Both the position numbers and the translations under genes were made by a program. Positions 1 to 64,000 of a stretch of DNA of 64,000 nt are shown here, piece by piece (positions within the stretch are counted from its first letter, which is position 1; each line of letters opens with the position of its first letter). Origin of the DNA: Acidocella aromatica (lineage in GTDB: Bacteria; Pseudomonadota; Alphaproteobacteria; Acetobacterales; Acetobacteraceae). The notes beneath the pieces are model-generated. The model did no database searches and was not told the DNA's origin. It saw nothing but the letters and a program-made list of their open reading frames with translations. The stretch covers positions 1 to 64,000 of the forward strand of contig NZ_JACHFJ010000013.1 of NCBI RefSeq assembly GCF_014201825.1. The letters are read 5' to 3'.

Positions 1-95
1 TTCACGCCAGCCGTCTCAACGCCAGACTTATCCGACTTCACACGGACCTTCACGTTGTAATCAACCACGCGCTTCACAGCGACCAGCAATTTCAT
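1..95 (-). CDS. etfB: Electron transfer flavoprotein beta subunit (5' part only, cut by window edge)
   Basis: Only the first 31 codons lie in the window. They read [19 protein letters not shown] followed by KSDKSGVET, which matches the very conserved N-terminus of EtfB, the AMP/FAD-binding small subunit of the electron transfer flavoprotein that passes electrons from acyl-CoA dehydrogenases to ETF:ubiquinone oxidoreductase. The ATG at 95 follows a GAGGT Shine-Dalgarno about 10 bases upstream. It is on the same strand as, and 75 bp downstream of, the aminotransferase gene, so it may be cotranscribed or have its own promoter in the AT-rich gap. The rest of the gene, and presumably etfA, lie outside. 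Identification rests on this short stretch but is distinctive. Confidence 0.85.
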
Positions 96-170
96 TTCTT
101 ATCTACCTCGCATCTGTCCCGAAATAGGGCAATATATTGATATGTGATGTTACAGGTTCTGGAAAGCCCG

Positions 171-1325
171 TCACCGCAGCCTGTAGAGCCGGTCCATCGC
201 CGCCTCGATATCGGCCAGTTTCGCGCAATAGCTCATGCGCATGTAGCGCCCGCCACGCACGGGATCGAAATCATAGCCCGGCGTAGTCGCAATCTTGTGG
301 TCCTCGAGCAACCGGGCGCAAAAATCAGCGCTGTCCTCGCCCCGGCCTTGCAGGTCCACATAGATGTAAAACGCGCCATCCGGTGGTGAAAATACGGTGA
401 ACCCGGCGGCACTCAGCCCCTCCGTCATCACCTTGCGGGCGATTGCGTAATTGCGCCGGTTGGCTTCCAGCTCCTCACAGCAATCCAGCGCCGCCTCGGC
501 CGCCACTTGGGAGATATAGGGCGGGGAGACGAAGAAATTCGCCGCCAGACGCTCCACCACCTGCACCAGTTCCTCGGGCAGCACCATCCAGCCGATTCTC
601 CAGCCGGTCATGGAGAAATATTTGGAGAAGGAATTGATGACAATGGCGCTCTCGGAGAACTGCGCCGCGCTGGCCTGCGGCTTGCCGTAAGTAAGGCCGT
701 GATAGATCTCATCCGAGATCAGCCTTATGCCATTGGCATGGCAGTAGCGGGCAAGCTCAGCCAGGGCCTCAGGCGCCAGCATGGAGCCGGTGGGGTTCGC
801 GGGGCTGGCCAGGATCAGCCCTTCTGGCTTACGCGGCAAGGCTTCGAGCATGGCGATCGTCGGCTGGAACCCGGTCTCGATGCCGCAGGGCACCACCACC
901 GGCTTCAGCCCCAGCGCCACCGCGATATTCACGTAAGGCGGGTAATAGGGCGCGGCCAACGCAATCTCGTCGCCCGGATCGAACGCCGCGAGATAGGCCA
1001 GCGGAAACGCGCCCGAGGCGCCGAAGGTCACGGCGATGCGCGCGGGCGACACGTCCACGCCGTACCAGTCCTGGATATGCGCGGCGATGCTGCGCTTCAG
1101 CGAAGGGCGGCCCAGCGCCTCGGTATAGCCCAGCGTATCATTGCTGTTCAGCGCCGCCACCACTGCCGCCTTGGCCCCGGCGGGCAGACCGGTGCCGGGT
1201 TGGCCGACCTCCAGGCGCAGCACGCCGGGCGCGCCGGGCGGCTGCGCGGCCGCAAGGGCATTGGCCCGGATGACAACATCCATCACCCGGAAGGACGGCA
1301 CATGCCGCCCAGCGCCGATCTTCAT
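171..1325 (-). CDS. Class I/II PLP-dependent aminotransferase (aspartate aminotransferase fold)
   Basis: A 384-residue fold-type I aminotransferase. The PLP lysine sits in the motif SFSKYFSMTGWRIGW (about residue 230), preceded by the ASPANPTG phosphate/substrate-binding stretch and the SDEIYHG motif. Length and motif order are typical of the family. The start at 1325 gives MKIGAGRHVPSFRVMDVV, a normal N-terminus for this subgroup, and leaves only 3 bp to the stop of the upstream lipoprotein gene, so the two are an operon. Substrate cannot be told from sequence; relatives act on aspartate, alanine, aromatic amino acids or arginine. No pathway partner nearby fixes the role. Confidence 0.85.
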   Translation of the reverse strand: MKIGAGRHVPSFRVMDVVIRANALAAAQPPGAPGVLRLEVGQPGTGLPAGAKAAVVAALNSNDTLGYTEALGRPSLKRSIAAHIQDWYGVDVSPARIAVTFGASGAFPLAYLAAFDPGDEIALAAPYYPPYVNIAVALGLKPVVVPCGIETGFQPTIAMLEALPRKPEGLILASPANPTGSMLAPEALAELARYCHANGIRLISDEIYHGLTYGKPQASAAQFSESAIVINSFSKYFSMTGWRIGWMVLPEELVQVVERLAANFFVSPPYISQVAAEAALDCCEELEANRRNYAIARKVMTEGLSAAGFTVFSPPDGAFYIYVDLQGRGEDSADFCARLLEDHKIATTPGYDFDPVRGGRYMRMSYCAKLADIEAAMDRLYRLR

Positions 1326-1328
1326 GAT

Positions 1329-2576
1329 TTACCTGCCGCCGACAGCGAGGCCCTGGCCGCGGCTATCGGCCACCGCCATACAAGAACGCTCGCCGCCCGG
1401 CACACCGCCCGGGCAGGAGATGACATTGGCTCGCCCCGGCTCTGGCACCTGCGCCGCCGGATGGCCCGCCAGCGCGTTGGCCAGACCGATCTGCGCGGCC
1501 TCGGCGGCGCCACCCTGACCGGTGCCACTGGCGGCTGCACGGAAGGTACCATCGGTATAGGCCATGGCGGCGGCGAGATCGGGCGCCGGGTTGCTATGCG
1601 GCGAGGCAGCCAGCAGCACGCCCGTGCCCGGCGCAATGCGCCCGGTGCCAAACAAGTTGTTGAGCGAGGTCACGCAGATCACCACGCCGCCATTCTTGTC
1701 CAGCGCCATGAAGCTGGCGGAAGCAGGCAGCGTCTCCATGGCCGGGGTGGCCACGGGCAGCGCGGCGGTGCTGTAATTCTTCGCAGTGCCGAACACCGGC
1801 GTCTCAATGCGCGGCTTGGCGCTGCTGAGATCCTGCGCGGTCAGCCCGCCCCCGGCTTCCTGCGCGGCGGCGGCGAAGTTCTGTGCATACCCTCCGGCAT
1901 AGAAGCCTTGCACGCCCTGGGTGCGCAGAACCTCCAGCGTCGCGGCAAGGTCTGGCTGCGCTAGATTTGCGCCGGCGGGCAGCAGCGTGCCGTTGGGGGC
2001 GAACACGGCGGCGGCGGATGGGTCGGCCAGCAGCGCGGTGCCGACCACCTGCAAATCGGTCTCCAGCACCGGCGAGAGCTGGGCGCTGGCGGCTAGGCGC
2101 TCGGCGGGGACGATGACGGCCGATTGCGAGAGCTGGCCATAGCCCGCCTGCAGCGCCAGCAGGCCGCGCGCCAGGGTAGGCACGGCGGCCGGGCGGTCAC
2201 CGCTGGATGCGGCGGGCGAACCGGCGGGAAACATCAGCGCCACCGGCGGCTGCAACTGGCCTTGGGCGTTGGGCATACGCACAAGGCACGCGCCACCGCC
2301 GCCAAGTGCCGCGCGCGAAGGCAGCGTGACAGCCATGGCGAAACCCTCAGCCGCCGCAGCGTCGGCCGCATTGCCGCCCTGGTTGAGCACCTGCCGCCCG
2401 ACCAGCGCCGCCTGCGGCTCATCAGCCACCGCATAGCCGAACACGGTCTGCCCCTCGCCGTTCTGGCTCGGGCCCGGAGAGGCGTTGGTGCCCAGGATCT
2501 GGTGGCTCAGCATGGCGCAGCCGGAAAGCGCGGTAAGGGAAACAGCGGCGGCTAGGCGGAAAAAGCGGCTGTGCAA
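1329..2576 (-). CDS. Gamma-glutamyltransferase-like lipoprotein, short and divergent
   Basis: A 415-residue protein with a lipoprotein signal (MHSRFFRLAAAVSLTALSGC, cysteine at 20). The body follows the gamma-glutamyltranspeptidase fold: NQGGNAADAAAAEGFAMAV and ALGGGGACLV at the N-terminal side, then FMALDKNGGVV and NNLFGTGRIAPGTGVLL, as in the small subunit. Two things are unusual. The protein is far shorter than the usual 550-580 residues. The threonine nucleophile position (TTHxSVVD in the family) reads SASFMALD, so a serine replaces the catalytic threonine and the neighbouring T and H are lost; the arginine of the glutamate-binding region is not evident either. It may be a divergent hydrolase or a non-enzymatic relic. 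Cotranscribed with the aminotransferase. Confidence 0.7.
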   Translation of the reverse strand: MHSRFFRLAAAVSLTALSGCAMLSHQILGTNASPGPSQNGEGQTVFGYAVADEPQAALVGRQVLNQGGNAADAAAAEGFAMAVTLPSRAALGGGGACLVRMPNAQGQLQPPVALMFPAGSPAASSGDRPAAVPTLARGLLALQAGYGQLSQSAVIVPAERLAASAQLSPVLETDLQVVGTALLADPSAAAVFAPNGTLLPAGANLAQPDLAATLEVLRTQGVQGFYAGGYAQNFAAAAQEAGGGLTAQDLSSAKPRIETPVFGTAKNYSTAALPVATPAMETLPASASFMALDKNGGVVICVTSLNNLFGTGRIAPGTGVLLAASPHSNPAPDLAAAMAYTDGTFRAAASGTGQGGAAEAAQIGLANALAGHPAAQVPEPGRANVISCPGGVPGGERSCMAVADSRGQGLAVGGR

Positions 2577-2657
2577 GGTGGACTACCCTTTGGATTATGG
2601 CTGGAAACCTGCTTAGCGGCGAATGCCCCGCCCGGCAACGCGGGCCGGGGGGCAGGT

Positions 2658-3275
2658 TCAGGCCGCGGCCGGACGGCCAGGACGCAGTATGCCGCGCCGT
2701 TTGGCAAAGCCCTGGCGCAGCTTGGCGATGCGCCCGATTCCGGCCAGGCGTCGGTCGAGGAAAGCGAGCGTCCGCTCGGCGTCCACCGAGGTATCGGCCA
2801 ACCAGTACAGCAGCGTGGCCAGATAAATGGCGCCCAGGCTGGCGCGCTTGGTGTACCAGGAGAAATCGGCGGATTTGTCACCGGCGGCAAACCAGATGGC
2901 ATCCGCCGTAGCGGCAACAATGCGCGCCATGCGCGGCGCTTGCGAGGGCAGCGCCAGACAGGAGAGCGCGCGGCGGATGGCTTCCTTATCCCCTGCCGTC
3001 TGCTCCAGCCGCAGAGCGACAACGGCACGCACCCGCGCGGTCAGCCCGCCTTCCAGGTTCTGTGCGAACTCGATCATGCGCTGGTCGGCCAGGGCAAAAT
3101 AGGACTCGATCATCTCCCCCGCCCCGCCAGCGAACACCAGCCCGGCCTCGGCGGCATCCCGCCCCAGCGCGCTCAGCGCCATGCCCAGCGCCCGGCTGGT
3201 CCAGCCATCGAAAGGCACGTTCGGCACCAGCGCATCCAGCACCTTGGCGGTTTCTTCATCGATCTGCATCGTCAA
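2658..3275 (-). CDS. COQ9 family protein
   Basis: A 205-residue COQ9-family protein. The central segment (GAGEMIESYFALADQRMIEF) and the C-terminal DKSADFSWYTKRASLGAIY stretch are typical. Eukaryotic COQ9 is a TetR-fold lipid-binding protein that helps the COQ7 hydroxylase in ubiquinone synthesis; alphaproteobacterial members are long known as 'rpsU-divergently transcribed protein', which is the arrangement here. Its start overlaps the stop of the upstream deformylase gene by 4 bp (ATGA), so the two are translationally coupled. A role in ubiquinone synthesis is inferred from the family. Confidence 0.85.
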   Translation of the reverse strand: MTMQIDEETAKVLDALVPNVPFDGWTSRALGMALSALGRDAAEAGLVFAGGAGEMIESYFALADQRMIEFAQNLEGGLTARVRAVVALRLEQTAGDKEAIRRALSCLALPSQAPRMARIVAATADAIWFAAGDKSADFSWYTKRASLGAIYLATLLYWLADTSVDAERTLAFLDRRLAGIGRIAKLRQGFAKRRGILRPGRPAAA

Positions 3276-3805
3276 ATCTCCGGCAGGGGCGCGGGGTTGC
3301 GCTCCAACTCTTCATTATAGCCAAAATAGCGAAAATCCTCCATCCGCATGGGGTAGAGGATGCCGTCCAGATGGTCCGTCTCATGCTGCGCCACGCGAGC
3401 GGCAAAACCGGTCAGCTCCTCGTCCACCCTGGAACCATCGGGGGTGAAGCCGGTCAGGCGGATATGCGTGAAACGCGGCACGGCGGCGCGCAGGCCGGGA
3501 AGCGAGAGGCAGCCCTCCCAGCCCAGCACTTTTTCGCCCGAAAGCGGCTCCACCACCGGGTTGATAACGGCGCGCCGGGGCAGCGCCACCCCGGTATCGG
3601 ACCGGCTGGCCGGCACATGGAACAGGAAAACCCGTTGTGAAACAAACACCTGCGGGGCAGCCAGCCCCACCCCGCCGGAATCGGCCAGGGTGTCGGCCAT
3701 GTCGGCCAGCAGGCGGGCCAGTACGGGGGTGGTGAGGTCACCAACCTCCGCCGCGCGGGCCAACAGAACCGGGTGCCCCATGCGGGCTATCTTCAAAATC
3801 GCCAT
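3272..3805 (-). CDS. def: Peptide deformylase
   Basis: Removes the N-formyl group from nascent peptides. Three deformylase motifs are visible: GGVGLAAPQV (motif 1, GxGxAAxQ), EGCLSLPG (motif 2, metal-binding Cys) and QHETDHLDG (motif 3, HExxH with two metal histidines). I start at the ATG at 3805 (MAILKIARMGHPVLL), 177 residues, because that is the conserved N-terminus; a longer frame exists upstream but would run into the rpsU promoter region. Operon with the COQ9 gene, divergent from rpsU. It could be a second, specialised paralogue of Def, since fmt is not adjacent. Confidence 0.88.
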   Translation of the reverse strand: MAILKIARMGHPVLLARAAEVGDLTTPVLARLLADMADTLADSGGVGLAAPQVFVSQRVFLFHVPASRSDTGVALPRRAVINPVVEPLSGEKVLGWEGCLSLPGLRAAVPRFTHIRLTGFTPDGSRVDEELTGFAARVAQHETDHLDGILYPMRMEDFRYFGYNEELERNPAPLPEI

Positions 3806-3945
3806 ATTTGCATGATTGCCCCGGCAGAAATGATTTGGCGAGAGGCGAATCTGTGCTATAGGCGCCTTCACCTTTGCGGAACCGGCCTTCCATGGGCCGC
3901 GTTCTGCTTTATCTTTTTGGCATTCTTTCAGGAGTTGGCGAGCCG

Positions 3946-4149
3946 GTGCAAGTTCTCGTTCGTGACAATAACGTTGATCAGGCGCTCAAGGCGCTCAAGA
4001 AGAAGCTCCAGCGCGAAGGCGTTTTCCGCGAGATGAAGCTCCGCCGCCACTATGAGAAGCCCTCCGAGCGCCGCGCCCGCGAGGCCGCCGAGGCCGTGCG
4101 CCGCGCCCGCAAAATGGAGCGCAAGCGCATCGAGCGCGAAGGCTTCTAA
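3946..4149 (+). CDS. rpsU: 30S ribosomal protein S21 (bS21)
   Basis: A 67-residue basic protein with the near-invariant bS21 sequence [20 protein letters not shown] and the arginine/lysine-rich tail [14 protein letters not shown]. The frame stays open upstream to 3874, but the homologous start is the GTG at 3946, preceded by AGGAG at 3930-3934. bS21 binds the 30S platform near the anti-Shine-Dalgarno and helps initiation. Divergent from def-COQ9, an arrangement common in alphaproteobacteria. Followed by a strong intrinsic terminator. Confidence 0.95.
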
Positions 4150-4177
4150 GACCTTTTCACGAGATTTCGCCGGATTG

Positions 4178-4208
4178 AGCCGTGGATGGGACACCATCCA
4201 CGGCTTTT
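4178..4208 (+). terminator. Rho-independent terminator after rpsU
   Basis: Perfect 12-bp stem (AGCCGTGGATGG at 4178-4189 with CCATCCACGGCT at 4194-4205), loop GACA, then TTTT. It lies between convergent rpsU and the TusA-like gene. Confidence 0.85.
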
Positions 4209-4215
4209 CCTGTTT

Positions 4216-4464
4216 CTACCCCTTCTGGATCACCAGCACCCAGCTCCCGTCCTCCTGCTCGATGAGGTCCAGCGGATCGTGCCCATGATCGGCGGCGGCG
4301 CGGGGAACGTTACGCAGCGGATCCTCGCCCTTGAGCCGTACGAGAAGGATCTGCCCGGTCACCATCGTCTCCAGCGCAAGGCGGGTACGCACATAGGTCA
4401 TCGGGCAAGTCTCGGCGGTGATATCAATGGCTTTGTCGTGTTGCGGCAGGGTGGATAATGGCAT
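4216..4464 (-). CDS. TusA-like sulfurtransferase / SirA family protein
   Basis: An 82-residue protein from the ATG at 4464 (MPLSTLPQHDKAIDITAETC). It has the family signature AETCPMTYVRTRLALE, the CPxx motif carrying the reactive cysteine that takes persulfide sulfur; the second residue after the usual CPxP proline is T rather than P, as in many alphaproteobacterial members. TusA relatives relay sulfur for tRNA thiolation, molybdenum cofactor synthesis or sulfur oxidation; this subgroup is uncharacterised as far as I know. Divergent from fur. The longer frame to 4509 is less likely because the conserved N-terminus starts at M16. Confidence 0.75.
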   Translation of the reverse strand: MPLSTLPQHDKAIDITAETCPMTYVRTRLALETMVTGQILLVRLKGEDPLRNVPRAAADHGHDPLDLIEQEDGSWVLVIQKG

Positions 4465-4520
4465 GGTAATTCCCGATAAAGGCTGGACCGGAGCAGAAAC
4501 TTGGGCCACAAGGCACCGCG

Positions 4521-4931
4521 ATGGATATAAGCATCGAGCGCCTGTGCATAGAGAACGGGCTGAAGATGACAGGACCGCGCCGGGTTATCGCGCGGGTGTT
4601 GTCTGAGGCAACCGACCACCCGGATGTGGATGAGCTGCACCGGCGGGCTACGCGCGTCGATAGCCGGATCTCGCTTGCCACCGTGTACCGCACGGTGCGC
4701 CTGCTCGAATCCAAAGGCATCCTCTCCCGCCGCGACCTCGGCAGCCGCCGCGCGCGCTACGAGGCCAGCGGGGACAAGCATCATTTCCACCTGGTGGACA
4801 AGGAAAGCGGCACGATCGTGGAATTCGACGCGCCACAGGCCGAGGCCATGCTGCGGGAGATCGCCAAGGCCCAGGGCTTTGAGGTGGACACCATTAAAAT
4901 CGAGCTTTTTGGCCGGCGGACGGCCAAATGA
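4521..4931 (+). CDS. fur: Fur-family metal-responsive transcriptional regulator
   Basis: A 136-residue Fur protein: winged helix with SLATVYRTVRLLESKGIL (recognition helix) and the metal site region RYEASGDKHHFHLVD, which holds the H-H-x-H cluster. The two CxxC pairs that bind structural zinc in E. coli Fur are absent (DKESG replaces them), as usual in alphaproteobacterial Fur/Mur proteins, so it could sense iron or manganese. The stop overlaps the olsB start by ATGA, making the lipid acyltransferase its translationally coupled neighbour. Irr is less likely, because no haem-regulatory motif is seen. Confidence 0.85.
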   Translation: MDISIERLCIENGLKMTGPRRVIARVLSEATDHPDVDELHRRATRVDSRISLATVYRTVRLLESKGILSRRDLGSRRARYEASGDKHHFHLVDKESGTIVEFDAPQAEAMLREIAKAQGFEVDTIKIELFGRRTAK

Positions 4932-5770
4932 ACCAGGTTCTCATGCCCGAGCTGCCGCGTTTCACCATCGGCAATGCCGCCCCGAGCTTCCCCGAGCTGC
5001 GCGCAGGGAATCTTGGCGTGCGCCTTGCCACCACAACCGATGAGCTGGAAGCCGCGCAAGGCCTGCGCTATCGCGTCTTCTATGAGGAGATGGGTGCGAA
5101 AGCTGATGCCGCCACTATCGCCACCCGGCTCGACCGCGACGAGTTCGACACCATCGCCGACCATCTGCTGGTGGTGGACCACGACCTCGGCGAAGGTGCG
5201 GCCAGCGTCGTCGGTACCTACCGGCTGATCCGCCAGGAGGCGGCGGAACGCTTCGGCCGGTTCTACTCCGAGAGCGAGTACGATATCAGCGCGCTGAAAG
5301 CCTTCCCCGGCAAGAAGCTGGAGCTTGGCCGCAGTTGCACCGCCGCCGCCTATCGTTCCCGCGCCGTGCTGCAACTGCTCTGGCGCGGCATCGCCGCCTA
5401 TGTGTTCCATCACGGCGTCGACCTGATGTTCGGCTGCGCTAGCCTCTCCGGCACCGACCCGGACGCGCTGGCCGAGGAGCTGACCTATCTCGCAACCCAT
5501 CACCTCGCGCCCGAGGCGATCCGCCCGCGTGCCCTGCCCTCGCGCTATGTGGAGATGAAGCGGCTGGATGCGGCCAGCATCAACCCGAAAACCGCGATGA
5601 TGCGCTTGCCGCCGCTGGTCAAAGGCTACCTGCGCCTGGGGGGATTCGTCGGTGCGGGCGCCGTGATCGACGAGCAGTTCAACACCACCGACATCGCCGT
5701 GGTGGTGCAGACCGACCTCGTGACTGAAAAATATTACCGCCATTACGAGCGGGAAGCGCGCGAAGCCTAA
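4928..5770 (+). CDS. olsB: L-ornithine N-alpha-acyltransferase-like GNAT (OlsB)
   Basis: A 280-residue GNAT-fold acyltransferase with the OlsB hallmarks: LEAAQGLRYRVFYEEMGA near residue 40, the acyl-ACP binding region KKLELGRSCTAAAYRS, and LMFGCASLSGTDP. OlsB transfers a 3-hydroxyacyl chain from ACP to ornithine to give lyso-ornithine lipid, which OlsA then O-acylates. No olsA is in the window. Ornithine lipids are phosphate-free membrane lipids; the same genome also encodes the sphingolipid pathway at 52-64 kb. Translational coupling to fur suggests metal or stress control, which is inference. A general haemolysin-like acyltransferase is the alternative name. Confidence 0.8.
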   Translation: MNQVLMPELPRFTIGNAAPSFPELRAGNLGVRLATTTDELEAAQGLRYRVFYEEMGAKADAATIATRLDRDEFDTIADHLLVVDHDLGEGAASVVGTYRLIRQEAAERFGRFYSESEYDISALKAFPGKKLELGRSCTAAAYRSRAVLQLLWRGIAAYVFHHGVDLMFGCASLSGTDPDALAEELTYLATHHLAPEAIRPRALPSRYVEMKRLDAASINPKTAMMRLPPLVKGYLRLGGFVGAGAVIDEQFNTTDIAVVVQTDLVTEKYYRHYEREAREA

Positions 5771-5793
5771 GCCGCGCCCCGGGAGAGTGTAAA

Positions 5794-6300
5794 ATGACCG
5801 ACGATGATGTGACCATACCCGATTCGCTGCTGCCCTATGACGAATGGACACAGGATGCGCTGCGCCAAGTCGTGGTAAGCGCTTTGCGACATGTTGCGCA
5901 TGAGGGACTGCCCGGCGGGCACCATTTTTATATCAGCTTCAAGACCACCTATCCCGGTGTGGTCTTGCCTGAGCGTCTGCGCGCCCAGTACCCGGACGAG
6001 ATGACAATCGTGCTGCAGCACCAATTCCACGCCCTGAACGTGGACGAGGCCGCCGGCACAATGTCCGTTGGCCTTTCCTTCTCTGGAATCCCCTCCAACC
6101 TCACCATCCCCATCGCCGCCATCACCAGCTTCGCCGACCCGGAAGTGCGCTTTGGCCTGCATTTCGACGTGACGGTGCCCGAGCCGGTGAAGGTGGCGGA
6201 CATTCCGGCGCCGGAGGGCGACGACGTGCCCGCCCGCCCGAATGACGGCCCGGCCGCAGTGGTGAGCCTGGACGCTTTTCGTAAACGGCAGAAAGACTGA
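5794..6300 (+). CDS. SspB-alpha family ClpXP adaptor
   Basis: A 168-residue protein with the SspB core ([48 protein letters not shown]), an acidic flexible tail, and a short basic C-terminal peptide ([13 protein letters not shown]) in the place of the ClpX-binding motif. SspB delivers ssrA-tagged stalled peptides to ClpXP. A GGGAGAG ribosome-binding site lies about 8 bases before the ATG. Found next to fumarase in many alphaproteobacteria. Confidence 0.85.
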
Positions 6301-6304
6301 AGCC

Positions 6305-7951
6305 ATGAACGCAGTGACCAAGCCAAGCCCCGCTTTCACCTATTCGCCGATGTTCCCGCTGGGCGCGGACACCACGCCCTACCGCAAGCTGGACATTGAT
6401 GGCGTCTCCACCATCGAGGTGGAAGGCAAGACCGTGCTCAAGGTCTCGGCCAAAGCGCTCGAGGAGCTGGCCTTCACCGCGTTCGACGACGTCTCCCACC
6501 TGCTGCGCCCCGGCCATTTGCAGCAGCTCGCCAATATCCTGAAGGACCCCGAGGCCAGCGAGAACGACCGCTACGTGGCCATGGAGTTCCTCAAAAACGC
6601 CGTGATCGCCGCCAAGGGCGTGCTGCCCATGTGCCAGGACACCGGCACCGCCCTGGTCTTCGGCAAGAAGGGCCAGCGCGTCTGGGTCGAGGGCAACGAG
6701 GAAGAGGCGCTCTCCTACGGCGTGCATCGCACCTATACCGAGACCAATCTGCGCTACTCGCAGATGGCCCCAATCTCGATGTTCGAGGAAAAGAACACCG
6801 GCAACAACCTGCCTGTGCAGTTCGACCTCATGGCCTCCCCCGGCGACTACCACGCCGATGAGTTCCATTTGCAATTCATGGCCAAGGGCGGCGGCTCGGC
6901 CAATAAGACCTATCTGTTTCAGGAAACCCGCGCGACGCTGACGCCGGAGAAGATCTACTCCTTCCTGGAAGCCAAGATCAAAACCCTCGGCACCTCGGCC
7001 TGCCCGCCTTACCATCTCTGCATCGTCATCGGCGGCACCTCCGCCGAGCTGAACCTGAAGACGGTGAAGATGGGCTCCACCCGCTATTACGACGCCCTGC
7101 CCACGCATGGCGACATTTCCGGCCATGCCTTCCGCGACCTGGAGATGGAGCAGAAAGTGCTGGAGATCACCCAGAAGATCGGCATCGGCGCGCAGTTCGG
7201 CGGCAAGTATTTCTGCCACGATGTCCGCGTCATCCGCCTGCCGCGCCACGGCGCGTCGCTCCCCATCGGCATCGGCGTCTCCTGCTCGGCCGACCGCCAG
7301 ATCAAGGCCAAGATCACCAAGGACGGCGTGTTCCTGGAGCAGCTCGAGACCGAACCCGCCAAGTACCTGCCCGAGATCCACGATGAGCATCTGGGCGGCG
7401 AGGTTGTGGCCATCGACCTGAACCGGCCGATGAAGGACATCCTGGCGGAACTCTCCAAGCACCCGATCAAGACCCGCGTGGCGCTGACCGGCACCATCGT
7501 CGTCGCCCGCGACATCGCCCACGCCAAGCTGAAGGAACGGCTGGACCGTGGCGAGGGCCTGCCCCAGTACATCAAGGACCATCCGGTGTATTACGCCGGC
7601 CCGGCCAAGACGCCCGAAGGCATGCCCACCGGCAGCTTCGGCCCCACCACCGCCGGGCGCATGGATTCTTACGTGGACCTATTCCAGGCCGCCGGCGGCT
7701 CGCTGGTGATGCTGGCCAAGGGCAACCGCTCCAAGGCCGTCACCGAAGCCTGCCATAAGCATGGCGGCTTCTATCTCGGCTCCATCGGCGGCCCGGCCGC
7801 CGTGCTGGCCCAGAACAACATCAAGAAGGTCGAGGTTCTGGAGTATCCCGAACTCGGCATGGAAGCCGTGTGGAAGATCGAGGTGAAGGACTTCCCGGCC
7901 TTCATCGTGGTGGACGACAAGGGCAACGATTTCTTCGCCGGACTCGCATGA
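6305..7951 (+). CDS. Fumarate hydratase class I (iron-sulfur, dimeric)
   Basis: A 548-residue fused class I fumarase (alpha and beta domains in one chain) catalysing fumarate/L-malate interconversion in the TCA cycle. Cysteines expected to bind the labile 4Fe-4S cluster are in PMCQDTGT (C110), SACPPYH (about 235) and GVSCSADR. The C-terminal half has [19 protein letters not shown] and [16 protein letters not shown], typical of the beta domain. Starts 4 bp after sspB and overlaps the VOC gene by ATGA. Oxygen-sensitive by family; whether a class II FumC also exists cannot be seen here. Confidence 0.93.
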
Positions 7952-8343
7952 AGTTCACCGTCGACCGTATCGACCATATCGTGATGGTGTGCCGTGACCT
8001 TCAGGTCACGGCCGCTTGGTATCAGCGCGTGCTGGGCATGGAGCGCGAGGAGTACGGCGGCAAAAACCGCACGGCCCTGCGCTTCGGCGCGCAGAAGATC
8101 AACCTGCACGAAGCGGGGGCCGAGGTGGTGCCGCACGCGCAGGACGCACGCCCCGGCGCGCTGGATCTGTGCTTCGTCGTGGCCGTACGGCCCGAGGACG
8201 TGGTGGCGCAGCTCCATGCCTGCGGTGTTGCCGTGGAGCGCGGGCCGGTGACGCGCATTGGCGCGCTGGGGGATATCGTCTCCGTCTATTGCCGCGACCC
8301 GGACGGCAATCTCATCGAACTCGCCTCGTATCTGGGGGACTGA
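7948..8343 (+). CDS. VOC (glyoxalase/bleomycin-resistance/dioxygenase) family protein
   Basis: A 131-residue vicinal-oxygen-chelate protein, with the paired beta-alpha-beta-beta-beta modules: [20 protein letters not shown] (first metal H in DHIV), [19 protein letters not shown] and the closing [15 protein letters not shown] (metal E). Related to the virulence-protein/lactoylglutathione-lyase-like group; the substrate is unknown. The ATG at 7948 overlaps the fumarase stop, so expression is coupled to fumarase. Confidence 0.8.
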
Positions 8344-8361
8344 TTCATGATTGCGCACGCC

Positions 8362-8381
8362 AAGGGGCGCGCGGCCCCTTT
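8362..8381 (+). other. GC-rich hairpin before queA
   Basis: AAGGGGC (8362-8368), loop GCGCG, GCCCCTT (8374-8380), then T. It ends 13 bases before the queA ATG and could weakly terminate read-through or hinder translation of queA. An overlapping 16-codon frame (8347-8397) has its TGA inside the queA ATG; I see no evidence it is a real gene. Confidence 0.35.
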
Positions 8382-8393
8382 GGGGGCGCGGCC

Positions 8394-9419
8394 ATGAACC
8401 TCTCCGATTTCGACTATCATCTGCCCGATGAACGCATCGCCGTGGCTCCCGCCCGGCCGCGCGACTCCGCGCGCCTGCTGCATGTGGCGGCTGACGGGCT
8501 GCACGACCTCATCGTGCGCGACCTCCCCTCTTTGCTCCGCCCCGGCGATCTGCTGGTGGTGAACGACACCAAGGTGATCCCGGCGCAGCTCTCGGCCATG
8601 CGCGGGAACGCCAAAATCGGCATCACGCTTGATCGCCGCCTGGATGACGGCTCCTGGCGTGTGCTGCTGCGCAACGCCAAGCGCGTGCGCGCGGGCGATG
8701 TGCTGGTCATCGACCCGGAATTCTCCGCCGAGGTGCTTCAGGTGCTGGAGGGCGGCGCCGCCCTGCTGCGCTTCCAAGCGGATAATTTCTACGCCGCCCT
8801 GGCCCGCTCCGGCGCGCTGGCCCTGCCGCCCTATATTGCCCGGCCCGGGGGCATCACCGAGCAGGATAAGGCGGATTACCAAACCCTTTTCGCCACCAAT
8901 GAAGGCGCCGTCGCCGCCCCCACGGCGGGTCTGCATTTCACGCCCGAGCTGCTGGCGGCGCTGGCCGCGCGCGGGGTGGAGACCACGCGGGTGACGCTGC
9001 ATGTGGGCGCTGGCACCTTTCTGCCCGTGCGGGTGGAGGATGTGACCCAGCACCGCATGCATGCTGAGCGCGGCTTCGTCACGGCGGAAACGGCCGCCAA
9101 GATCAATGCCACGCGCAAGGCAGGCGGGCGGATCATCCCCGTCGGCACCACGGCGCTGCGGCTGATCGAGAGTGCAGCAGACGCGGACGGCGTGGTGCAC
9201 CCGTTCGACAGCGAGACGGACATCTTCATCATCCCCGGCTACCGCTTCAAGGTGGCGGATCTGCTGTTCACCAATTTCCATCTGCCGAAATCCACGCTGC
9301 TGATGCTGGTCTCGGCCTTCGCGGGCATGGAGCGCATCCGCAGCGCCTATGCCCACGCCATCGCGGCGGGATACCGGTTCTACTCCTATGGCGATGCCTG
9401 TTTGCTGGAGCGCGCATGA
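8394..9419 (+). CDS. queA: S-adenosylmethionine:tRNA ribosyltransferase-isomerase
   Basis: A 341-residue QueA, which moves the ribosyl part of SAM onto preQ1 in tRNA to make epoxyqueuosine. Characteristic segments: [12 protein letters not shown] at the N-terminus, [39 protein letters not shown] and the C-terminal [18 protein letters not shown]. Starts at the ATG at 8394; its stop overlaps the tgt start. First of four queuosine genes in a row. Confidence 0.95.
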
Positions 9420-10537
9420 GCTTTTCCTACGACCTTCTGGCCACTGACGGTTCCGCCCGCGCGGGGATGCTGCACACCGCCCATGGCGACGTGCCGACCC
9501 CCACCTTCATGGCCGTAGGCACGGCGGGCACGGTCAAGGCCATGACCGCCGACGCCGTGCGCGCCACCGGCGCCAAGATCGTGCTCGGCAACACCTATCA
9601 CCTGATGCTGCGCCCGGGTGCCGAACGCGTGGCCAAGCTTGGCGGCCTGCACAAGATGATGGACTGGCCCGGCCCGATCCTCACCGATTCCGGCGGGTTC
9701 CAGGTGATGTCCCTCGCCAAGCTGCGCAAGATGGACGAAAGCGGCGTCACCTTCCGCTCCCATATCGACGGCACGCCCTATCACCTCACGCCCGAGCGCT
9801 CGACGGAGATCCAGCATCTGCTGGACGCCACCATCACCATGCAGCTCGACGAATGCACCAAATTCCCCGCCACGCATCAGGAGGCGGCGGAGTCGATGCG
9901 CCTTTCCACCCGCTGGGCCAAGCGCTCGCGCGATGCCTTCGTCCGGCGCGAGGGCTACGGCCAGTTCGGCATCGTACAAGGCTCCACCTACCAGGATCTG
10001 CGCCGCGAATCCGCCGATGCGCTGGCCGCACTTGAGTTCGAGGGCTACGCCATTGGCGGCCTCGCCGTGGGCGAAGGCCAGGAGATGATGTTCGAGGTGC
10101 TGGACTACACCACCCCGATGCTCCCCGCCCACAAGCCGCGCTACCTCATGGGCGTCGGCACGCCGGACGATCTGCTCGGCGCCGTGGCGCGCGGGGTGGA
10201 TATGTTCGACTGCGTGATGCCCACCCGCGCCGGGCGCACCGCCCGCGCCTTCACCTCGCGCGGCATCTTCAACCTGCGCAACGCGCGCTTTCAGGACGAT
10301 ACGCGCCCGCTGGACGACAACTGCTCCTGCCTGGCTTGCACGCGGCATACACGGGCCTATCTGCACCATCTCTTCCGCTGCGAGGAGATACTGGGGCCGA
10401 TGCTGCTCACCGCGCATAACCTTACCTATTACCAAAGCCTGATGCAGGGCGCGCGGGATGCGATTCTCGCTGGCAATTACACGGAATATTGCGATACCGT
10501 GCGCGCCGCCTGGGCCGCAGGAGACACCGACACATGA
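9416..10537 (+). CDS. tgt: tRNA-guanine(34) transglycosylase
   Basis: A 373-residue Tgt that exchanges guanine 34 for preQ1 in GUN-anticodon tRNAs (Asp, Asn, His, Tyr). Visible: [17 protein letters not shown] (substrate-binding Asp), [25 protein letters not shown] (nucleophile Asp) and the zinc site [18 protein letters not shown]. Overlaps queA and queF by 4 bp each. One substrate, tRNA-His(GTG), is encoded at 34.0 kb. Confidence 0.95.
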
Positions 10538-10998
10538 CCGACGACCGTTACGCCGGGCTGCAACAGCTCGGCACAAAAACCGAAGCCCCGCAAAGCCCGC
10601 AAGAGGCCGTGCTGGAACGCGTGGCCGCTCATACTGGCGGCAAGAATGCCGTGGTGCGCTTCGTCTGCCCGGAATTCACCTCGCTTTGCCCGATGACCGG
10701 CCAGCCGGATTTCGCGCATATCGTCATCGACTACATCCCCGACCAATGGCTGGTGGAGAGCAAGTCGCTAAAGCTGTTCTTCCACTCCTTCCGCAACCAT
10801 GGCGGCTTCCACGAGGCCTGCACGCTGATGATCGCCGACCGGCTGATCGAGCTGCTAGCGCCGAAATGGCTGCGCATCGGCGCGTACTGGTATCCGCGCG
10901 GCGGTATTCCCATCGACGTGTTCTGGCAGACCGGCACCCCACCCGAGGGCGCCTGGATCCCAGACCAGGGCGTGCCGCCTTACCGTGGCCGGGGCTGA
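10534..10998 (+). CDS. queF: NADPH-dependent 7-cyano-7-deazaguanine reductase (preQ0 to preQ1)
   Basis: A 154-residue type I (YkvM-like) QueF. The thioimide-forming cysteine is in [14 protein letters not shown], and the QueF motif [21 protein letters not shown] is complete. The start at 10534 ([13 protein letters not shown]) overlaps tgt by ATGA. It feeds preQ1 to Tgt. The earlier preQ0 genes (queC, queD, queE) are not in the window. Confidence 0.93.
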
Positions 10999-12031
10999 CC
11001 TAAAAGCCCAGATCACGGCCCGCGCCGAGGCCCTGGGCTTCGACGCTATCGGTTTTACTGCCGCCACCCTGCCCGAGGCGGCGCGCGAGCGGCTGAACGA
11101 GTACCTCACCGCCGGATACCATGGCGGCATGGGCTGGATGGAAGAGCGCGCCGAGCAGCGCGCACATCCGCAAGCTTTGTGGCCCAAGGCGGTAAGCGTC
11201 ATCTCGCTGGGCCTGAGCTACGCTCCGCCCGGCGATGCCCTGGCCAACCTCACCCGGCCAGAAGTGGGCAACATCTCCGTCTACGCCCGCAACCGGGACT
11301 ATCACGACATCATCAAGGGCAGGCTGAAAACACTGGCCCAGTTCATCGCCGCGCGCGGCGAGGGCGTGAAAGTCTTCGTGGACACCGCCCCAGTGCTGGA
11401 GCGTCCCCTCGCCGCCCAAGCTGGCCTGGGCTGGCAGGGCAAGCACACCAATCTCGTCTCACGAACACATGGCTCCTGGCTATTCCTGGGTGAGATTTTT
11501 ACGACTCTGCACCTGGAACCCGATGCCCCGCACCCGGACCATTGCGGCTCCTGCACCGCCTGCCAAAGCGCGTGCCCCACAGGCGCTTTCCCGGCGCCAT
11601 ACCAGCTCGATGCGCGGCGCTGTATCTCCTACCTCACCATCGAGCATGCCGGGCCAATCCCCGAGGAATTCCGCATCGCCATCGGCAATCGCATCTATGG
11701 CTGCGACGACTGCCTGGCCGTCTGCCCCTGGAACAAGTTCGCCCAGGCCGGACGGGAGCAGAAACTGGCGGCGCGCGAGGACCTGACAGCGCCCTTGCTC
11801 GCCGGGCTGGCGGCGCTAGACGACACCGCCTTCCGCGCCAAATTCTCCGGTTCACCGATCAAACGAATCGGCCGCAACCGATTCGCGCGCAATGTCGCCA
11901 TCGCCATCGGCAACAGCCTCACACCGGCCCTGCTTCCCGCCGCCGAAACCTTGGCTACGGATGCCGACCCGGTGGTGGCGGAGGCCGGAGCCTGGGCGGC
12001 GAACAGGATAACCCTTAAACCAGAAAGATAA
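10985..12031 (+). CDS. queG: Epoxyqueuosine reductase
   Basis: A 348-residue cobalamin- and iron-sulfur-dependent QueG, last step of queuosine synthesis. Shows [20 protein letters not shown], and the two 4Fe-4S motifs [15 protein letters not shown] and [14 protein letters not shown]. It begins with GTG at 10985, 14 bp inside queF, giving the expected N-terminus ([20 protein letters not shown]). With queA, tgt and queF it completes the tRNA-level half of the pathway. An AT-rich gap follows. Confidence 0.93.
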
Positions 12032-12264
12032 ATTTCCGTTAGCAACGTTTTATACAAAAAACCAAAATTAGTAGCTCTACAACTAACACATAAATCGATA
12101 TCGTTATTTTAATTTTATCGAGTCAAAAAGCCACATCTTTAAAATTTGACAAAGAAAATAATTAACCACAAAAAGTCAAAAATAGTTCGCAGACGATACA
12201 CTTGACTCATCCAAAACAAATTAGCTTTAATTCATGTATTGTCGAACCAAGGATATTCATCTCG
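12032..12264. other. AT-rich intergenic stretch
   Basis: About 230 bp of visibly AT-rich DNA (runs such as AAAATTTGACAAAGAAAATAATTAACC), in sharp contrast to its surroundings. No ORF, tRNA or clear terminator. It precedes the glycine-zipper lipoprotein gene and probably holds its promoter: TTGACAAAGAAAA near 12147 has a consensus -35 hexamer but no good -10 at the right distance that I can settle on. Confidence 0.6.
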
Positions 12265-12777
12265 ATGAAGAAGCAAACAAAAGTTGCCGTGATTTCAGCC
12301 TGCTTCATTCTCACTGCCTGCCAGCAGCCCGGCGCTAATCTGGGGGCAAATGTTTACCAAGCGGATCAACTAAACCAATCCCAGGACGCTAAGGTTATTA
12401 ATATTCTCTCTCTGTCACCAGCCAAAGTTGAAGTCAGCAACGCGCAGAATCAACGAGCCGCTGAAGTTGCTGGCGGCGTTCTTGGCGCAGTCGCAGGCGG
12501 CCTGATCGCCGGCAATGTCGGTGGCGGCAGTGTTGGCACCGGCCTTGGCGGCGCGGCTTTGGGTGGCGTCGGCGGTGCAGCCGCAGGTTCCCTCGTTTCC
12601 TCCAGCACGCTGGTTGACGGGGTAACAATTGGCTACACTGAAGACGGAGGCCTTCATACCTCAACGCAAGTTGGCGAGATGTGCCAGTTCAAGACGGGCC
12701 AGGCACTCGTGGTGAGTACGCAACAAAACGAAACGCGCGTGCAACCCAACGCCGAGTGCCCGCCCAAAAACAGCTAA
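12265..12777 (+). CDS. Glycine-zipper lipoprotein (SlyB/17-kDa antigen-like)
   Basis: A 170-residue exported lipoprotein: signal MKKQTKVAVISACFILTAC with lipobox LTAC (cysteine 19), then a variable part and a glycine-zipper segment (AAEVAGGVLGAVAGGLIAGN, then further GxxxG repeats to LVSSSTL), followed by a small beta-like C-terminal domain with two cysteines. Such proteins sit at the outer membrane (SlyB, Rickettsia 17-kDa antigen). I chose the ATG at 12265 because AAGGA at 12249-12253 precedes it and it begins the signal peptide; the frame is open upstream to 12202. Lower GC than its neighbours. Exact role unknown. Confidence 0.7.
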   Translation: MKKQTKVAVISACFILTACQQPGANLGANVYQADQLNQSQDAKVINILSLSPAKVEVSNAQNQRAAEVAGGVLGAVAGGLIAGNVGGGSVGTGLGGAALGGVGGAAAGSLVSSSTLVDGVTIGYTEDGGLHTSTQVGEMCQFKTGQALVVSTQQNETRVQPNAECPPKNS

Positions 12778-12807
12778 CCTGAACATTTTGATATTTCCTG
12801 GCATAGT

Positions 12808-13374
12808 ATGAAATATTTCGTTCCACTTCTGACCCTCGCTGCATTCGCCGCGCCTGCTTTCGCGCAGGACAGTCAGGATCAAGCTGGTGTGGGCCTTGCC
12901 GCGATGGCGCAAGCCCAGACGCAGAACCAAGCCGCGGCTGAAGCTGAGCAAGAAGCCGAGGCACGCGCCGAAGCCGCTGCCGAGCACAGGCGGGAAGCCG
13001 CAGCAGCAGTTGCCGAGCGTCAGCGCGAGGCCGCAGCCGCTGCTGCCCAGGCTGCGGCGGAGGCGGACAAAAAACGTGATCAGGGCTTCCAGGACCAGGA
13101 GCGGGAACTGCTTATCGAACAGCAGAAGATCGAGCTGCAAAAAGAGCAGACCGACGCCAACCGCGAAAACGACATCGTCAACGCACAGCTGAAACAGCAG
13201 AACGCGCAGGCCGATGTCACCCAGTCTGAGGCCGATACAAACCGCGTTACCGCCCAGGCCAACGCCACGGCCACGGTGGACCAGGCTCAGGGCGCGCAAG
13301 CGCTGATGACCGACACCGGCAAGGCAGCCCTGAAAAAGTCCAGCGGGTTCCTGGGTACCGGCCTCGGAAATTAA
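12808..13374 (+). CDS. Exported Ala/Glu/Gln-rich coiled-coil protein, unknown function
   Basis: A 188-residue protein with a signal peptide (MKYFVPLLTLAAFAAPAFAQ, likely cleaved after AFA). The rest is almost entirely charged, alanine- and glutamine-rich helix: repeated EAEARAEAAAEHRREAAAAV-type stretches, then QQKIELQKEQTD and further heptad-like repeats, ending in a glycine-rich tail. I do not recognise a family. It lies 30 bp after the glycine-zipper lipoprotein on the same strand and is probably cotranscribed; a periplasmic or surface filament or spacer role is possible but unproven. There is no strong ribosome-binding site before the ATG. Confidence 0.6.
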   Translation: MKYFVPLLTLAAFAAPAFAQDSQDQAGVGLAAMAQAQTQNQAAAEAEQEAEARAEAAAEHRREAAAAVAERQREAAAAAAQAAAEADKKRDQGFQDQERELLIEQQKIELQKEQTDANRENDIVNAQLKQQNAQADVTQSEADTNRVTAQANATATVDQAQGAQALMTDTGKAALKKSSGFLGTGLGN

Positions 13375-13389
13375 CCCACGCAACGAACA

Positions 13390-13408
13390 GGCTGCCCTAG
13401 CGGCAGCC
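13390..13408 (+). other. Hairpin after the coiled-coil gene
   Basis: GGCTGCC (13390-13396), loop CTAGC, GGCAGCC (13402-13408). A perfect 7-bp stem but without a T tract; it may be an RNA 3'-end or part of the accD leader. Confidence 0.3.
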
Positions 13409-13487
13409 CGGCCTTGGGATAGCAAAACTAGCCAATCCTGCGCCATTACCTTCCCTTTTGCGCGCAAAACAGCTAATCCATTGCCCC

Positions 13488-14351
13488 ATGAGCTGGCTTA
13501 CCGAATTCGTCCGCCCCAAAATCCGCACTTTGCTTGGCCGCAAGGAGGTGCCAGATAATCTCTGGCACCAATGCCCGTCCTGCCAGCAGATGATCTTCCA
13601 CCGCGAATTGGAGGCGGCGAAAAAAGTCTGCCCGCATTGCGGCCACCATATGCGCGCCACCGCGCAGGAGCGTCTGGCCTGGACCTTCGATGACGGCCAG
13701 TTCACCCGCATCGACCTGCCCAAAGCCGTGCCGGACCCGCTGAAATTCCGCGACCAGAAGCGCTATACCGACCGCCTCAAGGAAGCCCGCGACAAGACCA
13801 AGCAGGATGACGCCATCCTGGTGGCGCATGGCACCGTTGGTGGCAACAAGGCCGTGGTCGCCGCCATGTCGTTCGAGTTCATGGGCGGCTCGATGGGCTC
13901 CGCCGTGGGCGAGGGCCTCGTCGCCGCCGCGCGCCTCGCTGTGCTCCAGCACGCGCCGATGATCGTCTACACCGCCTCGGGCGGCGCGCGCATGCAGGAG
14001 GGTGCCATCAGCCTGATGCAGATGCCCCGCTCCACCATCGCCTCGATGATGGTGAAGGAAGCCGGGCTCCCCTACATCGTGGTGCTCACCGACCCGACCA
14101 CCGGCGGCGTCACCGCCTCCTTCGCCATGCTGGGTGATATCCAGATCGCCGAGCCGAACACGCTGATCGGCTTCGCCGGGGCGCGCGTGATCGAGCAGAC
14201 CGTGCGCGAGAAGCTGCCCCCTGGCTTCCAGCGCGCCGAATACCTGCATGAGCATGGCATCATCGACATGGTGGTGAAGCGCGGTGACCTCACCGCCACG
14301 CTGGCCCGGCTGATCGAGTTCACCACCGCCAATCAGCGCCCCGCGGCGTGA
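13488..14351 (+). CDS. accD: Acetyl-CoA carboxylase carboxyltransferase subunit beta
   Basis: A 287-residue AccD, which with AccA transfers the carboxyl group from biotin to acetyl-CoA in the first step of fatty acid synthesis. The N-terminal zinc ribbon has C29/C32 and C48/C51 (CPSC and CPHC). The crotonase-fold core shows MSFEFMGGSMGSAVGEG, TASGGARMQEG and TDPTTGGVTASFA. Starts at the ATG at 13488 (MSWLTEFVRPKIRTLLGRKE). Its stop overlaps the GTG of folC, a frequent pairing. Confidence 0.95.
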   Translation: MSWLTEFVRPKIRTLLGRKEVPDNLWHQCPSCQQMIFHRELEAAKKVCPHCGHHMRATAQERLAWTFDDGQFTRIDLPKAVPDPLKFRDQKRYTDRLKEARDKTKQDDAILVAHGTVGGNKAVVAAMSFEFMGGSMGSAVGEGLVAAARLAVLQHAPMIVYTASGGARMQEGAISLMQMPRSTIASMMVKEAGLPYIVVLTDPTTGGVTASFAMLGDIQIAEPNTLIGFAGARVIEQTVREKLPPGFQRAEYLHEHGIIDMVVKRGDLTATLARLIEFTTANQRPAA

Positions 14352-15631
14352 CCAACGAGCTAGCGCGCGAGCCGGGCGCATCGGCCTCCCGTGTGCGCGT
14401 CAGCGCCGCACTGGAGCGCCTGCACAGCCTCTATCCCAAGCTGATCGACCTCAAGCTCGAACGGCTTGAGCGGCTGCTGGGTGATCTCGGCCATCCAGAG
14501 CGCCAGCTTCCCCTGGTCCTCCATGTGGCGGGCACCAACGGCAAGGGCTCGGTCTGCGCCCTTGCCCGCGCCGTGGCCGAGGCCGCGGGCCTACGCGTGC
14601 ATGTGTTCACCTCGCCGCATCTGGTGCGCTTCAACGAGCGTATCCGCCTCGCAGGCAAGCTGGTGACGGATGAACAACTGGCCGAGGCGCTGGACGCCAT
14701 CGAGGCCGTGAACGGCCCGCAGCAGATCACTGTGTTCGAGGCCATCACCGCCGCCGCCTTCTGGCTCTTCGCGCGCACGCCGGCTGATCTCTGCATCGTC
14801 GAGGTCGGGCTGGGCGGCAGGCTGGACGCCACCAACGTCCTCCCCCCCGCCGCCTGCGCCATCACCTCCATCTCGCTCGACCACCAGGATTTCCTGGGCG
14901 GCACGCTGGAGGCCATCGCCGCCGAAAAGGCCGGGATCATCAAGCCCGGCATCCCGGTTGTTACCGGCTTCCACCCGCCCGAGGTGCTGGCGCGCATCGC
15001 CGCCATCGCCGCCGAAAAAGGCGCGCCGCTGCTGCGCTGGGGTCATGAATGGAACACCGAACCCACCGCCACCGGCATGGTGTTCGACGGCATCGCCCTG
15101 CCCTCGCCCGCTTTGGCTGGCGCGCATCAGGTGGAAAACGCCGGCATCGCGCTGGCTGCCCTGCGCGCGGCTGGTTTCACCATCTCGCCGGAGGCCATGG
15201 CCAAGGGGCTGCAGGCCGCCGAATGGCCCGCCCGGATGCAGCGCCTGCGCGGCGCGCTGGCCAAGGCCCTGCCCGAAGGCTCCGAGCTATGGCTGGACGG
15301 CGCGCACAACCCCGGCGGGGCGGAAGTTCTGGCCGCCCAGCTCGCCTCCTGGAATGGCCCAACGACGCTGATCCTGGGCATGAAGCAGTCCAAGGACGTC
15401 TCCGAGGTTCTGCGCATCCTCACCCCCCGCGCCGCCGCCGTGTACGCCGTGGCCGAACCGGAGCAGCATCTGGCCTTGCCTGTGGACGCCATCATCGAGG
15501 CCTCGGGCGGCATCGCCAAACCAGGGCCGGATATTCGTGGCGCGCTGGCGCAGATCACCGCCCCCACCCGCGCGCTGATCTGCGGCAGCCTGTATCTGGC
15601 TGGTGAGGTTCTGAAGCTCGACGAGGCGTAA
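14348..15631 (+). CDS. folC: Bifunctional folylpolyglutamate / dihydrofolate synthase
   Basis: A 427-residue Mur-ligase-family protein adding L-glutamate to dihydropteroate and folates. The ATP P-loop is HVAGTNGKGSV (residues 59-69); then VFTSPHLVRFNERIRL, VEVGLGGRLDATNV and LDGAHNPGG. It begins with GTG at 14348, overlapping the accD stop, giving the couplet accD-folC. Confidence 0.93.
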   Translation: MTNELAREPGASASRVRVSAALERLHSLYPKLIDLKLERLERLLGDLGHPERQLPLVLHVAGTNGKGSVCALARAVAEAAGLRVHVFTSPHLVRFNERIRLAGKLVTDEQLAEALDAIEAVNGPQQITVFEAITAAAFWLFARTPADLCIVEVGLGGRLDATNVLPPAACAITSISLDHQDFLGGTLEAIAAEKAGIIKPGIPVVTGFHPPEVLARIAAIAAEKGAPLLRWGHEWNTEPTATGMVFDGIALPSPALAGAHQVENAGIALAALRAAGFTISPEAMAKGLQAAEWPARMQRLRGALAKALPEGSELWLDGAHNPGGAEVLAAQLASWNGPTTLILGMKQSKDVSEVLRILTPRAAAVYAVAEPEQHLALPVDAIIEASGGIAKPGPDIRGALAQITAPTRALICGSLYLAGEVLKLDEA

Positions 15632-15684
15632 ATATCGCCAAATTGTCGCGGACAAGCGGGGCGCGGTTTTGCTATCCCTCCCGC

Positions 15685-16617
15685 ATGATGCTCACACGCC
15701 GCGAATTCGTCTCTTCCGCCGCCATCCTGGGTGCCGGAGCAGCGCTCTGCCCGTCCGCCAGCGCCGCCGAGACTGGCCTGCCCTTCATCCTGGTTGGCGA
15801 TTGGGGCCGCGAGGGCAAGGACGGCCAAACCGCCGTGGCCCAGCAGATGAGCCGCACCGCCACCGCCATCGGTAGCCGCTATACCGTCTCGGTCGGCGAT
15901 AATTTCTATGAGAACGGCGTCGCCTCTGTGGACGATCCGCAATGGCAAAGCTCCTTCGAGCAGATCTACACCGCCGAGTCGCTGCAAACACCGTGGAAGG
16001 TGGTCCTCGGCAACCACGATTACCGTGGCAATGTGCAAGCCCAGCTCGACTATTCCGCCCGCAGCCATCGCTGGCAGCTCCCCGCGCGTTATTACGCCGA
16101 AACTCTCGCTTTGCCCGACGGCGCCAAGGCAGCCTTCTACTACCTCGACACCTCGCCCTTCATCAAAAAATACTACGGCTCCAAGGTACGGGTGGAAGGC
16201 CAGGACACCCAGGCCCAACTCGACTGGCTGGACGCCAAGCTCACCGCCTCCACCGCCGAGTGGAATATCGTTATCGGCCACCACCCGGTCTTCACCGCAC
16301 TCGAAAACGCCGATGGCGAGGAGCACGACCAGCCAGACCTCGTCGCCCGGCTCAATCCGATCCTGCTCAAGCACAACGTGCCGGTCTATATCTGCGGGCA
16401 CGACCACACGCTGCAAGCCGTGAAGCAGGATGGCATCACCTATGTCATCACCGGCGCGGGCTCGCAAACCTACACGCCCAAACCCGCCATACGCGGCGGC
16501 TTCGCCTCCGGGGCGCACGGCTTCATGGCCGCCAAGCTCTCCGGCTCACGCTTCGACTACAGCCTCATCGACTCCACCGGCACCGCCCTGTTCTCGCAAT
16601 CCATCCTACGGGCCTAA
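15685..16617 (+). CDS. Tat-exported metallophosphoesterase (tartrate-resistant acid phosphatase-like)
   Basis: A 310-residue binuclear-metal phosphoesterase. Motifs in order: LVGDWGREG, VGDNFYENG, VLGNHDYRGN, IGHHPVF and CGHDHTLQ, which is the purple acid phosphatase (ACP5-like) set. The N-terminus MMLTRREFVSSAAILGAGAA is a twin-arginine signal ending at SASAAE, so it should act in the periplasm, probably as a phosphomonoesterase scavenging phosphate. I start at the ATG at 15685 (a second ATG follows directly) to give a proper signal peptide. It follows folC by about 50 bp and faces the phosphomannomutase gene across a palindrome cluster. Confidence 0.85.
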   Translation: MMLTRREFVSSAAILGAGAALCPSASAAETGLPFILVGDWGREGKDGQTAVAQQMSRTATAIGSRYTVSVGDNFYENGVASVDDPQWQSSFEQIYTAESLQTPWKVVLGNHDYRGNVQAQLDYSARSHRWQLPARYYAETLALPDGAKAAFYYLDTSPFIKKYYGSKVRVEGQDTQAQLDWLDAKLTASTAEWNIVIGHHPVFTALENADGEEHDQPDLVARLNPILLKHNVPVYICGHDHTLQAVKQDGITYVITGAGSQTYTPKPAIRGGFASGAHGFMAAKLSGSRFDYSLIDSTGTALFSQSILRA

Positions 16618-16641
16618 GGGGCTAGGGACGTAGGACCTCAC

Positions 16642-16686
16642 CTCGGGGGACGCCGTCCCCCCTGCCAGGAACCGAGTTCCTGGACC
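16642..16686 (+). repeat. REP-like element, copy 1 (two adjacent palindromes)
   Basis: Two perfect hairpins side by side: GGGGGAC-GCC-GTCCCCC (16645-16661) and CCAGGAAC-CGA-GTTCCTGG (16665-16683). The unit CTCGGGGG...CCAGG...CCTGGACC resembles the reverse complement of the element at 16744-16796. Confidence 0.65.
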
Positions 16687-16694
16687 TCAATATT

Positions 16695-16739
16695 CGGCAA
16701 ATAAAAAGGGCTCCCTTGTGGAGCCCTTTTTATTTGCCG
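16695..16739. terminator. Bidirectional intrinsic terminator with perfect 20-bp stem
   Basis: CGGCAAATAAAAAGGGCTCC (16695-16714), loop CTTGT, and its exact complement at 16720-16739. The A-rich/T-rich flanks of the GC core give a T tract on both strands, so it can stop both the phosphatase transcript (+) and the phosphomannomutase transcript (-). Confidence 0.9.
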
Positions 16740-16743
16740 GGTG

Positions 16744-16796
16744 GGTTCCAAGGGCCTCTCGGCCCTTGGCGGGGGTTCGGGGGCAGCGCCCCCGAG
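16744..16796 (-). repeat. REP-like element, copy 2 (inverted relative to copy 1)
   Basis: Two perfect hairpins: CCAAGGGCC-TCTC-GGCCCTTGG (16748-16769) and TCGGGGGC-AGC-GCCCCCGA (16777-16795). Read on the minus strand, it aligns with copy 1 (CTCGGGGG..., then CCAAGG with a CCGAG loop, then CCTTGGAACC). Together with copy 1 it forms a BIME-like inverted pair around the terminator. Confidence 0.65.
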
Positions 16797-16816
16797 GCAA
16801 CGTCTACGCCCGCCCC

Positions 16817-18220
16817 TCAATGCCCCGCGTTGGTGGCGGAGAAATCGGGAGTGAGGCCGGAAGCGGCGAGCTGGGCGGCCAGCGCGGCCTTGAGGCGTTC
16901 CAGACCGGCCTCGGAGGTGCTTTCCGCGCGGGCGACCAGCACCGCCTGGGTGTTGGAGGCGCGCAGCAGCCACCAGCCATCTGCGGTGTTCACGCGCACG
17001 CCATCGGTGTCGGAGACCTTCTCGCCCGCGTCCTTCAGGCGCGCGGCGACCTCGGCCACCACGGCGAATTTGCGGTCCTCGTCGCAGTCGAAGCGCAGCT
17101 CCGGGGTGTTCAGCACGGCGGGCAGGCTGGCGCGGAACTCGCCCACGGTGCCCGGGGTGCGGGAGATCACGCCCAGCACGCGCACGGCGGCGTAGAGCGC
17201 GTCGTCGAACCCGTACCATTTGTCGTTATAGAAGATATGGCCCGACATCTCGCCCGCGAGCGGCGAGCCCAGCTCCGCCATCTTGGACTTGATGAGCGAA
17301 TGCCCGGTCTTCCACATCAGCGGCTGGCCACCGGCCTTGGCCACTTCGTCGAACAGCACCTGGCTCGCCTTCACATCGGCGATGATCGTCGCCCCCGGAT
17401 GCTGGCGCAGCACGTCGCGCGCCATCAGGATCAGGAACTGGTCGCCGAACAGGATGTGCCCCTCATTGTCCACCAGGCCGATGCGGTCGGCGTCGCCGTC
17501 GAACGCGATGCCGACATCCGCCCCTTCCGCCGCCACGGCGGCGATCAGCTGCTCCAGATTCTTCGGCACGGTCGGGTCCGGGTGATGCGCGGGGAAGGTA
17601 CCATCGATCTTCGCGTTCAGTACCTTGTGCTCGCCGGGCAGCTGCTCCAGCAACTTCACCAGCACGTCGCCCGCGGCGCCGTTGCCGTTATCCCACACCA
17701 CCTTCAGCTTGCGCTCGCCGTCCCAGTCCTGGACCATGCGGGCGACATAGGCGTCCGAGATATCCTTCTGCACCACGCCGCCCTGGCTGGCGGGCACCAC
17801 CTGCCCCGCGGCGGCGCGGGCGCCGAGATCCTGGATCTGCTTGCCGAAGAACGGCTTGTTCTTCAGCATCATCTTGAAGCCGTTATAGTTGGGCGGGTTG
17901 TGGCTGCCGGTCACCATCACCGCGCCATCGGCGGGCTCGGTGAAGGATGCGTAATACAGCATCGGCGTCGGCCCCTGGCCGACATCGACCACATCCATGC
18001 CGCTCTCGGTCAGCCCCTTGATCAGCGCCGCCGCCAGAGCGGGCGAGGACAAGCGGCCATCGCGCCCCACGGCGACCTTGCGCCCGCCCGCCTCGGCGAC
18101 CATCGAGCCGAACACGCGGCCAATGGCGAAGGCATCGGCCTCGGTCAGCGTCTCGCCGACAATGCCGCGGATATCATATTCGCGCAGCGAGCTGGCGTGG
18201 AATTTGTGGGAAAAGGTCAT
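16817..18220 (-). CDS. Phosphomannomutase / phosphoglucomutase
   Basis: A 467-residue alpha-D-phosphohexomutase. The phosphoserine is S106 in VTGSHNPPNYNGFK; the metal loop is AFDGDADR; the sugar loop is GEMSGH; the phosphate loop is LLRASNTQ. It interconverts mannose-6-P/mannose-1-P and usually glucose-6-P/glucose-1-P (AlgC/ManB type). Followed downstream by the bidirectional terminator; galU lies upstream on the same strand but is separated by its own terminator. It supplies sugar-1-phosphates for nucleotide sugars used by the envelope glycosyltransferases at 47-60 kb, which is inference from pathway logic. Confidence 0.92.
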   Translation of the reverse strand: MTFSHKFHASSLREYDIRGIVGETLTEADAFAIGRVFGSMVAEAGGRKVAVGRDGRLSSPALAAALIKGLTESGMDVVDVGQGPTPMLYYASFTEPADGAVMVTGSHNPPNYNGFKMMLKNKPFFGKQIQDLGARAAAGQVVPASQGGVVQKDISDAYVARMVQDWDGERKLKVVWDNGNGAAGDVLVKLLEQLPGEHKVLNAKIDGTFPAHHPDPTVPKNLEQLIAAVAAEGADVGIAFDGDADRIGLVDNEGHILFGDQFLILMARDVLRQHPGATIIADVKASQVLFDEVAKAGGQPLMWKTGHSLIKSKMAELGSPLAGEMSGHIFYNDKWYGFDDALYAAVRVLGVISRTPGTVGEFRASLPAVLNTPELRFDCDEDRKFAVVAEVAARLKDAGEKVSDTDGVRVNTADGWWLLRASNTQAVLVARAESTSEAGLERLKAALAAQLAASGLTPDFSATNAGH

Positions 18221-18300
18221 ACTTGCCTCATGCGGTGCTGATCTAAAATCCAGCAGGGTTGTGGCTTGAATTTGCGGCTAATTTTGGGCCGCGCGGAGAT

Positions 18301-18329
18301 AAAAAAGGCCCGCCGGTTTGGGCGGGCCT
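18301..18329 (-). terminator. Rho-independent terminator after galU
   Basis: On the minus strand: AGGCCCGCC (from 18329), a 6-base loop, GGCGGGCCT, then T6 (18306-18301). A 9-bp perfect stem directly downstream of the galU stop. Confidence 0.88.
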
Positions 18330-18339
18330 GCGGGCAGCC

Positions 18340-19215
18340 TTAGCTGTTGACGTAATTCTTGAGGAACTCGCGCACGGCGGGGCCGAGATCCGGGCGGGAG
18401 AGCGAGAAGGCGATCTGCGCCTCCAGGAAGCCGATCTTGTCGCCGCAATCGAAGCGCTTGCCCTCGAATTTCAGGCCATGGAACGGCGTGTGGCCGATCA
18501 TCTTGGCCATAGCGTCGGTCAGCTGCACTTCGTTGCCGGCACCGGCCTCCATGCGGGAGAGATAGCCGATCACCTCCGGCAGCAGCACGTAGCGGCCGAT
18601 GATGGAGAGATTGGAGGGCGCGTCCTCCGGCTTGGGCTTCTCGACCAACCCGGTGACCTCCACGCGGTCGCCTTCGGTTTCGCCCACCTTGAGGATGCCG
18701 TAACGGCTGGTGTGCTCGCGCGGCACCTCGGAGACGGCCACGACATTACCGCCGGTCTCGTTATACACCTTCACCAGCTGCTCGGTGCAGGGCGTCTGGC
18801 TCAGCACCAGATCATCCGGCAGCAGAATGGCGAACGGGTCGTCACCAATGAAGGTGCGGGCGCACCAGATGGCATGGCCCAAGCCCAGGGGCACCTGCTG
18901 GCGCACGGTGGTGATGGCGCCCGGCGGCATCGCCTCCTCGCGCAGCAGCTCCAGCGCCTCGCGCTTGTTGCGCTCGGCCAGGGTGGCTTCCAGCTCGAAG
19001 GCGATGTCGAAATGGTCGATCAGCGCCGTCTTGCCGCGGCCGGTGACCATGCAGAATTGGTCGATACCAGCGGCGCGCGCTTCGTCCACCGCGTACTGGA
19101 TCAGCGGCTTGTCGACGACCGGCAGCATTTCCTTGGGCATCGCCTTGGTGGCGGGCAGGAAGCGCGTGCCGAGACCAGCAACAGGAAGCACAGCCTTACG
19201 CAACGGTTTTACCAA
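18340..19215 (-). CDS. galU: UTP--glucose-1-phosphate uridylyltransferase
   Basis: A 291-residue GalU making UDP-glucose. Motifs: LPVAGLGTRFLPATKAMPKEMLPVVDKP (nucleotide-binding loop), LPDDLVL (metal Asp), GLVEKPKPEDAPSNLSIIGRYVL and KRFDCGDKIG. The start is TTG at 19215: a consensus AAGGAGG lies at 19227-19221, five bases upstream, and the protein N-terminus (MVKPLRKAVLPVAG) fits, so the rare start codon is well supported. It provides the UDP-sugar precursor for envelope glycans. Confidence 0.94.
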   Translation of the reverse strand: MVKPLRKAVLPVAGLGTRFLPATKAMPKEMLPVVDKPLIQYAVDEARAAGIDQFCMVTGRGKTALIDHFDIAFELEATLAERNKREALELLREEAMPPGAITTVRQQVPLGLGHAIWCARTFIGDDPFAILLPDDLVLSQTPCTEQLVKVYNETGGNVVAVSEVPREHTSRYGILKVGETEGDRVEVTGLVEKPKPEDAPSNLSIIGRYVLLPEVIGYLSRMEAGAGNEVQLTDAMAKMIGHTPFHGLKFEGKRFDCGDKIGFLEAQIAFSLSRPDLGPAVREFLKNYVNS

Positions 19216-19316
19216 GAGTTCCTCCTTATTCGGTGGTCTCGTCGTTCAGTGCCACGCCCCAGCGGAGCGGGCAAGCTGAATGACACCCGAGCAATACGTT
19301 TCCAACAGAGAACGAC

Positions 19317-20306
19317 TCAGGCCGGGTTGGCCTGGGCCTGATCGGCGGGCACCTTCATCATGGTTCCGGTCATCGGGATGAAGAAGCAACCCATATCGCG
19401 GCGGGAATGGATCTTCCCTGCGGCATCTTTATGGTAAACATAGAAAACCTGCCCCTGCTTGAAGGGCTGGCCGATGGGGATGATCATGCGCCCGCCCGGC
19501 TTGAGCTGCTGGAACAAAGCGGGCGGCGCGTACTGGGCCGCGCAGGTGACGATGATGACATCGAACCCGCCCTGCACCTCGGGCCAGCCGTAATAGCCGT
19601 CGCCCACCTTGGTGGTGACGTTGTCGTAACCCAGCGGCGCGAAAATCTTCTTCACCGCATTGCCCAGCGGCTCGATGATCTCGATGGAATAGGCATGGTC
19701 CACGATGCGCGAGAGCAGCGAGGACTGGAAGCCGGAGCCGGTGCCGATCTCGAGCGAGACGTCGCCCGGCTTCGGGGCGATCACCTGCGTCATGTAGGCC
19801 TGACCCAGATAATCCGAGAGGGCCGAACCATAGCCTAGCGCCCAGGGTTTGGGCGGCTGGTCGTACGCGTCGCCGCAGGTGGAGCGATGCTCCTGGTAGT
19901 TGTAGTGGTAATATTCGCGCGGCAGGGCCTCGAAGGCCGCCAGCACCAGCGGGTCGGGCTTGCCCAGGCGCTCGGTAAGGTACTGGGCGATCAGCTTCAT
20001 CGCGGCGGGCTTGCGGGCCTGGATGGCGTTGAACTGGTCGTCCGCCAGCGTGACCGGACGGCCCGAGGCGGCCATCGCGGCCTCGAAGGCAGCCCTATCC
20101 CACGGCTTGCCGTTCGGGGTGGCCGGAGTGGGCAGCAGCGGGACGGCGGCCTGGGCCGGAGCCGGGCTGGCCGCGGGGGCTTCCGGGGCGATGGCGGGGG
20201 CGGGCGGAACGGCGCTGTTATCGGCGGCGAAAGCCGGGGCGGCGGCGCAGGCGGCAAGGCCCGCGATCAATCCGCGGCGGCTGAGCGTTTCAGAAATGGA
20301 GTCCAA
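19317..20306 (-). CDS. Exported protein-L-isoaspartate O-methyltransferase-like protein
   Basis: A 329-residue protein whose C-terminal 200 residues match PCMT: SAM motif I LEIGTGSGFQ (185-194), then IEIIEPL, VGDGYYGWPEVQGGFDVIIVTCAA and LKPGGRMIIPIG. Unusually for this normally cytosolic repair enzyme, it starts with a twin-arginine-like signal (SRRGLIAGLAACAAAPAFAA) and a proline/alanine-rich linker of about 40 residues. The usual substrate-loop region (IGHGQTISQPY) is changed to LGYGSALSDYLGQAY. It overlaps the upstream spermidine-synthase-like gene by 40 bp. If it is exported, the source of SAM in the periplasm is unclear, so activity there is an open question. Confidence 0.78.
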   Translation of the reverse strand: MDSISETLSRRGLIAGLAACAAAPAFAADNSAVPPAPAIAPEAPAASPAPAQAAVPLLPTPATPNGKPWDRAAFEAAMAASGRPVTLADDQFNAIQARKPAAMKLIAQYLTERLGKPDPLVLAAFEALPREYYHYNYQEHRSTCGDAYDQPPKPWALGYGSALSDYLGQAYMTQVIAPKPGDVSLEIGTGSGFQSSLLSRIVDHAYSIEIIEPLGNAVKKIFAPLGYDNVTTKVGDGYYGWPEVQGGFDVIIVTCAAQYAPPALFQQLKPGGRMIIPIGQPFKQGQVFYVYHKDAAGKIHSRRDMGCFFIPMTGTMMKVPADQAQANPA

Positions 20307-22705
20307 GCAATCTGTCCTTCAAGCGCGGGAAAGCTGAGCGCGGCGATAGTGTACAGAAGAACGGCACCGCCTAAAACCGCATGCAAGCCTATAGTGCGGA
20401 GCAGCAAATTGGCAAAGGGGGTCGCAACGACCGAGAACGCCCCGTTCAGCCCCCAGGCCCAGGGCAGGAAGAACTCGCCCCTGAGTTGCCGCAAGCCCAG
20501 CGGGAATGGCAGCCCCATGGCGAAGCTGACCGGGGCGAGGCACAGCACGATCAGCCCCACGCGCAGCACCAGCGGCAGCCCGCCAGCGGCCAGGGCAGCG
20601 GTGCCGGAGAGCCAGAGCATCGCCACGCCCCAAAGCGCCACAGCCACCCAGGCGAGCCGCATGGCGGCGGTTGCATTGGCGATGCGCCCGGAGACAAAGC
20701 TGCCCAGGCCGGAGAACACCAGCATCGCCCCCAGCACCAGGGAGAAGCCCATGGCCCGGTCATCCAGCACCAAAGAGGCGCGCTCAATGGCGAACAGCTC
20801 TAGGAACAGGAAGCCCAGCGCCAGGACGGAGAAATACACGGCTGGGCGCAGCACCTCATGCCCCTGCCGCGCGCGCCGGGGGGCGGCCAACGGCACCAGC
20901 AGCACCAGTGCCGCGATGATCACCGCCTGGGCCAGCACGGCAAGGTTCACCAGCGCGCCAATCTCGGCCTGGGGCAGGATCTGCAACCGGGCCAGCAACA
21001 GCTTGAGCTGGCTGAGACGCAGAATGGCGTAGAAGGCCGGGCGGTCATCGGTGACGGGGCGCAGGTCGAAGGCGCTGGAGGAAGGCGTCACCTGCCCTGC
21101 CAGAACGCCGGGGGCCTCGTCGGCCAGCGAGTCGTCATCGCCCTGGGTATCCATGGTGCCGTCGGTAAAGGAGACGGCCGGGAGGTCGTTATACAAATTG
21201 GAGCGGGCCGCCACGGCGTCGAAGCCCTGGTAGTAGGAGATGTCGAAGGAGCGGTCGTTGCACCATTTCGCGGCGGCGGCGATGTCGGCGGCGGTGAACG
21301 GTGCCGGGCTGGCCAGTAGCCGCGCGTTCCAGGCCGAGCGGTAGAGGATGAGATGCGCCCCAGGATCCGCCACGCCGCGCAGGATCAAGGCCTCGCGCAT
21401 GGTGGCCATCATGCGCAGCGCATAGGCCGGAAAATCCTGGATCGAGACCGGCACCGAGAGGACACCATTATAGGAGAGCGCCGCGAGATCGGCGGCGAAG
21501 GCCTGGGCCGAGACAGCATAGACATTGGCCGGAGCTTCGTCGAGGAAATCAGCGGAGATGTCGATGACATCATACCCCGCTCCCGGCGTGACCACGGCAC
21601 GCGGATTGTCATTGAAAATTCTCAAATCCGGCGCGGATGGCACGGGCGGAGAACCGTCCAAGCCCTCGCGCAGGGCTTGGTAGAGCACCGGGTCCGGCTC
21701 CAGCGCGGTGAGCGGGCCAGCGCCCAGCGCCCGCGTCTCGGCGATTCGCATCCCGCCCGAGGCGCCGATCAGCAGCGTGTCGGGGTGCGGGCGCAGCGTG
21801 TAGGGCAGAGCGTCCAGCGCGCCAAGGGCGTAGCCCGTCTGCGCCCCCACGCCCGGCATGGGCAGCGAGGCGATACGGATACCGTCGCGGTACAGGCCAT
21901 AAGAGCGCGGCGGACTGGGATAGCCCATCATGCCGGAATTATTGGAGATGTCGGTGTTCACCCGCTCGGTGAAATCGTCGAGCAGCATGTACTCGCCGCG
22001 CGGGCTATGCACGGTGGCCAGCACCTTTGCCCCGGGCGTGTGCAGCGGCGGGTAGATGGGCTTGTACTGGCTGATGGCCGCCTGCGGCCCGAGGCCCAGC
22101 AACGCCTCGCCCGCCAGCAAGGCGACCAATGCCGCCGCTCCTGCCCGCTTGCGCAGCCGCCCCGCCCCCAGCGCTGCCAATGCCAGCAGCGGCAGCAGGT
22201 AGGGGATGAGCGCGAAGGGCGAGACCAGATACATCAGCCCCAGCACCAGCACCGAGCCCAGCCCCGCGCCTAACAGATCCGCCGCATAGACCGCGCCCAC
22301 CCGCGTGGCGTTGGTGGCGAAGCAGAGCGAGACATACAACCCGGTGAGGAAGAAGAAGGGCAGCAGCGCCACGTAATACAGCGCGATCAGCCCGAGCTGC
22401 GGCGCGTAGGTATCCGGGTTTTGCAGCGCCAGCGGGTTGAACGGATTAACGATGACGCCCGCATAACCCAGCGCCGCGCTCAGGCAGAGCAGCGCCGGGA
22501 GCGTGGCGAACAGCCCCGCCGCATGGCGCTGCAACCGCCCCTGCCCTAGCGCCAGCACCACGCCCGAGAGCGCGAACCCGACCATGACGATGGAGATGAC
22601 CCAGTAGCCATAGTCCGACCAATTGGCCACGGCGAAGTAGCGCGTCAGCGCCGTCTCCATGCCGACGGCGGCGGCGGAGACAAGAAACAGCGGCCAGAAT
22701 CTCAT
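20267..22705 (-). CDS. Membrane-embedded spermidine/spermine synthase-like protein
   Basis: An 812-residue fusion: N-terminal transmembrane helices (about residues 1-220), a central soluble Rossmann domain (about 225-570) with a SAM-type glycine loop LLIGASGGMRIAETRALG and the acidic ALEPDP, and a second membrane block of about six helices (about 585-790). This matches the 'fused MFS/spermidine synthase' group, whose substrate is unknown; the loop is less conserved than in SpeE. Its start overlaps the hydrolase stop by ATGA and its end overlaps the exported methyltransferase start, so the three are one operon. Confidence 0.75.
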   Translation of the reverse strand: MRFWPLFLVSAAAVGMETALTRYFAVANWSDYGYWVISIVMVGFALSGVVLALGQGRLQRHAAGLFATLPALLCLSAALGYAGVIVNPFNPLALQNPDTYAPQLGLIALYYVALLPFFFLTGLYVSLCFATNATRVGAVYAADLLGAGLGSVLVLGLMYLVSPFALIPYLLPLLALAALGAGRLRKRAGAAALVALLAGEALLGLGPQAAISQYKPIYPPLHTPGAKVLATVHSPRGEYMLLDDFTERVNTDISNNSGMMGYPSPPRSYGLYRDGIRIASLPMPGVGAQTGYALGALDALPYTLRPHPDTLLIGASGGMRIAETRALGAGPLTALEPDPVLYQALREGLDGSPPVPSAPDLRIFNDNPRAVVTPGAGYDVIDISADFLDEAPANVYAVSAQAFAADLAALSYNGVLSVPVSIQDFPAYALRMMATMREALILRGVADPGAHLILYRSAWNARLLASPAPFTAADIAAAAKWCNDRSFDISYYQGFDAVAARSNLYNDLPAVSFTDGTMDTQGDDDSLADEAPGVLAGQVTPSSSAFDLRPVTDDRPAFYAILRLSQLKLLLARLQILPQAEIGALVNLAVLAQAVIIAALVLLVPLAAPRRARQGHEVLRPAVYFSVLALGFLFLELFAIERASLVLDDRAMGFSLVLGAMLVFSGLGSFVSGRIANATAAMRLAWVAVALWGVAMLWLSGTAALAAGGLPLVLRVGLIVLCLAPVSFAMGLPFPLGLRQLRGEFFLPWAWGLNGAFSVVATPFANLLLRTIGLHAVLGGAVLLYTIAALSFPALEGQIAWTPFLKRSAAAD

Positions 22706-23550
22706 AAGCGGGCTTTGGTCTCCAGGAATTGCCGCATCAACGCGTCGAAGCGGCTGGCGTCATCGACGAACAGCGCATGGCCCGCATTCGGGAAAATCGC
22801 AATAGAGGTGTTGGGCCGGTCGATGAGCAGGTTCTGCGCCTGGCCCTGAAGGCGCGGGCGCACGGCGTAGAGCAGCGGCACATCTGTGGAAAGGATGGCG
22901 TCCTTCCAGTAGCTGCGCGGCACGGGATAGCGCAGCAGCTCCTCGGCCTGGGCCGGAGGCACGCGCAGGCAGGATACGGTAAGCCGGTTGAGATACGATT
23001 CCGCCGGGCAGGTGCGGAACATGCCCTCGACAAAAGCGCGCATCTTGGCCTCGCGGCTCCTTGGCACCGGCATGGGAGGCTGGCGCGAGCCGGGCTGCGG
23101 CACCGGGGCTGGGGTCTCGCCCACGGAATTGTCGATGAGTACCAAGCCAGCCAGCTTGTCGCTGCCGCCCTGGTGGATCCAGGCCAGCGTATCCAGCACG
23201 CCCAGCGACCAGCCGATGACCACCACCTTCCCCGGCAACCGGTCCACCAACTCGCCCAGATCCTCACCGCGCCGGTCCTGGTTATAGCCGGTGGCTGTGA
23301 CCTCCGAGCTACCCTGGCCACGCGGGTCGAACAGCACGACATGATACGACTGGCTGAACGCCTTCAGCTGCGGGCTAAAAATCCAGCCTGGCATGGTCCA
23401 GCCCGGCACAAAAACGAGAAACGGCGCCCCGGCGGGGCCGGCTTCCGTGTAGTGCAGGCGTGCGCCGTCCGAGGTGGTGAAGTAGTAATCCGCCGCCCGC
23501 GCCGGGGTGGCCAGCAAAAGGCCAAGCAGGGCTGAGAGCCAGAACCGCAT
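22702..23550 (-). CDS. Secreted alpha/beta hydrolase
   Basis: A 282-residue alpha/beta-fold hydrolase with a cleavable signal peptide (MRFWLSALLGLLLATPARAA). The nucleophile elbow is VIGWSLGVLD, the oxyanion HG-like segment is VFVPGWTMPGW, and the catalytic histidine is NAGHALFVDD. Likely periplasmic esterase, lipase or haloperoxidase-like enzyme with unknown substrate. First gene of the coupled trio hydrolase / membrane spermidine-synthase-like / exported methyltransferase. Confidence 0.78.
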   Translation of the reverse strand: MRFWLSALLGLLLATPARAADYYFTTSDGARLHYTEAGPAGAPFLVFVPGWTMPGWIFSPQLKAFSQSYHVVLFDPRGQGSSEVTATGYNQDRRGEDLGELVDRLPGKVVVIGWSLGVLDTLAWIHQGGSDKLAGLVLIDNSVGETPAPVPQPGSRQPPMPVPRSREAKMRAFVEGMFRTCPAESYLNRLTVSCLRVPPAQAEELLRYPVPRSYWKDAILSTDVPLLYAVRPRLQGQAQNLLIDRPNTSIAIFPNAGHALFVDDASRFDALMRQFLETKARL

Positions 23551-23603
23551 GCGCCATTTGCCCCTGTGCGGGGCAATGCTGTCAAATGAATTCCGGGACT
23601 GGT

Positions 23604-24560
23604 TTAGCGAGGTGCGGCGGCGCGGTTCAGCCGGTCGTTAATGGCCAGCCCCAGCCCGGTGGCCGGGATCGGCTGCACCGCGATGCATCGCAGCCCCAAC
23701 GCCTGGGCACGGTCATCCAACTCATGCAGCCCCTCGAACAACCGGGCGGCGGCCTCGCGCAGATCGCCGCTGGCGGAGAGCTGGAAACACAGCTTGGCAC
23801 CGGCCAGAGGCGGGCCGAAAGCGAGCAGCGCCTCGTCGGCACCGATTTCCGTGGCATTGAGCCGCACTTGCAGTCCGGGAGCGTAATGCGAGGCCAGCAT
23901 ACCCGGCGAGGCCGGGGCCGACGCCTCACCCATGGCCCGGGCGATGGGGCCGATCTCGGCTTCCAGCGCCTCCAGTGTCACCCCGCCCGGGCGCAGCAGC
24001 ACCGGCGTTTCGCCCGAGAGATCCAGCACCGTGGATTCCACCCCCACCGGGCACGCCCCCGAATCGAGCACGGCGGCAATCCGCCCGCCGAGTTCCGCCA
24101 GCACATGCTGGGCCGTGGTGGGGGAGATGCGCCCGGAGCGATTGGCCGAAGGGCCAACAACCGGCCCGCCGAAAGCTTCCAGAAGTGTTAGCGCCACCGG
24201 CTGCGCGGGCACGCGCACAGCGAGCGTGGCCAGCCCCGCCCCCGCAAGCTGCGAGACAGGACAGCCCTCCTGCCGTGGCAGTACAAGCGTGAGCGGCCCA
24301 GGCCAGAATTTGGCCGCGAGCTTCTCCGCCAGGGCATTGGCTTTCACGTAGCGGAAGGCCGTAGCCGCTGAGGCAAAATGGCAGATCAGGGGGTTGAAGC
24401 TCGGCCGCCCCTTGGCGGCATAAACCGCCGCCACAGCATTGCCGTTACGGGCATCGGCACCGAGTCCGTACACAGTCTCAGTGCCAAAAGCGACGAGTTC
24501 CCCCGCGCGCAGCAGCTCCACCGCCCGGCCGATCTCGTCAGGGGTCAGGCGCTCGGTCAT
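23604..24560 (-). CDS. L-threonylcarbamoyladenylate synthase (Sua5/YrdC type)
   Basis: A 318-residue two-domain Sua5-type enzyme: the YrdC domain with LVAFGTETVYGLGADA, AAKGRPSFNPLI, VVGPSANRSGRISPT and GVESTVLDLS, followed by a linker and a C-terminal Sua5 domain. It makes threonylcarbamoyl-AMP from threonine, bicarbonate and ATP for t6A37 of ANN-decoding tRNAs. It starts 11 bp after rbfA, so it is probably the last gene of the rimP-nusA-infB operon. Confidence 0.92.
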   Translation of the reverse strand: MTERLTPDEIGRAVELLRAGELVAFGTETVYGLGADARNGNAVAAVYAAKGRPSFNPLICHFASAATAFRYVKANALAEKLAAKFWPGPLTLVLPRQEGCPVSQLAGAGLATLAVRVPAQPVALTLLEAFGGPVVGPSANRSGRISPTTAQHVLAELGGRIAAVLDSGACPVGVESTVLDLSGETPVLLRPGGVTLEALEAEIGPIARAMGEASAPASPGMLASHYAPGLQVRLNATEIGADEALLAFGPPLAGAKLCFQLSASGDLREAAARLFEGLHELDDRAQALGLRCIAVQPIPATGLGLAINDRLNRAAAPR

Positions 24561-24571
24561 GCGCGGGAGGT

Positions 24572-24976
24572 CTAGTCTTTGGACTCACCGAGATCGCGCG
24601 CCACTTCCGGCTTGTGCAGGATCTCGTTGATCCGCGTCGCTTCCTCCATCGCCTCATCGGCGACGAATTTCAGCTCCGGGGTCACCCGCAGCCCCAGACG
24701 CGGCGCGATCTGCGCGCGCAGGAACGGCGATACGCGCTTGAGCGCGGGCAGCAGCGGGGCGATGTCCTTGTGCCCAAGCACGGTGGCGAACACCAGGGCG
24801 TGCTTCAGATCCGGGGACATCCGCACTTCCGACACGGTGATGTGCTCGCGTGCCAGCACAGGGTCGTGAAACTCGGTGCGCAGCATCACATCGGAGAGGA
24901 TATGACGGATTTCCTCACCCACCCGCAGCTGGCGCTGCGAGGGGCCGGAATTAGGCTGGGATGATCTCGGTTTCAT
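24572..24976 (-). CDS. rbfA: Ribosome-binding factor A
   Basis: A 134-residue KH-like protein that helps 30S maturation at helix 1 of 16S rRNA. Conserved parts: [14 protein letters not shown] near the N-terminus, [23 protein letters not shown] and the C-terminal [18 protein letters not shown]. The ATG at 24976 ([17 protein letters not shown]) overlaps the infB end by 26 bp; the frame continues further upstream inside infB but without homology. Confidence 0.92.
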
Positions 24977-27659
24977 AGCACTCGACCACATCGCCCTCAC
25001 GCAGATCCTGGAAGCCGGCGAAGGACAGGCCACACTCGTAACCGCGCGCCACTTCCTTCACATCATCCTTGAAACGCTTGAGCTGGGACAGCTCGCCCTG
25101 GTGGATGACCACGTTGTCGCGCAGCAGGCGGACACCGCAACCGCGCTTGACCACGCCCTCGGTGACGTAACAACCTGCGACCTTGCCGGTCTTGGTGATG
25201 TTGAACACCTGGCGGATTTCCGCATAGCCCAGGAACTTCTCGCGCACGATTGGCGCCAGCTTGCCCTTGACCAGCTTCTCGATGTCATCCGCGACCTCGT
25301 AGATGATCGAGTAATAGCGGATATCCACGCCCTCGCGCTGCGCCAGTTCCCGCGCTTGGCTGTTGGCGCGCACGTTGAAGGCGACGATGATCGCGTCCGA
25401 CGCCTTGGCCAGCTGCACGTCGCTCTCGGTGATCTGGCCGACGCCCGAGTAGACGACGCGCACGCGCACCTCCTCGTTGCCGACCCGCGTCACCACCACG
25501 CCAATCGCCTCGGCAGAGCCCTGCACATCGGCCTTGACCACAAGGGCCACTTCCTTCTGCGCACCGGCCTGAATCCGGGCCAGCATCTCTTCCATGGTGC
25601 CGCGGCCGGCGGTCTGCGCGGCCACCTGGCGCTCGCGCAGCTTCTGCTGGCGGTACTCGGTGATCTCGCGAGCGCGCTGCTCGTTCTCCACGACCACGAA
25701 GGGCTCGCCCGCCGTGGGCGCACCGGAGAGGCCGAGAATTTCCACAGGCAGCGAAGGCGGAGCCTCCTTCACGGGCTGGCCCTTGTCGTTGAGCATGGCA
25801 CGCACGCGGCCCCACTGGGCGCCTGCCACCACGATCTCACCCTGATGCAGCGTACCCTTCTGCACGAGCACGGTAGCCACCGGGCCACGGCCACGGTCGA
25901 GGCGGGATTCGATGATCGCGCCCTCGGCCGAGCGGTCCGGGTTCGCCTTCAGCTCCAGCACTTCCGCCTGCAGCAGGATCGCCTCTTCCAGCTTGTCCAG
26001 GCCGATCTTCTTCAGTGCCGAGACTTCCACATCGATGGTCTCACCGCCCATGTCTTCCACCACGATCTCGTACTGGAGCAGCTCGTTGCGGACGCGGGTG
26101 GGATCGGCGCCGGGGCGGTCGATCTTGTTGATCGCCACGATGATCGGCACGTTCGCCGCCTTGGCGTGTTTGATCGCCTCGATCGTCTGCGGCATCACAC
26201 CGTCATCCGCCGCGACCACTAGCACAACGATATCCGTCGAGGCGGCGCCACGGGCGCGCATGGCGGTGAAGGCCTCGTGGCCCGGCGTGTCGAGGAAGGT
26301 GATCTGCTGGCCGGAAGGCAGCGTAACCTGATAGGCGCCGATGTGCTGAGTGATGCCACCGGCCTCACCCGCCGCCACGTCGGTGTGGCGCAGCGCGTCC
26401 AGCAGGCTGGTCTTGCCGTGGTCGACATGGCCCATGATGGTGACAACCGGCGGGCGCGGCTGCAGCTCGGTTTCCGTGTCTTCCTCGCCCTCCAGGCCGA
26501 TTTCCACGTCCGAATCCGAAACGCGGCGCACCTTGTGGCCGAACTCCGTAACCACTAGCTCGGCGGTATCGGCGTCGATGGTCTGCGTGATGGTCACCAT
26601 CACGCCCATCTTCATCAGGGCGCGCACCACATCGCGCCCCTGGGCGGCCATACGGTTGGCCAGCTCCTGCACGGTAATGGTCTCGGGCAGCACGACCTCG
26701 CGCACCACTTTCACGCCATCGGAGCGCAGCAGCTCCAGCTCGGCTTGGCGGCGCTCACGCTCGCGCTGGCGGCGCACGGAAGCGAGCGAACGGGTCTTCT
26801 CGTCCGTACCCTCGATGGCGGCCTGCACGTCGATGCGCCCGCTGCGGCGGTTGCCATCGCCCAGCTTCTTGGGCGGGGCCACGGGGGTGCCGCGCCGGGG
26901 CGCCGGAGTGGCGGGGCGGCGAACGCCGGAGCGCGCTGCTTCTTCCTCTTCCTCGGCACCGGCCGGACGGCCGCCTGGCTTGAGCTGCAACGTCTCCCGC
27001 GCAGCCGGAGAGACCGGGCGCGCAACCGGCGCGCCGGGGCGCGGCGGCACGGGCTTGACCGCAGCCGGCGCGGCGGGAGCCGCCTTCGGCGCGGGGACAC
27101 CGGCCGCAGCAGCGGCCTGCGCCTTGGCCTCTTCCTCAGCCTTCAGGCGGGCTTCTTCCGCAGCCCTCACCAAGGCCTCTTCAGCGGCCTTGGCTTCTTC
27201 CTCTGCCTTACGGCGGGCTTCCTCGGCGGCGGAGAGGATGGAAATCTTTTCCTGTTCGCGGCGCTCGGCCTCGCGCTGCGCGGCAAGGCGCTGCTGCTCG
27301 GCCAGCACGCGCTGGCGAGTCGCCTGCTCGGAAGCTGTCAGGGCTCGGCCACCGGGGCCGGAGGCCTGACGCGGGCGCGGCGCCTGGGGCGCCGGGGCTT
27401 GGCCGGCGGGGCGCTCGGCGGCGGGTTTCAGCGCGACCGTGGCCGGTGCCGCTGGAGTGGGCGCCGCCGCGGCGGCGCCAGCCGGAGCCGGGCCCGGGCC
27501 ACGCTTCTTGCGCACTTCCACCTGCACCACCTTGGAGCGGCCATGCGAGAAACTCTGGCGTACGGAGCCGGCATCGACAGTATGCCCCGCATCCCCACGC
27601 GCCGCTGGGCGCAGCGAGAGCCTGCCTTTGGTTTCATTCTGGTCGTTGCCGTCACTCAT
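24951..27659 (-). CDS. infB: Translation initiation factor IF-2
   Basis: A 902-residue IF-2. A long low-complexity N-terminal region, rich in Ala/Pro and then in Glu/Ala/Arg coiled coil (about 40-310), precedes the IF2-N region and the GTPase core: G1 GHVDHGKTS near residue 408, G3 DTPGHEAF, G4 NKIDRP, then domains II-IV ending in [20 protein letters not shown]. It places fMet-tRNA on the 30S subunit. I start at the ATG at 27659 ([16 protein letters not shown]) rather than the upstream start at 27680, because this matches the family N-terminus. Cotranscribed after the rnpM-like gene. Confidence 0.95.
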
Positions 27660-27716
27660 GCCTAATCCGGTCCAATCCACTCAGTCTTGGCCGGGGTCAA
27701 CCGGCCTTGTTGGGCT

Positions 27717-28389
27717 CTACTGCCCGCTTGTTACTTCCACCGCAACACCTTGGAGGCGTCGGGCTTCGATTTCGATCATCCTGGCCAGCCGCCCGGGGGC
27801 GATAACCACATGCACCGTGTGCTCACGGCCAAATATCTTCCCCAGCGCGGCGGCACTCAGTACCACCGCCATGGGCACATCCCGCCCGCCGACAAACCTC
27901 GCCCGCTCTTCCGGGCTGCCATCCGCCGCCTGCACCACCAGCCCAGCCTTGCCGGCCTGCAGCCATTCCCGCGCCTTCTCGAAGCCGGATATGGCGACGC
28001 CACCGCGCCGGGCCAAGCCCAGCAAATCAGCCACGCGGCGAATGAGTGCCGCACGCACCTCTGCCAGGAGATCAGGGGGCAGAACAACCTGTCCCTTGGC
28101 GGCGCGGGCGAACACACCACGCCGGATCGCTTGGTGTAGCACATCGGCGCTGGCACTCAACCACAAGCCTCGTCCGGGCAGGGTTGCAGCGGCGTCGAAC
28201 ACCAAGCGCCGCTCCGGCCCCACGACGAAGCGCAAGGCCTCCTCGCGCGTGACTTCCTTGCGGGTGACAAGACAGCGGCGCAACGGACCGCGTTCCGGCT
28301 CGTCATCCAGCATGATATCGGGCGCGACGACCGTGGATCCGTCCGTCTGAACGGCGGATCGAAGGTCTGAATCGCGCCCGTTTTCAGGT

Positions 28390-28406
<17 letters not shown>
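27717..28406 (-). CDS. YlxR/RnpM-like RNA-binding protein (DUF448 plus L7Ae-like domain)
   Basis: A 229-residue protein with an N-terminal YlxR domain (RRCLVTRKEVTREEALRFVV, about 43-120, including GRGLWLSAS) and a C-terminal L7Ae/L30e-like domain (about 125-215, LLGLARRGGVAISGFEKARE). In Gram-positive bacteria the short YlxR (RnpM) binds RNase P RNA and modulates it; the alphaproteobacterial form fused to an L7Ae-like domain is less studied. Overlaps the nusA stop by 17 bp, within the conserved nusA-ylxR-infB order. Confidence 0.85.
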
Positions 28407-29907
<1,501 letters not shown>

Positions 29908-29916
29908 GAGTATCCT

Positions 29917-30441
29917 CTAGTTGGTCACATTAGGTTGGGTGGTGAAGGCGATCAGCGCGTCCGTCAGCACGAGCTTGGCCTTGCGGATATCGGCACGCTT
30001 GAGTTCGACGATCTCATCCTTCTCCAGGCGCAGGCGCACGGTTTCGGCATCGGCGTCCACCAGCTTGCCGGTGAAGCGCTTGCGGTTGCCGGGACCGGGG
30101 AAGTTCAGCTCGATGCGCGCGTCGAACCCGGCATAGCGGTTGAAATCCTTGACGCGGGTCAGGGGCCGGTCGATCCCGGCGGAGGAGACCTCCAGCGTCC
30201 AGGCGGAGTCGATCGGGTCTTCCACGTCCAGCACGGCGGAGAGCAGATGGCTCACCGCCTCGCAATCCTCCAGCGTGAAGGACGCACCGTCGGCCCGGTC
30301 GGCCATGATCTGCACGGTCGGGGTTTCGGTGCCCATCACCTGCACACGCACCAACTCGTAACCCTGGGCCTCCAGCGGCTCCATGATGATCTCGGCGATT
30401 CGGCCCTCGAGGCCGGTATGGGTCGGACGGTTTTCGGACAA
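29917..30441 (-). CDS. rimP: Ribosome maturation factor RimP
   Basis: A 174-residue RimP needed for 30S assembly: GLEGRIAEIIMEPLEAQGYELVRV, the conserved DCEAVSHLLSAVLDVEDPI, LEVSSAGIDRPL and the Sm-like C-terminal domain FTGKLVDADAETVRLRL. The open frame runs far upstream, but similarity begins at residues LSENRPTHTGLEG, so I choose the TTG at 30441; its ribosome-binding site is weak, and an intrinsic-terminator-like hairpin sits just upstream. First gene of the rimP-nusA-rnpM-infB-rbfA-sua5 operon. Confidence 0.88.
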   Translation of the reverse strand: MSENRPTHTGLEGRIAEIIMEPLEAQGYELVRVQVMGTETPTVQIMADRADGASFTLEDCEAVSHLLSAVLDVEDPIDSAWTLEVSSAGIDRPLTRVKDFNRYAGFDARIELNFPGPGNRKRFTGKLVDADAETVRLRLEKDEIVELKRADIRKAKLVLTDALIAFTTQPNVTN

Positions 30442-30457
30442 GCGGCAAAAATCCAAT

Positions 30458-30484
30458 AAAAAAGGCGGCCTGTTTAGGGCCACC
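30458..30484 (-). terminator. Attenuator-like terminator in the rimP leader
   Basis: On the minus strand: GGTGGCC (30484-30478), loop CTAAACA, GGCCGCC (30470-30464, one G-U pair), then T6 (30463-30458). It lies between the predicted promoter and the rimP start, so it could prematurely stop the operon transcript. Confidence 0.6.
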
Positions 30485-30513
30485 CTGCGGGAATGCGGGT
30501 ATTTGTTGGCCGT

Positions 30514-30542
30514 TATGTACGCCTGCCCGCCGCAAACGGCAA
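30514..30542 (-). promoter_or_regulatory. Predicted sigma-70 promoter of the rimP-nusA-infB operon
   Basis: On the minus strand: TTGCCG (30542-30537), 17 bp, TACATA (30519-30514). Spacing is ideal and both boxes match the consensus well. Transcription would start near 30507, about 65 bp before rimP. Confidence 0.55.
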
Positions 30543-30564
30543 GGCATTTTTTTCCCGCTCCCAA

Positions 30565-30593
30565 AACAAAAACGGCGCCCGAAGGCGCCGTTT
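30565..30593 (-). terminator. Rho-independent terminator after glnA
   Basis: On the minus strand: AAACGGCGCC (30593-30584), loop TTCG, GGCGCCGTTT (30579-30570), then a T-rich TGTTTTG tract. A 10-bp perfect stem with a stable UUCG tetraloop. Confidence 0.88.
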
Positions 30594-30608
30594 CCGCAAA
30601 ATCCGTTA

Positions 30609-32039
30609 TTAGGCGGAGTAGTACATCTCGAACTCGACCGGGTGCGGCGTGTGCTCGAAACGGTACACTTCCTTCCACTTGATTTCCATGTAGGACTCGA
30701 TCTGCTCCTTGGTGAACACATCGCCCTGCAGCAGGAACTCGTGGTCGGCTTCCAGCGCCTGAAGCGCCTCGCGCAGCGAGCCGCAAACGGTCGGGATGCC
30801 CTTCAGCTCTTCCGGCGGCAGCTCGTACAGATCCTTGTCCATCGGGTCGCCCGGGTGGATCTTGTTCTTGATGCCGTCGAGGCCGGCCATCATCAGCGCG
30901 GCGAAGGAGAGGTACGGGTTGCAGGTCGGGTCGGGGAACCGGACTTCAACGCGCTTGGCCTTCGGGCTGGTGGTGTACGGAATACGGCAGGAGGCCGAAC
31001 GGTTGCGGGCGGAGTAGGCCAGCAGCACCGGGGCTTCGAAGCCAGGGATCAGGCGCTTGTAGGAGTTGGTGGACGGGTTCGAGAAGGCGTTGATGGCCTT
31101 CGCGTGCTTGATCACGCCACCAATGAAGTACAGGCACATCTCGGACAGATCCGCATAGCCGTTACCGGCGAACAGCGGCTTGCCGTTCTTCCAGATGGAG
31201 GCGTGGGTGTGCATGCCCGAGCCGTTATCGCCATAGATCGGCTTCGGCATGAAGGTCGCGGTCTTGCCGTAAGAGTGGGCGACGTTGTGGACGCAGTACT
31301 TATAGATCTGCATCTGGTCGGCCATCTTGGTCAGCGTGTTGAACTTGGTGCCAAGCTCATGCTGGGACTGCGCCACCTCGTGGTGATGCTTCTCGATCGG
31401 CAGGCCCATCTCGCCCATGGCGGAGAGCATCTCGGCGCGCAGGTCGGCATCGCCATCCACGGGGGGAACCGGGAAGTAGCCGCCCTTGACGCCCGGGCGG
31501 TGGCCCATGTTGCCTTCCGGGTAGTCCTTCAGCGAGGAGCCGGGGCCCTCGATGGAGTCCAGCTGGTAGGTGCCAAAATTGCCGCCGGTGCCGAACTTCA
31601 CGGAGTCGAAGATGAAGAACTCAGCTTCGGCGCCGATGAAGGCGGTGTCGCCGATGCCGGTGGACTTCAGGTAAGCCTCGGCCTTCTTGGCGGTGGAGCG
31701 CGGGTCGCGGGCATAGCCCTGGCCGGTGGCGGGCTCGACGATGTCGCAGAACAGGATCAGGCTCGGCTTGGCCGAGAACGGGTCCATCACGGCGGAGTCC
31801 AGGTCCGGCTGCAGGATCATGTCGGACTCGTTGATCGCCTTCCAGCCGGCGATGGAGGAGCCGTCGAACATGAAGCCGTCCTTCAGGGTGTCCTCGTCGA
31901 TGGTGCTCACGTGCTGCGCCGTGTGCTGCCACTTGCCCTTCGGATCGGTGAAGCGCAGATCGACGTATTCGACCCCGTTCTCCTTGATAAGATTGAGAAC
32001 CTTCGCGACGGCGTCGTCGCCTTCGGCCTTCTTAGCCAT
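30609..32039 (-). CDS. glnA: Glutamine synthetase type I
   Basis: A 476-residue GlnA that assimilates ammonium onto glutamate. Visible: [20 protein letters not shown], the [17 protein letters not shown] region, and the adenylylation site [10 protein letters not shown] (tyrosine near residue 404), which makes it the GlnE-controlled GSI-beta form. A GAGGG ribosome-binding site precedes the ATG. It follows glnB by about 120 bp on the same strand, the usual glnB-glnA order. Confidence 0.96.
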
Positions 32040-32161
32040 GTTTAACCCTCGTTATATGTAAATGTTACCCGTGAACCTCGCAGGGGAACACCATGCGCCC
32101 CCAACCTGATTACGCGCAGCGCCGGCATGTTAGCACGCGCGCCGTCGCGGGCAATGGCGGC

Positions 32162-32590
<429 letters not shown>

Positions 32591-32594
32591 TTAT

Positions 32595-32611
32595 AGCACG
32601 GTTCATGCCAA
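32595..32611 (-). promoter_or_regulatory. Candidate sigma-54 (-24/-12) promoter of glnBA
   Basis: Minus strand TTGGCATGAACCGTGCT. The essential GG and GC are exactly 10 bases apart and the element differs from TTGGCACGNNNNTTGCT at two positions. It lies about 85-110 bp before the glnB start, where nitrogen-regulated promoters are expected. Confidence 0.5.
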
Positions 32612-32767
32612 TACCGATTACGGCCCGAAACCGTGGGCGAAGCTATTTAAGGAAAGATAAAACCGCCGTCCTGCCCCCTGAGGCGGCGATTTTTGCCTAA
32701 ATTTTACGCTAACTTGCCGCCTTATAGTTGAGCAGGTTAATCTACCCTTCAGTAAGGAATTGCAGCC

Positions 32768-33949
32768 GTGAAACCCGCCAACACCCTCCTGGCCCAGACG
32801 GGCACCACCATCTTCACCGTGATGTCGGCCCTGGCCGCGCAGCATGGCGCGATCAATCTTGGCCAGGGCTTCCCCGACACGGAAGGCCCGGCCGACGTGG
32901 TGCGCGCCGCCGCCGATGCGCTGCTGGACAACCGCAACCAGTACCCGCCCCTCACCGGCATGCCGGAGTTGCGCCAAGCGGTGGCGGCGGCGAATGAACG
33001 CTTCTACGGGCTGAAGATCGACGCCAATACAGGGGTGTGCGTTACATCCGGCGCCACGGAGGCGATCACCGCCTGCCTGATGGCGTTGCTCAATCCCGGC
33101 GACGAGGCGGTGTTGATCGAGCCGCTCTACGACACCTATCTGCCGGTGGTGAAGCTGCTTGGCGCCACCGCCCGGCTGGTGCGGCTGGAGCCACCGCGCT
33201 GGGAGCTGCCACGCGAGAAACTGACCGCCGCCTTCGGCCCCAACACCAAGCTGCTGCTGCTGAACTCGCCCATGAACCCGACCGGCAAGGTCTTCACCCC
33301 CGAGGAGCTGGACTTCATCGCCAGCCTGCTGCGCGAACACGACGCCTATGCCGTGTGCGACGAGGTGTACGAGCATCTGGTGTTCAAGGGGGCCAGGCAC
33401 ATCCCACTGATGACCCTGCCGGGCATGGCGGAGCGGTGCGTGCGAATCGGCAGCGCCGGCAAGACCTTCTCCCTTACCGGCTGGAAGGTTGGCTACGTCT
33501 CCGGCCCAGCCGAGCTGATCTCGCTGGTGGCCAAGGCGCACCAGAACCTCACCTTCACCACCGCCCCCAACCTGCAACGCGCCGTGGCCTACGGGCTGGG
33601 CAAGGAGGACGCCTATTTCGCCAGCCTGGCGGACGAGCTCCAGGCCAAGCGCGACCTGCTGGAGACCGGACTGAAGCGCCTGGGCTTCGCCACCCTGCCC
33701 GCCGATGGCAGCTACTTCATCACCGCCGATTTCTCGGCCCTGGGCTATAACGGCGACGACGTGGCCTTCTGCCGCACCATTACCGAGGAAGCCGGGGTGA
33801 CGGCGATTCCCGTCTCCGCCTTTTATGTGGACAACCCGCCCCGGCACTACGCGCGCTTCGCCTTCTGCAAGAAAAACGAGGTCCTGGAGGCGGCATTGCA
33901 ACGTTTAGAGCGCTGGATGGCATCAAGGCCATTGACTGCATCGGCCTGA
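32768..33949 (+). CDS. PLP-dependent aminotransferase (YbdL/kynurenine aminotransferase-like)
   Basis: A 393-residue class I aminotransferase. Motifs: AINLGQGFPDTEGP, CVTSGATEAITA, LLLNSPMNPTGKVF, AVCDEVYEHLVF and the PLP lysine in SAGKTFSLTGWKVGY. This pattern fits the methionine/kynurenine/glutamine aminotransferase group (YbdL, KAT), often a 2-oxo-acid transaminase of methionine salvage. It starts with GTG at 32768, preceded by AAGGA at 32754-32758. It stands alone, followed by tRNA-His. Confidence 0.85.
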   Translation: MKPANTLLAQTGTTIFTVMSALAAQHGAINLGQGFPDTEGPADVVRAAADALLDNRNQYPPLTGMPELRQAVAAANERFYGLKIDANTGVCVTSGATEAITACLMALLNPGDEAVLIEPLYDTYLPVVKLLGATARLVRLEPPRWELPREKLTAAFGPNTKLLLLNSPMNPTGKVFTPEELDFIASLLREHDAYAVCDEVYEHLVFKGARHIPLMTLPGMAERCVRIGSAGKTFSLTGWKVGYVSGPAELISLVAKAHQNLTFTTAPNLQRAVAYGLGKEDAYFASLADELQAKRDLLETGLKRLGFATLPADGSYFITADFSALGYNGDDVAFCRTITEEAGVTAIPVSAFYVDNPPRHYARFAFCKKNEVLEAALQRLERWMASRPLTASA

Positions 33950-33975
33950 CCGCGTTAGGACGCCCCACCCTGGAT

Positions 33976-34052
33976 GGCGGACGTAGCTCAGTTGGTAGAG
34001 CGCCGGTTTGTGGTACCGGTTGTCGCGGGTTCGATCCCCGTCGTTCGCCCCA
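33976..34052 (+). tRNA. tRNA-His (anticodon GTG)
   Basis: A complete cloverleaf: acceptor GCGGACG paired with CGTTCGC (one G-U), D arm GCTC...GAGC, anticodon stem CCGGT/ACCGG around the loop TTGTGGT (anticodon at 34010-34012), T arm CGGGTTCGATCCCCG. The gene encodes the extra G at position -1 (33976), which would pair with C73 (34049), and the CCA end. Followed by an intrinsic terminator. Confidence 0.95.
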
Positions 34053-34073
34053 GGGTCTCATCTGAGAGCCAGC

Positions 34074-34096
34074 CCGCCCTTCCCGGCGGTTTTTTT
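34074..34096 (+). terminator. Terminator after tRNA-His
   Basis: CCGCC (34074-34078), a 6-base loop, GGCGG (34085-34089), then T7. A short stem with an excellent T tract. Confidence 0.75.
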
Positions 34097-34111
34097 GTTT
34101 TTATGCCCAAC

Positions 34112-34138
34112 AAAAAACCCCGGCGCTTCCCGCCGGGG
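34112..34138 (-). terminator. Terminator after the OmpA-like gene
   Basis: On the minus strand: CCCCGGCG (34138-34131), 5-base loop, CGCCGGGG (34125-34118), then T6 (34117-34112). An 8-bp perfect stem downstream of the gene ending at 34160. Confidence 0.88.
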
Positions 34139-34159
34139 CTGTTCTGGCGCGTAAGCGCG

Positions 34160-35212
34160 TTACTTGAGAACGATCTCGACGCGGCGGTTCTGCGGCTCAC
34201 GCACGCCCGGGCCGGTCGGCACCAGCAGATGCGTCTCGCCATAGGCATGGATCTCGATCTCGGAGGCAGGCACGCCATCCTGCACCAGCTGCGCGGCGAC
34301 AGCCTTGGCGCGGCGCTCGGACAGGCCCTGATTGTACTGCGCGGTGCCCGAGGTATCGGTATAGCCGGAAACGTCCAGGGTGGTGACGTTCTGCGTCTTC
34401 GAGTCGGACGCTGCCTGGGCGATGATCTGCGTCGCGCGCGGGGTCAGGTTGTACTTGTCCCAGTCGAAGAACACCAAGTAGGTCTTGGCCGGAGCCGGGG
34501 CCGGGGCCGCCATCGGGGCCGGAGCGGGCGTGGGCGGCGGCGCGGGCGGCGGGTTGAAGAGCTGATAGCGCAGGCCCAGCAGGAAGGTATGACTGGATTG
34601 CTGCTCGACATTCATCCCCACACCAGGAATGGTGGTGGAATAGTCTCGATTAGCGGTCAGTTGCATGAAGCGGTATTCGGCGGTGGCGGAGAGGCCCGGC
34701 ACCCACGGCAACGGATAGGACAGGCCGGCGATCACATCAAAGGCAAAGCTACCCTCAGTTCCGCCAACCTTGATGAGGCCGTTGCCAACATCCGAATTTG
34801 CCTTCGCCCACTGATACCCAAAGCCGCCACCGACATACGGATAAACCGGCCAGTCGGGGTTGAAATCATACAACGCGTTGACCATCAGGCCGTACGTGTT
34901 CTGGCCACCGAAGATACGGTTGTGAGTACCCTGGATATCGGCCTCATGTGCGGTGTTCCTGAGGAAATCCATACCCAGCTGCACGCGGAAGCCATTGCCA
35001 AAGCCGTAGCCAACATCCGCAACACCGGCATAGGACGGACGCCACAGCGCCTTGCCCGATATCGTGCCATTATCCTGAATCGACACGGTCGTCGGAGCCA
35101 GAATGCTCGTACCCGCCCCCAGGCTGATATACGGACCGGTAACGGGCTGGGCGTGGGCCGCGAGCGGCAGAGCAAGGCAGGTCGCCGCAGCAAGAGCCAG
35201 ACGGATCTTCAT
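34160..35212 (-). CDS. OmpA-family outer membrane protein
   Basis: A 350-residue outer membrane protein. Signal peptide MKIRLALAAATCLALPLAAHA, an N-terminal eight-strand beta-barrel domain (about 22-215, alternating aromatic strands such as YPYVGGGFGYQW), a proline/alanine linker (about 220-245), and a C-terminal OmpA domain (TYLVFFDWDKYNLTPRATQI, VSGYTDTSGTAQYNQGLSERR, GETHLLVPTG) that binds peptidoglycan. The NxxLSxxRA-like GLSERRAKAV segment is typical. Single gene with its own terminator. Confidence 0.92.
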   Translation of the reverse strand: MKIRLALAAATCLALPLAAHAQPVTGPYISLGAGTSILAPTTVSIQDNGTISGKALWRPSYAGVADVGYGFGNGFRVQLGMDFLRNTAHEADIQGTHNRIFGGQNTYGLMVNALYDFNPDWPVYPYVGGGFGYQWAKANSDVGNGLIKVGGTEGSFAFDVIAGLSYPLPWVPGLSATAEYRFMQLTANRDYSTTIPGVGMNVEQQSSHTFLLGLRYQLFNPPPAPPPTPAPAPMAAPAPAPAKTYLVFFDWDKYNLTPRATQIIAQAASDSKTQNVTTLDVSGYTDTSGTAQYNQGLSERRAKAVAAQLVQDGVPASEIEIHAYGETHLLVPTGPGVREPQNRRVEIVLK

Positions 35213-35344
35213 GACATATCCTCCGTTGTTTTATTTTGTTTCTTGAGACTAATCCAAGGCTTTGGCCGGAGCCATCATAAATGCTGGGCGGCGGCGAAAT
35301 CGTTTCTATTGTGTCATTTTTAACACAGTTCCGCCACCGTGACG

Positions 35345-35815
35345 TTATAGCTGCCGGGGCGGCGTGGGCGGCGGCAGGAAATCCTGCAGATGCGACCACA
35401 AAGCGCTGTCGGGCGTCTTGGTCAGGTCCTTGTTCAGCGTGCCGCCGAGCTTGGCATGCGTCTCGGTATTCAGCTCCCGGCGGATGACGTTGAGCGTATG
35501 CGCGGGGGCGGCGACGATCAGCACGTCGAACGCGGCCTCGCCCTCCATGACATTCAGCTCATGCGCAACATGCTTGGCGAATTTCTCCGCCTCCAGCTCC
35601 TGCGGATCATGCCGGGGCGCGATGCCGTGATGCACTGTGGCGTCGCTGTGGAACGAAGCGCCCGGATGGTCGCTGCGCAGATCGGAAGACTGCTTATGCG
35701 CGGCCGTGGACTCGATCCAGCGCTCGGTATGCAGCACGTTATGGGCATCGCCGCGGACGATGCGGGCGTGTTCGCCATCGGCGATGGCGACGAGAAAACG
35801 CTTCTGGGTGGACAT
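35345..35815 (-). CDS. Host attachment protein family (baeRF-like)
   Basis: A 156-residue protein of the 'protein required for attachment to host cells' family, first noted in Agrobacterium: KRFLVAIADGEHARIVRG at the N-terminus, then GIAPRHDPQELEAEKFAKHVAHEL and FDVLIVAAPAHTLNVIRREL. Relatives are related to eRF1-like baeRF proteins; the biochemical role is not settled. The ATG at 35815 has AGGAGGAG about 7 bases upstream, which decides it over the longer frame. A palindromic TTGAC-N4-GTCAA box lies 50 bp upstream. Confidence 0.8.
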   Translation of the reverse strand: MSTQKRFLVAIADGEHARIVRGDAHNVLHTERWIESTAAHKQSSDLRSDHPGASFHSDATVHHGIAPRHDPQELEAEKFAKHVAHELNVMEGEAAFDVLIVAAPAHTLNVIRRELNTETHAKLGGTLNKDLTKTPDSALWSHLQDFLPPPTPPRQL

Positions 35816-35865
35816 CCCAACTCCTCCTCTTGACCCCTCAAGCCTAGTCTGTTGCCTGGACAAAA

Positions 35866-35879
35866 GGTTTGACCCAGGT
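35866..35879. promoter_or_regulatory. FNR/CRP-type palindrome (TTGACCCAGGTCAA)
   Basis: Perfect inverted repeat TTGACC-CA-GGTCAA in the divergent region between the host-attachment gene (-) and the kinase/phospho-lyase fusion (+). It fits the TTGAY-N4-RTCAA class of FNR/FixK-like sites. A second TTGAC-N4-GTCAA copy lies at 47649. Confidence 0.45.
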
Positions 35880-35987
35880 CAAGTTTCTGTGTTCCGCGCG
35901 CTACGGTTTGTGTTCCACGGTTTAGCGTGCCGCTCCCTCCCCCGGATATGTTGCGCGACAGGAAAACGCCTTGAGGTACAAAACATC

Positions 35988-38240
35988 ATGACTGCCCCCC
36001 TTCGTCTCGTCGCACTCGAAACCAGCCCGCCGGCCTTCTCCACCGAGGCCGCCGCCAGCATGGCCCGGGAGATTTTCGGCGTGGACGGCACGGCGCATCC
36101 GCTCTACGGCGAGCGCGACCAGAATTTCCGTATCAAGACCGCCTCTGGCCCCGGTATCATCTTCAAGATTCTCGGCCCCAACGAGGACCCGGGCAGCGTC
36201 GAGTTCCAGACAGAGGCGCTGGGGCATATCGCCATGATGGACCCCACCCTGCCCGTGCCCCGTGTGCGCCGCACCGTGAGCGGCGAGGCCTATACCCGCA
36301 TTACCGACGAGCGCGGCGTACCGCATATCGTCCGCGCGTTGAATTTCCAGCCCGGCCGGGTGATGGACGGCGTTCAGCCCTCCCCCGCCCTGCTGCGCCA
36401 TGCGGGCTCCACCCTGGCCCGGCTGAACCTCGCCTTGGGCAATTTCTTCCACCCAGCGGCGGGACAGCGCATCGTGTGGGATCTTCGCCGGATCGTCGAT
36501 CTGCGCCCCTCGGCCAAGCTCATCGACGATGCCGAGACCCGCAAGCTCATCGAAGCCGTGCTCGACCGCTTCATCGCCTTCCTCCCCGATCTGTCCCGCC
36601 TGCGGCACCAGATGGTGCATAACGACCTGCACCCCGGCAACATGCTGGTGGACGACGACGCCACCCAGATCACCGGCCTGCTCGATTTCGGCGACATGAT
36701 CCACGCCCCCTTGCTGTTCGACGTGGCGGTGACCGCCGCCGAGACGGTGGGGGAGATGCCGCCCCTCGACTACGCCGCCCAGATCGTGGCCGGGTACAAC
36801 GCCGTCCTGCCACTGCGAGACGAGGAATTCCCCGCGCTGTTCGAGGCGATCATCGCCCGCCACGCGCTCGCCGCCACCATCCACGCCTGGCGCCGCCATA
36901 ACGACCCGGCTGGAGCGGAGAAGCTCGGCGCGCTCTCGGCGCTCGGCGCTCCGGCCATTGATGCCCATTTGAGCGCCGGGCGCGACGCCGTGGTGGCCAA
37001 ATTCCGCGCCGCCGCGGCGGCCAAGCCGGGTGTCACCAACCTCGCCGAACGACGCTTCCATGCGCTCGGGCGTGGACTGGAACTCTCCTATCAAGAGCCG
37101 CTGCATTTGGTGCGCGGCGAGGGCGTGTTCCTCTACACGCCGGATGGCACGCGCTATCTCGATGCTTATAACAACGTCCCCTCCGTCGGCCACGGCAACC
37201 GCAAGGTGGCGCAAGCCATCGCCCGGCAGATGGAAACGCTCTGCACCAACACGCGCTATCTGCACGAAAGCATTGTGGACTATGCCGAACGCCTGACAGC
37301 CACCATGCCCGATGGGCTGGATACCTGCCTGTTCGTCAATTCCGGCTCGGAGGCGAATGATGCCGCTTACCGCATCGCCAAGATCGTCACCGGCAAGACC
37401 GGCGCCATCGTCATGGAACACGCCTATCACGGCGTGACCGATGTTGTGGCCGCCCTCTCCCCCTATTACGGGCCGTTCGCCCAGCCGCTCGCCACCTTCG
37501 TGCAAACCCTGCCCTCGCCGGATACCGGTGCCGACCCAGCGGAAGCGGCGCGACGGGCGATCGCGGCGCTACAGGCGAGCGGCCATGGCGTGGCTATGCT
37601 GCTCATCGACTCCGCCTTCGTCTCCAACGGCATCGTCAACGTGCCGGAGGGCTGGTTCGCCGCCGTGGCGGAAGAGGTGCGCAAGGCCGGCGGGCTGGTG
37701 GTGGGCGACGAGGTGCAATCCGGCTTCGGCCGCCTGGGCGATGAGTTCTGGGGGTTCGCCACCCATGGCGTGGAGCCCGACCTCGTGACCCTGGGCAAGC
37801 CAATGGCCAATGGCCACCCCACCGGCGCGGTGGTGGCGCGGCGCGAGCTGCTAAAAACCTTCACCGACAAGATCGACTTCTTCTCCACCTTCGGCGGCAA
37901 CCCCGTCTCGGCGGCGGCAGCGCTCGCCACGCTGGAGGAACTGCAAAGCCGCGACCTGCAAGGCAACGCCCGCGCCACAGGGCAAAAGCTGCGCGAGGGC
38001 ATAGCGGTGCTGAACCACCCCGCCCTAGGCGAGGTGCGCGGCAAGGGGCTGATGGTCGGCGTGCAGGTGAACGGCAACGCGGCTTTGGCCAAGGGCATCG
38101 CCAACGCCATGCGGCGCAACCGCGTACTCATCGGCACCGAGGGGCCGCAGGGCAACGTGCTGAAAATCCGCCCGCCTCTGCCCTTCGGAGCCGAGCATGT
38201 GGAGATTTTTGTCGAAGCCCTGCGCGCCAGCCTGGATTAG
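35988..38240 (+). CDS. Fusion of APH-type kinase and class III PLP enzyme (kinase/phospho-lyase)
   Basis: A 750-residue two-domain protein. Residues about 1-340 are an aminoglycoside-phosphotransferase/hydroxylysine-kinase-like domain (catalytic [14 protein letters not shown] and metal LLDFGDM). Residues about 350-750 are a class III aminotransferase fold ([31 protein letters not shown] lysine in [12 protein letters not shown]), closest to ethanolamine-phosphate or phosphohydroxylysine phospho-lyases (AGXT2L). The family logic is that the kinase phosphorylates an amino alcohol and the second domain eliminates phosphate and ammonia. Substrate unknown. I start at the ATG at 35988 (GAGGT upstream). 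Its stop overlaps convergent nadC by 4 bp. Confidence 0.82.
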
Positions 38241-39088
38241 TCGAGGAAATCCAGCCCTATATCCAGCACCCGCGCCGAGTGGGTGAGCCATCCGGCGGAG
38301 AGCAGGTCCACCCCGCTCTCCGCGATGGCGGGGGCGGTCTCGGCATTGATCCGCCCGGAGGCTTCGGCCACGGCGCGGCCATTTATGCGCAGCACCGCCT
38401 CACGCAGCATCTCGGGTTTCATGTTGTCGAGCAGGATCGCATCCGGGCCGAAGGGCAGCGCCTCGTCGAGCTGGTCCAGCGTGTCCACCTCGATCTCGAT
38501 CTTCACCAGATGCCCCGCCGCCGCGCGGGCACGAGTCATCGCCGCCTCCACCCCGCCCGCGATGGCAATGTGGTTGTCCTTGATGAGAATGGCATCATCC
38601 AGCCCGAAGCGGTGATTCGCCCCGCCGCCCGCGCGCACCGCGTATTTCTCGGCAAAGCGCAAGCCGGGCGTGGTCTTGCGGGTGCAGCTTATCTTCGCCT
38701 TGGTGTGGGCGATGGCATCGGCAATGCCCCGCGTGGCCGAGGCGATGCCCGAAAGATGCCCCAGGAAATTCAGCGCCACACGCTCGGCGGTGAGGATACT
38801 GCGCGCTGGACCTTTAATGTCCGCGATAATGTCGCCGGGCGAAAGCCGCGCGCCATCGGCCAGACGCGGGGTAAAACGGATTTCCGGATCCACCAACTTG
38901 CAGGCGATGCGCGCGAAATCCAGCCCCGCCACCACGCCATGCTCGCGCGCCACCAGCGCCACGCGGGCCTGGGCCTCGGGCGGGATCACGGCGTCCGAGG
39001 TGATATCCCCCGCCCGGCCCAAATCCTCCAGCAGCGCGGCACGCACCGAAGGTTCGATCATGATGTCGGGGAGGGCAAGCAGGGTCAT
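38237..39088 (-). CDS. nadC: Nicotinate-nucleotide pyrophosphorylase (carboxylating)
   Basis: A 283-residue quinolinate phosphoribosyltransferase, third step of de novo NAD synthesis. Conserved: [64 protein letters not shown] and LLDNM. The ATG at 39088 overlaps the nadB stop. Last gene of nadA-nadB-nadC. Confidence 0.95.
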
Positions 39089-40491
39089 CAGGCAGCCTTG
39101 TGGATTTGGGTGGCATCGGCGCGGGCATGCGCGCCAACAGAGGTTTCGCGTGCCAACGCCGCCTGGGCAATGCGCAGGCAAAGCGCGGCGGCGGGATTGG
39201 CGGGCGCCATCGCGGCGAAAGCCTCGGCGGCTTCGCTCATCCCCGCCGCATCGCGCAGCACACCGAGATGCGCGGACATCAGCTCCTGCAAGGGCGCGGC
39301 GTCAGGCTTAGGCGGGGTTATCTCGGGCAGCGCCCGGACCGGCTTGGCCTCCATCCCCGCCATAACCCGCCCCGCCGCCTCACCGCAGATCGCGGCTTCC
39401 AGCAGCGAGTTGCTGGCCAGACGATTCGCCCCGTGCAGCCCGGTGCAGGCAACCTCACCCGCCGCGAACAGCCCCGGCACGCTGGTGCGGCCCTCGGCAT
39501 CGACCGCCACGCCGCCCATATGGTAATGCGCCGCCGGACGCACTGGAATGGGCTGGGTCGCCGGGTCGATGCCCGCCCGGGCGCAGATGGCATGAATCGC
39601 CGGAAAGCGCGCGGCGAAGCGTTCGCCAATCCCCCGTGCGTCGAGATACACTTCATACCCGGCCTGGGCATGGGCGAACACGGCGCGGGCCACCACGTCA
39701 CGCGGGTCGAGGTCGTTGCCGCGCATGAAGTACGCCCCGGTCTCGTCGATAAACCGCGCCCCCTCGCCGCGCACGGCCTCGGAGATTAACTTCAGCGAGC
39801 CGCTACCCGGCACATCCAGCGCCGTGGGGTGGAATTGGATGAACTCCAGATCGCGCAGCTCCGCCCCCGCGCCCATGGCCAGCATCAGCCCCTGGCCGAT
39901 GGCCCCGGGCGGGTTGGTGGAGTAGCGGAACAGCCCTCCAATGCCACCCGTGGCCAGCAGCACGCGGTCGGCGGGCAGGGCAATGGTCTCATCGCCACGC
40001 GTGGCCAGCACACCGGTCACGCCGGAAGCATCGGTGAAGATATGCCGCGCCGTGGCATCCAGCACGGTAATGCTTGTCGTGGCGCGCACGCGCTCGATGA
40101 GCGCGCGCAGGATTTCGGCACCCGTGGCATCGCCATTGGCGTGCAGGATGCGATGGCGGGCATGCGCCGCCTCCAGCCCAAGCGCCAGCGCGCCGGATTT
40201 GTCGCGATCGAAGCGCACGCCCAGGCGCAGCAGTGTCGCCACCACCGCCGGTCCCGCGCCGATGATCCGCTCCACCGCCGCGCGGTCGCACAACCCCGCA
40301 CCGGCGGCCAGGGTATCAGCCACATGCAGGGCCACGCTGTCGTCGCCCCCTATGGCAACCGCCATGCCGCCCTGCGCCCAGCCGCTCGCCGCCTGAACGC
40401 CCAGCTCTCCGGCATTCAGCAGCGTCACCGGATGCGGGGCGGCGGCCAGAGCGGCCATCAACCCCGCCACGCCACCGCCGATGATGATCAT
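39088..40491 (-). CDS. nadB: L-aspartate oxidase
   Basis: A 467-residue flavoprotein oxidising L-aspartate to iminoaspartate. FAD loop [17 protein letters not shown], then [35 protein letters not shown], the substrate loop [27 protein letters not shown] and [16 protein letters not shown]. The ATG at 40491 overlaps the nadA stop by ATGA; the C-terminal helical domain is short, making the protein smaller than E. coli NadB (540). The frame extends further upstream inside nadA but without homology. Confidence 0.94.
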
Positions 40492-41447
40492 TTGACCGCC
40501 AGCATGCGTTCGACTGCCCGCCGCGCCGGTGCAAACAACTCGGCCGGAATGGTCACCTCGGTCTGCATCTCCTCCAGCGCCCGGCGGATATTCTTCAGTG
40601 TGATCAGCTTCATGTGCGGGCAGAGGTTGCAGGGGCGCACAAACTCCGTCTCCGGCGCGTTCTGGGCGATATTGTCGCTCATCGAGCATTCGGTGATCAG
40701 CGCCACGCGGGCGGGCTTCTTCTCGCGCACGTAATCGGCCATCACCGCCGTGGAGCCGGAGAAATCCGCGACCTCCACCACCTCGGGCGGACATTCAGGG
40801 TGCGCCAGGATCACCACGCCCGGATGCGTCTGCCGCAGTTGCAAAATCTCCTGCGGGGTGAAGCGCTCATGCACCTCGCAATGCCCCTTCCAGGCGATGA
40901 TTTTTACCCCCGTCTCCTTGGCCACGTTCTGTGCCAGGAACTCGTCGGGCAGCATGATCACCTCCGGCACGCCGAGCGATTCCACCACCTTCTTGGCGTT
41001 GCCCGAGGTGCAGCAGATATCGCTCGCGGCCTTCACCTCGGCTGAGGTGTTCACATACGCGACCACCGGGCGGCCGGGGTACTTGGCGCGTAGCAGCGCG
41101 ACATCGGCGGCGGTGATGCTCTCGGCCAGCGAGCAGCCGGCATGCGCGTCGGGGATCAGCACGGTCTTGCTGGGGTTCATCAGCTTGGCCGTCTCGGCCA
41201 TGAAATGCACGCCCGCGAGCACGATCACATCGGCATCGGCCTTCTCAGCCTCACGCGCCAACGCCAAGCTGTCGCCCACAATGTCCGCCACGCCGTGGAA
41301 GATGTCGGGCGTCTGGTAGTTATGCGCCAGGATCACGGCGCGGCGCTCGCGCTTGAGCTTCAGGATCGCCTCGGCGTCCTCCGCCATGGTGGCCCATTCG
41401 ATGGGCGGGATGACACGGGAAACACGGTCGTACAGATCAAGCGGCAT
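40488..41447 (-). CDS. nadA: Quinolinate synthase
   Basis: A 319-residue 4Fe-4S quinolinate synthase condensing iminoaspartate with dihydroxyacetone phosphate. Cluster cysteines appear in [10 protein letters not shown] (about 104), AHPECPPEV and CNLCPHM. Also typical are [20 protein letters not shown] and [16 protein letters not shown] precedes the ATG. It leads the nadABC operon and is immediately preceded by two palindromic operator sites. Confidence 0.95.
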
Positions 41448-41460
41448 GGCGCACTCCTTT

Positions 41461-41479
41461 TATACTCAACGTGAGTATA
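41461..41479. promoter_or_regulatory. Palindromic operator 1 upstream of nadA
   Basis: TATACTCAACGTGAGTATA, a perfect 8-3-8 palindrome (one more base pair on each side). It ends 14 bp before the nadA ATG, overlapping the ribosome-binding/start region, so binding would block transcription. Confidence 0.8.
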
Positions 41480-41496
41480 AATCTTACGGGCGCAGT

Positions 41497-41515
41497 TATA
41501 CTCAGCTTGAGAATA
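41497..41515. promoter_or_regulatory. Palindromic operator 2 upstream of nadA
   Basis: TATACTCAGCTTGAGAATA, same 8-3-8 pattern with one mismatch. Its centre is 36 bp from that of operator 1, suggesting cooperative or looped repressor binding. Confidence 0.75.
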
Positions 41516-41527
41516 ATCGTGCAACAA

Positions 41528-42409
41528 TTATTTCACGCGGGGCAGCTTTGTGCCGGAGACCCCACGCTCCTCCAGCACCGCCTGGCGGAAACGGAACAGC
41601 TTGGCCGGACGCCCCGCCAGCCCTGAGGTGGTCTTGCCGGTTTCCTCCACCAGCTCCTGCTGCTCGATCAAGCGGCGGAAATTTGGCTTGTGCAGGGTCT
41701 GCCCAGCCAGGGCCTCCATGGTCTGTTGCAATTCCAGCATGGTGAATTCGCGGGGCAGCAGCTCGAACACCACGGGGCGATATTTGATCTTGGCGCGCAA
41801 CCGGGCGATGGCCGTGGCCAGGATGCGCCGGTGGTCATGCGTCATCTCCCGGCCCGGCACGGTCCCGCCCTCGTCCGTATGGGGGCGCCGCGCCTCTGGC
41901 ACCAAAGCAGCCTCCCAGAGCAACTCGTAGCGTTGCAGCACCAACTCCTCGTTCCACCCCTCGGCGCCGAACAGCCCTTCCACCCGCGTCTGACGGGCGG
42001 CATCATCCCCTGCCCAGGCGCGCAGGCGTGGTAGGATGGCCGCCACATAAGGCGCGGAACGGCTATGGCGGGCATCCTCCCAGGGGAAGTATTCGTACCA
42101 GCCATGCCATTCCGCGCCGGGATATTCCGTCATCGCCTCGCGGCTCAGGCCTAGATACGAGATGGAAATCCCCCGCGCCGCGCCGGGAAGCTGACCCGCG
42201 AAGGTGTAGAGCTGCTCCACATAGCCCAGCGGATGATGCGTCTGCCGCTCCACCCAGGCGCGCAGGCCGGTTTGCAGGGAGCGATGCCCCTCCTCTAGCG
42301 GGCCCGAGGGCAGCGCATAGCCGGAGCCGATGGTCAGCACACGCGGCTCGCCATCCGTCACGGCGGCAAGCACCGCAATCAACTCCGCCTGGACCGCTCC
42401 ACCTTCCAT
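41528..42409 (-). CDS. NrtR/NadQ-like transcriptional regulator of NAD synthesis
   Basis: A 293-residue protein with an N-terminal Nudix-like domain (about 5-140) and a C-terminal winged helix (about 205-275: LPREFTMLELQQTMEALAGQ, then KPNFRRLIEQQELVEETG and GRPAKLFRF), the build of NrtR and alphaproteobacterial NadQ. The Nudix box is degenerate (GPLEEGHRSLQTGLRAWVER lacks REx2E-E), so it should sense a ligand (ADP-ribose, NAD or ATP in relatives) without hydrolysing it. It is directly upstream of nadABC, with the two palindromes in the gap, so repression of nadABC is strongly suggested. Confidence 0.82.
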   Translation of the reverse strand: MEGGAVQAELIAVLAAVTDGEPRVLTIGSGYALPSGPLEEGHRSLQTGLRAWVERQTHHPLGYVEQLYTFAGQLPGAARGISISYLGLSREAMTEYPGAEWHGWYEYFPWEDARHSRSAPYVAAILPRLRAWAGDDAARQTRVEGLFGAEGWNEELVLQRYELLWEAALVPEARRPHTDEGGTVPGREMTHDHRRILATAIARLRAKIKYRPVVFELLPREFTMLELQQTMEALAGQTLHKPNFRRLIEQQELVEETGKTTSGLAGRPAKLFRFRQAVLEERGVSGTKLPRVK

Positions 42410-42448
42410 ACCTCTTTCTCGCGCATTTGCGGGGATGCGGGAAGGCGC

Positions 42449-43576
42449 TCAATCAAGCGATTTCTGGAACCTCAGCACGCTGACGCCGAGCATGACGCCA
42501 GCCAGCAGCGCCAGCCCCAGGAAATCCGGCCACAGCACGGCAAACCCCACGCCCTTGAGGAACACGGCGCGCAAGATGACGATGAAATAACGCAGCGGGT
42601 TGATGAAGGTGAACCATTGCAGCGCCGCCGGCATGGCCGAGATGGGAAAGGCGAAGCCGGAGAGGATGAAGAGCGGATTCACCAGGAAGAAATTGAGCGC
42701 GAAGGCCTGCTGCTGCGTGCGCGAGGCAGTGGAGAGCAACAGCCCCAGCCCAATGGCCGCCAGCAGGAACAGCGATGAACCGAACAGCAGCACGAACGGG
42801 CTGCCCACGAACGGCACATGGAACCACGCGGCCCCCAGCACGGTAACGAGCGCGACATCCGCCAGGCCGATGATAAAGAACGGCACCGTCTTGCCCAGGA
42901 TGAACTCCACGCGACTGATCGGGCTGACCATGATCTGCTCCAGCGTGCCCATCTCGCGCTCGCGCACCACGGCGAAGGCGGTCAGGCTCACCACCTGCAT
43001 CAGCGCCAGCGTTCCGATCACGCCGGGGATGAAGAACCAACGATCCTCCAGCCCCGCGTTGAACCATGGGCGTTCTTGCAACGAGACGCTCACCGCCCCC
43101 GGCGCGGCACCGCTGCTGACCCCCAGGGCGTTGGCGTAATCAGCCTGGAAGATGGTGACGATCTGGCTGACATAGCCGAGCGCGATAAGCGCGGTGTTGG
43201 AGTTAGTGCCATCCACCACCACCTCCAGCGGCGCGCTCTGGCCGTTGAGGAGTTTCTTCGCGAATTCAGCATGAATGATGATCCCCGCCACCGCCGTGCC
43301 TGTATCGATATCGCGGTTGAGCGATTGCTGGCTCGTCACGTTATCCACGATCTCGAAACGTCCTGTCGCCGGGAAATGCGAGATGAGATCGCGGCTGGCC
43401 TGACTGCGGTCGAGGTCCAGCACCACGGTGGACACATGGTTCACGGTAAAGGTGGCTGCATAGCCGTAGATGAAAAGCTGGATGACTAGCGGCGCGACGA
43501 GGCGGAAGATCGCCCAGGGGTCGCGCTTGAGTTCCAGAAACTCCTTCATCAGCATGACGCGAATGCGTTCGAACAT
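42449..43576 (-). CDS. ABC-2 type transporter permease (YbhR-like)
   Basis: A 375-residue ABC-2 permease: one N-terminal helix (about 25-45), a large periplasmic domain (about 50-175), then about five helices (about 180-370) including the conserved REREMGTLEQIMVSP and the end FINPLRYF. N-terminal FLELKRDPWAIFRL is typical of YhhJ/YbhR. Second of two permeases at the end of a five-gene operon; starts 2 bp after its partner. Confidence 0.88.
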   Translation of the reverse strand: MFERIRVMLMKEFLELKRDPWAIFRLVAPLVIQLFIYGYAATFTVNHVSTVVLDLDRSQASRDLISHFPATGRFEIVDNVTSQQSLNRDIDTGTAVAGIIIHAEFAKKLLNGQSAPLEVVVDGTNSNTALIALGYVSQIVTIFQADYANALGVSSGAAPGAVSVSLQERPWFNAGLEDRWFFIPGVIGTLALMQVVSLTAFAVVREREMGTLEQIMVSPISRVEFILGKTVPFFIIGLADVALVTVLGAAWFHVPFVGSPFVLLFGSSLFLLAAIGLGLLLSTASRTQQQAFALNFFLVNPLFILSGFAFPISAMPAALQWFTFINPLRYFIVILRAVFLKGVGFAVLWPDFLGLALLAGVMLGVSVLRFQKSLD

Positions 43577-43578
43577 GG

Positions 43579-44715
43579 CTAATCCAGGCTTTTACGGAAC
43601 GCCCGCGCCGCCGCGCGGATGATGACCGCCGCATAAATCAGCAAGGCGATGACCGGCACCGCCATATCCCACAGCGAACTGCCCTTGAGAAACACCGAAC
43701 GCAGAATGGTGACGTAATAGCGCGCCGGAACCAGCCAGGAGATGGCCTGCACCGCCTGCGGCATCTGGTCGAGCGGAAAGGTGTAGCCCGAGAGCATGGT
43801 GGTGGGCAGCATGGTGAGCATCAGCGCGATCTGGCTGGCTCCAAGCTGGCTATGGATACGCACCGAGAGCAGATAGCCAATGCCCAGCACCACCAGCGCG
43901 AACAAGGCCGTGGTGAGGACGAGCGTGAACAAACTGCCCCTGAACGGCACATGGAACCAGAAGGCGGCGGTGCCAAGGCAGAACACCGCGTCCAGCAGCC
44001 CGATGACAAAATACGGCGTCAGCTTGCCGAACATCAGCTCCAGCCCCGTCACCGGCGTGGAGATGAGCTGCTCCATCGTGCCGCGCTCCCACTCGCGCGA
44101 GACGGTGAGCGAGGTAAGCTGCGAGCCGACCAGCGCCAGAATGATGGCGACCACGCCGGGCACGATGAAATTACGGCTGTCCAGCCCCTCGTTGAACCAG
44201 ACGCGCGAGGCGAGATCCACCGTGCCCACGCCGCGCACCGTCTCGCCATGCGCCCCCTGCCAGTTCGCATTGAGATCGGCATCGAGTTGCGCGACGATGC
44301 CTTGCGCGTAGCCGGTGGCGATGTTGGCGGTGTTGGTGTCGGTGGCATCGAGCACCACCTGAAGGCTGTCCTGGCCGGTCATATACAGGGTGCGGGAGAA
44401 ATTCACCGGTATCACCAGTGCTGCGATGCAATCGCCATGGTCCATGGCTGCGCGCAAATCGCGGTCGGTTTGCAGCACCGCGACTTGGCGGAACCAGTCG
44501 GAGGAGGTGAAGCGGTTCACCACGCCGCGGCTGAGCTGGCTGTTCTCCTGGTCGTACACGCACAGCGGCACGCGCTTGATGTCCAGGCTGACGCCGTAAC
44601 CCAGCAGCCCCATCTGCATCAGCGGCATCAGCAACGCGATGGCGAGGCTGCGCGGATCGCGCCAGATCTGCAACGTTTCCTTATACGCGATGGCGAGCAG
44701 GCGGCGCAGGTTCAT
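43579..44715 (-). CDS. ABC-2 type transporter permease (YbhS-like)
   Basis: A 378-residue ABC-2 permease with the same layout as its neighbour: IAYKETLQIWRDPRSLAIAL, periplasmic domain (about 50-180), SREWERGTMEQLISTPVTGLE, then membrane helices ending near FRKSLD. Probably heterodimerises with the second permease. Its start overlaps the stop of the ATPase gene by 4 bp. Confidence 0.88.
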   Translation of the reverse strand: MNLRRLLAIAYKETLQIWRDPRSLAIALLMPLMQMGLLGYGVSLDIKRVPLCVYDQENSQLSRGVVNRFTSSDWFRQVAVLQTDRDLRAAMDHGDCIAALVIPVNFSRTLYMTGQDSLQVVLDATDTNTANIATGYAQGIVAQLDADLNANWQGAHGETVRGVGTVDLASRVWFNEGLDSRNFIVPGVVAIILALVGSQLTSLTVSREWERGTMEQLISTPVTGLELMFGKLTPYFVIGLLDAVFCLGTAAFWFHVPFRGSLFTLVLTTALFALVVLGIGYLLSVRIHSQLGASQIALMLTMLPTTMLSGYTFPLDQMPQAVQAISWLVPARYYVTILRSVFLKGSSLWDMAVPVIALLIYAAVIIRAAARAFRKSLD

Positions 44716-45659
44716 GCCGCCTCCGGCGCTGGTTTGCGCGAAACGAGGCGGACGAATACATCTTCAAGGCTTGGGATGATCGGCTTGGGCGGTGTAGCGG
44801 TGAGCCCGTGCGCCACGAGGAACCGCGCCAGCGCCGCGGCGTCCGTGCCCGGCGCCAGCAGCACATGCAGCCTGTCGCCAAAGATCGCCGCCTCCACCAC
44901 GCCCGGCGCGCCATGCAGCGCCGCCAGCGCCGCGCCGGGCTGGGGGCTTTCCAGCTCCACCAGCGCGCCGCCGAGATCCCGCCGCTTCAACTCGCCGGGG
45001 CTGCCGATGGCGATGAGATGTCCGGCGGCGATCAGTGCGATGCGGTTACAATACTCCGCCTCGTCCATGTAATGGGTGGAGACGAGAATGGTCACGCCAT
45101 CCGCCGCCAGACTGTGGATCAAATCCCAGAACCGCCGCCGCGCCTCGGGCTCCACGCCGGAGGTTGGCTCATCGAGAAACAGCACCGGCGGGCGGTGCAG
45201 AATGGCGCAGCCCAGCGCCAAACGCTGCTTCCACCCCCCCGCCAGCGTGCGCACCAGCGCGTCCTCGCGCCCGGTCAGCCCCGCCATGGTGACGGCGAAT
45301 GCCATCCGCTCCTTCAACTCGGCCCTCGGCACCCGGTAGAGCCCGCCGAAGAAGCGCAGATTCTCCGCCACCGTCAGGTCGCCATAAAGCGAGAATTTCT
45401 GCGACATATAGCCGATATGCGCGCGCACGGTCTCAGGCTCGCGGACAATATCATACCCCGCGACGGTGGCCGTGCCCGCACTTGGCCGCAGCAGGCCGCA
45501 CAACATGCGGATGGTGGTGGACTTCCCCGCCCCGTTCGGCCCGATGAACCCCACGACCTCGCCCTTGGCGATGTCCAGATCCAGCGCGTCCACAGCGACA
45601 AACGCGCCGAAGCGCTTGGTCAGTCCGCGCGCCTGCACGGCGGGCGGGGCGCCGTTCAC
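44712..45659 (-). CDS. ABC transporter ATP-binding protein (second ATPase)
   Basis: A 315-residue ABC ATPase: Walker A GPNGAGKST, signature LAGGWKQRLALG, Walker B VLFLDEPTSGVEP, H-loop VSTHYMDEAE, and a C-terminal extension of about 80 residues. The signature LAGG is a little off the usual LSGG. It starts with GTG at 45659, its start overlapping the upstream stop (GTGA). In E. coli YbhF and RbbA two such ATPase modules are fused; here they are separate genes. Confidence 0.9.
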   Translation of the reverse strand: MNGAPPAVQARGLTKRFGAFVAVDALDLDIAKGEVVGFIGPNGAGKSTTIRMLCGLLRPSAGTATVAGYDIVREPETVRAHIGYMSQKFSLYGDLTVAENLRFFGGLYRVPRAELKERMAFAVTMAGLTGREDALVRTLAGGWKQRLALGCAILHRPPVLFLDEPTSGVEPEARRRFWDLIHSLAADGVTILVSTHYMDEAEYCNRIALIAAGHLIAIGSPGELKRRDLGGALVELESPQPGAALAALHGAPGVVEAAIFGDRLHVLLAPGTDAAALARFLVAHGLTATPPKPIIPSLEDVFVRLVSRKPAPEAA

Positions 45660-46594
45660 GCCGCCCCCGCGCCGGTCAGGGCGACGAACACATCCTCGAT
45701 CCCCGGCTCCACCTGGGCGATGTCGCCATAGGCCACGCCCCGCTCATGCAGCCTTGCGGCAAGCTCCGGGGCGCGGGCGGCGCTGTCGGCGCGCAAATTC
45801 ACCCGGTCGCCCATCAGCAGCGCGCCCAGCACGCCGGGGGCGTCCTGTAACGCGGCGCGTACGGCACGCGGGTCCGGCGCGGTGACGGCGAAGAGCACGC
45901 CGGGCATGGCCTGCTTCAGCCGGGCTGGGGTGTCGCAGTCATGCACCCGTCCCTCATGCATCAAAGCAAGGCGCGAGCAGCGCTCGGCCTCGTCCATATA
46001 GGCGGTGGAGAGCAGAATGGTGACGCCGGATTCCCGCAGGCTGTAGAGAATCCCCCAGAACTCCCGGCGCGAGACCGGGTCCACCCCGGTGGTCGGCTCG
46101 TCCAGCAGCAACACGGTGGGGGTATGGATCAGCGCGCAAACCAACCCCAGCTTCTGCTTCATCCCGCCCGAGAGCTGGCCCGCCAGACGGCGGCGGAAGG
46201 GCGTCATCCCGGCGGCGTCCAGCAACTCCGCCGCGCGGGTTTTGCGGGCCTTGCGCTCCACGCCGAACAGTTCGGCATAGAAGAAGATGTTCTCATCCAC
46301 GCTCAAATCTTCGTACAGGCCAAAACGCTGCGGCATGTAGCTCAGCCGCGCCTTCGCCGCCTCCGGGTCGGCCAGCACGTCCACGCCGTCCAGCACGATC
46401 TCCCCTTCATCCGGCCGCAACACCCCAGCCAGCATGCGCATCAGCGTGGTCTTGCCCGCGCCATCCGGCCCGACCAGCCCGAAAATCTCGCCCTGCTTCA
46501 CGCTGAGGCTGATCCCATCCACCGCCGCCAGCGCGCCGAAATGCCGCCTCACCTCGCGGGCGGCGACCGCCACCTGCCCGCCTGCCCCGCTCAT
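45656..46594 (-). CDS. ABC transporter ATP-binding protein (first ATPase)
   Basis: A 312-residue ABC ATPase: Walker A GPDGAGKTT, signature LSGGMKQKLGL, Walker B VLLLDEPTTGVDP, STAYMDEAE in the H-loop place (alanine-tyrosine, so the usual histidine is lacking, as in some ABC-2 exporters). Forms the asymmetric ATPase pair with the next gene. Overlaps the membrane-fusion gene by 4 bp. Confidence 0.9.
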   Translation of the reverse strand: MSGAGGQVAVAAREVRRHFGALAAVDGISLSVKQGEIFGLVGPDGAGKTTLMRMLAGVLRPDEGEIVLDGVDVLADPEAAKARLSYMPQRFGLYEDLSVDENIFFYAELFGVERKARKTRAAELLDAAGMTPFRRRLAGQLSGGMKQKLGLVCALIHTPTVLLLDEPTTGVDPVSRREFWGILYSLRESGVTILLSTAYMDEAERCSRLALMHEGRVHDCDTPARLKQAMPGVLFAVTAPDPRAVRAALQDAPGVLGALLMGDRVNLRADSAARAPELAARLHERGVAYGDIAQVEPGIEDVFVALTGAGAA

Positions 46595-47583
46595 GGCCCC
46601 GGCGGCAGCAAAGCGATGCGCGCATCCGCCGGCATGCCAGGCAGCAGCTCATGCGTCGGGTTGGCGACGTCGATACGCACCCGGTACACCAGCGTCACCC
46701 GCTCGGCGTAGGTCTGCACGGTCTTGGGTGTGAATTCCGCCCGGGGCGAGATGAAGCTGATATGGCCGTGATAGATCTTGCCCGGATAGGTGTCGGTGGC
46801 CACGTCCACCGCCTCTCCCAGACGCACCTTGCCTATATTCTGCTCGTTCACATAGGCGCGCAGCCAGGGGTGGTCGAGATCGTCGAGCGTGAAGATGGAA
46901 ACCCCTGGCCCGGCCAGCTCTCCCAACTCCGCCTCGCGTACCGAGATTGTGCCCGAGAACGGCGCGGCGAGCGTGGCATAACCCAGCGTCACTTCGTCGA
47001 GATGCAGCTTGGCCTGGACAGCGGCAAGATTGGCCTGCGCCAGCCCGATATTCGCCTGGGCCTGCAGCACCACCGATTGGTCGTGCGCCAGCGTGGCTGC
47101 GGATTGCTTGGCCGCCGTGGCGGCGAGGTCGCGCGTCTGCACTGAGACGGCCCTGGCCGTCACCAGCGCCTGGGCGCGTTGGTAATCGAGCTGCTTCTCG
47201 GCGTAATCGGCTTCGTCGCTCACCACATTGTGCTGCGCGGCGGCAAGGCTGGCCTCATTCACCACCACCTGCGCCTGGGCCACCTGCACATTGGCGCGGT
47301 CGATCTCCACCTGCCTTTGATAAAGCCGGTCATCCACCCGGGCCAGAACCGTGCCCTGCTTCACGTTGGCCCCTTCGTCGAAGGGCAGCTCCACGATCGG
47401 CGCCTGCACGCTGGTGAAGCTCAGTACGCTCTCATGCGCCTCGATATTGCCCGAGACGATGACATACCCCTTCCCCGCCGCGCCGAACGGCCCGGTCTGC
47501 TCCTCATTCCAGCGCCACGCCGCGTACAGCCCGGCGGCCAGAAGGCACGCGGCGGCAACCGCCAAGGCGCGGCGGCGGTTCAT
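46591..47583 (-). CDS. HlyD/YbhG-type membrane fusion protein
   Basis: A 330-residue periplasmic adaptor: one N-terminal membrane helix (RRRALAVAAACLLAAGLYAAW), a lipoyl/barrel-sandwich half (VSGNIEAHESVLSFTSVQAP), a long coiled-coil hairpin (about 80-195, alanine/glutamine-rich), the second lipoyl half (ATLAAPFSGTISVREAELGEL) and the beta-barrel domain (KVRLGEAVDVATDTYPGKIY). First gene of a five-gene drug/lipid exporter operon (adaptor, two ATPases, two permeases). I start at the ATG at 47583; an in-frame TTG at 47619 is possible. A TTGAC-N4-GTCAA box lies 66 bp upstream. Confidence 0.88.
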   Translation of the reverse strand: MNRRRALAVAAACLLAAGLYAAWRWNEEQTGPFGAAGKGYVIVSGNIEAHESVLSFTSVQAPIVELPFDEGANVKQGTVLARVDDRLYQRQVEIDRANVQVAQAQVVVNEASLAAAQHNVVSDEADYAEKQLDYQRAQALVTARAVSVQTRDLAATAAKQSAATLAHDQSVVLQAQANIGLAQANLAAVQAKLHLDEVTLGYATLAAPFSGTISVREAELGELAGPGVSIFTLDDLDHPWLRAYVNEQNIGKVRLGEAVDVATDTYPGKIYHGHISFISPRAEFTPKTVQTYAERVTLVYRVRIDVANPTHELLPGMPADARIALLPPGP

Positions 47584-47648
47584 GCGGGGCGCGGCTTGCA
47601 AGACGTTATCATCCAGCAATCTCGTAATCGCCCGCCATTCCCGCCGCT

Positions 47649-47662
47649 TTGACCTGCGTCAA
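47649..47662. promoter_or_regulatory. FNR/CRP-type palindrome (TTGACCTGCGTCAA)
   Basis: TTGAC-CTGC-GTCAA, the second copy of the motif seen at 35866-35879. It lies in the divergent region between the exporter operon (-) and the glycosyltransferase at 47774 (+), about 66 bp from the exporter start. A C9 tract follows at 47717-47725. Confidence 0.45.
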
Positions 47663-47773
47663 CCGGCTTCTATTGATCCCGTGGGCGCGAGGGCATAGGT
47701 TGCGCCATCCCCGCCGCCCCCCCCCGCGCGGCTTTGTGTTTATTGGCGGCACCCGCCCATTTGATGGTCTAGC

Positions 47774-49018
47774 ATGAGAGTTTTGTTCGCTTTCGAGAAT
47801 CCTCTGCCGAACGCCGAGGCCGATGCCGAAGTGTTCGCCACGACCGCCAAATACCTCGCCCCGCACACGGACGGTGCTTGGCTGCATGCCCCCGTGGCCG
47901 AAACCTCGACGCCCGAGGCCGTGAGCCAGATGACCGGCATTCCGCTGGTGCGCGCCTGGGCTCCGCTCACGCCCGCCGCGCTGCGGCATTTCTGCTGCGG
48001 CATCACCATTCCGCTGCGCAAAGCCTTCCGGCGGGCGGACTTCATCTATACCCGCAATCTCTGGGTCTCCTGGGTCTCCATCCTCTGCGGCCAGCGCGTG
48101 GTGTTCGACCATTACCGCCCCTGGCCGGACCAGATCCCCCCGCTGCAATACTGGCTCTACAAGCTGTTCACGCATGAGCGCTTCATCGGCAGCATCTGCC
48201 ACTCGGAATACACGCGCCAGAAATACATCGAGCTGGGCGTGCCGGCCTCCAAGCTGCGCTGCGTGCATAACGGCTTCGAGCCCTCGCGCTTCGCGGCGGC
48301 GATTCCGCTCGACGAGGCCAAGCGCCAAATCGGCGTGCCGCCCGAGGCGAAGACGGTCGTCTATACCGGGCGGATCAACCACAAGAAGGGGCTGGACCTG
48401 GTGCTCGACGCCGCCCGCCAGCTGCCCGAGCTGACCTTCATCCTGGTCGGCTCCTATGGCGAGGGGCCGATCGAGCGCATGGCCGCCACGCTGCCGAATG
48501 TGCGCATCGTGCCCTGGCAGACCGAAGACACGCTCGGGCGCTATATCTTCGCCGCCGATGTGCTGCTCATCCCGCCCTCCTTGCAGCCTCTGGCCAAGTT
48601 CGGCTCCACCGTGCTGCCGCTGAAGCTGTTCTTCTATCTCGGCTCAGGCCGCCCCATCCTGGCGGGCGACACGCCGGACGTGGCCGAGGTTCTGCGCAAC
48701 GACGAGACCGCCCTGCTGGTGCCACCCGACTCCCTGCCCGCACTGGTGGAGGGCCTGAAGCGCCTGACCAGCGACGAGGCTTTGGCCGAACGCCTCTCCA
48801 ACGGCGCGCGGGAACATAGCCGCAACTACACCTGGGCGGCGCGAGCCAAAAAGATCGCCGATATCATCACCCATTGGCGGCAATCCCCCCCGCACGGGCC
48901 GGGCCATTGGGGCAAGGCGCAAACGCGCAACTGGCTGGCGCAGTCGCGCCGCTGGTTCGTGCATTTCGTCCGTACCCGCTCCTTCATCCTGCCGCCCGGC
49001 AACACCTCATCCAGCTAA
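47774..49018 (+). CDS. Glycosyltransferase, GT4 family
   Basis: A 414-residue GT-B glycosyltransferase. The C-terminal Rossmann half has the retaining GT4 signature: VVYTGRINHKKGLDLVLDAA, TFILVGSYGEGP, VLLIPPSLQP and GRPILAGDTPDVAEVL (E in the nucleotide-sugar site). The N-terminal half binds the acceptor. Donor and acceptor unknown. Three base pairs before the flippase gene, so they form an operon at the start of the envelope glycolipid region. AGCATG start at 47774 lacks a strong ribosome-binding site. Confidence 0.85.
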   Translation: MRVLFAFENPLPNAEADAEVFATTAKYLAPHTDGAWLHAPVAETSTPEAVSQMTGIPLVRAWAPLTPAALRHFCCGITIPLRKAFRRADFIYTRNLWVSWVSILCGQRVVFDHYRPWPDQIPPLQYWLYKLFTHERFIGSICHSEYTRQKYIELGVPASKLRCVHNGFEPSRFAAAIPLDEAKRQIGVPPEAKTVVYTGRINHKKGLDLVLDAARQLPELTFILVGSYGEGPIERMAATLPNVRIVPWQTEDTLGRYIFAADVLLIPPSLQPLAKFGSTVLPLKLFFYLGSGRPILAGDTPDVAEVLRNDETALLVPPDSLPALVEGLKRLTSDEALAERLSNGAREHSRNYTWAARAKKIADIITHWRQSPPHGPGHWGKAQTRNWLAQSRRWFVHFVRTRSFILPPGNTSSS

Positions 49019-49021
49019 TTC

Positions 49022-50512
49022 ATGGCCGACGCGGAAAAGCCACCGCAGGATGCGATGGCGCAGCACCGGCGGCATCTGGGCCGTGGGTTCAACTGGCTGG
49101 GCGGCGCCACGATCATCGCCAAGGTCACGGATTTCTCCACCATCCTGGTGGTACTGCTGTGCCTGAGCAAGGCGCAGATGGGCATCGGCTCGCTGGTGGT
49201 GTCCATCGGCATGGTGGTGGAGGCGTTCGACGGTTTGGGCACGGGCGACGCACTGGTGCAGGCCAAGGGCGTGAACCGCCGCCAGCTTGATTCGCTGTTC
49301 TGGTTCATCCTGGCCGCCGCGGTGCTGATCGCGCTCCTCACCCTGGCCGCCGCCCCGCTGGTGCAGATGATTTACGGCGTGCCGGGCATGGCGGCGTATT
49401 TCGTGCTGGTGGCGGCCAAGCAGCCGCTGGTGGGCATGGCGGTCATCCCGCTGGCCCGGCTGAACCGGGCTTTGCGCTATGAGCGGATCGCCGCCATCAA
49501 TGTCGGGGCCACGTTTGGCGCGGCGCTGGCGCGGGCGGGCATCGCCTTCGCGGGCGGCGGGGCCTGGGCCCTGGCGGGGGGCTATGCCGCGAGCGGCGTG
49601 TTCATCCTGGCGGGCGCGCTGCTGGCGAGCCCGTTCAGACCAAAACCGCGCTTCAACTTCGCCGAAATCGCACCGCTGCTGCAATTCGGCTGGCGCTCAT
49701 CCTCGGCCAATATTTTCGAACAGATCTTCAAGAATATCGACTTCCTGCTCGTCGGCTGGTTTTACGGCGCAGCGCCGCTGGCGGTGTACCGCGTGGCGTT
49801 CGACGTGGCGATGGAACCGGCCATGGCCATCGGCACCATCATCAACCGCACCGCCCTGCCCGTCTTTGCCCGCGCCGCCGCCGTGCCCGAGCACCTCACT
49901 GGCGCGCTGTTATGGTCCTTGCAACGGCTCACCGTACTCAACGCGCCGCTGATGGCCGGGATCATGCTACTGGCAACACCACTTGCCTCTTTGCTGCACG
50001 ACAGCCAGGGCCATAGCTACGCCGCCGCCGCGCTGCCAATGCAAATCCTGGCCCTGGCGGCGATCCTACGCATTACCTCGCAACTGCTCACCCCGGTGCT
50101 GCTGGCCAGCGGCCAGCCGGGACAAGCGGCACGGCTCTCCGCCGCCACGCTGGGGCTGCTGGGTACGGGTATACTCGCGGCCGGATGGTGCTTCCCGGCG
50201 CAGACCGGCATCGTCGCCGTCTCCACCGTGTGGCTGGCGGTGTATCCACTGCTGCTCGGCTGGGGGATGGTCTATCTGTACCGGCATTGGCGTATCCGCC
50301 CCGGCGCACTGGTCCGGCCCTTTCTCGCCCCAGGCCTCGGCATCGCCATCATGGTCATCGGCACGGAAACAATTCGCCATCTCACCGCCGGGTTCGGGCA
50401 ACAGGTGCAGGCCGGAATCGCACTGGCCGCCACACTGCTCACCTATGGCGGACTCTCCCTGCATGCGCGCATGACGCAGCATGCAACGGTAACGGTCGGG
50501 TCTAAGCGCTAG
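49022..50512 (+). CDS. Wzx-like oligosaccharide/lipid flippase (MOP superfamily)
   Basis: A 496-residue integral membrane protein with about 14 predicted helices and the polysaccharide-biosynthesis (Wzx/MviN-type) pattern: NWLGGATIIAKVTDFSTILVV at the start and QIFKNIDFLLVGWFYGAAPLAVYRVAF in the middle, like the group related to WzxC. Expected to flip a lipid-linked glycan or glycolipid to the periplasmic face. Cotranscribed with the preceding GT4. Its stop TAG shares CTAG with the convergent PIG-L gene. Confidence 0.85.
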   Translation: MADAEKPPQDAMAQHRRHLGRGFNWLGGATIIAKVTDFSTILVVLLCLSKAQMGIGSLVVSIGMVVEAFDGLGTGDALVQAKGVNRRQLDSLFWFILAAAVLIALLTLAAAPLVQMIYGVPGMAAYFVLVAAKQPLVGMAVIPLARLNRALRYERIAAINVGATFGAALARAGIAFAGGGAWALAGGYAASGVFILAGALLASPFRPKPRFNFAEIAPLLQFGWRSSSANIFEQIFKNIDFLLVGWFYGAAPLAVYRVAFDVAMEPAMAIGTIINRTALPVFARAAAVPEHLTGALLWSLQRLTVLNAPLMAGIMLLATPLASLLHDSQGHSYAAAALPMQILALAAILRITSQLLTPVLLASGQPGQAARLSAATLGLLGTGILAAGWCFPAQTGIVAVSTVWLAVYPLLLGWGMVYLYRHWRIRPGALVRPFLAPGLGIAIMVIGTETIRHLTAGFGQQVQAGIALAATLLTYGGLSLHARMTQHATVTVGSKR

Positions 50513-51255
50513 TCCAGCACCCGCGCAGCTTTGCCCCAGCGCCATAGGCGCAAGCGGGAAATGTCGAGCAGCGTCTCGCCATGCAACGGGTGTAGCGCTC
50601 CCGCAGGGGGCTGGGCGTAGAGCGTCTCACGCCGGGGCCAGCGGTAAGAGAGTATCCAGGTCCAGGCGCCATGGCGCAGGTAGGTCCAGGCCCAGCGCCG
50701 GGCCAGGAGCACGTTGGGCCGACGGAGTTCGCGGCTCGTCCAGCAGGGCTGGGCAGCCAGTTGCCGGGCCAAAGGCAAGCTCAGTGGTGCCACATAGTTG
50801 GAGAACCAGACCGTAAAGCCCAGTTCCGCTTGCAACGCGCAGACCGCTCGGTACACCTGCACATGTTCAGGATGCCCGTATTCGCCCCAAGGATTATGGG
50901 TGAATACATTGCCATACCCCGCCAGCACGGGACGCAACGCCGACACCAGCTTGGCAAAATTCGCCTCGTAGCGCGCCCTGCCCTCAGGTTCGGCGATCTC
51001 GACGCCATAGGGCGTGGGCTCAGCGCGCTCCCAATCCACCAGCTTGCGCACCCCGCTCTCGGGTATTTGCAGGTCGGTGAGGTTGGGCAAAGCCAGCGCC
51101 GCCACGGCGCGGCGGCGGGCGGCGGAGCGCTTGGGATTGCCGTACAGGTCGCCGAAGCAAAACACGATCTTGTCGGCGGCGGGCAAGGCGGAACTCAGCC
51201 AGAGGATCTCGTCATCCGGGTGCGCCACCACCACGGCACTCTTGCCCGTCGTCAT
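50509..51255 (-). CDS. PIG-L / LmbE family de-N-acetylase
   Basis: A 248-residue zinc-dependent deacetylase with the family motif VVVAHPDDEILW (A-H-P-D-D metal/base residues, 11-15) and the second metal site GHPEHVQVYRA. Relatives deacetylate GlcNAc-phosphatidylinositol (PIG-L), GlcNAc-inositol (MshB) or lipid-linked GlcNAc. It is the last gene of the operon acp-spt-GT4-PIG-L, overlapping the GT4 stop by 4 bp, so the likely substrate is an N-acetylhexosamine put on a sphingolipid by that GT4; this is inference. It contains no signal peptide, so it should act at the cytosolic face. Confidence 0.82.
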   Translation of the reverse strand: MTTGKSAVVVAHPDDEILWLSSALPAADKIVFCFGDLYGNPKRSAARRRAVAALALPNLTDLQIPESGVRKLVDWERAEPTPYGVEIAEPEGRARYEANFAKLVSALRPVLAGYGNVFTHNPWGEYGHPEHVQVYRAVCALQAELGFTVWFSNYVAPLSLPLARQLAAQPCWTSRELRRPNVLLARRWAWTYLRHGAWTWILSYRWPRRETLYAQPPAGALHPLHGETLLDISRLRLWRWGKAARVLD

Positions 51256-52418
51256 TCCTGTTCCAGCAGCGAGTCGTAGAGGTCTTCCAGCACCGCCGTC
51301 TGCCGCGTGATGTCGAATTTCTGCGCCGCACGTTCGCGGGCCGCAGCCCCCATGTTCCGGCGCAGCGTTTCATCGCCCAGCAGAGCGCCGATTTTTGACC
51401 CCAAAGCTTCCGGGGCACGCTCGGGCACCAGAAACCCGGTCTGCCCATCCGCCACCACCTCGGGGATGCCACCCAACGCCGAACCGATCACCGGCACGCC
51501 GGTCGCCGCCGCTTCCAGCGTGACCATGCCCAGCCCTTCGACCCGCCCGGACGAGGTGCGCACGCTGGACAGCACCAGCATGGCGGCCCGGCGCATGCGG
51601 GCGAGCACCTGCGCGTGCGGCATCGCGCCCAGGAACGCCACGCGCCCCGCCAAGCCGCAAACTTGGGCCAGCTTCTCCAGCTTGGCGCGCAACGGCCCAT
51701 CGCCGATGATGACCAACCGAGCGTTAGGATGTTGGGGGGCTGCCAGAGCGAAAGCGCGGATCAGGTATTCCGTGCCCTTCACCTCCACCAGCCGGGCGAC
51801 ATGCAGGATTTCCAGCGCTTCTTCCTCGGGCGCGCGCGGGATGATCGCGCCGCAATCCACCCCGATATAATGCACGCGCGTCCGCTCTGCGGGAAAACCC
51901 ATGCCGAGCAGCCGCTCGCGGATGAAATCCGACGCGCAGAGGAACATCTGGCCATACCGCGCCAGACGTTGCCGCCCCAGCGCGTAATGCGCATAGGCCG
52001 GCGAGGCGAGCAGGGCTGCGGTGGAGAGCGTGGCGTCGAAGCCATGGAAGGTGGTGACAAGCGGCACGCCCAGCCGCTTCGCGACCGGCAGGGCATAGAC
52101 CCCCTCCACCCCGAAATGCGCATGGATCAGCGCCGGACTCCGACCTTTCAGCAGGCGCAGGTAGGGGGCCGGGTCCAGCGTGAGCATTTGCCGGGCGATG
52201 AAAGGGATCGGCCAACCTTTCACCAGATCGGACAGCGCCAGCGATTCCGCCCCCGGCGGTGGGGCGCCGTAGCGCAACCGCCCCACGTAAAGCGGGTGGT
52301 AACGGCGCAGATGCTCCGCCTGCTCGGTGATGAAAGGTTCCGACACCTTGAACAGATTGTGCCGGAAGATGGCGACCTGGCGCATCTGCCCCTCGGGCGC
52401 GGGCGGGGTTCCGCCCAT
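51252..52418 (-). CDS. Glycosyltransferase, GT4 family, in the sphingolipid operon
   Basis: A 388-residue GT4 enzyme: N-terminal QVAIFRHNLFKVSEPFITEQ, IHAHFGVEGVYALPVA and TTFHGFDATL (acceptor half), then ILHVARLVEVKGTEYLIRAF, LVIIGDGPLRAKLE and EGLGMVTLEAAATGVPVIGSALGG (the E-x7-E donor site). Starts 4 bp after spt; an internal ATG at 52385 with GAGGGG upstream is a possible alternative start. Being locked between spt and the PIG-L gene, it is a good candidate for adding the first or second sugar to the ceramide headgroup. Confidence 0.85.
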   Translation of the reverse strand: MGGTPPAPEGQMRQVAIFRHNLFKVSEPFITEQAEHLRRYHPLYVGRLRYGAPPPGAESLALSDLVKGWPIPFIARQMLTLDPAPYLRLLKGRSPALIHAHFGVEGVYALPVAKRLGVPLVTTFHGFDATLSTAALLASPAYAHYALGRQRLARYGQMFLCASDFIRERLLGMGFPAERTRVHYIGVDCGAIIPRAPEEEALEILHVARLVEVKGTEYLIRAFALAAPQHPNARLVIIGDGPLRAKLEKLAQVCGLAGRVAFLGAMPHAQVLARMRRAAMLVLSSVRTSSGRVEGLGMVTLEAAATGVPVIGSALGGIPEVVADGQTGFLVPERAPEALGSKIGALLGDETLRRNMGAAARERAAQKFDITRQTAVLEDLYDSLLEQE

Positions 52419-52422
52419 GCCG

Positions 52423-53667
52423 TTACTTCGCTATGGCGAGGACGGGTTCGTCCTGGCTCTTGGCGCCGGCAGCCGGGATCAGCCCCATCTCGCGCCCGGC
52501 CTCGGCGAACATCTCGATGGCATGGTCGATCTGCGCCGGGGTGTGCGCGGCGCTGACGCTGGAGCGCAGCAGGGCCAGCCCCTTCGGCGTGGCTGGCGGC
52601 AGGCTGACATTGGTGTAGAGCCCGCCATGCAGAAGCCGCGCCCAGAAGGCGAACGCGGCTTCCGGCGAGGGCATAACGGTGGAGACCACCGGGCTCGGCT
52701 CCGGCCCAACGGTGAAGCCCAAAGCGGCCAGGCCGTTATACAAACGGTTGGCGTTCTCGGTGAGCTGGCGGCGCAACACTGGGCGGGTCTGCAACTGGTG
52801 CAGGGCTTCCAGCGTGGCGGCGATGACGCCCGGCGGCAGTGAGGCCGTGAACATATAAGGCCGGGTGACGACGCGAAGGATGTCGAAGCCCTCGGCATCG
52901 CTGACGCAGAAGCCGCCGACGCCGCCCAGGCTCTTGGAGAAGGTGCCGACGACGAAATCCACGTCCGCCTCGACGCCCGCGGCCTCAGCCAGACCGCGCC
53001 CGTTCTCGCCCAGAACGCCCATCGAATGCGCCTCATCCACCACCAGATAGGTGTCCGGGTAGCTGCGCTTCACCGCCGCGAATTCCTTCAGCGGCGCGGT
53101 GTCGCCCAGCATGGAGTAGATGCCCTCGACGACGATGACCTTGTCGCCCGGCACGTCCTTCAGGCGGCGCAGGCGGTTGTCCAGATCCTCGGGGCTATTG
53201 TGGCGAAAGCGCGTGACCTGCGCGTAGCCGAGCCGTGCGCCATCATAGATGCTGGCATGCGAATCAGCGTCCAGGATCAGGTGGTCGTCCTTGCCCGCCA
53301 GGGCGGAGAGCATGCCGAGATTGGCCTGATACCCGGTGGAGAACACCATGCCATGCTTGCGGTTGAAGTACGCCGCCAGCGCCTGCTCCAGCTCCTTGTG
53401 CCCGGCATAGCTGCCATTGGCGATACGCGAGCCAGTGGTGCCAGTGCCGTACAGCTCCGTGGCCTTCACCGCCTTGGCGATGACGGCCGGATCGTAGGTC
53501 AGGCCCAGATAGTTGTTCGTGCCAAGCAAAAGGACCTTCTGGCCCTTGAGCACCGCCTCGGTGGGCGAAAGCACAGAGTCGAACGACACGTTGAAGGGAT
53601 TAGCGCCAGCTTCCTCAAGCTGACGGTACTGCGCCGCCAGGGACGCGAACTTGGTAAACAGCGACAT
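52423..53667 (-). CDS. spt: Serine palmitoyltransferase
   Basis: A 414-residue alpha-oxoamine synthase that condenses L-serine with an acyl thioester to 3-ketosphinganine. Close to bacterial Spt of Sphingomonas/Caulobacter type: SPTEAVLKGQKVLLLGTNNY, STGYQANLGML, LDADSHASIYDG, VVEGIYSMLGD, VDEAHSMGVLG and the PLP lysine in VVGTFSKSLGGVGGFCVS. The HASIYDG and TFSKS(L/V)G segments separate it from KBL and BioF. It lacks membrane helices, as bacterial forms do. Follows the acp gene by 4 bp, as in Caulobacter. Confidence 0.93.
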   Translation of the reverse strand: MSLFTKFASLAAQYRQLEEAGANPFNVSFDSVLSPTEAVLKGQKVLLLGTNNYLGLTYDPAVIAKAVKATELYGTGTTGSRIANGSYAGHKELEQALAAYFNRKHGMVFSTGYQANLGMLSALAGKDDHLILDADSHASIYDGARLGYAQVTRFRHNSPEDLDNRLRRLKDVPGDKVIVVEGIYSMLGDTAPLKEFAAVKRSYPDTYLVVDEAHSMGVLGENGRGLAEAAGVEADVDFVVGTFSKSLGGVGGFCVSDAEGFDILRVVTRPYMFTASLPPGVIAATLEALHQLQTRPVLRRQLTENANRLYNGLAALGFTVGPEPSPVVSTVMPSPEAAFAFWARLLHGGLYTNVSLPPATPKGLALLRSSVSAAHTPAQIDHAIEMFAEAGREMGLIPAAGAKSQDEPVLAIAK

Positions 53668-53671
53668 ACGC

Positions 53672-53923
53672 TTAAGAGCCAGCCTTCAAATTTTGCATGG
53701 CAGCGATCAAGTCGCCGACCGTTTCAATCTCAGCAATCTTGTCGAGCGGCACGGAGATATCCAGCCGGTCCTCGATCTCCATCACGAAATCCATCACCGC
53801 GACGGAATCGAGCCCTAGATCCTCGACGATATGCGTTTTTTCGGTAATCTCGACCGGTTTGGGCAAAGATGAGCGCAACGTCTCGAAAATGATCTCACGG
53901 ATATCCCCGACCAAATCACCCAT
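53672..53923 (-). CDS. Acyl carrier protein dedicated to sphingolipid synthesis
   Basis: An 83-residue carrier protein: IREIIFETLRSSLPKPVEITEKT, then the 4'-phosphopantetheine serine in DLGLDSVAVMDFVMEIEDRL (DSV instead of the DSL of AcpP), ending TVGDLIAAMQNLKAGS. Directly upstream of spt; in Caulobacter an equivalent ACP (AcpR) is loaded by a dedicated acyl-ACP synthetase and thought to supply Spt. First gene of acp-spt-GT4-PIG-L, divergent from lptF. Confidence 0.9.
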   Translation of the reverse strand: MGDLVGDIREIIFETLRSSLPKPVEITEKTHIVEDLGLDSVAVMDFVMEIEDRLDISVPLDKIAEIETVGDLIAAMQNLKAGS

Positions 53924-54148
53924 GTCCTTGCTGCCAAACTGTTGAGTGAACCCGCCCGCGCGAACGCCAAACGCCGTGCAACGACAAATTCATATCAACG
54001 CCTATACATGCCACGGCAAATTATTTAAAGAGCAAGCAGGTCGCGATGGCTGTCTTTTACGGGCAGGCCTGCGGGGTTCCCTTGTGCCGCGCGCTGCCCC
54101 ATGGCTTGGCAAGGCACCGGCAAGACCGGGAATGAATGGTTTAACGCT
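53924..54148. other. Divergent promoter region between acp and lptF
   Basis: About 225 bp with an AT-rich core (53985-54035) that probably holds promoters of both the acp-spt operon (-) and lptFG (+). A short open frame from 53946 has no coding character. I see no clear operator. Confidence 0.4.
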
Positions 54149-55273
54149 TTGATCCTCAACCGTTATCTGACCCGGGAAATCAGCCGGCCATTCGCTGTCA
54201 TCCTCGGCATTCTCTGCGTGCTGTTCACGGGCTATTCCGTCGCCTCCATCCTTTCGGACGCGGTGAGCGGCCTGCTGCCCACCCTCACCATCGCGGAGTT
54301 GACCGGGCTGAAGCTGCTGATCGCGCTGGACGTGCTAATCCCGATCTCGCTCTATTTCGCGGTGCTGCTCTCCTTCGGGCGGCTCTATGGTGATAGCGAG
54401 TTCACCGCCATGTGGGCGCTGGGGGTTCAGCCCACGCAGATCGCGCGGATCGTGCTGTCTCTCGCCGGGATCGTTGCCCTGGCGGTGGCCGCGCTCTCGC
54501 TGGAGGTGCGGCCCTGGGCTTATCAGACATCGCACAGCGTGACCTGGCATGGCGCCACCAGCCTGGATGTGAACGCCATGCAGGCCGGCACCTTCTATAC
54601 CAGCGAGGACGGGCAGCGAGTGATCTTCCTCACCCACCGGGCCGGCCCCGGCGCCCCCGCGCAGGACGTGTTCGTACGCCGCCAGCTCGCTGGCCATACC
54701 GAGGTGATTTTCGCCAAGCTGGCGTCATCGCTGCAGCAGAGAGCCGCGAGCGGCCAGCATGAGGTCTACCTCACCAACGCGCATGTCTATGAGATCTACC
54801 CGCCCGAGAGCGCGCAGAACGACCAGATCCTCAATGCGCAGGGGCTGATCATCGACCCCGAGAGCGCGCCCGGCGCGGCTCCGGCCTATAATCCCATCAC
54901 CGCCGACAGCCTGGATCTCATGCGCTCCAGTTCGCCGCGCGACATCGCCGAGCTGGAATGGCGGCTCTCCACCCCCATCTCCACCCTGCTTCTCGCCCTG
55001 CTGGCCGTGCCGCTGAGCTACAGCAGAGTGCGGCAGGGTAAATATGCCAAGTTCGGCCAAGCGATCCTGATCTATGCCGGGTACTACCTGCTCTGCACCA
55101 CGGCGCGCACCTGGGTGGAGCACGAAATGATCGGCACGCTGCCCGGCATTTGGTGGGCGCCCGCTCTGCTAGCGCTGGTGCTCACACTGATCCTGGCCAC
55201 CCCGCATTGGCGCAACCGGCGCGCCGCCAAGGCCAGGGCCGCAGCCGCAAAAGCGGGAGCCAACGCCTCATGA
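54149..55273 (+). CDS. LptF/LptG-family permease (LptF-like)
   Basis: A 374-residue protein with the YjgP/YjgQ architecture: three N-terminal membrane helices (PFAVILGILCVLFTGYSVA; LKLLIALDVLIPISLYFAVL; ARIVLSLAGIVALAVAAL), a periplasmic jellyroll of about 150 residues (FYTSEDGQRVIFLTHR), and three C-terminal helices (PISTLLLALLAVPLSYSRVR). In LPS export LptF and LptG form the LptB2FG extractor. I prefer the TTG at 54149 because families begin (M)ILNRYLTREI; an ATG at 54101 would add 16 unlikely residues. Its place between sphingolipid operons is unusual. Confidence 0.85.
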   Translation: MILNRYLTREISRPFAVILGILCVLFTGYSVASILSDAVSGLLPTLTIAELTGLKLLIALDVLIPISLYFAVLLSFGRLYGDSEFTAMWALGVQPTQIARIVLSLAGIVALAVAALSLEVRPWAYQTSHSVTWHGATSLDVNAMQAGTFYTSEDGQRVIFLTHRAGPGAPAQDVFVRRQLAGHTEVIFAKLASSLQQRAASGQHEVYLTNAHVYEIYPPESAQNDQILNAQGLIIDPESAPGAAPAYNPITADSLDLMRSSSPRDIAELEWRLSTPISTLLLALLAVPLSYSRVRQGKYAKFGQAILIYAGYYLLCTTARTWVEHEMIGTLPGIWWAPALLALVLTLILATPHWRNRRAAKARAAAAKAGANAS

Positions 55274-56349
55274 ACCTGCTCGACCATTACATCTCGGCCA
55301 CGGTGCTGCGCGGCTTTCTGCTCATCGTCGCGGTGCTGACCGTGCTGTTCAGCCTGCTCGCTTTTGTCGAGCAGCTCGGCTTTGTCGGCCAGGGGCATTA
55401 CAGCGCCAAGGACGCGCTGCTCTGCGTGCTGCTCACGGCACCCTACCGCGTGGTGCAGATCACCCCCGTGGCCATGCTGCTGGGCGCGCTGCTGGCACTC
55501 GGTGGCCTCGCGCGCAATTCGGAGCTGATCGCCTTCCGCGCTCTGGGCGTGTCGGAGACACAGATCGTCGGGGCGCTGATGAAGCTCGCGGTGCCGATCG
55601 CCGTCGCGCTGTTCCTGATCGCGCAATTCGTGATCCCGCCGGGTCAGCTGATGGCCCAGCACGTCCAGGCCGCAGCCTCGGGCGAGGAAGCCCCCCTGCG
55701 CAGCGCCGGGGGGTTCTGGGTGGAGCATGACCGCCAGTATCTCAACGTGCAACGCTTCGGCTACGGCAATGTGCCTGAGAGTATCGACATCTACACCTTC
55801 AACGACGACGGCAGCCTGAACAGCTACACCCATGCCAAGCGCGCCGAGGTGGAGCCGGATGGCACATGGATGCTGATCGGCGTGCTGCAGAAAACCGTCG
55901 ACGCCACGCATTTCACCACCATCACGCTGGACGCGCTGCCCTGGCCGTCCTTCATCTCCTCGCATCAGTTGCGGCTACTGATGCTACCGCCGGAGATGAT
56001 GCCGCCCATCGCGCTGTACCGCTATATCGGCGAGCGCAAGCGCCTGGACCAGCAGGCCCAGCGCGACGAGCTGACATTCTGGACCATGGTCAGCGTGCCG
56101 CTCTCGCTGTTCGGCATGGCCATGATCGCCGCCCCATTCGTGTTCGGCGTGCAGCGCATGCAAGGGGCCGGACGGCAGCTGCTCATCGGCGCGCTGCTCG
56201 GCATCGGGTTTCAGGTCGGCCAGCAGGTGATTTTCTATCTAGGCCTGCGACTCAGCCTGAACCCGGCCATCACGGCGTTGGCGCCCTCGGTCGCGCTGAT
56301 AGGCTGCGCGGCCTATCTGATCCGCCGTATGCAGGTGGAGCTGAAGTAA
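55270..56349 (+). CDS. LptF/LptG-family permease (LptG-like)
   Basis: A 359-residue partner of the preceding gene: MNLLDHYISATVLRGFLLIV, helices to about 125, periplasmic jellyroll (VEHDRQYLNVQRFGYGNVPE), then C-terminal helices with FWTMVSVPLSLFGMAMIAAPFVFG and RRMQVELK at the end. Its ATG overlaps the lptF stop (ATGA), and its stop is 3 bp from the convergent CDP-alcohol phosphotransferase. No lptD, lptA, lptB or lptC is nearby. Confidence 0.87.
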   Translation: MNLLDHYISATVLRGFLLIVAVLTVLFSLLAFVEQLGFVGQGHYSAKDALLCVLLTAPYRVVQITPVAMLLGALLALGGLARNSELIAFRALGVSETQIVGALMKLAVPIAVALFLIAQFVIPPGQLMAQHVQAAASGEEAPLRSAGGFWVEHDRQYLNVQRFGYGNVPESIDIYTFNDDGSLNSYTHAKRAEVEPDGTWMLIGVLQKTVDATHFTTITLDALPWPSFISSHQLRLLMLPPEMMPPIALYRYIGERKRLDQQAQRDELTFWTMVSVPLSLFGMAMIAAPFVFGVQRMQGAGRQLLIGALLGIGFQVGQQVIFYLGLRLSLNPAITALAPSVALIGCAAYLIRRMQVELK

Positions 56350-56352
56350 AGT

Positions 56353-57270
56353 TTAGAGCCGAGCCGCGTGGTCGAGGAACAGCCGGTAGCGCCGGCGCTG
56401 GCTGGCCAGCAGCCAAGCCATGATGGCGCTGAAACCGAAAACCTCGAACAGGAAATAGAACATCGGCATGCCCGCCACCGCGAACAGGAAAATCGCGATG
56501 GTGCGGTAATTCGCCGAGAGGATAGACCAGCGGCGCACCGAGGGGGCAAACGTCTCGCGGTAGTCCCGGCGCAGTACGGCCTCGCATTCCGGCTTGGCGG
56601 CTAGAATCGTCTCCAGCTCCCGGTTGAATCCGGCGGCACCGCCCGTGGCCGCAATCTGAACCCGCGCGTATAGGCCATGCAGCAGATTGGCCGCGCGCTT
56701 GAGCATGGGCTGCCCCTGGCGCTCCGCCTGCGGCGGATGCAAATCCGGCAGCGCGGCGGATTTCCGCCCCCAGCCCCAGAAATTATATTGCTGGCGCTGC
56801 AGCTCATAGGCAGCCGACTGCACCGCGTGGCACAGCCCCGAAACCGCCACCAGCCCCCAGACCCAGGTGCCGACATAGCGGCTGAGCGTCAGCGCCAGGG
56901 CGACATAGACGGCGGTGAATGTGACATAGTCGCAGATGCCATCGATGATCTTGCCCAGCTCGGAAAACGAGTTGGTGAGCCGGGCGAGTTGGCCGTCGGC
57001 GCCGTCCAGCACATGCCAAGCAAACATCAGCGCGAAGCCGAGCACGCAGAACCACGGATGCGGGTACCAGTGATAGGCGAGCGCCGCCGCCACACCGCAG
57101 CCCATGCCGGCCAGCGACACGGCATTAGGCGAAATGCCCAGCCGCGCACAATGCGGGACAATCCAGGCGGAGAGAGGGTGGATGACGTAGAGGTTGGTCG
57201 GCTCCTCGATTTCCGAGGTACGGCGGACGGGTTCGGCTGGTGCCGCCCCACCGGGAATGTCCTGCTGCAT
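56353..57270 (-). CDS. CDP-alcohol phosphotransferase, candidate inositol-phosphoceramide synthase
   Basis: A 305-residue membrane enzyme with the complete CDP-alcohol phosphotransferase motif: D89-G-A-D92-G93...A-R97, then G106...D110...D114 (DGADGQLAR and GKIIDGICD). About six to seven helices; longer than PgsA (about 180-200), with extra C-terminal helices and a cytosolic insert (about 155-245). The family moves a phospho-alcohol from a CDP-activated donor, or a phosphatidyl group from CDP-DAG. Because it is cotranscribed with an inositol-phosphate synthase and a nucleotidyltransferase, I infer CDP-inositol as donor and ceramide (or DAG) as acceptor. PI-phosphate synthase is the alternative. 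Confidence 0.82.
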   Translation of the reverse strand: MQQDIPGGAAPAEPVRRTSEIEEPTNLYVIHPLSAWIVPHCARLGISPNAVSLAGMGCGVAAALAYHWYPHPWFCVLGFALMFAWHVLDGADGQLARLTNSFSELGKIIDGICDYVTFTAVYVALALTLSRYVGTWVWGLVAVSGLCHAVQSAAYELQRQQYNFWGWGRKSAALPDLHPPQAERQGQPMLKRAANLLHGLYARVQIAATGGAAGFNRELETILAAKPECEAVLRRDYRETFAPSVRRWSILSANYRTIAIFLFAVAGMPMFYFLFEVFGFSAIMAWLLASQRRRYRLFLDHAARL

Positions 57271-57278
57271 GGCGGAGG

Positions 57279-57995
57279 TTACAGCTGTCCGGCTTCGAGC
57301 AGCTGTTCCGCCTTGGCGAAGGCGGCCGGGTCGTCGACGTCGACCCAGAGGCGGTTCTTAATGTCGAACACGCGGGCCTTGCCCCATTCGGCCAGCACAT
57401 TCATCGCACCGGAGATGCTGTCATCGCCGCGGGACTGGCTTTCCACCAGCGCGTCGAACATCACCGGGGTGCAGAGGAACACGCCCGTGTCGAAGCAGTT
57501 GAAGTCGCGGATAACCTTGCCGATGTGCATGAGCTTGTCGCCCTGGCACTTCACGCGGGTCACGTCCTCGGGATCGTTCAGCGGGCTGTCGATGTTGAAA
57601 TCCACGGCCAGCGTCACGGTACCCGGCTCGAAGGGTGCTGCTATCAGCGCCCGGAAGATCTCCGGGTCCACCAGATGGTCACACATCGTCAGCAGAAAAG
57701 GTTCGTCGATAAACTGCTTGGCCGTGAGCACGGACACGCCATTGGCGCGGTCCCAGGCACGGTTGAAGATGCGGGTGATGCGCACGTCAATGCGCTTGGC
57801 GATCTCACCCAGCTTCTCCTGCAGCGTTTCCGCCCGGTAGCCGGTGACGACGAAAAACTCATCGACTCCGGCAGCCTGGGCATTGCCGATCACGCGTTCG
57901 ATCAGCGGCACGCCCTTGATGGGGATCAGGGGCTTCAGCTCGCCTTTTTCACGGAGCCTCGTGCCCTGACCGGCCGCGACAATCAGGCATTTCAT
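57279..57995 (-). CDS. Nucleotidyltransferase, candidate CTP:inositol-phosphate cytidylyltransferase
   Basis: A 238-residue GT-A-like sugar-phosphate nucleotidyltransferase: MKCLIVAAGQGTRLREKGELK-type P loop, KPLIPIKGVPLIERVI, DRANGVSVLTAKQFID, the metal Asp in LTMCDHLVD, FDTGVFLC and DVDDPAAFAKAE. The pattern is nearest to LicC-like phosphocholine and archaeal inositol-1-phosphate cytidylyltransferases (IPCT, first domain of the di-inositol phosphate enzymes) rather than to RmlA/GalU. Its ATG overlaps the stop of the inositol-phosphate synthase gene, which makes inositol phosphate the natural substrate. Specificity is inference. Confidence 0.78.
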   Translation of the reverse strand: MKCLIVAAGQGTRLREKGELKPLIPIKGVPLIERVIGNAQAAGVDEFFVVTGYRAETLQEKLGEIAKRIDVRITRIFNRAWDRANGVSVLTAKQFIDEPFLLTMCDHLVDPEIFRALIAAPFEPGTVTLAVDFNIDSPLNDPEDVTRVKCQGDKLMHIGKVIRDFNCFDTGVFLCTPVMFDALVESQSRGDDSISGAMNVLAEWGKARVFDIKNRLWVDVDDPAAFAKAEQLLEAGQL

Positions 57996-59128
57996 CCGAC
58001 GGCCGAGACCTTCACCGGCGCGGAGTAGCGGTTGATGAACGTCTCGGTCATCTCATACGCCACATCGTCGGTGTACTGCACCGGGGGATGCTTGCAGAAA
58101 TAGGCGCTCGGGCCTTCCAGAAGGCCACCAATACCGTGATCCAGCGCCAGCTTGCAGCAACGGATCATGTCGATGACCACGCCAGCGGAGTTCGGCGAAT
58201 CCTGCACCGAGAGGCGCAGTTCCAGATCCATCGGGACATCGCCGAAGAGCTGGCCTTCCATGCGGATGAAGCAGATCTTGTTGTCGTTCTGCCAGGGCAC
58301 GTAGTCGCTCGGGCCGACATGGATGTCTTCGTTCTCCATGCGCTTCTTGGCGACAGCCTGCACCGCCTCGGTCTTCGACTTCTTCTTGGAAGCCAGGCGG
58401 TCCTGGTTCTTCATGTTGAGGAAGTCGGTATTGCCGCCGGTGTTGAGCTGGTAGGTGCGCAGCAGCTTCACGCCGCGCTTGGCGAAGATATCCGTCAGCA
58501 CGCGGTGGGTGATGGTGGCGCCCAGCTGGGACTTGATGTCGTCGCCGATGATGGGAATGTTGCGGGCCTTGAAGCGCTCGGCGTAGCTCTTATCCGAGGC
58601 GATGAACACCGGCATGTTGTTGATGAAGGCCACACCGGCCTCCAGCGCGCATTCGGCGTAGAAGCGAGCGGCCTTCTCGGAGCCCACCGGCATGTAGTTC
58701 AGCAGCACTTCGGCGCGGGTGCGCTTCAGCTCGGCCACGATTTCTTCCTTGGTCAGCTCCGTGGCGGTGGAGCGCACGAAGGTGCGGTCCTCGTCATAGG
58801 CGGCCATATGCTCGGAGATGCCGTCCAGCACCTGGCCCATCTGCACGGTCACGCCGCTGTCCGGGATGTTGGACTCGAACACCTTGGTGCAGTTCGGCTT
58901 GGCGAAGATAGCGCGGCTAACGTCCTGGCCGACCTTGCGGGCGTCCACGTCGAACGCGGCGACGACCTCAATATCGCACGGCTTGTAGCCGCCGATCTCG
59001 GTGTGCATCAGCCCGACCACGCCTTCGCGGCAGCGCTCCGGAGTATAGTAGTGGATGCCCTGAATCAGAGAGCTCGCACAATTCCCGATCCCGGCAATCG
59101 CAATCCGGATGCGGCTTTTATTCGCCAT
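57992..59128 (-). CDS. ino1: Inositol-3-phosphate (myo-inositol-1-phosphate) synthase
   Basis: A 378-residue NAD-dependent synthase making inositol phosphate from glucose-6-phosphate. Bacterial-type motifs: IAIAGIGNCASSLIQGI (NAD loop), LLNYMPVGSEKA, IGDDIKSQLGATITHR, YQLNTGGNTDFLNM and SKKKSKTEAV (catalytic lysines). Starts at the ATG at 59128 (MANKSRIRI). First gene of ino1-cytidylyltransferase-CDP-alcohol phosphotransferase. Inositol synthesis is rare in proteobacteria, so its presence in a ceramide cluster is informative. Confidence 0.93.
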   Translation of the reverse strand: MANKSRIRIAIAGIGNCASSLIQGIHYYTPERCREGVVGLMHTEIGGYKPCDIEVVAAFDVDARKVGQDVSRAIFAKPNCTKVFESNIPDSGVTVQMGQVLDGISEHMAAYDEDRTFVRSTATELTKEEIVAELKRTRAEVLLNYMPVGSEKAARFYAECALEAGVAFINNMPVFIASDKSYAERFKARNIPIIGDDIKSQLGATITHRVLTDIFAKRGVKLLRTYQLNTGGNTDFLNMKNQDRLASKKKSKTEAVQAVAKKRMENEDIHVGPSDYVPWQNDNKICFIRMEGQLFGDVPMDLELRLSVQDSPNSAGVVIDMIRCCKLALDHGIGGLLEGPSAYFCKHPPVQYTDDVAYEMTETFINRYSAPVKVSAVG

Positions 59129-59531
59129 GATGAACCTCGTACACGATAAAAATTCTTTGGAAAAACAACGAAGAAGGAGAGACAGCGCGCACAAGCGCAA
59201 CCGCCCCGCCCATCCAGACGGGGGCCTCGACCGTACCGTTCATTTGCGCCGCCCGGGCTTTAAACCCCTGCCAGCCTGCACCCAGATCTCCGCCGTCCCC
59301 AATCCAACTCTCTCCTGCCAGCGCGGCACCGCCAACCCGAGGCTTTGATCACTCAACGCCATGACCGAGCAATCCTTTGCCCGGCCTGCCTGCCTTGCAA
59401 CCTCCGGCCATTGGCGGAAACGCAACAGGGTTAGGTCATAAACACTGCGCTTATAGTAGTGGGCCAACCTACAATGTTGGCGGATATGTCGCAAGCATGA
59501 CAGCCAGCATAACCTTACAACCGGGGCAAAG
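59129..59531. other. Intergenic region upstream of ino1, no gene supported
   Basis: About 400 bp between the GT32 gene stop and ino1, both on the minus strand. It contains a 6-bp inverted repeat GCCAAC-CTACAAT-GTTGGC (59463-59481) and a TATAAG box on the minus strand (59455-59450), perhaps parts of the ino1 promoter. An 84-codon open frame (59240-59494) has no recognisable homology or ribosome-binding site. Confidence 0.5.
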
Positions 59532-60500
59532 TCACGCTAATCCTGGCAGCCCGTGGAGGGCGGAACAGACCAGCGCGCTGTACAGTTGGCTGTCGCGGTG
59601 TTCGCGCACATAGCCGGGGCTGATGCGCGCGACGTAAGGCTTACTGCGCACCGAGGCATACCAATGCACGACTCTGGTATCCGGCGGCAGTACCTGTTCC
59701 AGCCTGGGGGCGCGGCTGGGCCTGAACCAGTGCTCCGAAATCTCCGGTGCCAGCGGGTAGAACACCGGTGGCGGATGGATGGTCAGCTCCTCCGCCGGGT
59801 AATGGCTGATAAGCGCCTGCAGCAGGTCCGGCCCCAGGGCGTAGGGTTCTGTCTGGCGTTCCCGCGGCAGCGCCAACATGGCGCGCAGATAAGCGCCGAA
59901 CAGCGCCGCCCCCGGTGTTGCGCCCATCACGGCGTTGTTCACGCCGGGGAAATACCACTCCTCAACACGCCGGAACGCCCGCCAGCCGCCGGGGAGTAGG
60001 CGCATGGCCTTGCGCAGCACATCTAGCGTGAGGTGCTTGGCCCAGATGAGCGGCGAGCGCGAGCTGCGCACCGCATGCGGCCAGACGATGAATTCTGAGC
60101 CGACGAATTGCGGCACCCCGAGCAAGGGGCGCAGCGAGGCGACGGTGATGGTGTCCAGATCGAGATAAATCCCGCCTTCAAGATACAGGATGGCGGCGCG
60201 CAGGACGTCGGCGCGCATCACCGGGCTGGTCAGCCTTGCATAAAGCGCGGTCAGGCCTTCCCCTACCCCAAGCCTAGTCTGCGCCTGGGCAAGGCGGGCC
60301 ATGGGGTCGGTCAGCTCCAGGCGCACACCGGAAGCTTGGCGCAGGGCGCGCAACTCGGGGCCGTCTTCCAGCTCATCGGTATGGTGCAGGACCACTTCGT
60401 CCATCCCGCCACGCTCGGCGGCGGAAAGCACGGCGAACACATAGGCCCAGGGAAGACGCTTGCCGATCCAGCAGAAATGCACGCAGGCGGGAATGGTCAT
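59532..60500 (-). CDS. GT32-type glycosyltransferase with DXD motif
   Basis: A 322-residue enzyme: TIPACVHFCWIGKRLPWAYV at the N-terminus and the Gly_transf_sug signature MRADVLRAAILYLEGGIYLDLDT with the metal/nucleotide-sugar DxD, then NNAVMGATPG. The fold is shared by bacterial capsule and O-antigen transferases and by yeast Sur1/Csh1, which mannosylate inositol phosphoceramide. I start at the ATG at 60500 (MTIPAC); an upstream start at 60533 is possible. Divergent from the acyl-AMP ligase, upstream of ino1. Acting on inositol phosphoceramide is a hypothesis from context. Confidence 0.8.
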   Translation of the reverse strand: MTIPACVHFCWIGKRLPWAYVFAVLSAAERGGMDEVVLHHTDELEDGPELRALRQASGVRLELTDPMARLAQAQTRLGVGEGLTALYARLTSPVMRADVLRAAILYLEGGIYLDLDTITVASLRPLLGVPQFVGSEFIVWPHAVRSSRSPLIWAKHLTLDVLRKAMRLLPGGWRAFRRVEEWYFPGVNNAVMGATPGAALFGAYLRAMLALPRERQTEPYALGPDLLQALISHYPAEELTIHPPPVFYPLAPEISEHWFRPSRAPRLEQVLPPDTRVVHWYASVRSKPYVARISPGYVREHRDSQLYSALVCSALHGLPGLA

Positions 60501-60675
60501 GCGGAGCTGGTCTGCCAATGGTGGGGGTCGCAAATGGGCGGGGTAGATAGGCCGGGGCGGGATGGGCCGTCAACCGCCCCCGTCTGACGCCAAGCTGGGC
60601 TCATTGTAACGGCATTGCCATTCCAACTCGACTCTGTTAGCCCGGAAAGCCGTATCAACGCCTTATCCCAGCAGT

Positions 60676-62415
60676 ATGACAGAGCTATCGCCAACCCGTT
60701 TTTCCGGGCAGACCATACGTTACGCCGACTTCGGCACCATTGCCGAGGCGCTGGACTATGCCGCCCAAGGTAACGCCGGGTTCAACTTCTATTCCGGTAA
60801 GGGACAGTTGGTTGAAACCCTGCCCTACAGTGCACTGCGCGAGCAGGCGCTGAGCCTTGCCGCACGCATGCTGGGAGCCGGGCTGCGCCCGGGCGACAAG
60901 GTCGCGCTGATCGCCGAAAGCGATGGCGACTTCACCCGCACCTTCTTCGCCTGCCAATATGCCGGGCTGGTGCCCGCCCCGCTGCCGCTGCCCGCGGCCT
61001 TCGGCGGCAAGGACGGCTATATCGCCCATCTGCGCCGCATGGTCGCCAGCGCCCATGCCGTGGCCCTACTTGGCCCAGCCGTACTGGAGGCGTGGCTCGC
61101 CGAGACCGCGCAAGGGCTGGATCTGCGCCTCGCCGGCACCTTCTCCCTGCTGGATAACGTGCCCCCCAGCACCGAGCCCCTGCCCGCGCAGAACCCCAAT
61201 TCGCTCGCTTATCTGCAGTTTTCCTCGGGCAGCACGCGTTTCCCGCTGGGTGTGGCCGTCACGCAACATGCCTTCATGGCGAATGCCCATTGCATGGCGC
61301 GCTACGGCCTCGCGGTAACTGCCGAGGACCGCTGCACCACATGGCTGCCCTATTACCATGACATGGGTCTGGTCGGCTTTTTCCTGATGCCGATGGCATG
61401 CCAGCTCTCGGTGGACATTCTGCCGACGCGCGAATTCGCCCGCCGCCCGCTGCTCTGGCTGGACCTGATCGGCCGCAATCGCGGCGCCGTCTCGTTCAGC
61501 CCGTCTTTCGGCTACGAATTGTGCCTGCGCCGCGCGGAAACCGCCTCCATCGAAGGACTGAACCTCTCCAGCTGGCGCCGTGCCGGCATTGGTGGCGACA
61601 TGGTGCGCCCCGCCGTGCTCGAGCGCTTTGCCGAGCGCTTCGGCCCGCAGGGCTTCTCCACCGGAGCCTTCGTGCCCTGCTACGGCATGGCAGAGGCGAC
61701 CCTGGCGCTCAGCTTCACCCCGCCCGGCCAGGGCGCGGTGCAGGATGTCATCGACGGCACAATCCTGGAAGACGAGCACCGCGCCGTGCCCGCTCATGCA
61801 GGCAGTGCCCGCACCCGCAGCTTCGTTTTGTGCGGCCGCATGCTCCCGGACCATGAAGCCGAAATCCGCGACGAGAACGGCGAACTTCTGCCTGACCGGC
61901 AGGTGGGGCGCATCTATGTGCGCGGCCCTAGCCTGATGCTCGGCTATTATGGCGAACCGGAAGAAACCGCTCGCGTGCTGGACGCCGATGGCTGGCTCGA
62001 TACCGGCGATCTCGGCTATTTCCTGGACGGCCAGCTCGTCATCACCGGCCGCGCCAAGGACCTGATCCTGGTGAATGGCCGCAATGTGTGGCCGCAGGAC
62101 CTGGAATGGGCGGCGGAAGCTGATATGCCCCTGCTACGCAGCGGCGATGTCGCGGTGTTCTCGGTCGATAATGGCACGGCTGAAGAGGTTGTGGTTCTGG
62201 TGCAGTGCCGCACCACCGATCCGGCGGCACGCGAGGCGCTGATCCACGACATCACCAAGTTCTTCCGCGGCCGCCATGGCCTGGAGACCCGCGTGGTTCT
62301 GGTTCCGCCGCGCAGCCTGCCGCAGACCTCGTCGGGCAAGCTCAGCCGCAGCCGCGCCCGCGCGATGTATCTCGAAGGTGCCTTCCAGCCGGCCAAGACC
62401 TCCAACGCGGCATGA
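60676..62415 (+). CDS. Fatty acyl-AMP ligase / acyl-ACP synthetase of the ceramide pathway
   Basis: A 579-residue ANL-superfamily enzyme: ATP loop LQFSSGSTRFPLGV, TTWLPYYHDMGLVGFFL, PCYGMAEATLAL, VRGPSLMLGYY, DTGDLGYF, GRAKDLILVNGRNVWPQDLE and the adenylating lysine in PQTSSGKLSR. The YYHDMGLVG stretch is typical of fatty acyl-AMP ligases, which hand acyl groups to carrier proteins rather than CoA. Caulobacter has a matching gene (AasR) that charges the sphingolipid ACP; here the ACP is at 53.7 kb. Its TGA overlaps the ATG 62412 of the following reductase region. Confidence 0.9.
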   Translation: MTELSPTRFSGQTIRYADFGTIAEALDYAAQGNAGFNFYSGKGQLVETLPYSALREQALSLAARMLGAGLRPGDKVALIAESDGDFTRTFFACQYAGLVPAPLPLPAAFGGKDGYIAHLRRMVASAHAVALLGPAVLEAWLAETAQGLDLRLAGTFSLLDNVPPSTEPLPAQNPNSLAYLQFSSGSTRFPLGVAVTQHAFMANAHCMARYGLAVTAEDRCTTWLPYYHDMGLVGFFLMPMACQLSVDILPTREFARRPLLWLDLIGRNRGAVSFSPSFGYELCLRRAETASIEGLNLSSWRRAGIGGDMVRPAVLERFAERFGPQGFSTGAFVPCYGMAEATLALSFTPPGQGAVQDVIDGTILEDEHRAVPAHAGSARTRSFVLCGRMLPDHEAEIRDENGELLPDRQVGRIYVRGPSLMLGYYGEPEETARVLDADGWLDTGDLGYFLDGQLVITGRAKDLILVNGRNVWPQDLEWAAEADMPLLRSGDVAVFSVDNGTAEEVVVLVQCRTTDPAAREALIHDITKFFRGRHGLETRVVLVPPRSLPQTSSGKLSRSRARAMYLEGAFQPAKTSNAA

Positions 62416-63364
62416 CCCCCCCCTTGTCGCCGTAACCGGCGCAACGGGGTTTCTCGGCCTGCATCTGGTAACGGCCCTCGCCAAGGCGGGGGCCAATATC
62501 CGTATTCTGGTGCGGCGCGACCCGGCGCATGAAGCCTGGAAAGGCTTAAGTTTCGAGACGATCCGAGGCAGTTTGGAGGATGAGACCGCCCTCACCCGGC
62601 TGACCAAGGGCGCAGATGCCGTCATCCATGCCGCCGGGCTGATCAAGGCGCTAGACCGCGCCACTTTCCTTCGCGCCAACCGCGACGGCACTGCGCGAGT
62701 GACCCGCATGGCACGGCAGCACGCCCCAGGGGCGCGATTCATCCTCATCTCTTCCCTCGCCGCGCGGGAGCCGCAGCTTTCCTCCTACGCCTTCAGCAAG
62801 CGCGCCGCCGAGGACACAGCATGGCAGGTATACCAAGATGCGCCGGAGCGGCTCGTGATCGTCCGCCCCCCCGCTATTTACGGCCCGTGGGACCGCGAAA
62901 CCCTGGCAATCTTCAAATCCGCGCGCTTTCCCATCGTCCCGCTGGCAAGTCAGAGCCGTGTAGCAACAATCCACGTCTCCGACGCCGCCGAAGCCATTGC
63001 GCGACTCGCGCTGGGGGCTGGTGAAGCTGGGCTCTATGCCCTCGCCGATGACCACCCGGAAGGGTATCCGATGACGGAGCTACTGGCTGAGGCAGCGCGC
63101 GCCATGGGCCGGGGGCAGCCCCGGTTCCTGCCACTTCCGGCGCGCATCACCCGGCTAGCTGGCCGGGCCTCGGGTGCTTGGGGCCGGCTGCGCGGTCAGG
63201 CTCCGGTGTTCACGGCAGAAAAGGCCGAGGAGATCCTGCATCCCGATTGGTCGGTGAGCGCCGCCGAGCTGCTGCCTGCTTATGTGCACGAGCCCCGCCT
63301 CGGTCTGGCCGAAGGGTTTGGACAGACCGCCGCTTGGTACAAGGCAAAAGGCTGGCTAAAATAA
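62378..63364 (+). CDS. NAD-dependent epimerase/dehydratase-type reductase, probable ceramide reductase (start disrupted)
   Basis: An extended SDR: TGATGFLGLHLVTAL (NAD(P) loop), VIHAAGLIKAL, LISSLAA (Ser), and the catalytic pair YAFSK; C-terminal DWSVSAAELLPAYVHEPRLG. It corresponds to the reductase (CerR) that reduces 3-ketoceramide in Caulobacter. The natural start would be ATG at 62412, coupled to the ligase stop, giving MTPPLVAVTGATG, but the C8 run at 62416-62423 is one base short: the ATG frame hits TAA after seven codons. The in-frame alternative is GTG at 62378 without a visible ribosome-binding site, which would add about 13 Pro/Arg-rich residues. Hence sequence error, phase variation or atypical start. 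Confidence 0.8.
   Translation: MPSSRPRPPTRHDPPLVAVTGATGFLGLHLVTALAKAGANIRILVRRDPAHEAWKGLSFETIRGSLEDETALTRLTKGADAVIHAAGLIKALDRATFLRANRDGTARVTRMARQHAPGARFILISSLAAREPQLSSYAFSKRAAEDTAWQVYQDAPERLVIVRPPAIYGPWDRETLAIFKSARFPIVPLASQSRVATIHVSDAAEAIARLALGAGEAGLYALADDHPEGYPMTELLAEAARAMGRGQPRFLPLPARITRLAGRASGAWGRLRGQAPVFTAEKAEEILHPDWSVSAAELLPAYVHEPRLGLAEGFGQTAAWYKAKGWLK
62416..62423 (+). repeat. Homopolymeric C8 tract at the reductase start
   Basis: Eight cytosines four bases after the A of ATG 62412. A C9 tract would bring that ATG into frame with the reductase. Confidence 0.7.
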
Positions 63365-63394
63365 AAGGTGCCGCCTTTGAAAAAAAGCGGCACC
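63361..63394. terminator. Intrinsic terminator between convergent reductase and ceramide synthase genes
   Basis: GGTGCCGC (63367-63374), 12-base A/T-rich loop, GCGGCACC (63387-63394); on the minus strand it is followed by TTTTAT (63366-63361). It best serves the minus-strand gene but can work both ways. Confidence 0.8.
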
Positions 63395-63413
63395 CAAAAA
63401 CTTTTATTCGTGA

Positions 63414-64000
63414 TTACAGAGGCTTTTCGTAGATCCGGTAGGTCTTGTAGGCCTCCGACCCCAGACTCTCATTCATTCGCCGCATCGGGAAATTGTCCTC
63501 AAGAATCCAAGACAGCTCGATATGGGTGAAGCCTTTTTTCAGCCCCTCGCGGCGCACGGCATCCACCATCAGGAAGGGCAGCAAACTGCCGATCATGTCC
63601 TGCGCGGCCGTGCGGCGAACGCCCATCAGCGGCACGCGGGCCGTCTTCAGCCCCTTCACCTTCAGGCGCCACAACAGCTTGGCCCAGCCAAAGGGCAGCA
63701 ACTTGCCGTTCAGCCCGCGAATCGCCTCGTTGAGGTTGGGCAACGCGATGAGGAAGCCCACCGGCTCGCCATTGCGTTCCACCACGCTGGTCAAACGCGG
63801 GTCGAGCAGCGGCTTCAGCGATTTGGCGAGATAATCCGTCTCCGTCTCGGTCAGCGGCACGAAGCCCCAGTTACTCGCCCAGGCATCGTTGAAGATGCTG
63901 GTGACGGTGCGGATTTCCTCATTATAGCGCTTGAAGTCGATCTGTCGGACAGTCAGGTCCTTGGGCAATGGACGGTCGAGCAGGCGGCGCACGCTGGCGG
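63414..64000 (-). CDS. GNAT-like N-acyltransferase, probable bacterial ceramide synthase (5' end outside window)
   Basis: The last 195 codons of a protein that runs off the window edge; the frame is still open at 64000. Visible: VRQIDFKRYNEEIRTVTSIFNDAWASNWGFVPLTETE, RNGEPVGFLIALPNLNEA, and the C-terminal HIELSWILEDNFPMRRMNESLG, with YKTYRIYEKPL at the end. This is the YghO-like acyltransferase group that includes the Caulobacter bCerS enzyme, which N-acylates 3-ketosphinganine. Relatives have about 370-390 residues, so roughly half is missing. Being convergent with the probable reductase gene supports this reading. Confidence 0.8.
   Translation of the reverse strand, partial: ASVRRLLDRPLPKDLTVRQIDFKRYNEEIRTVTSIFNDAWASNWGFVPLTETETDYLAKSLKPLLDPRLTSVVERNGEPVGFLIALPNLNEAIRGLNGKLLPFGWAKLLWRLKVKGLKTARVPLMGVRRTAAQDMIGSLLPFLMVDAVRREGLKKGFTHIELSWILEDNFPMRRMNESLGSEAYKTYRIYEKPL

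Follow-up and report, generated by a model that had tools for sequence, protein, structure and literature searches.

We analysed a window of 64,000 nucleotides from the acidophilic bacterium Acidocella aromatica in which three minus-strand genes stand together. INO1 (57992..59128, 378 aa) is a predicted inositol-3-phosphate (1L-inositol-1-phosphate) synthase, NT (57279..57995, 238 aa) is a nucleotidyltransferase predicted to act as a CTP:inositol-1-phosphate cytidylyltransferase (IPCT), and PT (56353..57270, 305 aa) is a class I CDP-alcohol phosphotransferase predicted to transfer phosphoinositol to ceramide. INO1 and NT share 4 bp (ATGA, 57992–57995) and a gap of 8 bp separates NT from PT; coordinates and Pfam families thus confirm the linked trio described in an earlier, sequence-only reading of this DNA. 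The PT start codon, inspected by eye, has no clear Shine-Dalgarno sequence upstream, and PT may therefore depend on coupling to NT. Among 58 loci that have both INO1 and NT, the 4-bp overlap is present in 45; 11 of the remaining 13 have the genes 6–28 bp apart, the overlap is 1 bp in locus L106, and in L073, within a ceramide cluster, the two genes form an in-frame fusion. Of these 58 loci, 34 have PT immediately after NT in the same orientation, 2 have it 2.6–4 kb downstream, 11 carry it on the opposite strand and 11 lack it on the stretch. Given this recurrence, the arrangement exceeds chance.

The genes around the trio include those for ceramide synthesis. Serine palmitoyltransferase (SPT; 52423..53667, minus strand, 414 aa) scored 659.5 bits with NCBIfam NF047599, over the cut-off of 500, and stands beside an acyl carrier protein (ACP) that is AcpR-like by position (53672..53923, minus strand, 83 aa; PP-binding E 6e-12). 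The ceramide-pathway acyl ligase, a fatty acyl-AMP ligase (FAAL; 60676..62415, plus strand, 579 aa), scored 861 bits with NF006624, over the cut-off of 600. It adjoins, in relatives too, a 3-ketosphinganine-reductase (CerR)-like SDR (62276..63364, plus strand) with Epimerase/SDR domains and an uncertain true start. A GNAT-type, bCerS-like protein (63414..64000, minus strand) runs on to contig position 64544, is 376 aa long (L034:3415-4545) and has a weak Acetyltransf_1 match just below cut-off. We take the SDR to be CerR and the GNAT-type protein to be bCerS by position; with the roles so assigned, the alphaproteobacterial ceramide pathway set (SPT, ACP, acyl ligase, SDR, GNAT-type protein) is complete.

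NT and the predicted activation of inositol phosphate

INO1 matched Pfam Inos-1-P_synth above cut-off (123.5 bits), its closest PDB chain is 1gr0 (E 5e-115), and it scored 440.5 bits with NCBIfam mycothiol_INO1, under the cut-off of 638. The GDDIKSQ-like and NTGGNTDF stretches, which presumably serve NAD binding or catalysis, are kept in all 55 near-full-length relatives. We found the gene in 21 of 38 Acidocella genomes, one copy each, and only together with other genes of this cluster.

NT matched Pfam NTP_transf_3 (59.2 bits, above cut-off), and its closest PDB chains by sequence are the IPCTs 2xme, 4mnd and 4jd0 (E 2e-17 to 3e-16), followed by 4y7t (E 3e-7) and, much lower, the phosphocholine enzyme 1jyk (E 1.5e-4). 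Foldseek placed 4jd0 (TM 0.87) and 2xme first for the AF2 model of NT (pLDDT 95), with other sugar nucleotidyltransferases close behind; identity to the IPCTs is 22–28% over the fold alignments. In sequence and in fold the closest relatives of NT are thus IPCTs; the earlier label 'LicC/IPCT-like' stands in its IPCT part, and its LicC part, given the rank of 1jyk, was too loose. The best NCBIfam model, that of the bifunctional Thermococcales IPCT/DIPPS protein (NF041135), gave 118 bits and was not met at its cut-off of 580, which a single-domain protein can hardly reach because the model spans both domains of the fused protein.

Residues separate NT from CpgD-like proteins, to which it is 29–31% identical. 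N-G-x-S, M-x-D-H and D-T-G stretches are common to 18 of 18 NT rows and the IPCT of A. fulgidus, whereas all 5 CpgD-like rows carry N-G-D-T, M-K-V and E-S-I-G there. The latter fit the residues named for the CTP and glycerate sites of CpgD, Asn110-Gly111-Asp112, Met147 and Ser170, in the accessible part of the source (PMC13228409). We placed these residues by motif and spacing without the CpgD sequence itself, Ser170 being the least sure. At the glycerate-site positions (Asn110, Met147 and Ser170) the 5 CpgD-like rows have N, M and S, and NT of the window, with M104, T146 and D169, does not meet this test.

Gene fusions bear on the same question. INO1 is fused to NT, with a linker, in three loci of a middle NT score class (L205, L207 and L210), and NT to PT in L204, L206 and L209; this class comprises 8 genomes, of which we took 7 (not G135), giving six fusions and one single NT (L208). 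The INO1–NT fusion in L073 could reflect a one-base assembly error at the ATGA junction. L073 and L203 (G322:C355) are apparently one record on one contig, and we counted this fusion once and weakly because it rests on a single contig. The NT tree joins NT with the fusions only weakly (85/56) and has the two IPCTs on long branches; it leaves undecided whether the fusions or the CpgD-like proteins are the closer relatives of NT, and the identity of NT therefore rests on residues and fusions. No relative turned up when viral contigs were scanned with NT. Our best reading of NT is an inositol-1-phosphate cytidylyltransferase, its formation of CDP-inositol being inferred without an assay. Homology, structure and gene fusions give strong support to the roles of INO1 and NT, and the inositol phosphate and CDP-inositol steps that had been proposed from the sequence are well supported by the closest structures, residues and fusions.

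PT, its donor and its acceptor

PT matched Pfam PF01066 (CDP-OH_P_transf) with 49.8 bits against a cut-off of 22 and carries the motif D-x2-D-G-x2-A-R...G-x3-D-x3-D (D89, D92, G93, A96, R97, G106, D110 and D114), invariant in all 47 alignment rows, window included, and class I membership is met. All of the best 26 Foldseek matches of its AF2 model (pLDDT 91.9, which includes an extra helical block at roughly 189–251) belong to the CDP-alcohol phosphotransferases, and only one reaches E <= 0.001; the search found the superfamily without separating CDP-DAG-type from soluble-CDP-type relatives and resolved neither donor nor acceptor. Gene linkage to NT and the NT–PT fusions in relatives give good grounds for inferring CDP-inositol as the donor.

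The acceptor was inferred from neighbourhood and co-occurrence. PT and SPT agreed in 35 of the 37 Acidocella genomes searched for both (18 with both, 17 with neither); one genome has PT only, its SPT cut at a contig end, and one has SPT only. Of 39 NT-bearing genomes (this search was supplied with 39 of 63 loci), 33 have SPT of at least 287 bits, compared with 43 of 337 sampled class members with SPT at E <= 1e-80. No correction for shared ancestry was applied to these counts, and the Acidocella genome set and the NT locus set overlap. SPT, bCerS or FAAL lies on the same stretch in 32 of 52 PT loci; none of the three was found there at E <= 1e-20 in the other 20, in which some contigs are short. 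At the end of two loci (L072 and L075) lies a partial SPT. PT does not stand beside NT in 11 genomes and was located elsewhere in 10. We read three genomes with PT away from NT: in G074 and G322 it lies within a ceramide cluster, with INO1–NT on a different contig, and in G083 it is outside any ceramide cluster.

Some genomes depart from the pattern. G085 has NT and SPT, and PT was not found in the genome. SPT of at least 280 bits was not found in 6 of the 39 NT-bearing genomes (G077, G078, G086, G088, G096 and G099); all six are titled MAG, and G077 (4.1 Mb) and G099 (5.8 Mb) are large. In G001 (85% complete) SPT, PIG-L and GT32 genes are present and PT and INO1 were not found; in G026 (81% complete) INO1 and GT32 are present and PT and SPT were not found.

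We hold with moderate confidence that ceramide is the likeliest acceptor of PT, without assay or lipid data. Neighbourhood and co-occurrence are its only support, and ceramide as direct acceptor, unlike the two preceding steps of the sequence-only reading, therefore remains an inference. Neither of the outcomes that the sequence-only reading had named as refuting it, an NT preference for another sugar or choline phosphate and CDP-DAG as donor of PT, emerged from these sequence and structure comparisons, which measure no activity. One point against ceramide comes from the PT model, in which we read six membrane helices: CDP-alcohol phosphotransferases with a lipid acceptor usually have another three or four, according to the accessible part of PMC4634129; PT, as read from the model, does not meet this CEPT/CPT-type test of extra C-terminal membrane helices.

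The alternative that survives best, though we consider it unlikely, is that PT transfers phosphoinositol from CDP-inositol to diacylglycerol, with phosphatidylinositol (PI) as end product or with its headgroup passed to ceramide by another enzyme. Diacylglycerol should be available in all Acidocella genomes compared, yet PT tracks SPT in them. A scan of 16 genes between 47774 and contig position 65332 found no HAD, PAP2 or phosphatase gene, leaving no candidate of the HAD or PAP2 type for headgroup exchange there; in G074 and G322, moreover, PT sits among ceramide genes despite having INO1–NT on another contig. The 20 PT loci without ceramide genes on the stretch fit transfer to diacylglycerol, as does PMC9246714, which, in the part accessible, reads a nucleotidyltransferase and a CDP-alcohol phosphotransferase beside INO1 in this way.

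We give still less credit to PT as a CDP-DAG-dependent PI-phosphate (PIP) synthase, or as a di-inositol phosphate phosphate (DIPP) synthase with inositol phosphate as acceptor, the product of NT then serving a solute or something else. The six-helix core read in the PT model is that of those enzymes, and in NCBIfam PT scored highest with archaetidylinositol-phosphate synthase (49 bits, ending at 119) and PIP synthase of the PgsA1 type (41 bits, profile 17–118 of 197). Both matches, however, end after the CDP-binding half and fall far below the cut-offs of 180 and 170. The match to IPCT/DIPPS likewise covers profile 250–345 of 419 only and does not meet the C-terminal acceptor half of DIPP synthase; in PIP- and DIPP-synthase models alike, the part matched by PT is thus confined to the CDP-binding half. 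By contrast, the two NT–PT fusions scanned (L204 and L206; 271 and 270 bits) reach 418 of 419. Eight of the 337 genomes have NT at 165–181 bits, the class of the fusions, and lack SPT at E <= 1e-80, the opposite of the window, and the scanned genes include no phosphatase. PIP synthase of the PgsA1 type has paired arginines for inositol phosphate (R153/R191 of R. salmoninarum); in PT, R256 is the sole invariant arginine after residue 250 in the 47 rows, whose C-terminal half is not reliably aligned to that enzyme. The weakest alternative, a CpgD-type NT in a module for a phosphoglycerate or other ceramide headgroup with INO1 serving another product, draws on the shared fold family, the 29–31% identity and a ceramide pathway in which CpgD is proposed to feed a CDP-alcohol phosphotransferase (PMC12275187 and PMC11324152, as far as accessible), and is hardly tenable against the IPCT-type residues of NT, the INO1–NT fusions and the restriction of INO1 to genomes with other cluster genes.

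A proposed headgroup pathway and its relatives

We consider it probable, with no activity or lipid measured, that INO1, NT and PT form the module that supplies the headgroup for inositol phosphoceramide. In this pathway INO1 would convert glucose-6-phosphate to inositol phosphate, NT would use CTP to turn this into CDP-inositol, and PT, in the inner membrane, would transfer phosphoinositol to the primary hydroxyl of ceramide with release of CMP. The neighbouring SPT, ACP, FAAL, SDR and bCerS enzymes would supply the ceramide, and inositol phosphoceramide would form in a single step that needs neither CDP-DAG nor PI, and neither a phosphatase nor an exchange of the Aur1 type.

Known IPCTs (A. 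fulgidus 2xme/4mnd and T. maritima 4jd0) resemble NT in fold and in linkage to a CDP-alcohol phosphotransferase, and differ in that NT stands alone in a ceramide cluster and is not fused to DIPP synthase. In Rhodothermus, a CDP-inositol route to inositol phospholipids was reportedly described by Jorge et al. in 2015; CDP-inositol would be the headgroup donor to a lipid alcohol in both cases, the acceptor being a glycerolipid alcohol there and, as proposed, ceramide here. Inositol phosphoceramide is best known from fungi and plants. The fungal synthase Aur1, which makes the same product, is a PAP2-type enzyme using PI, whereas PT is a class I CDP-alcohol phosphotransferase.

On our comparison the closest functional parallel, which the sequence-only reading had not named, is the Caulobacter pair of CpgD and CC_1159, a CDP-alcohol phosphotransferase that we equate with CpgA by gene numbering. 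There CDP-glycerate is made for ceramide lipids (PMC12275187, accessible part). Shared with the window are the genes of the ceramide core, a cytidylyltransferase belonging to the same fold family, a CDP-alcohol phosphotransferase and, from the accessible part of PMC11324152, a flippase and second LptF/LptG copies. Caulobacter differs in its donor, in a separate NT clade with other residues and, where the source could be consulted, in a ceramide kinase step (PMC12275187). A CpgA-like protein (L211, 401 aa) is 30% alike to PT over only 92 residues.

Bacteroides likewise ends in an inositol sphingolipid, by BT_1522-1526 or by an alternative cluster of nucleotidyltransferase, CDP-alcohol phosphotransferase and HAD protein. 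The earlier statement that Bacteroidetes use a CDP-DAG/PI route needs widening: Heaver et al. (2022) also proposed, in the accessible text, a CDP-inositol route for B. vulgatus-type Bacteroidetes with DAG as first acceptor (PMC9246714). CDP-inositol use is thus proposed for that alternative cluster as for the window genes. The BT route differs in making PIP and then PI first, and the alternative in passing through PI-DAG and a HAD protein, where the scanned genes of the window include neither HAD nor PAP2.

A literature search, in which most subscription papers were not covered, gave among its listed results no paper on a direct CDP-inositol-to-ceramide route, nor, for bacterial CDP-inositol, inositol phosphoceramide, glycosyl inositol phosphoceramide (GIPC) or Acidocella lipids, one on this gene set. 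The cluster addresses an open question, inositol sphingolipid synthesis outside Bacteroidetes; in Novosphingobium acidiphilum an inositol-type sphingolipid was seen and its genes were not found (PMC9246714, accessible part). If a direct CDP-inositol:ceramide enzyme is real, inositol phosphoceramide would have a second chemistry that does not depend on Aur1, and the synthesis of sphingolipid headgroups would include a Kennedy-type step; considered alongside CpgD, such an enzyme would mean that one bacterial ceramide core accepts different CDP-activated headgroups.

Linked genes with possible roles in glycosylation and export

Next to SPT lies a GT4 glycosyltransferase (51252..52418, minus strand), a candidate GlcNAc transferase to inositol. 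Its closest PDB chains include BshA (5d00), D-inositol-3-phosphate glycosyltransferase (7qsg) and PI mannosyltransferases; in NCBIfam, however, exopolysaccharide glycosyltransferases head the ranking (EpsE, 130 bits), with MshA in fifth place (96 bits). A PIG-L family deacetylase (50509..51255, minus strand, 248 aa; PF02585, 30.9 bits, cut-off 28.2) has AHPDDE at 11 and HPEH at 128, and its closest PDB match is MshB at E 0.08 only; its gene is in 19 of 38 Acidocella genomes, all SPT-positive. The GT32-type glycosyltransferase (59532..60533, minus strand, 333 aa; PF04488, E 3e-9) is in 20 of the 38, 18 of these SPT-positive. PDB searches with the GT32 and PIG-L proteins gave no match below E 0.08. 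A second GT4 glycosyltransferase (47774..49018, plus strand; Glycos_transf_1, E 1e-16) has an open role. Candidates for export are a MOP-family, Wzx/TuaB-like flippase (49022..50512, plus strand, 496 aa; Polysacc_synt_3, E 2e-48), which scored 131 bits with the NCBIfam MOP flippase, under the cut-off of 273, and a second LptF/LptG pair on the plus strand (PF03739): an LptF paralogue (54101..55273, 186.8 bits) and an LptG paralogue (55270..56349, 236.5 bits), the latter listed from TTG 55150, with ATG 55270 the likelier start by eye.

These linked genes suggest a glycosylated, exported form. As a tentative proposal, which we do not favour outright, this bacterial cluster might produce a glycosyl inositol phosphoceramide, following a logic like that of GPI and mycothiol, and export it to the outer membrane. 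After PT had made inositol phosphoceramide, the first GT4 would add GlcNAc to inositol, the PIG-L enzyme would deacetylate it to positively charged GlcN, and GT32, perhaps with the second GT4, would lengthen the glycan; the flippase and the dedicated second LptF/LptG pair might then deliver the product, an LPS-like lipid, to the outer membrane. If so, bacteria would have evolved a GIPC-type lipid on the basis of an inositol phosphoceramide synthase that has no relation to that of fungi. Homologues in named isolates (Acidocella facilis, A. aminolytica, Acidisoma cellulosilyticum and Nitrospirillum) make the inferred CDP-inositol:ceramide step testable.

The INO1–NT–PT operon and the genes around it

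The genome that carries the window comprises 2.88 Mb in 29 contigs, with the window on contig 13. Genes for inositol-phosphate synthase (INO1; 57992–59128), a nucleotidyltransferase (NT; 57279–57995) and a CDP-alcohol phosphotransferase (PT; 56353–57270) follow each other in that order on the minus strand; INO1 and NT overlap by 4 bp and NT and PT are separated by 8 bp. The sequence-only reading had described a translationally linked three-gene unit, and this is borne out: the 4-bp INO1–NT overlap recurs in relatives, being kept at 14 of 16 loci from the genus and at 45 of 58 in a wider set (the two sets overlap). The operon is real and conserved. It is flanked by an ACP gene (53672–53923) and a fatty acyl-AMP ligase gene (60676–62415), and a protein encoded at 52423–53667 matched the curated serine palmitoyltransferase (SPT) family above its cut-off. 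An SDR gene (ending at 63364) and a gene for a GNAT-type protein (63414–64544) presumably encode the reductase CerR and the ceramide synthase bCerS, and a fatty acid hydroxylase gene lies directly beyond the window end (contig 64541–65332). The genes around the trio correspond to those for ceramide synthesis in Alphaproteobacteria, with the bCerS and CerR labels resting on gene position. Further beyond the window end (L034:9601–16004), ORFs inspected by eye resemble an ATP synthase operon whose gene order is N-ATPase-like, with beta and epsilon first.

In all 18 stretches read from the genus, as much of the trio as the contig covers was accompanied by ceramide genes; three of these stretches (L050, L051 and L053) depart from the others in gene order. 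Scanning one genome per species turned up at least 63 NT loci, a lower bound because the scan is seeded with two short peptide patterns; they come from Acidocella, Acidisoma, Nitrospirillum, Azospirillum, Emcibacter, Kordiimonadaceae and various metagenome bins. Two loci (L069 and L094) belong to bins that carry the titles Geothrix (Acidobacteriota) and Nitrospirales; mis-binning is possible, as L069 holds an almost complete Acidocella-type cluster. Among the papers listed in our literature searches, none covers this gene set.

Identity of the nucleotidyltransferase

The three closest solved chains to NT by sequence are inositol-1-phosphate cytidylyltransferases (IPCTs). The top two Foldseek matches of its AF2 model (pLDDT 95) are the IPCTs of T. 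maritima and A. fulgidus, with other sugar nucleotidyltransferases only slightly behind. The rival to exclude is CpgD, the Caulobacter CTP:phosphoglycerate cytidylyltransferase, because it belongs to a ceramide pathway and has a fold of the same kind (PMC12275187; PMC13228409); however, the residues of the window NT's clade and of A. fulgidus IPCT do not agree with those named for CpgD. When a class-wide sample of 337 genomes was searched with the NT profile (E ≤ 1e-20) and scored for SPT (E ≤ 1e-80), three score classes emerged: above 400 bits (2 genomes, both with SPT), 165–181 bits (8 genomes, none with SPT) and 79–86 bits (7 genomes, all with SPT). Five aligned proteins of the lowest class have residues that do fit those named for CpgD.

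Natural fusions were found in six of the seven middle-class genomes that we fetched. INO1 and NT are fused in frame in L205, L207 and L210, the latter two also having a separate CDP-alcohol phosphotransferase close by, and NT is fused to PT in L204, L206 and L209; one more INO1–NT fusion (L073) adjoins SPT and bCerS genes. The two kinds of fusion link NTs of this type both to inositol phosphate and to a CDP-alcohol phosphotransferase. CDP-inositol formation by NT is likely, although no activity has been measured.

Ceramide as the probable acceptor

The three NT–PT fusions come from genomes of the class-wide sample in which no SPT was detected, and the two fusions scanned (L204 and L206) matched the archaeal IPCT–DIPPS model to its end (about 270 bits), which suggests synthesis of di-inositol phosphate or PI there. 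The window PT resembled the PIP synthase, archaetidylinositol-phosphate synthase and DIPP synthase models in the CDP-binding half only. Because the scanned fusions reach the model end and PT does not, its acceptor half appears, by sequence comparison, to be unlike that of enzymes that accept inositol phosphate. The CDP-alcohol motif of PT is intact, and its top 26 fold matches are class I CDP-alcohol phosphotransferases, one of them at E ≤ 0.001 (Foldseek). Its first PDB match by sequence is human cholinephosphotransferase (E 1.3e-6). That enzyme takes its headgroup from a soluble CDP donor and attaches it to a lipid alcohol. The PT model has six membrane helices, by our reading, and an added helical block at about residues 189–251; lipid-acceptor members of the family are noted to have more (PMC4634129). 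The six helices genuinely count against a lipid acceptor, except if the added block takes over that task.

Both PT and SPT were looked for in 37 Acidocella genomes: 18 have the two together and 17 have neither; the exceptions are G019 (PT only; its SPT is truncated at a contig end) and G001 (SPT only; 85% complete). INO1 occurs as a single copy in 21 of 38 Acidocella genomes: the 19 with PT, G061, in which a separate profile search found PT, and G026, which has INO1 and GT32 without PT or SPT. An SPT scoring at least 287 bits is present in 33 of the 39 NT-bearing genomes in the search, which covered 39 of the 63 loci and left out mostly Acidocella or short contigs; in the class sample, 43 of 337 genomes have one at E ≤ 1e-80. 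None of these co-occurrence figures is corrected for ancestry. PT was off the stretch in 11 of 58 loci; a PT profile search of these genomes and three others found one elsewhere in ten of the 11 (in two pieces in G098) and none in G085. Where the surroundings of such a distant PT were read, two lay inside a ceramide cluster (G074 and G322) and one outside (G083). The INO1–NT pair is separate from the ceramide cluster in genomes of Emcibacter and Kordiimonadaceae type, where the ceramide stretches read (L231, L232, L237 and L238) contain no match (E ≤ 1e-4) to either of two queries, one CpgA-like and the other CpgD-like. In Nitrospirillum viridazoti (G071 contig 3), two SPT genes lie about 9 kb from each other (1170743 and 1180172), both about 75% identical to the window SPT.

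Inositol phosphoceramide is the likeliest product, with nothing yet measured. PMC9246714 proposes a CDP-inositol route for some Bacteroidetes with DAG as the first acceptor, whereas the window PT is surrounded by ceramide genes; unlike the Bacteroidetes set described there, the 16 genes scanned around the trio include no HAD or PAP2 protein. The same source also reports that Novosphingobium acidiphilum has an inositol-type sphingolipid for which no genes were known.

Possible glycosylation and export

ACP, SPT, a GT4 glycosyltransferase (51252–52418) and a PIG-L deacetylase (50509–51255) are encoded consecutively on one strand. GT4 plus PIG-L chemistry operates in GPI and mycothiol synthesis, and PF04488, the GT32 family here, also includes fungal IPC mannosyltransferases; by this analogy, the cluster might make glycosyl inositol phosphoceramide, a speculative reading without measurements behind it. 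The closest solved relatives of GT4 include BshA, inositol-3-phosphate glycosyltransferase and PI mannosyltransferases, although exopolysaccharide enzymes rank above MshA for it in NCBIfam. The pair could instead act on another sphingolipid sugar. Of 38 Acidocella genomes, 19 encode PIG-L, every one of them with SPT (G005, at 82% completeness, is the sole SPT genome lacking it), and 20 encode GT32, 18 of these with SPT. AHPDDE is present in 24 of 25 PIG-L relatives, and 16 have an H-[PS]-[ED]-H stretch.

A second LptF/LptG pair lies inside the ceramide cluster (54101–56349). Among 12 of the 38 Acidocella genomes, picked for completeness, all six with SPT have four LptF/LptG genes and all six without have two, pointing to a dedicated sphingolipid exporter, with export itself inferred. 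A glycosylated, exported form of inositol phosphoceramide is possible but unmeasured. The LptF/LptG pattern fits the export of Caulobacter phosphosphingolipids by second LptF/LptG copies and a flippase, as proposed in PMC11324152.
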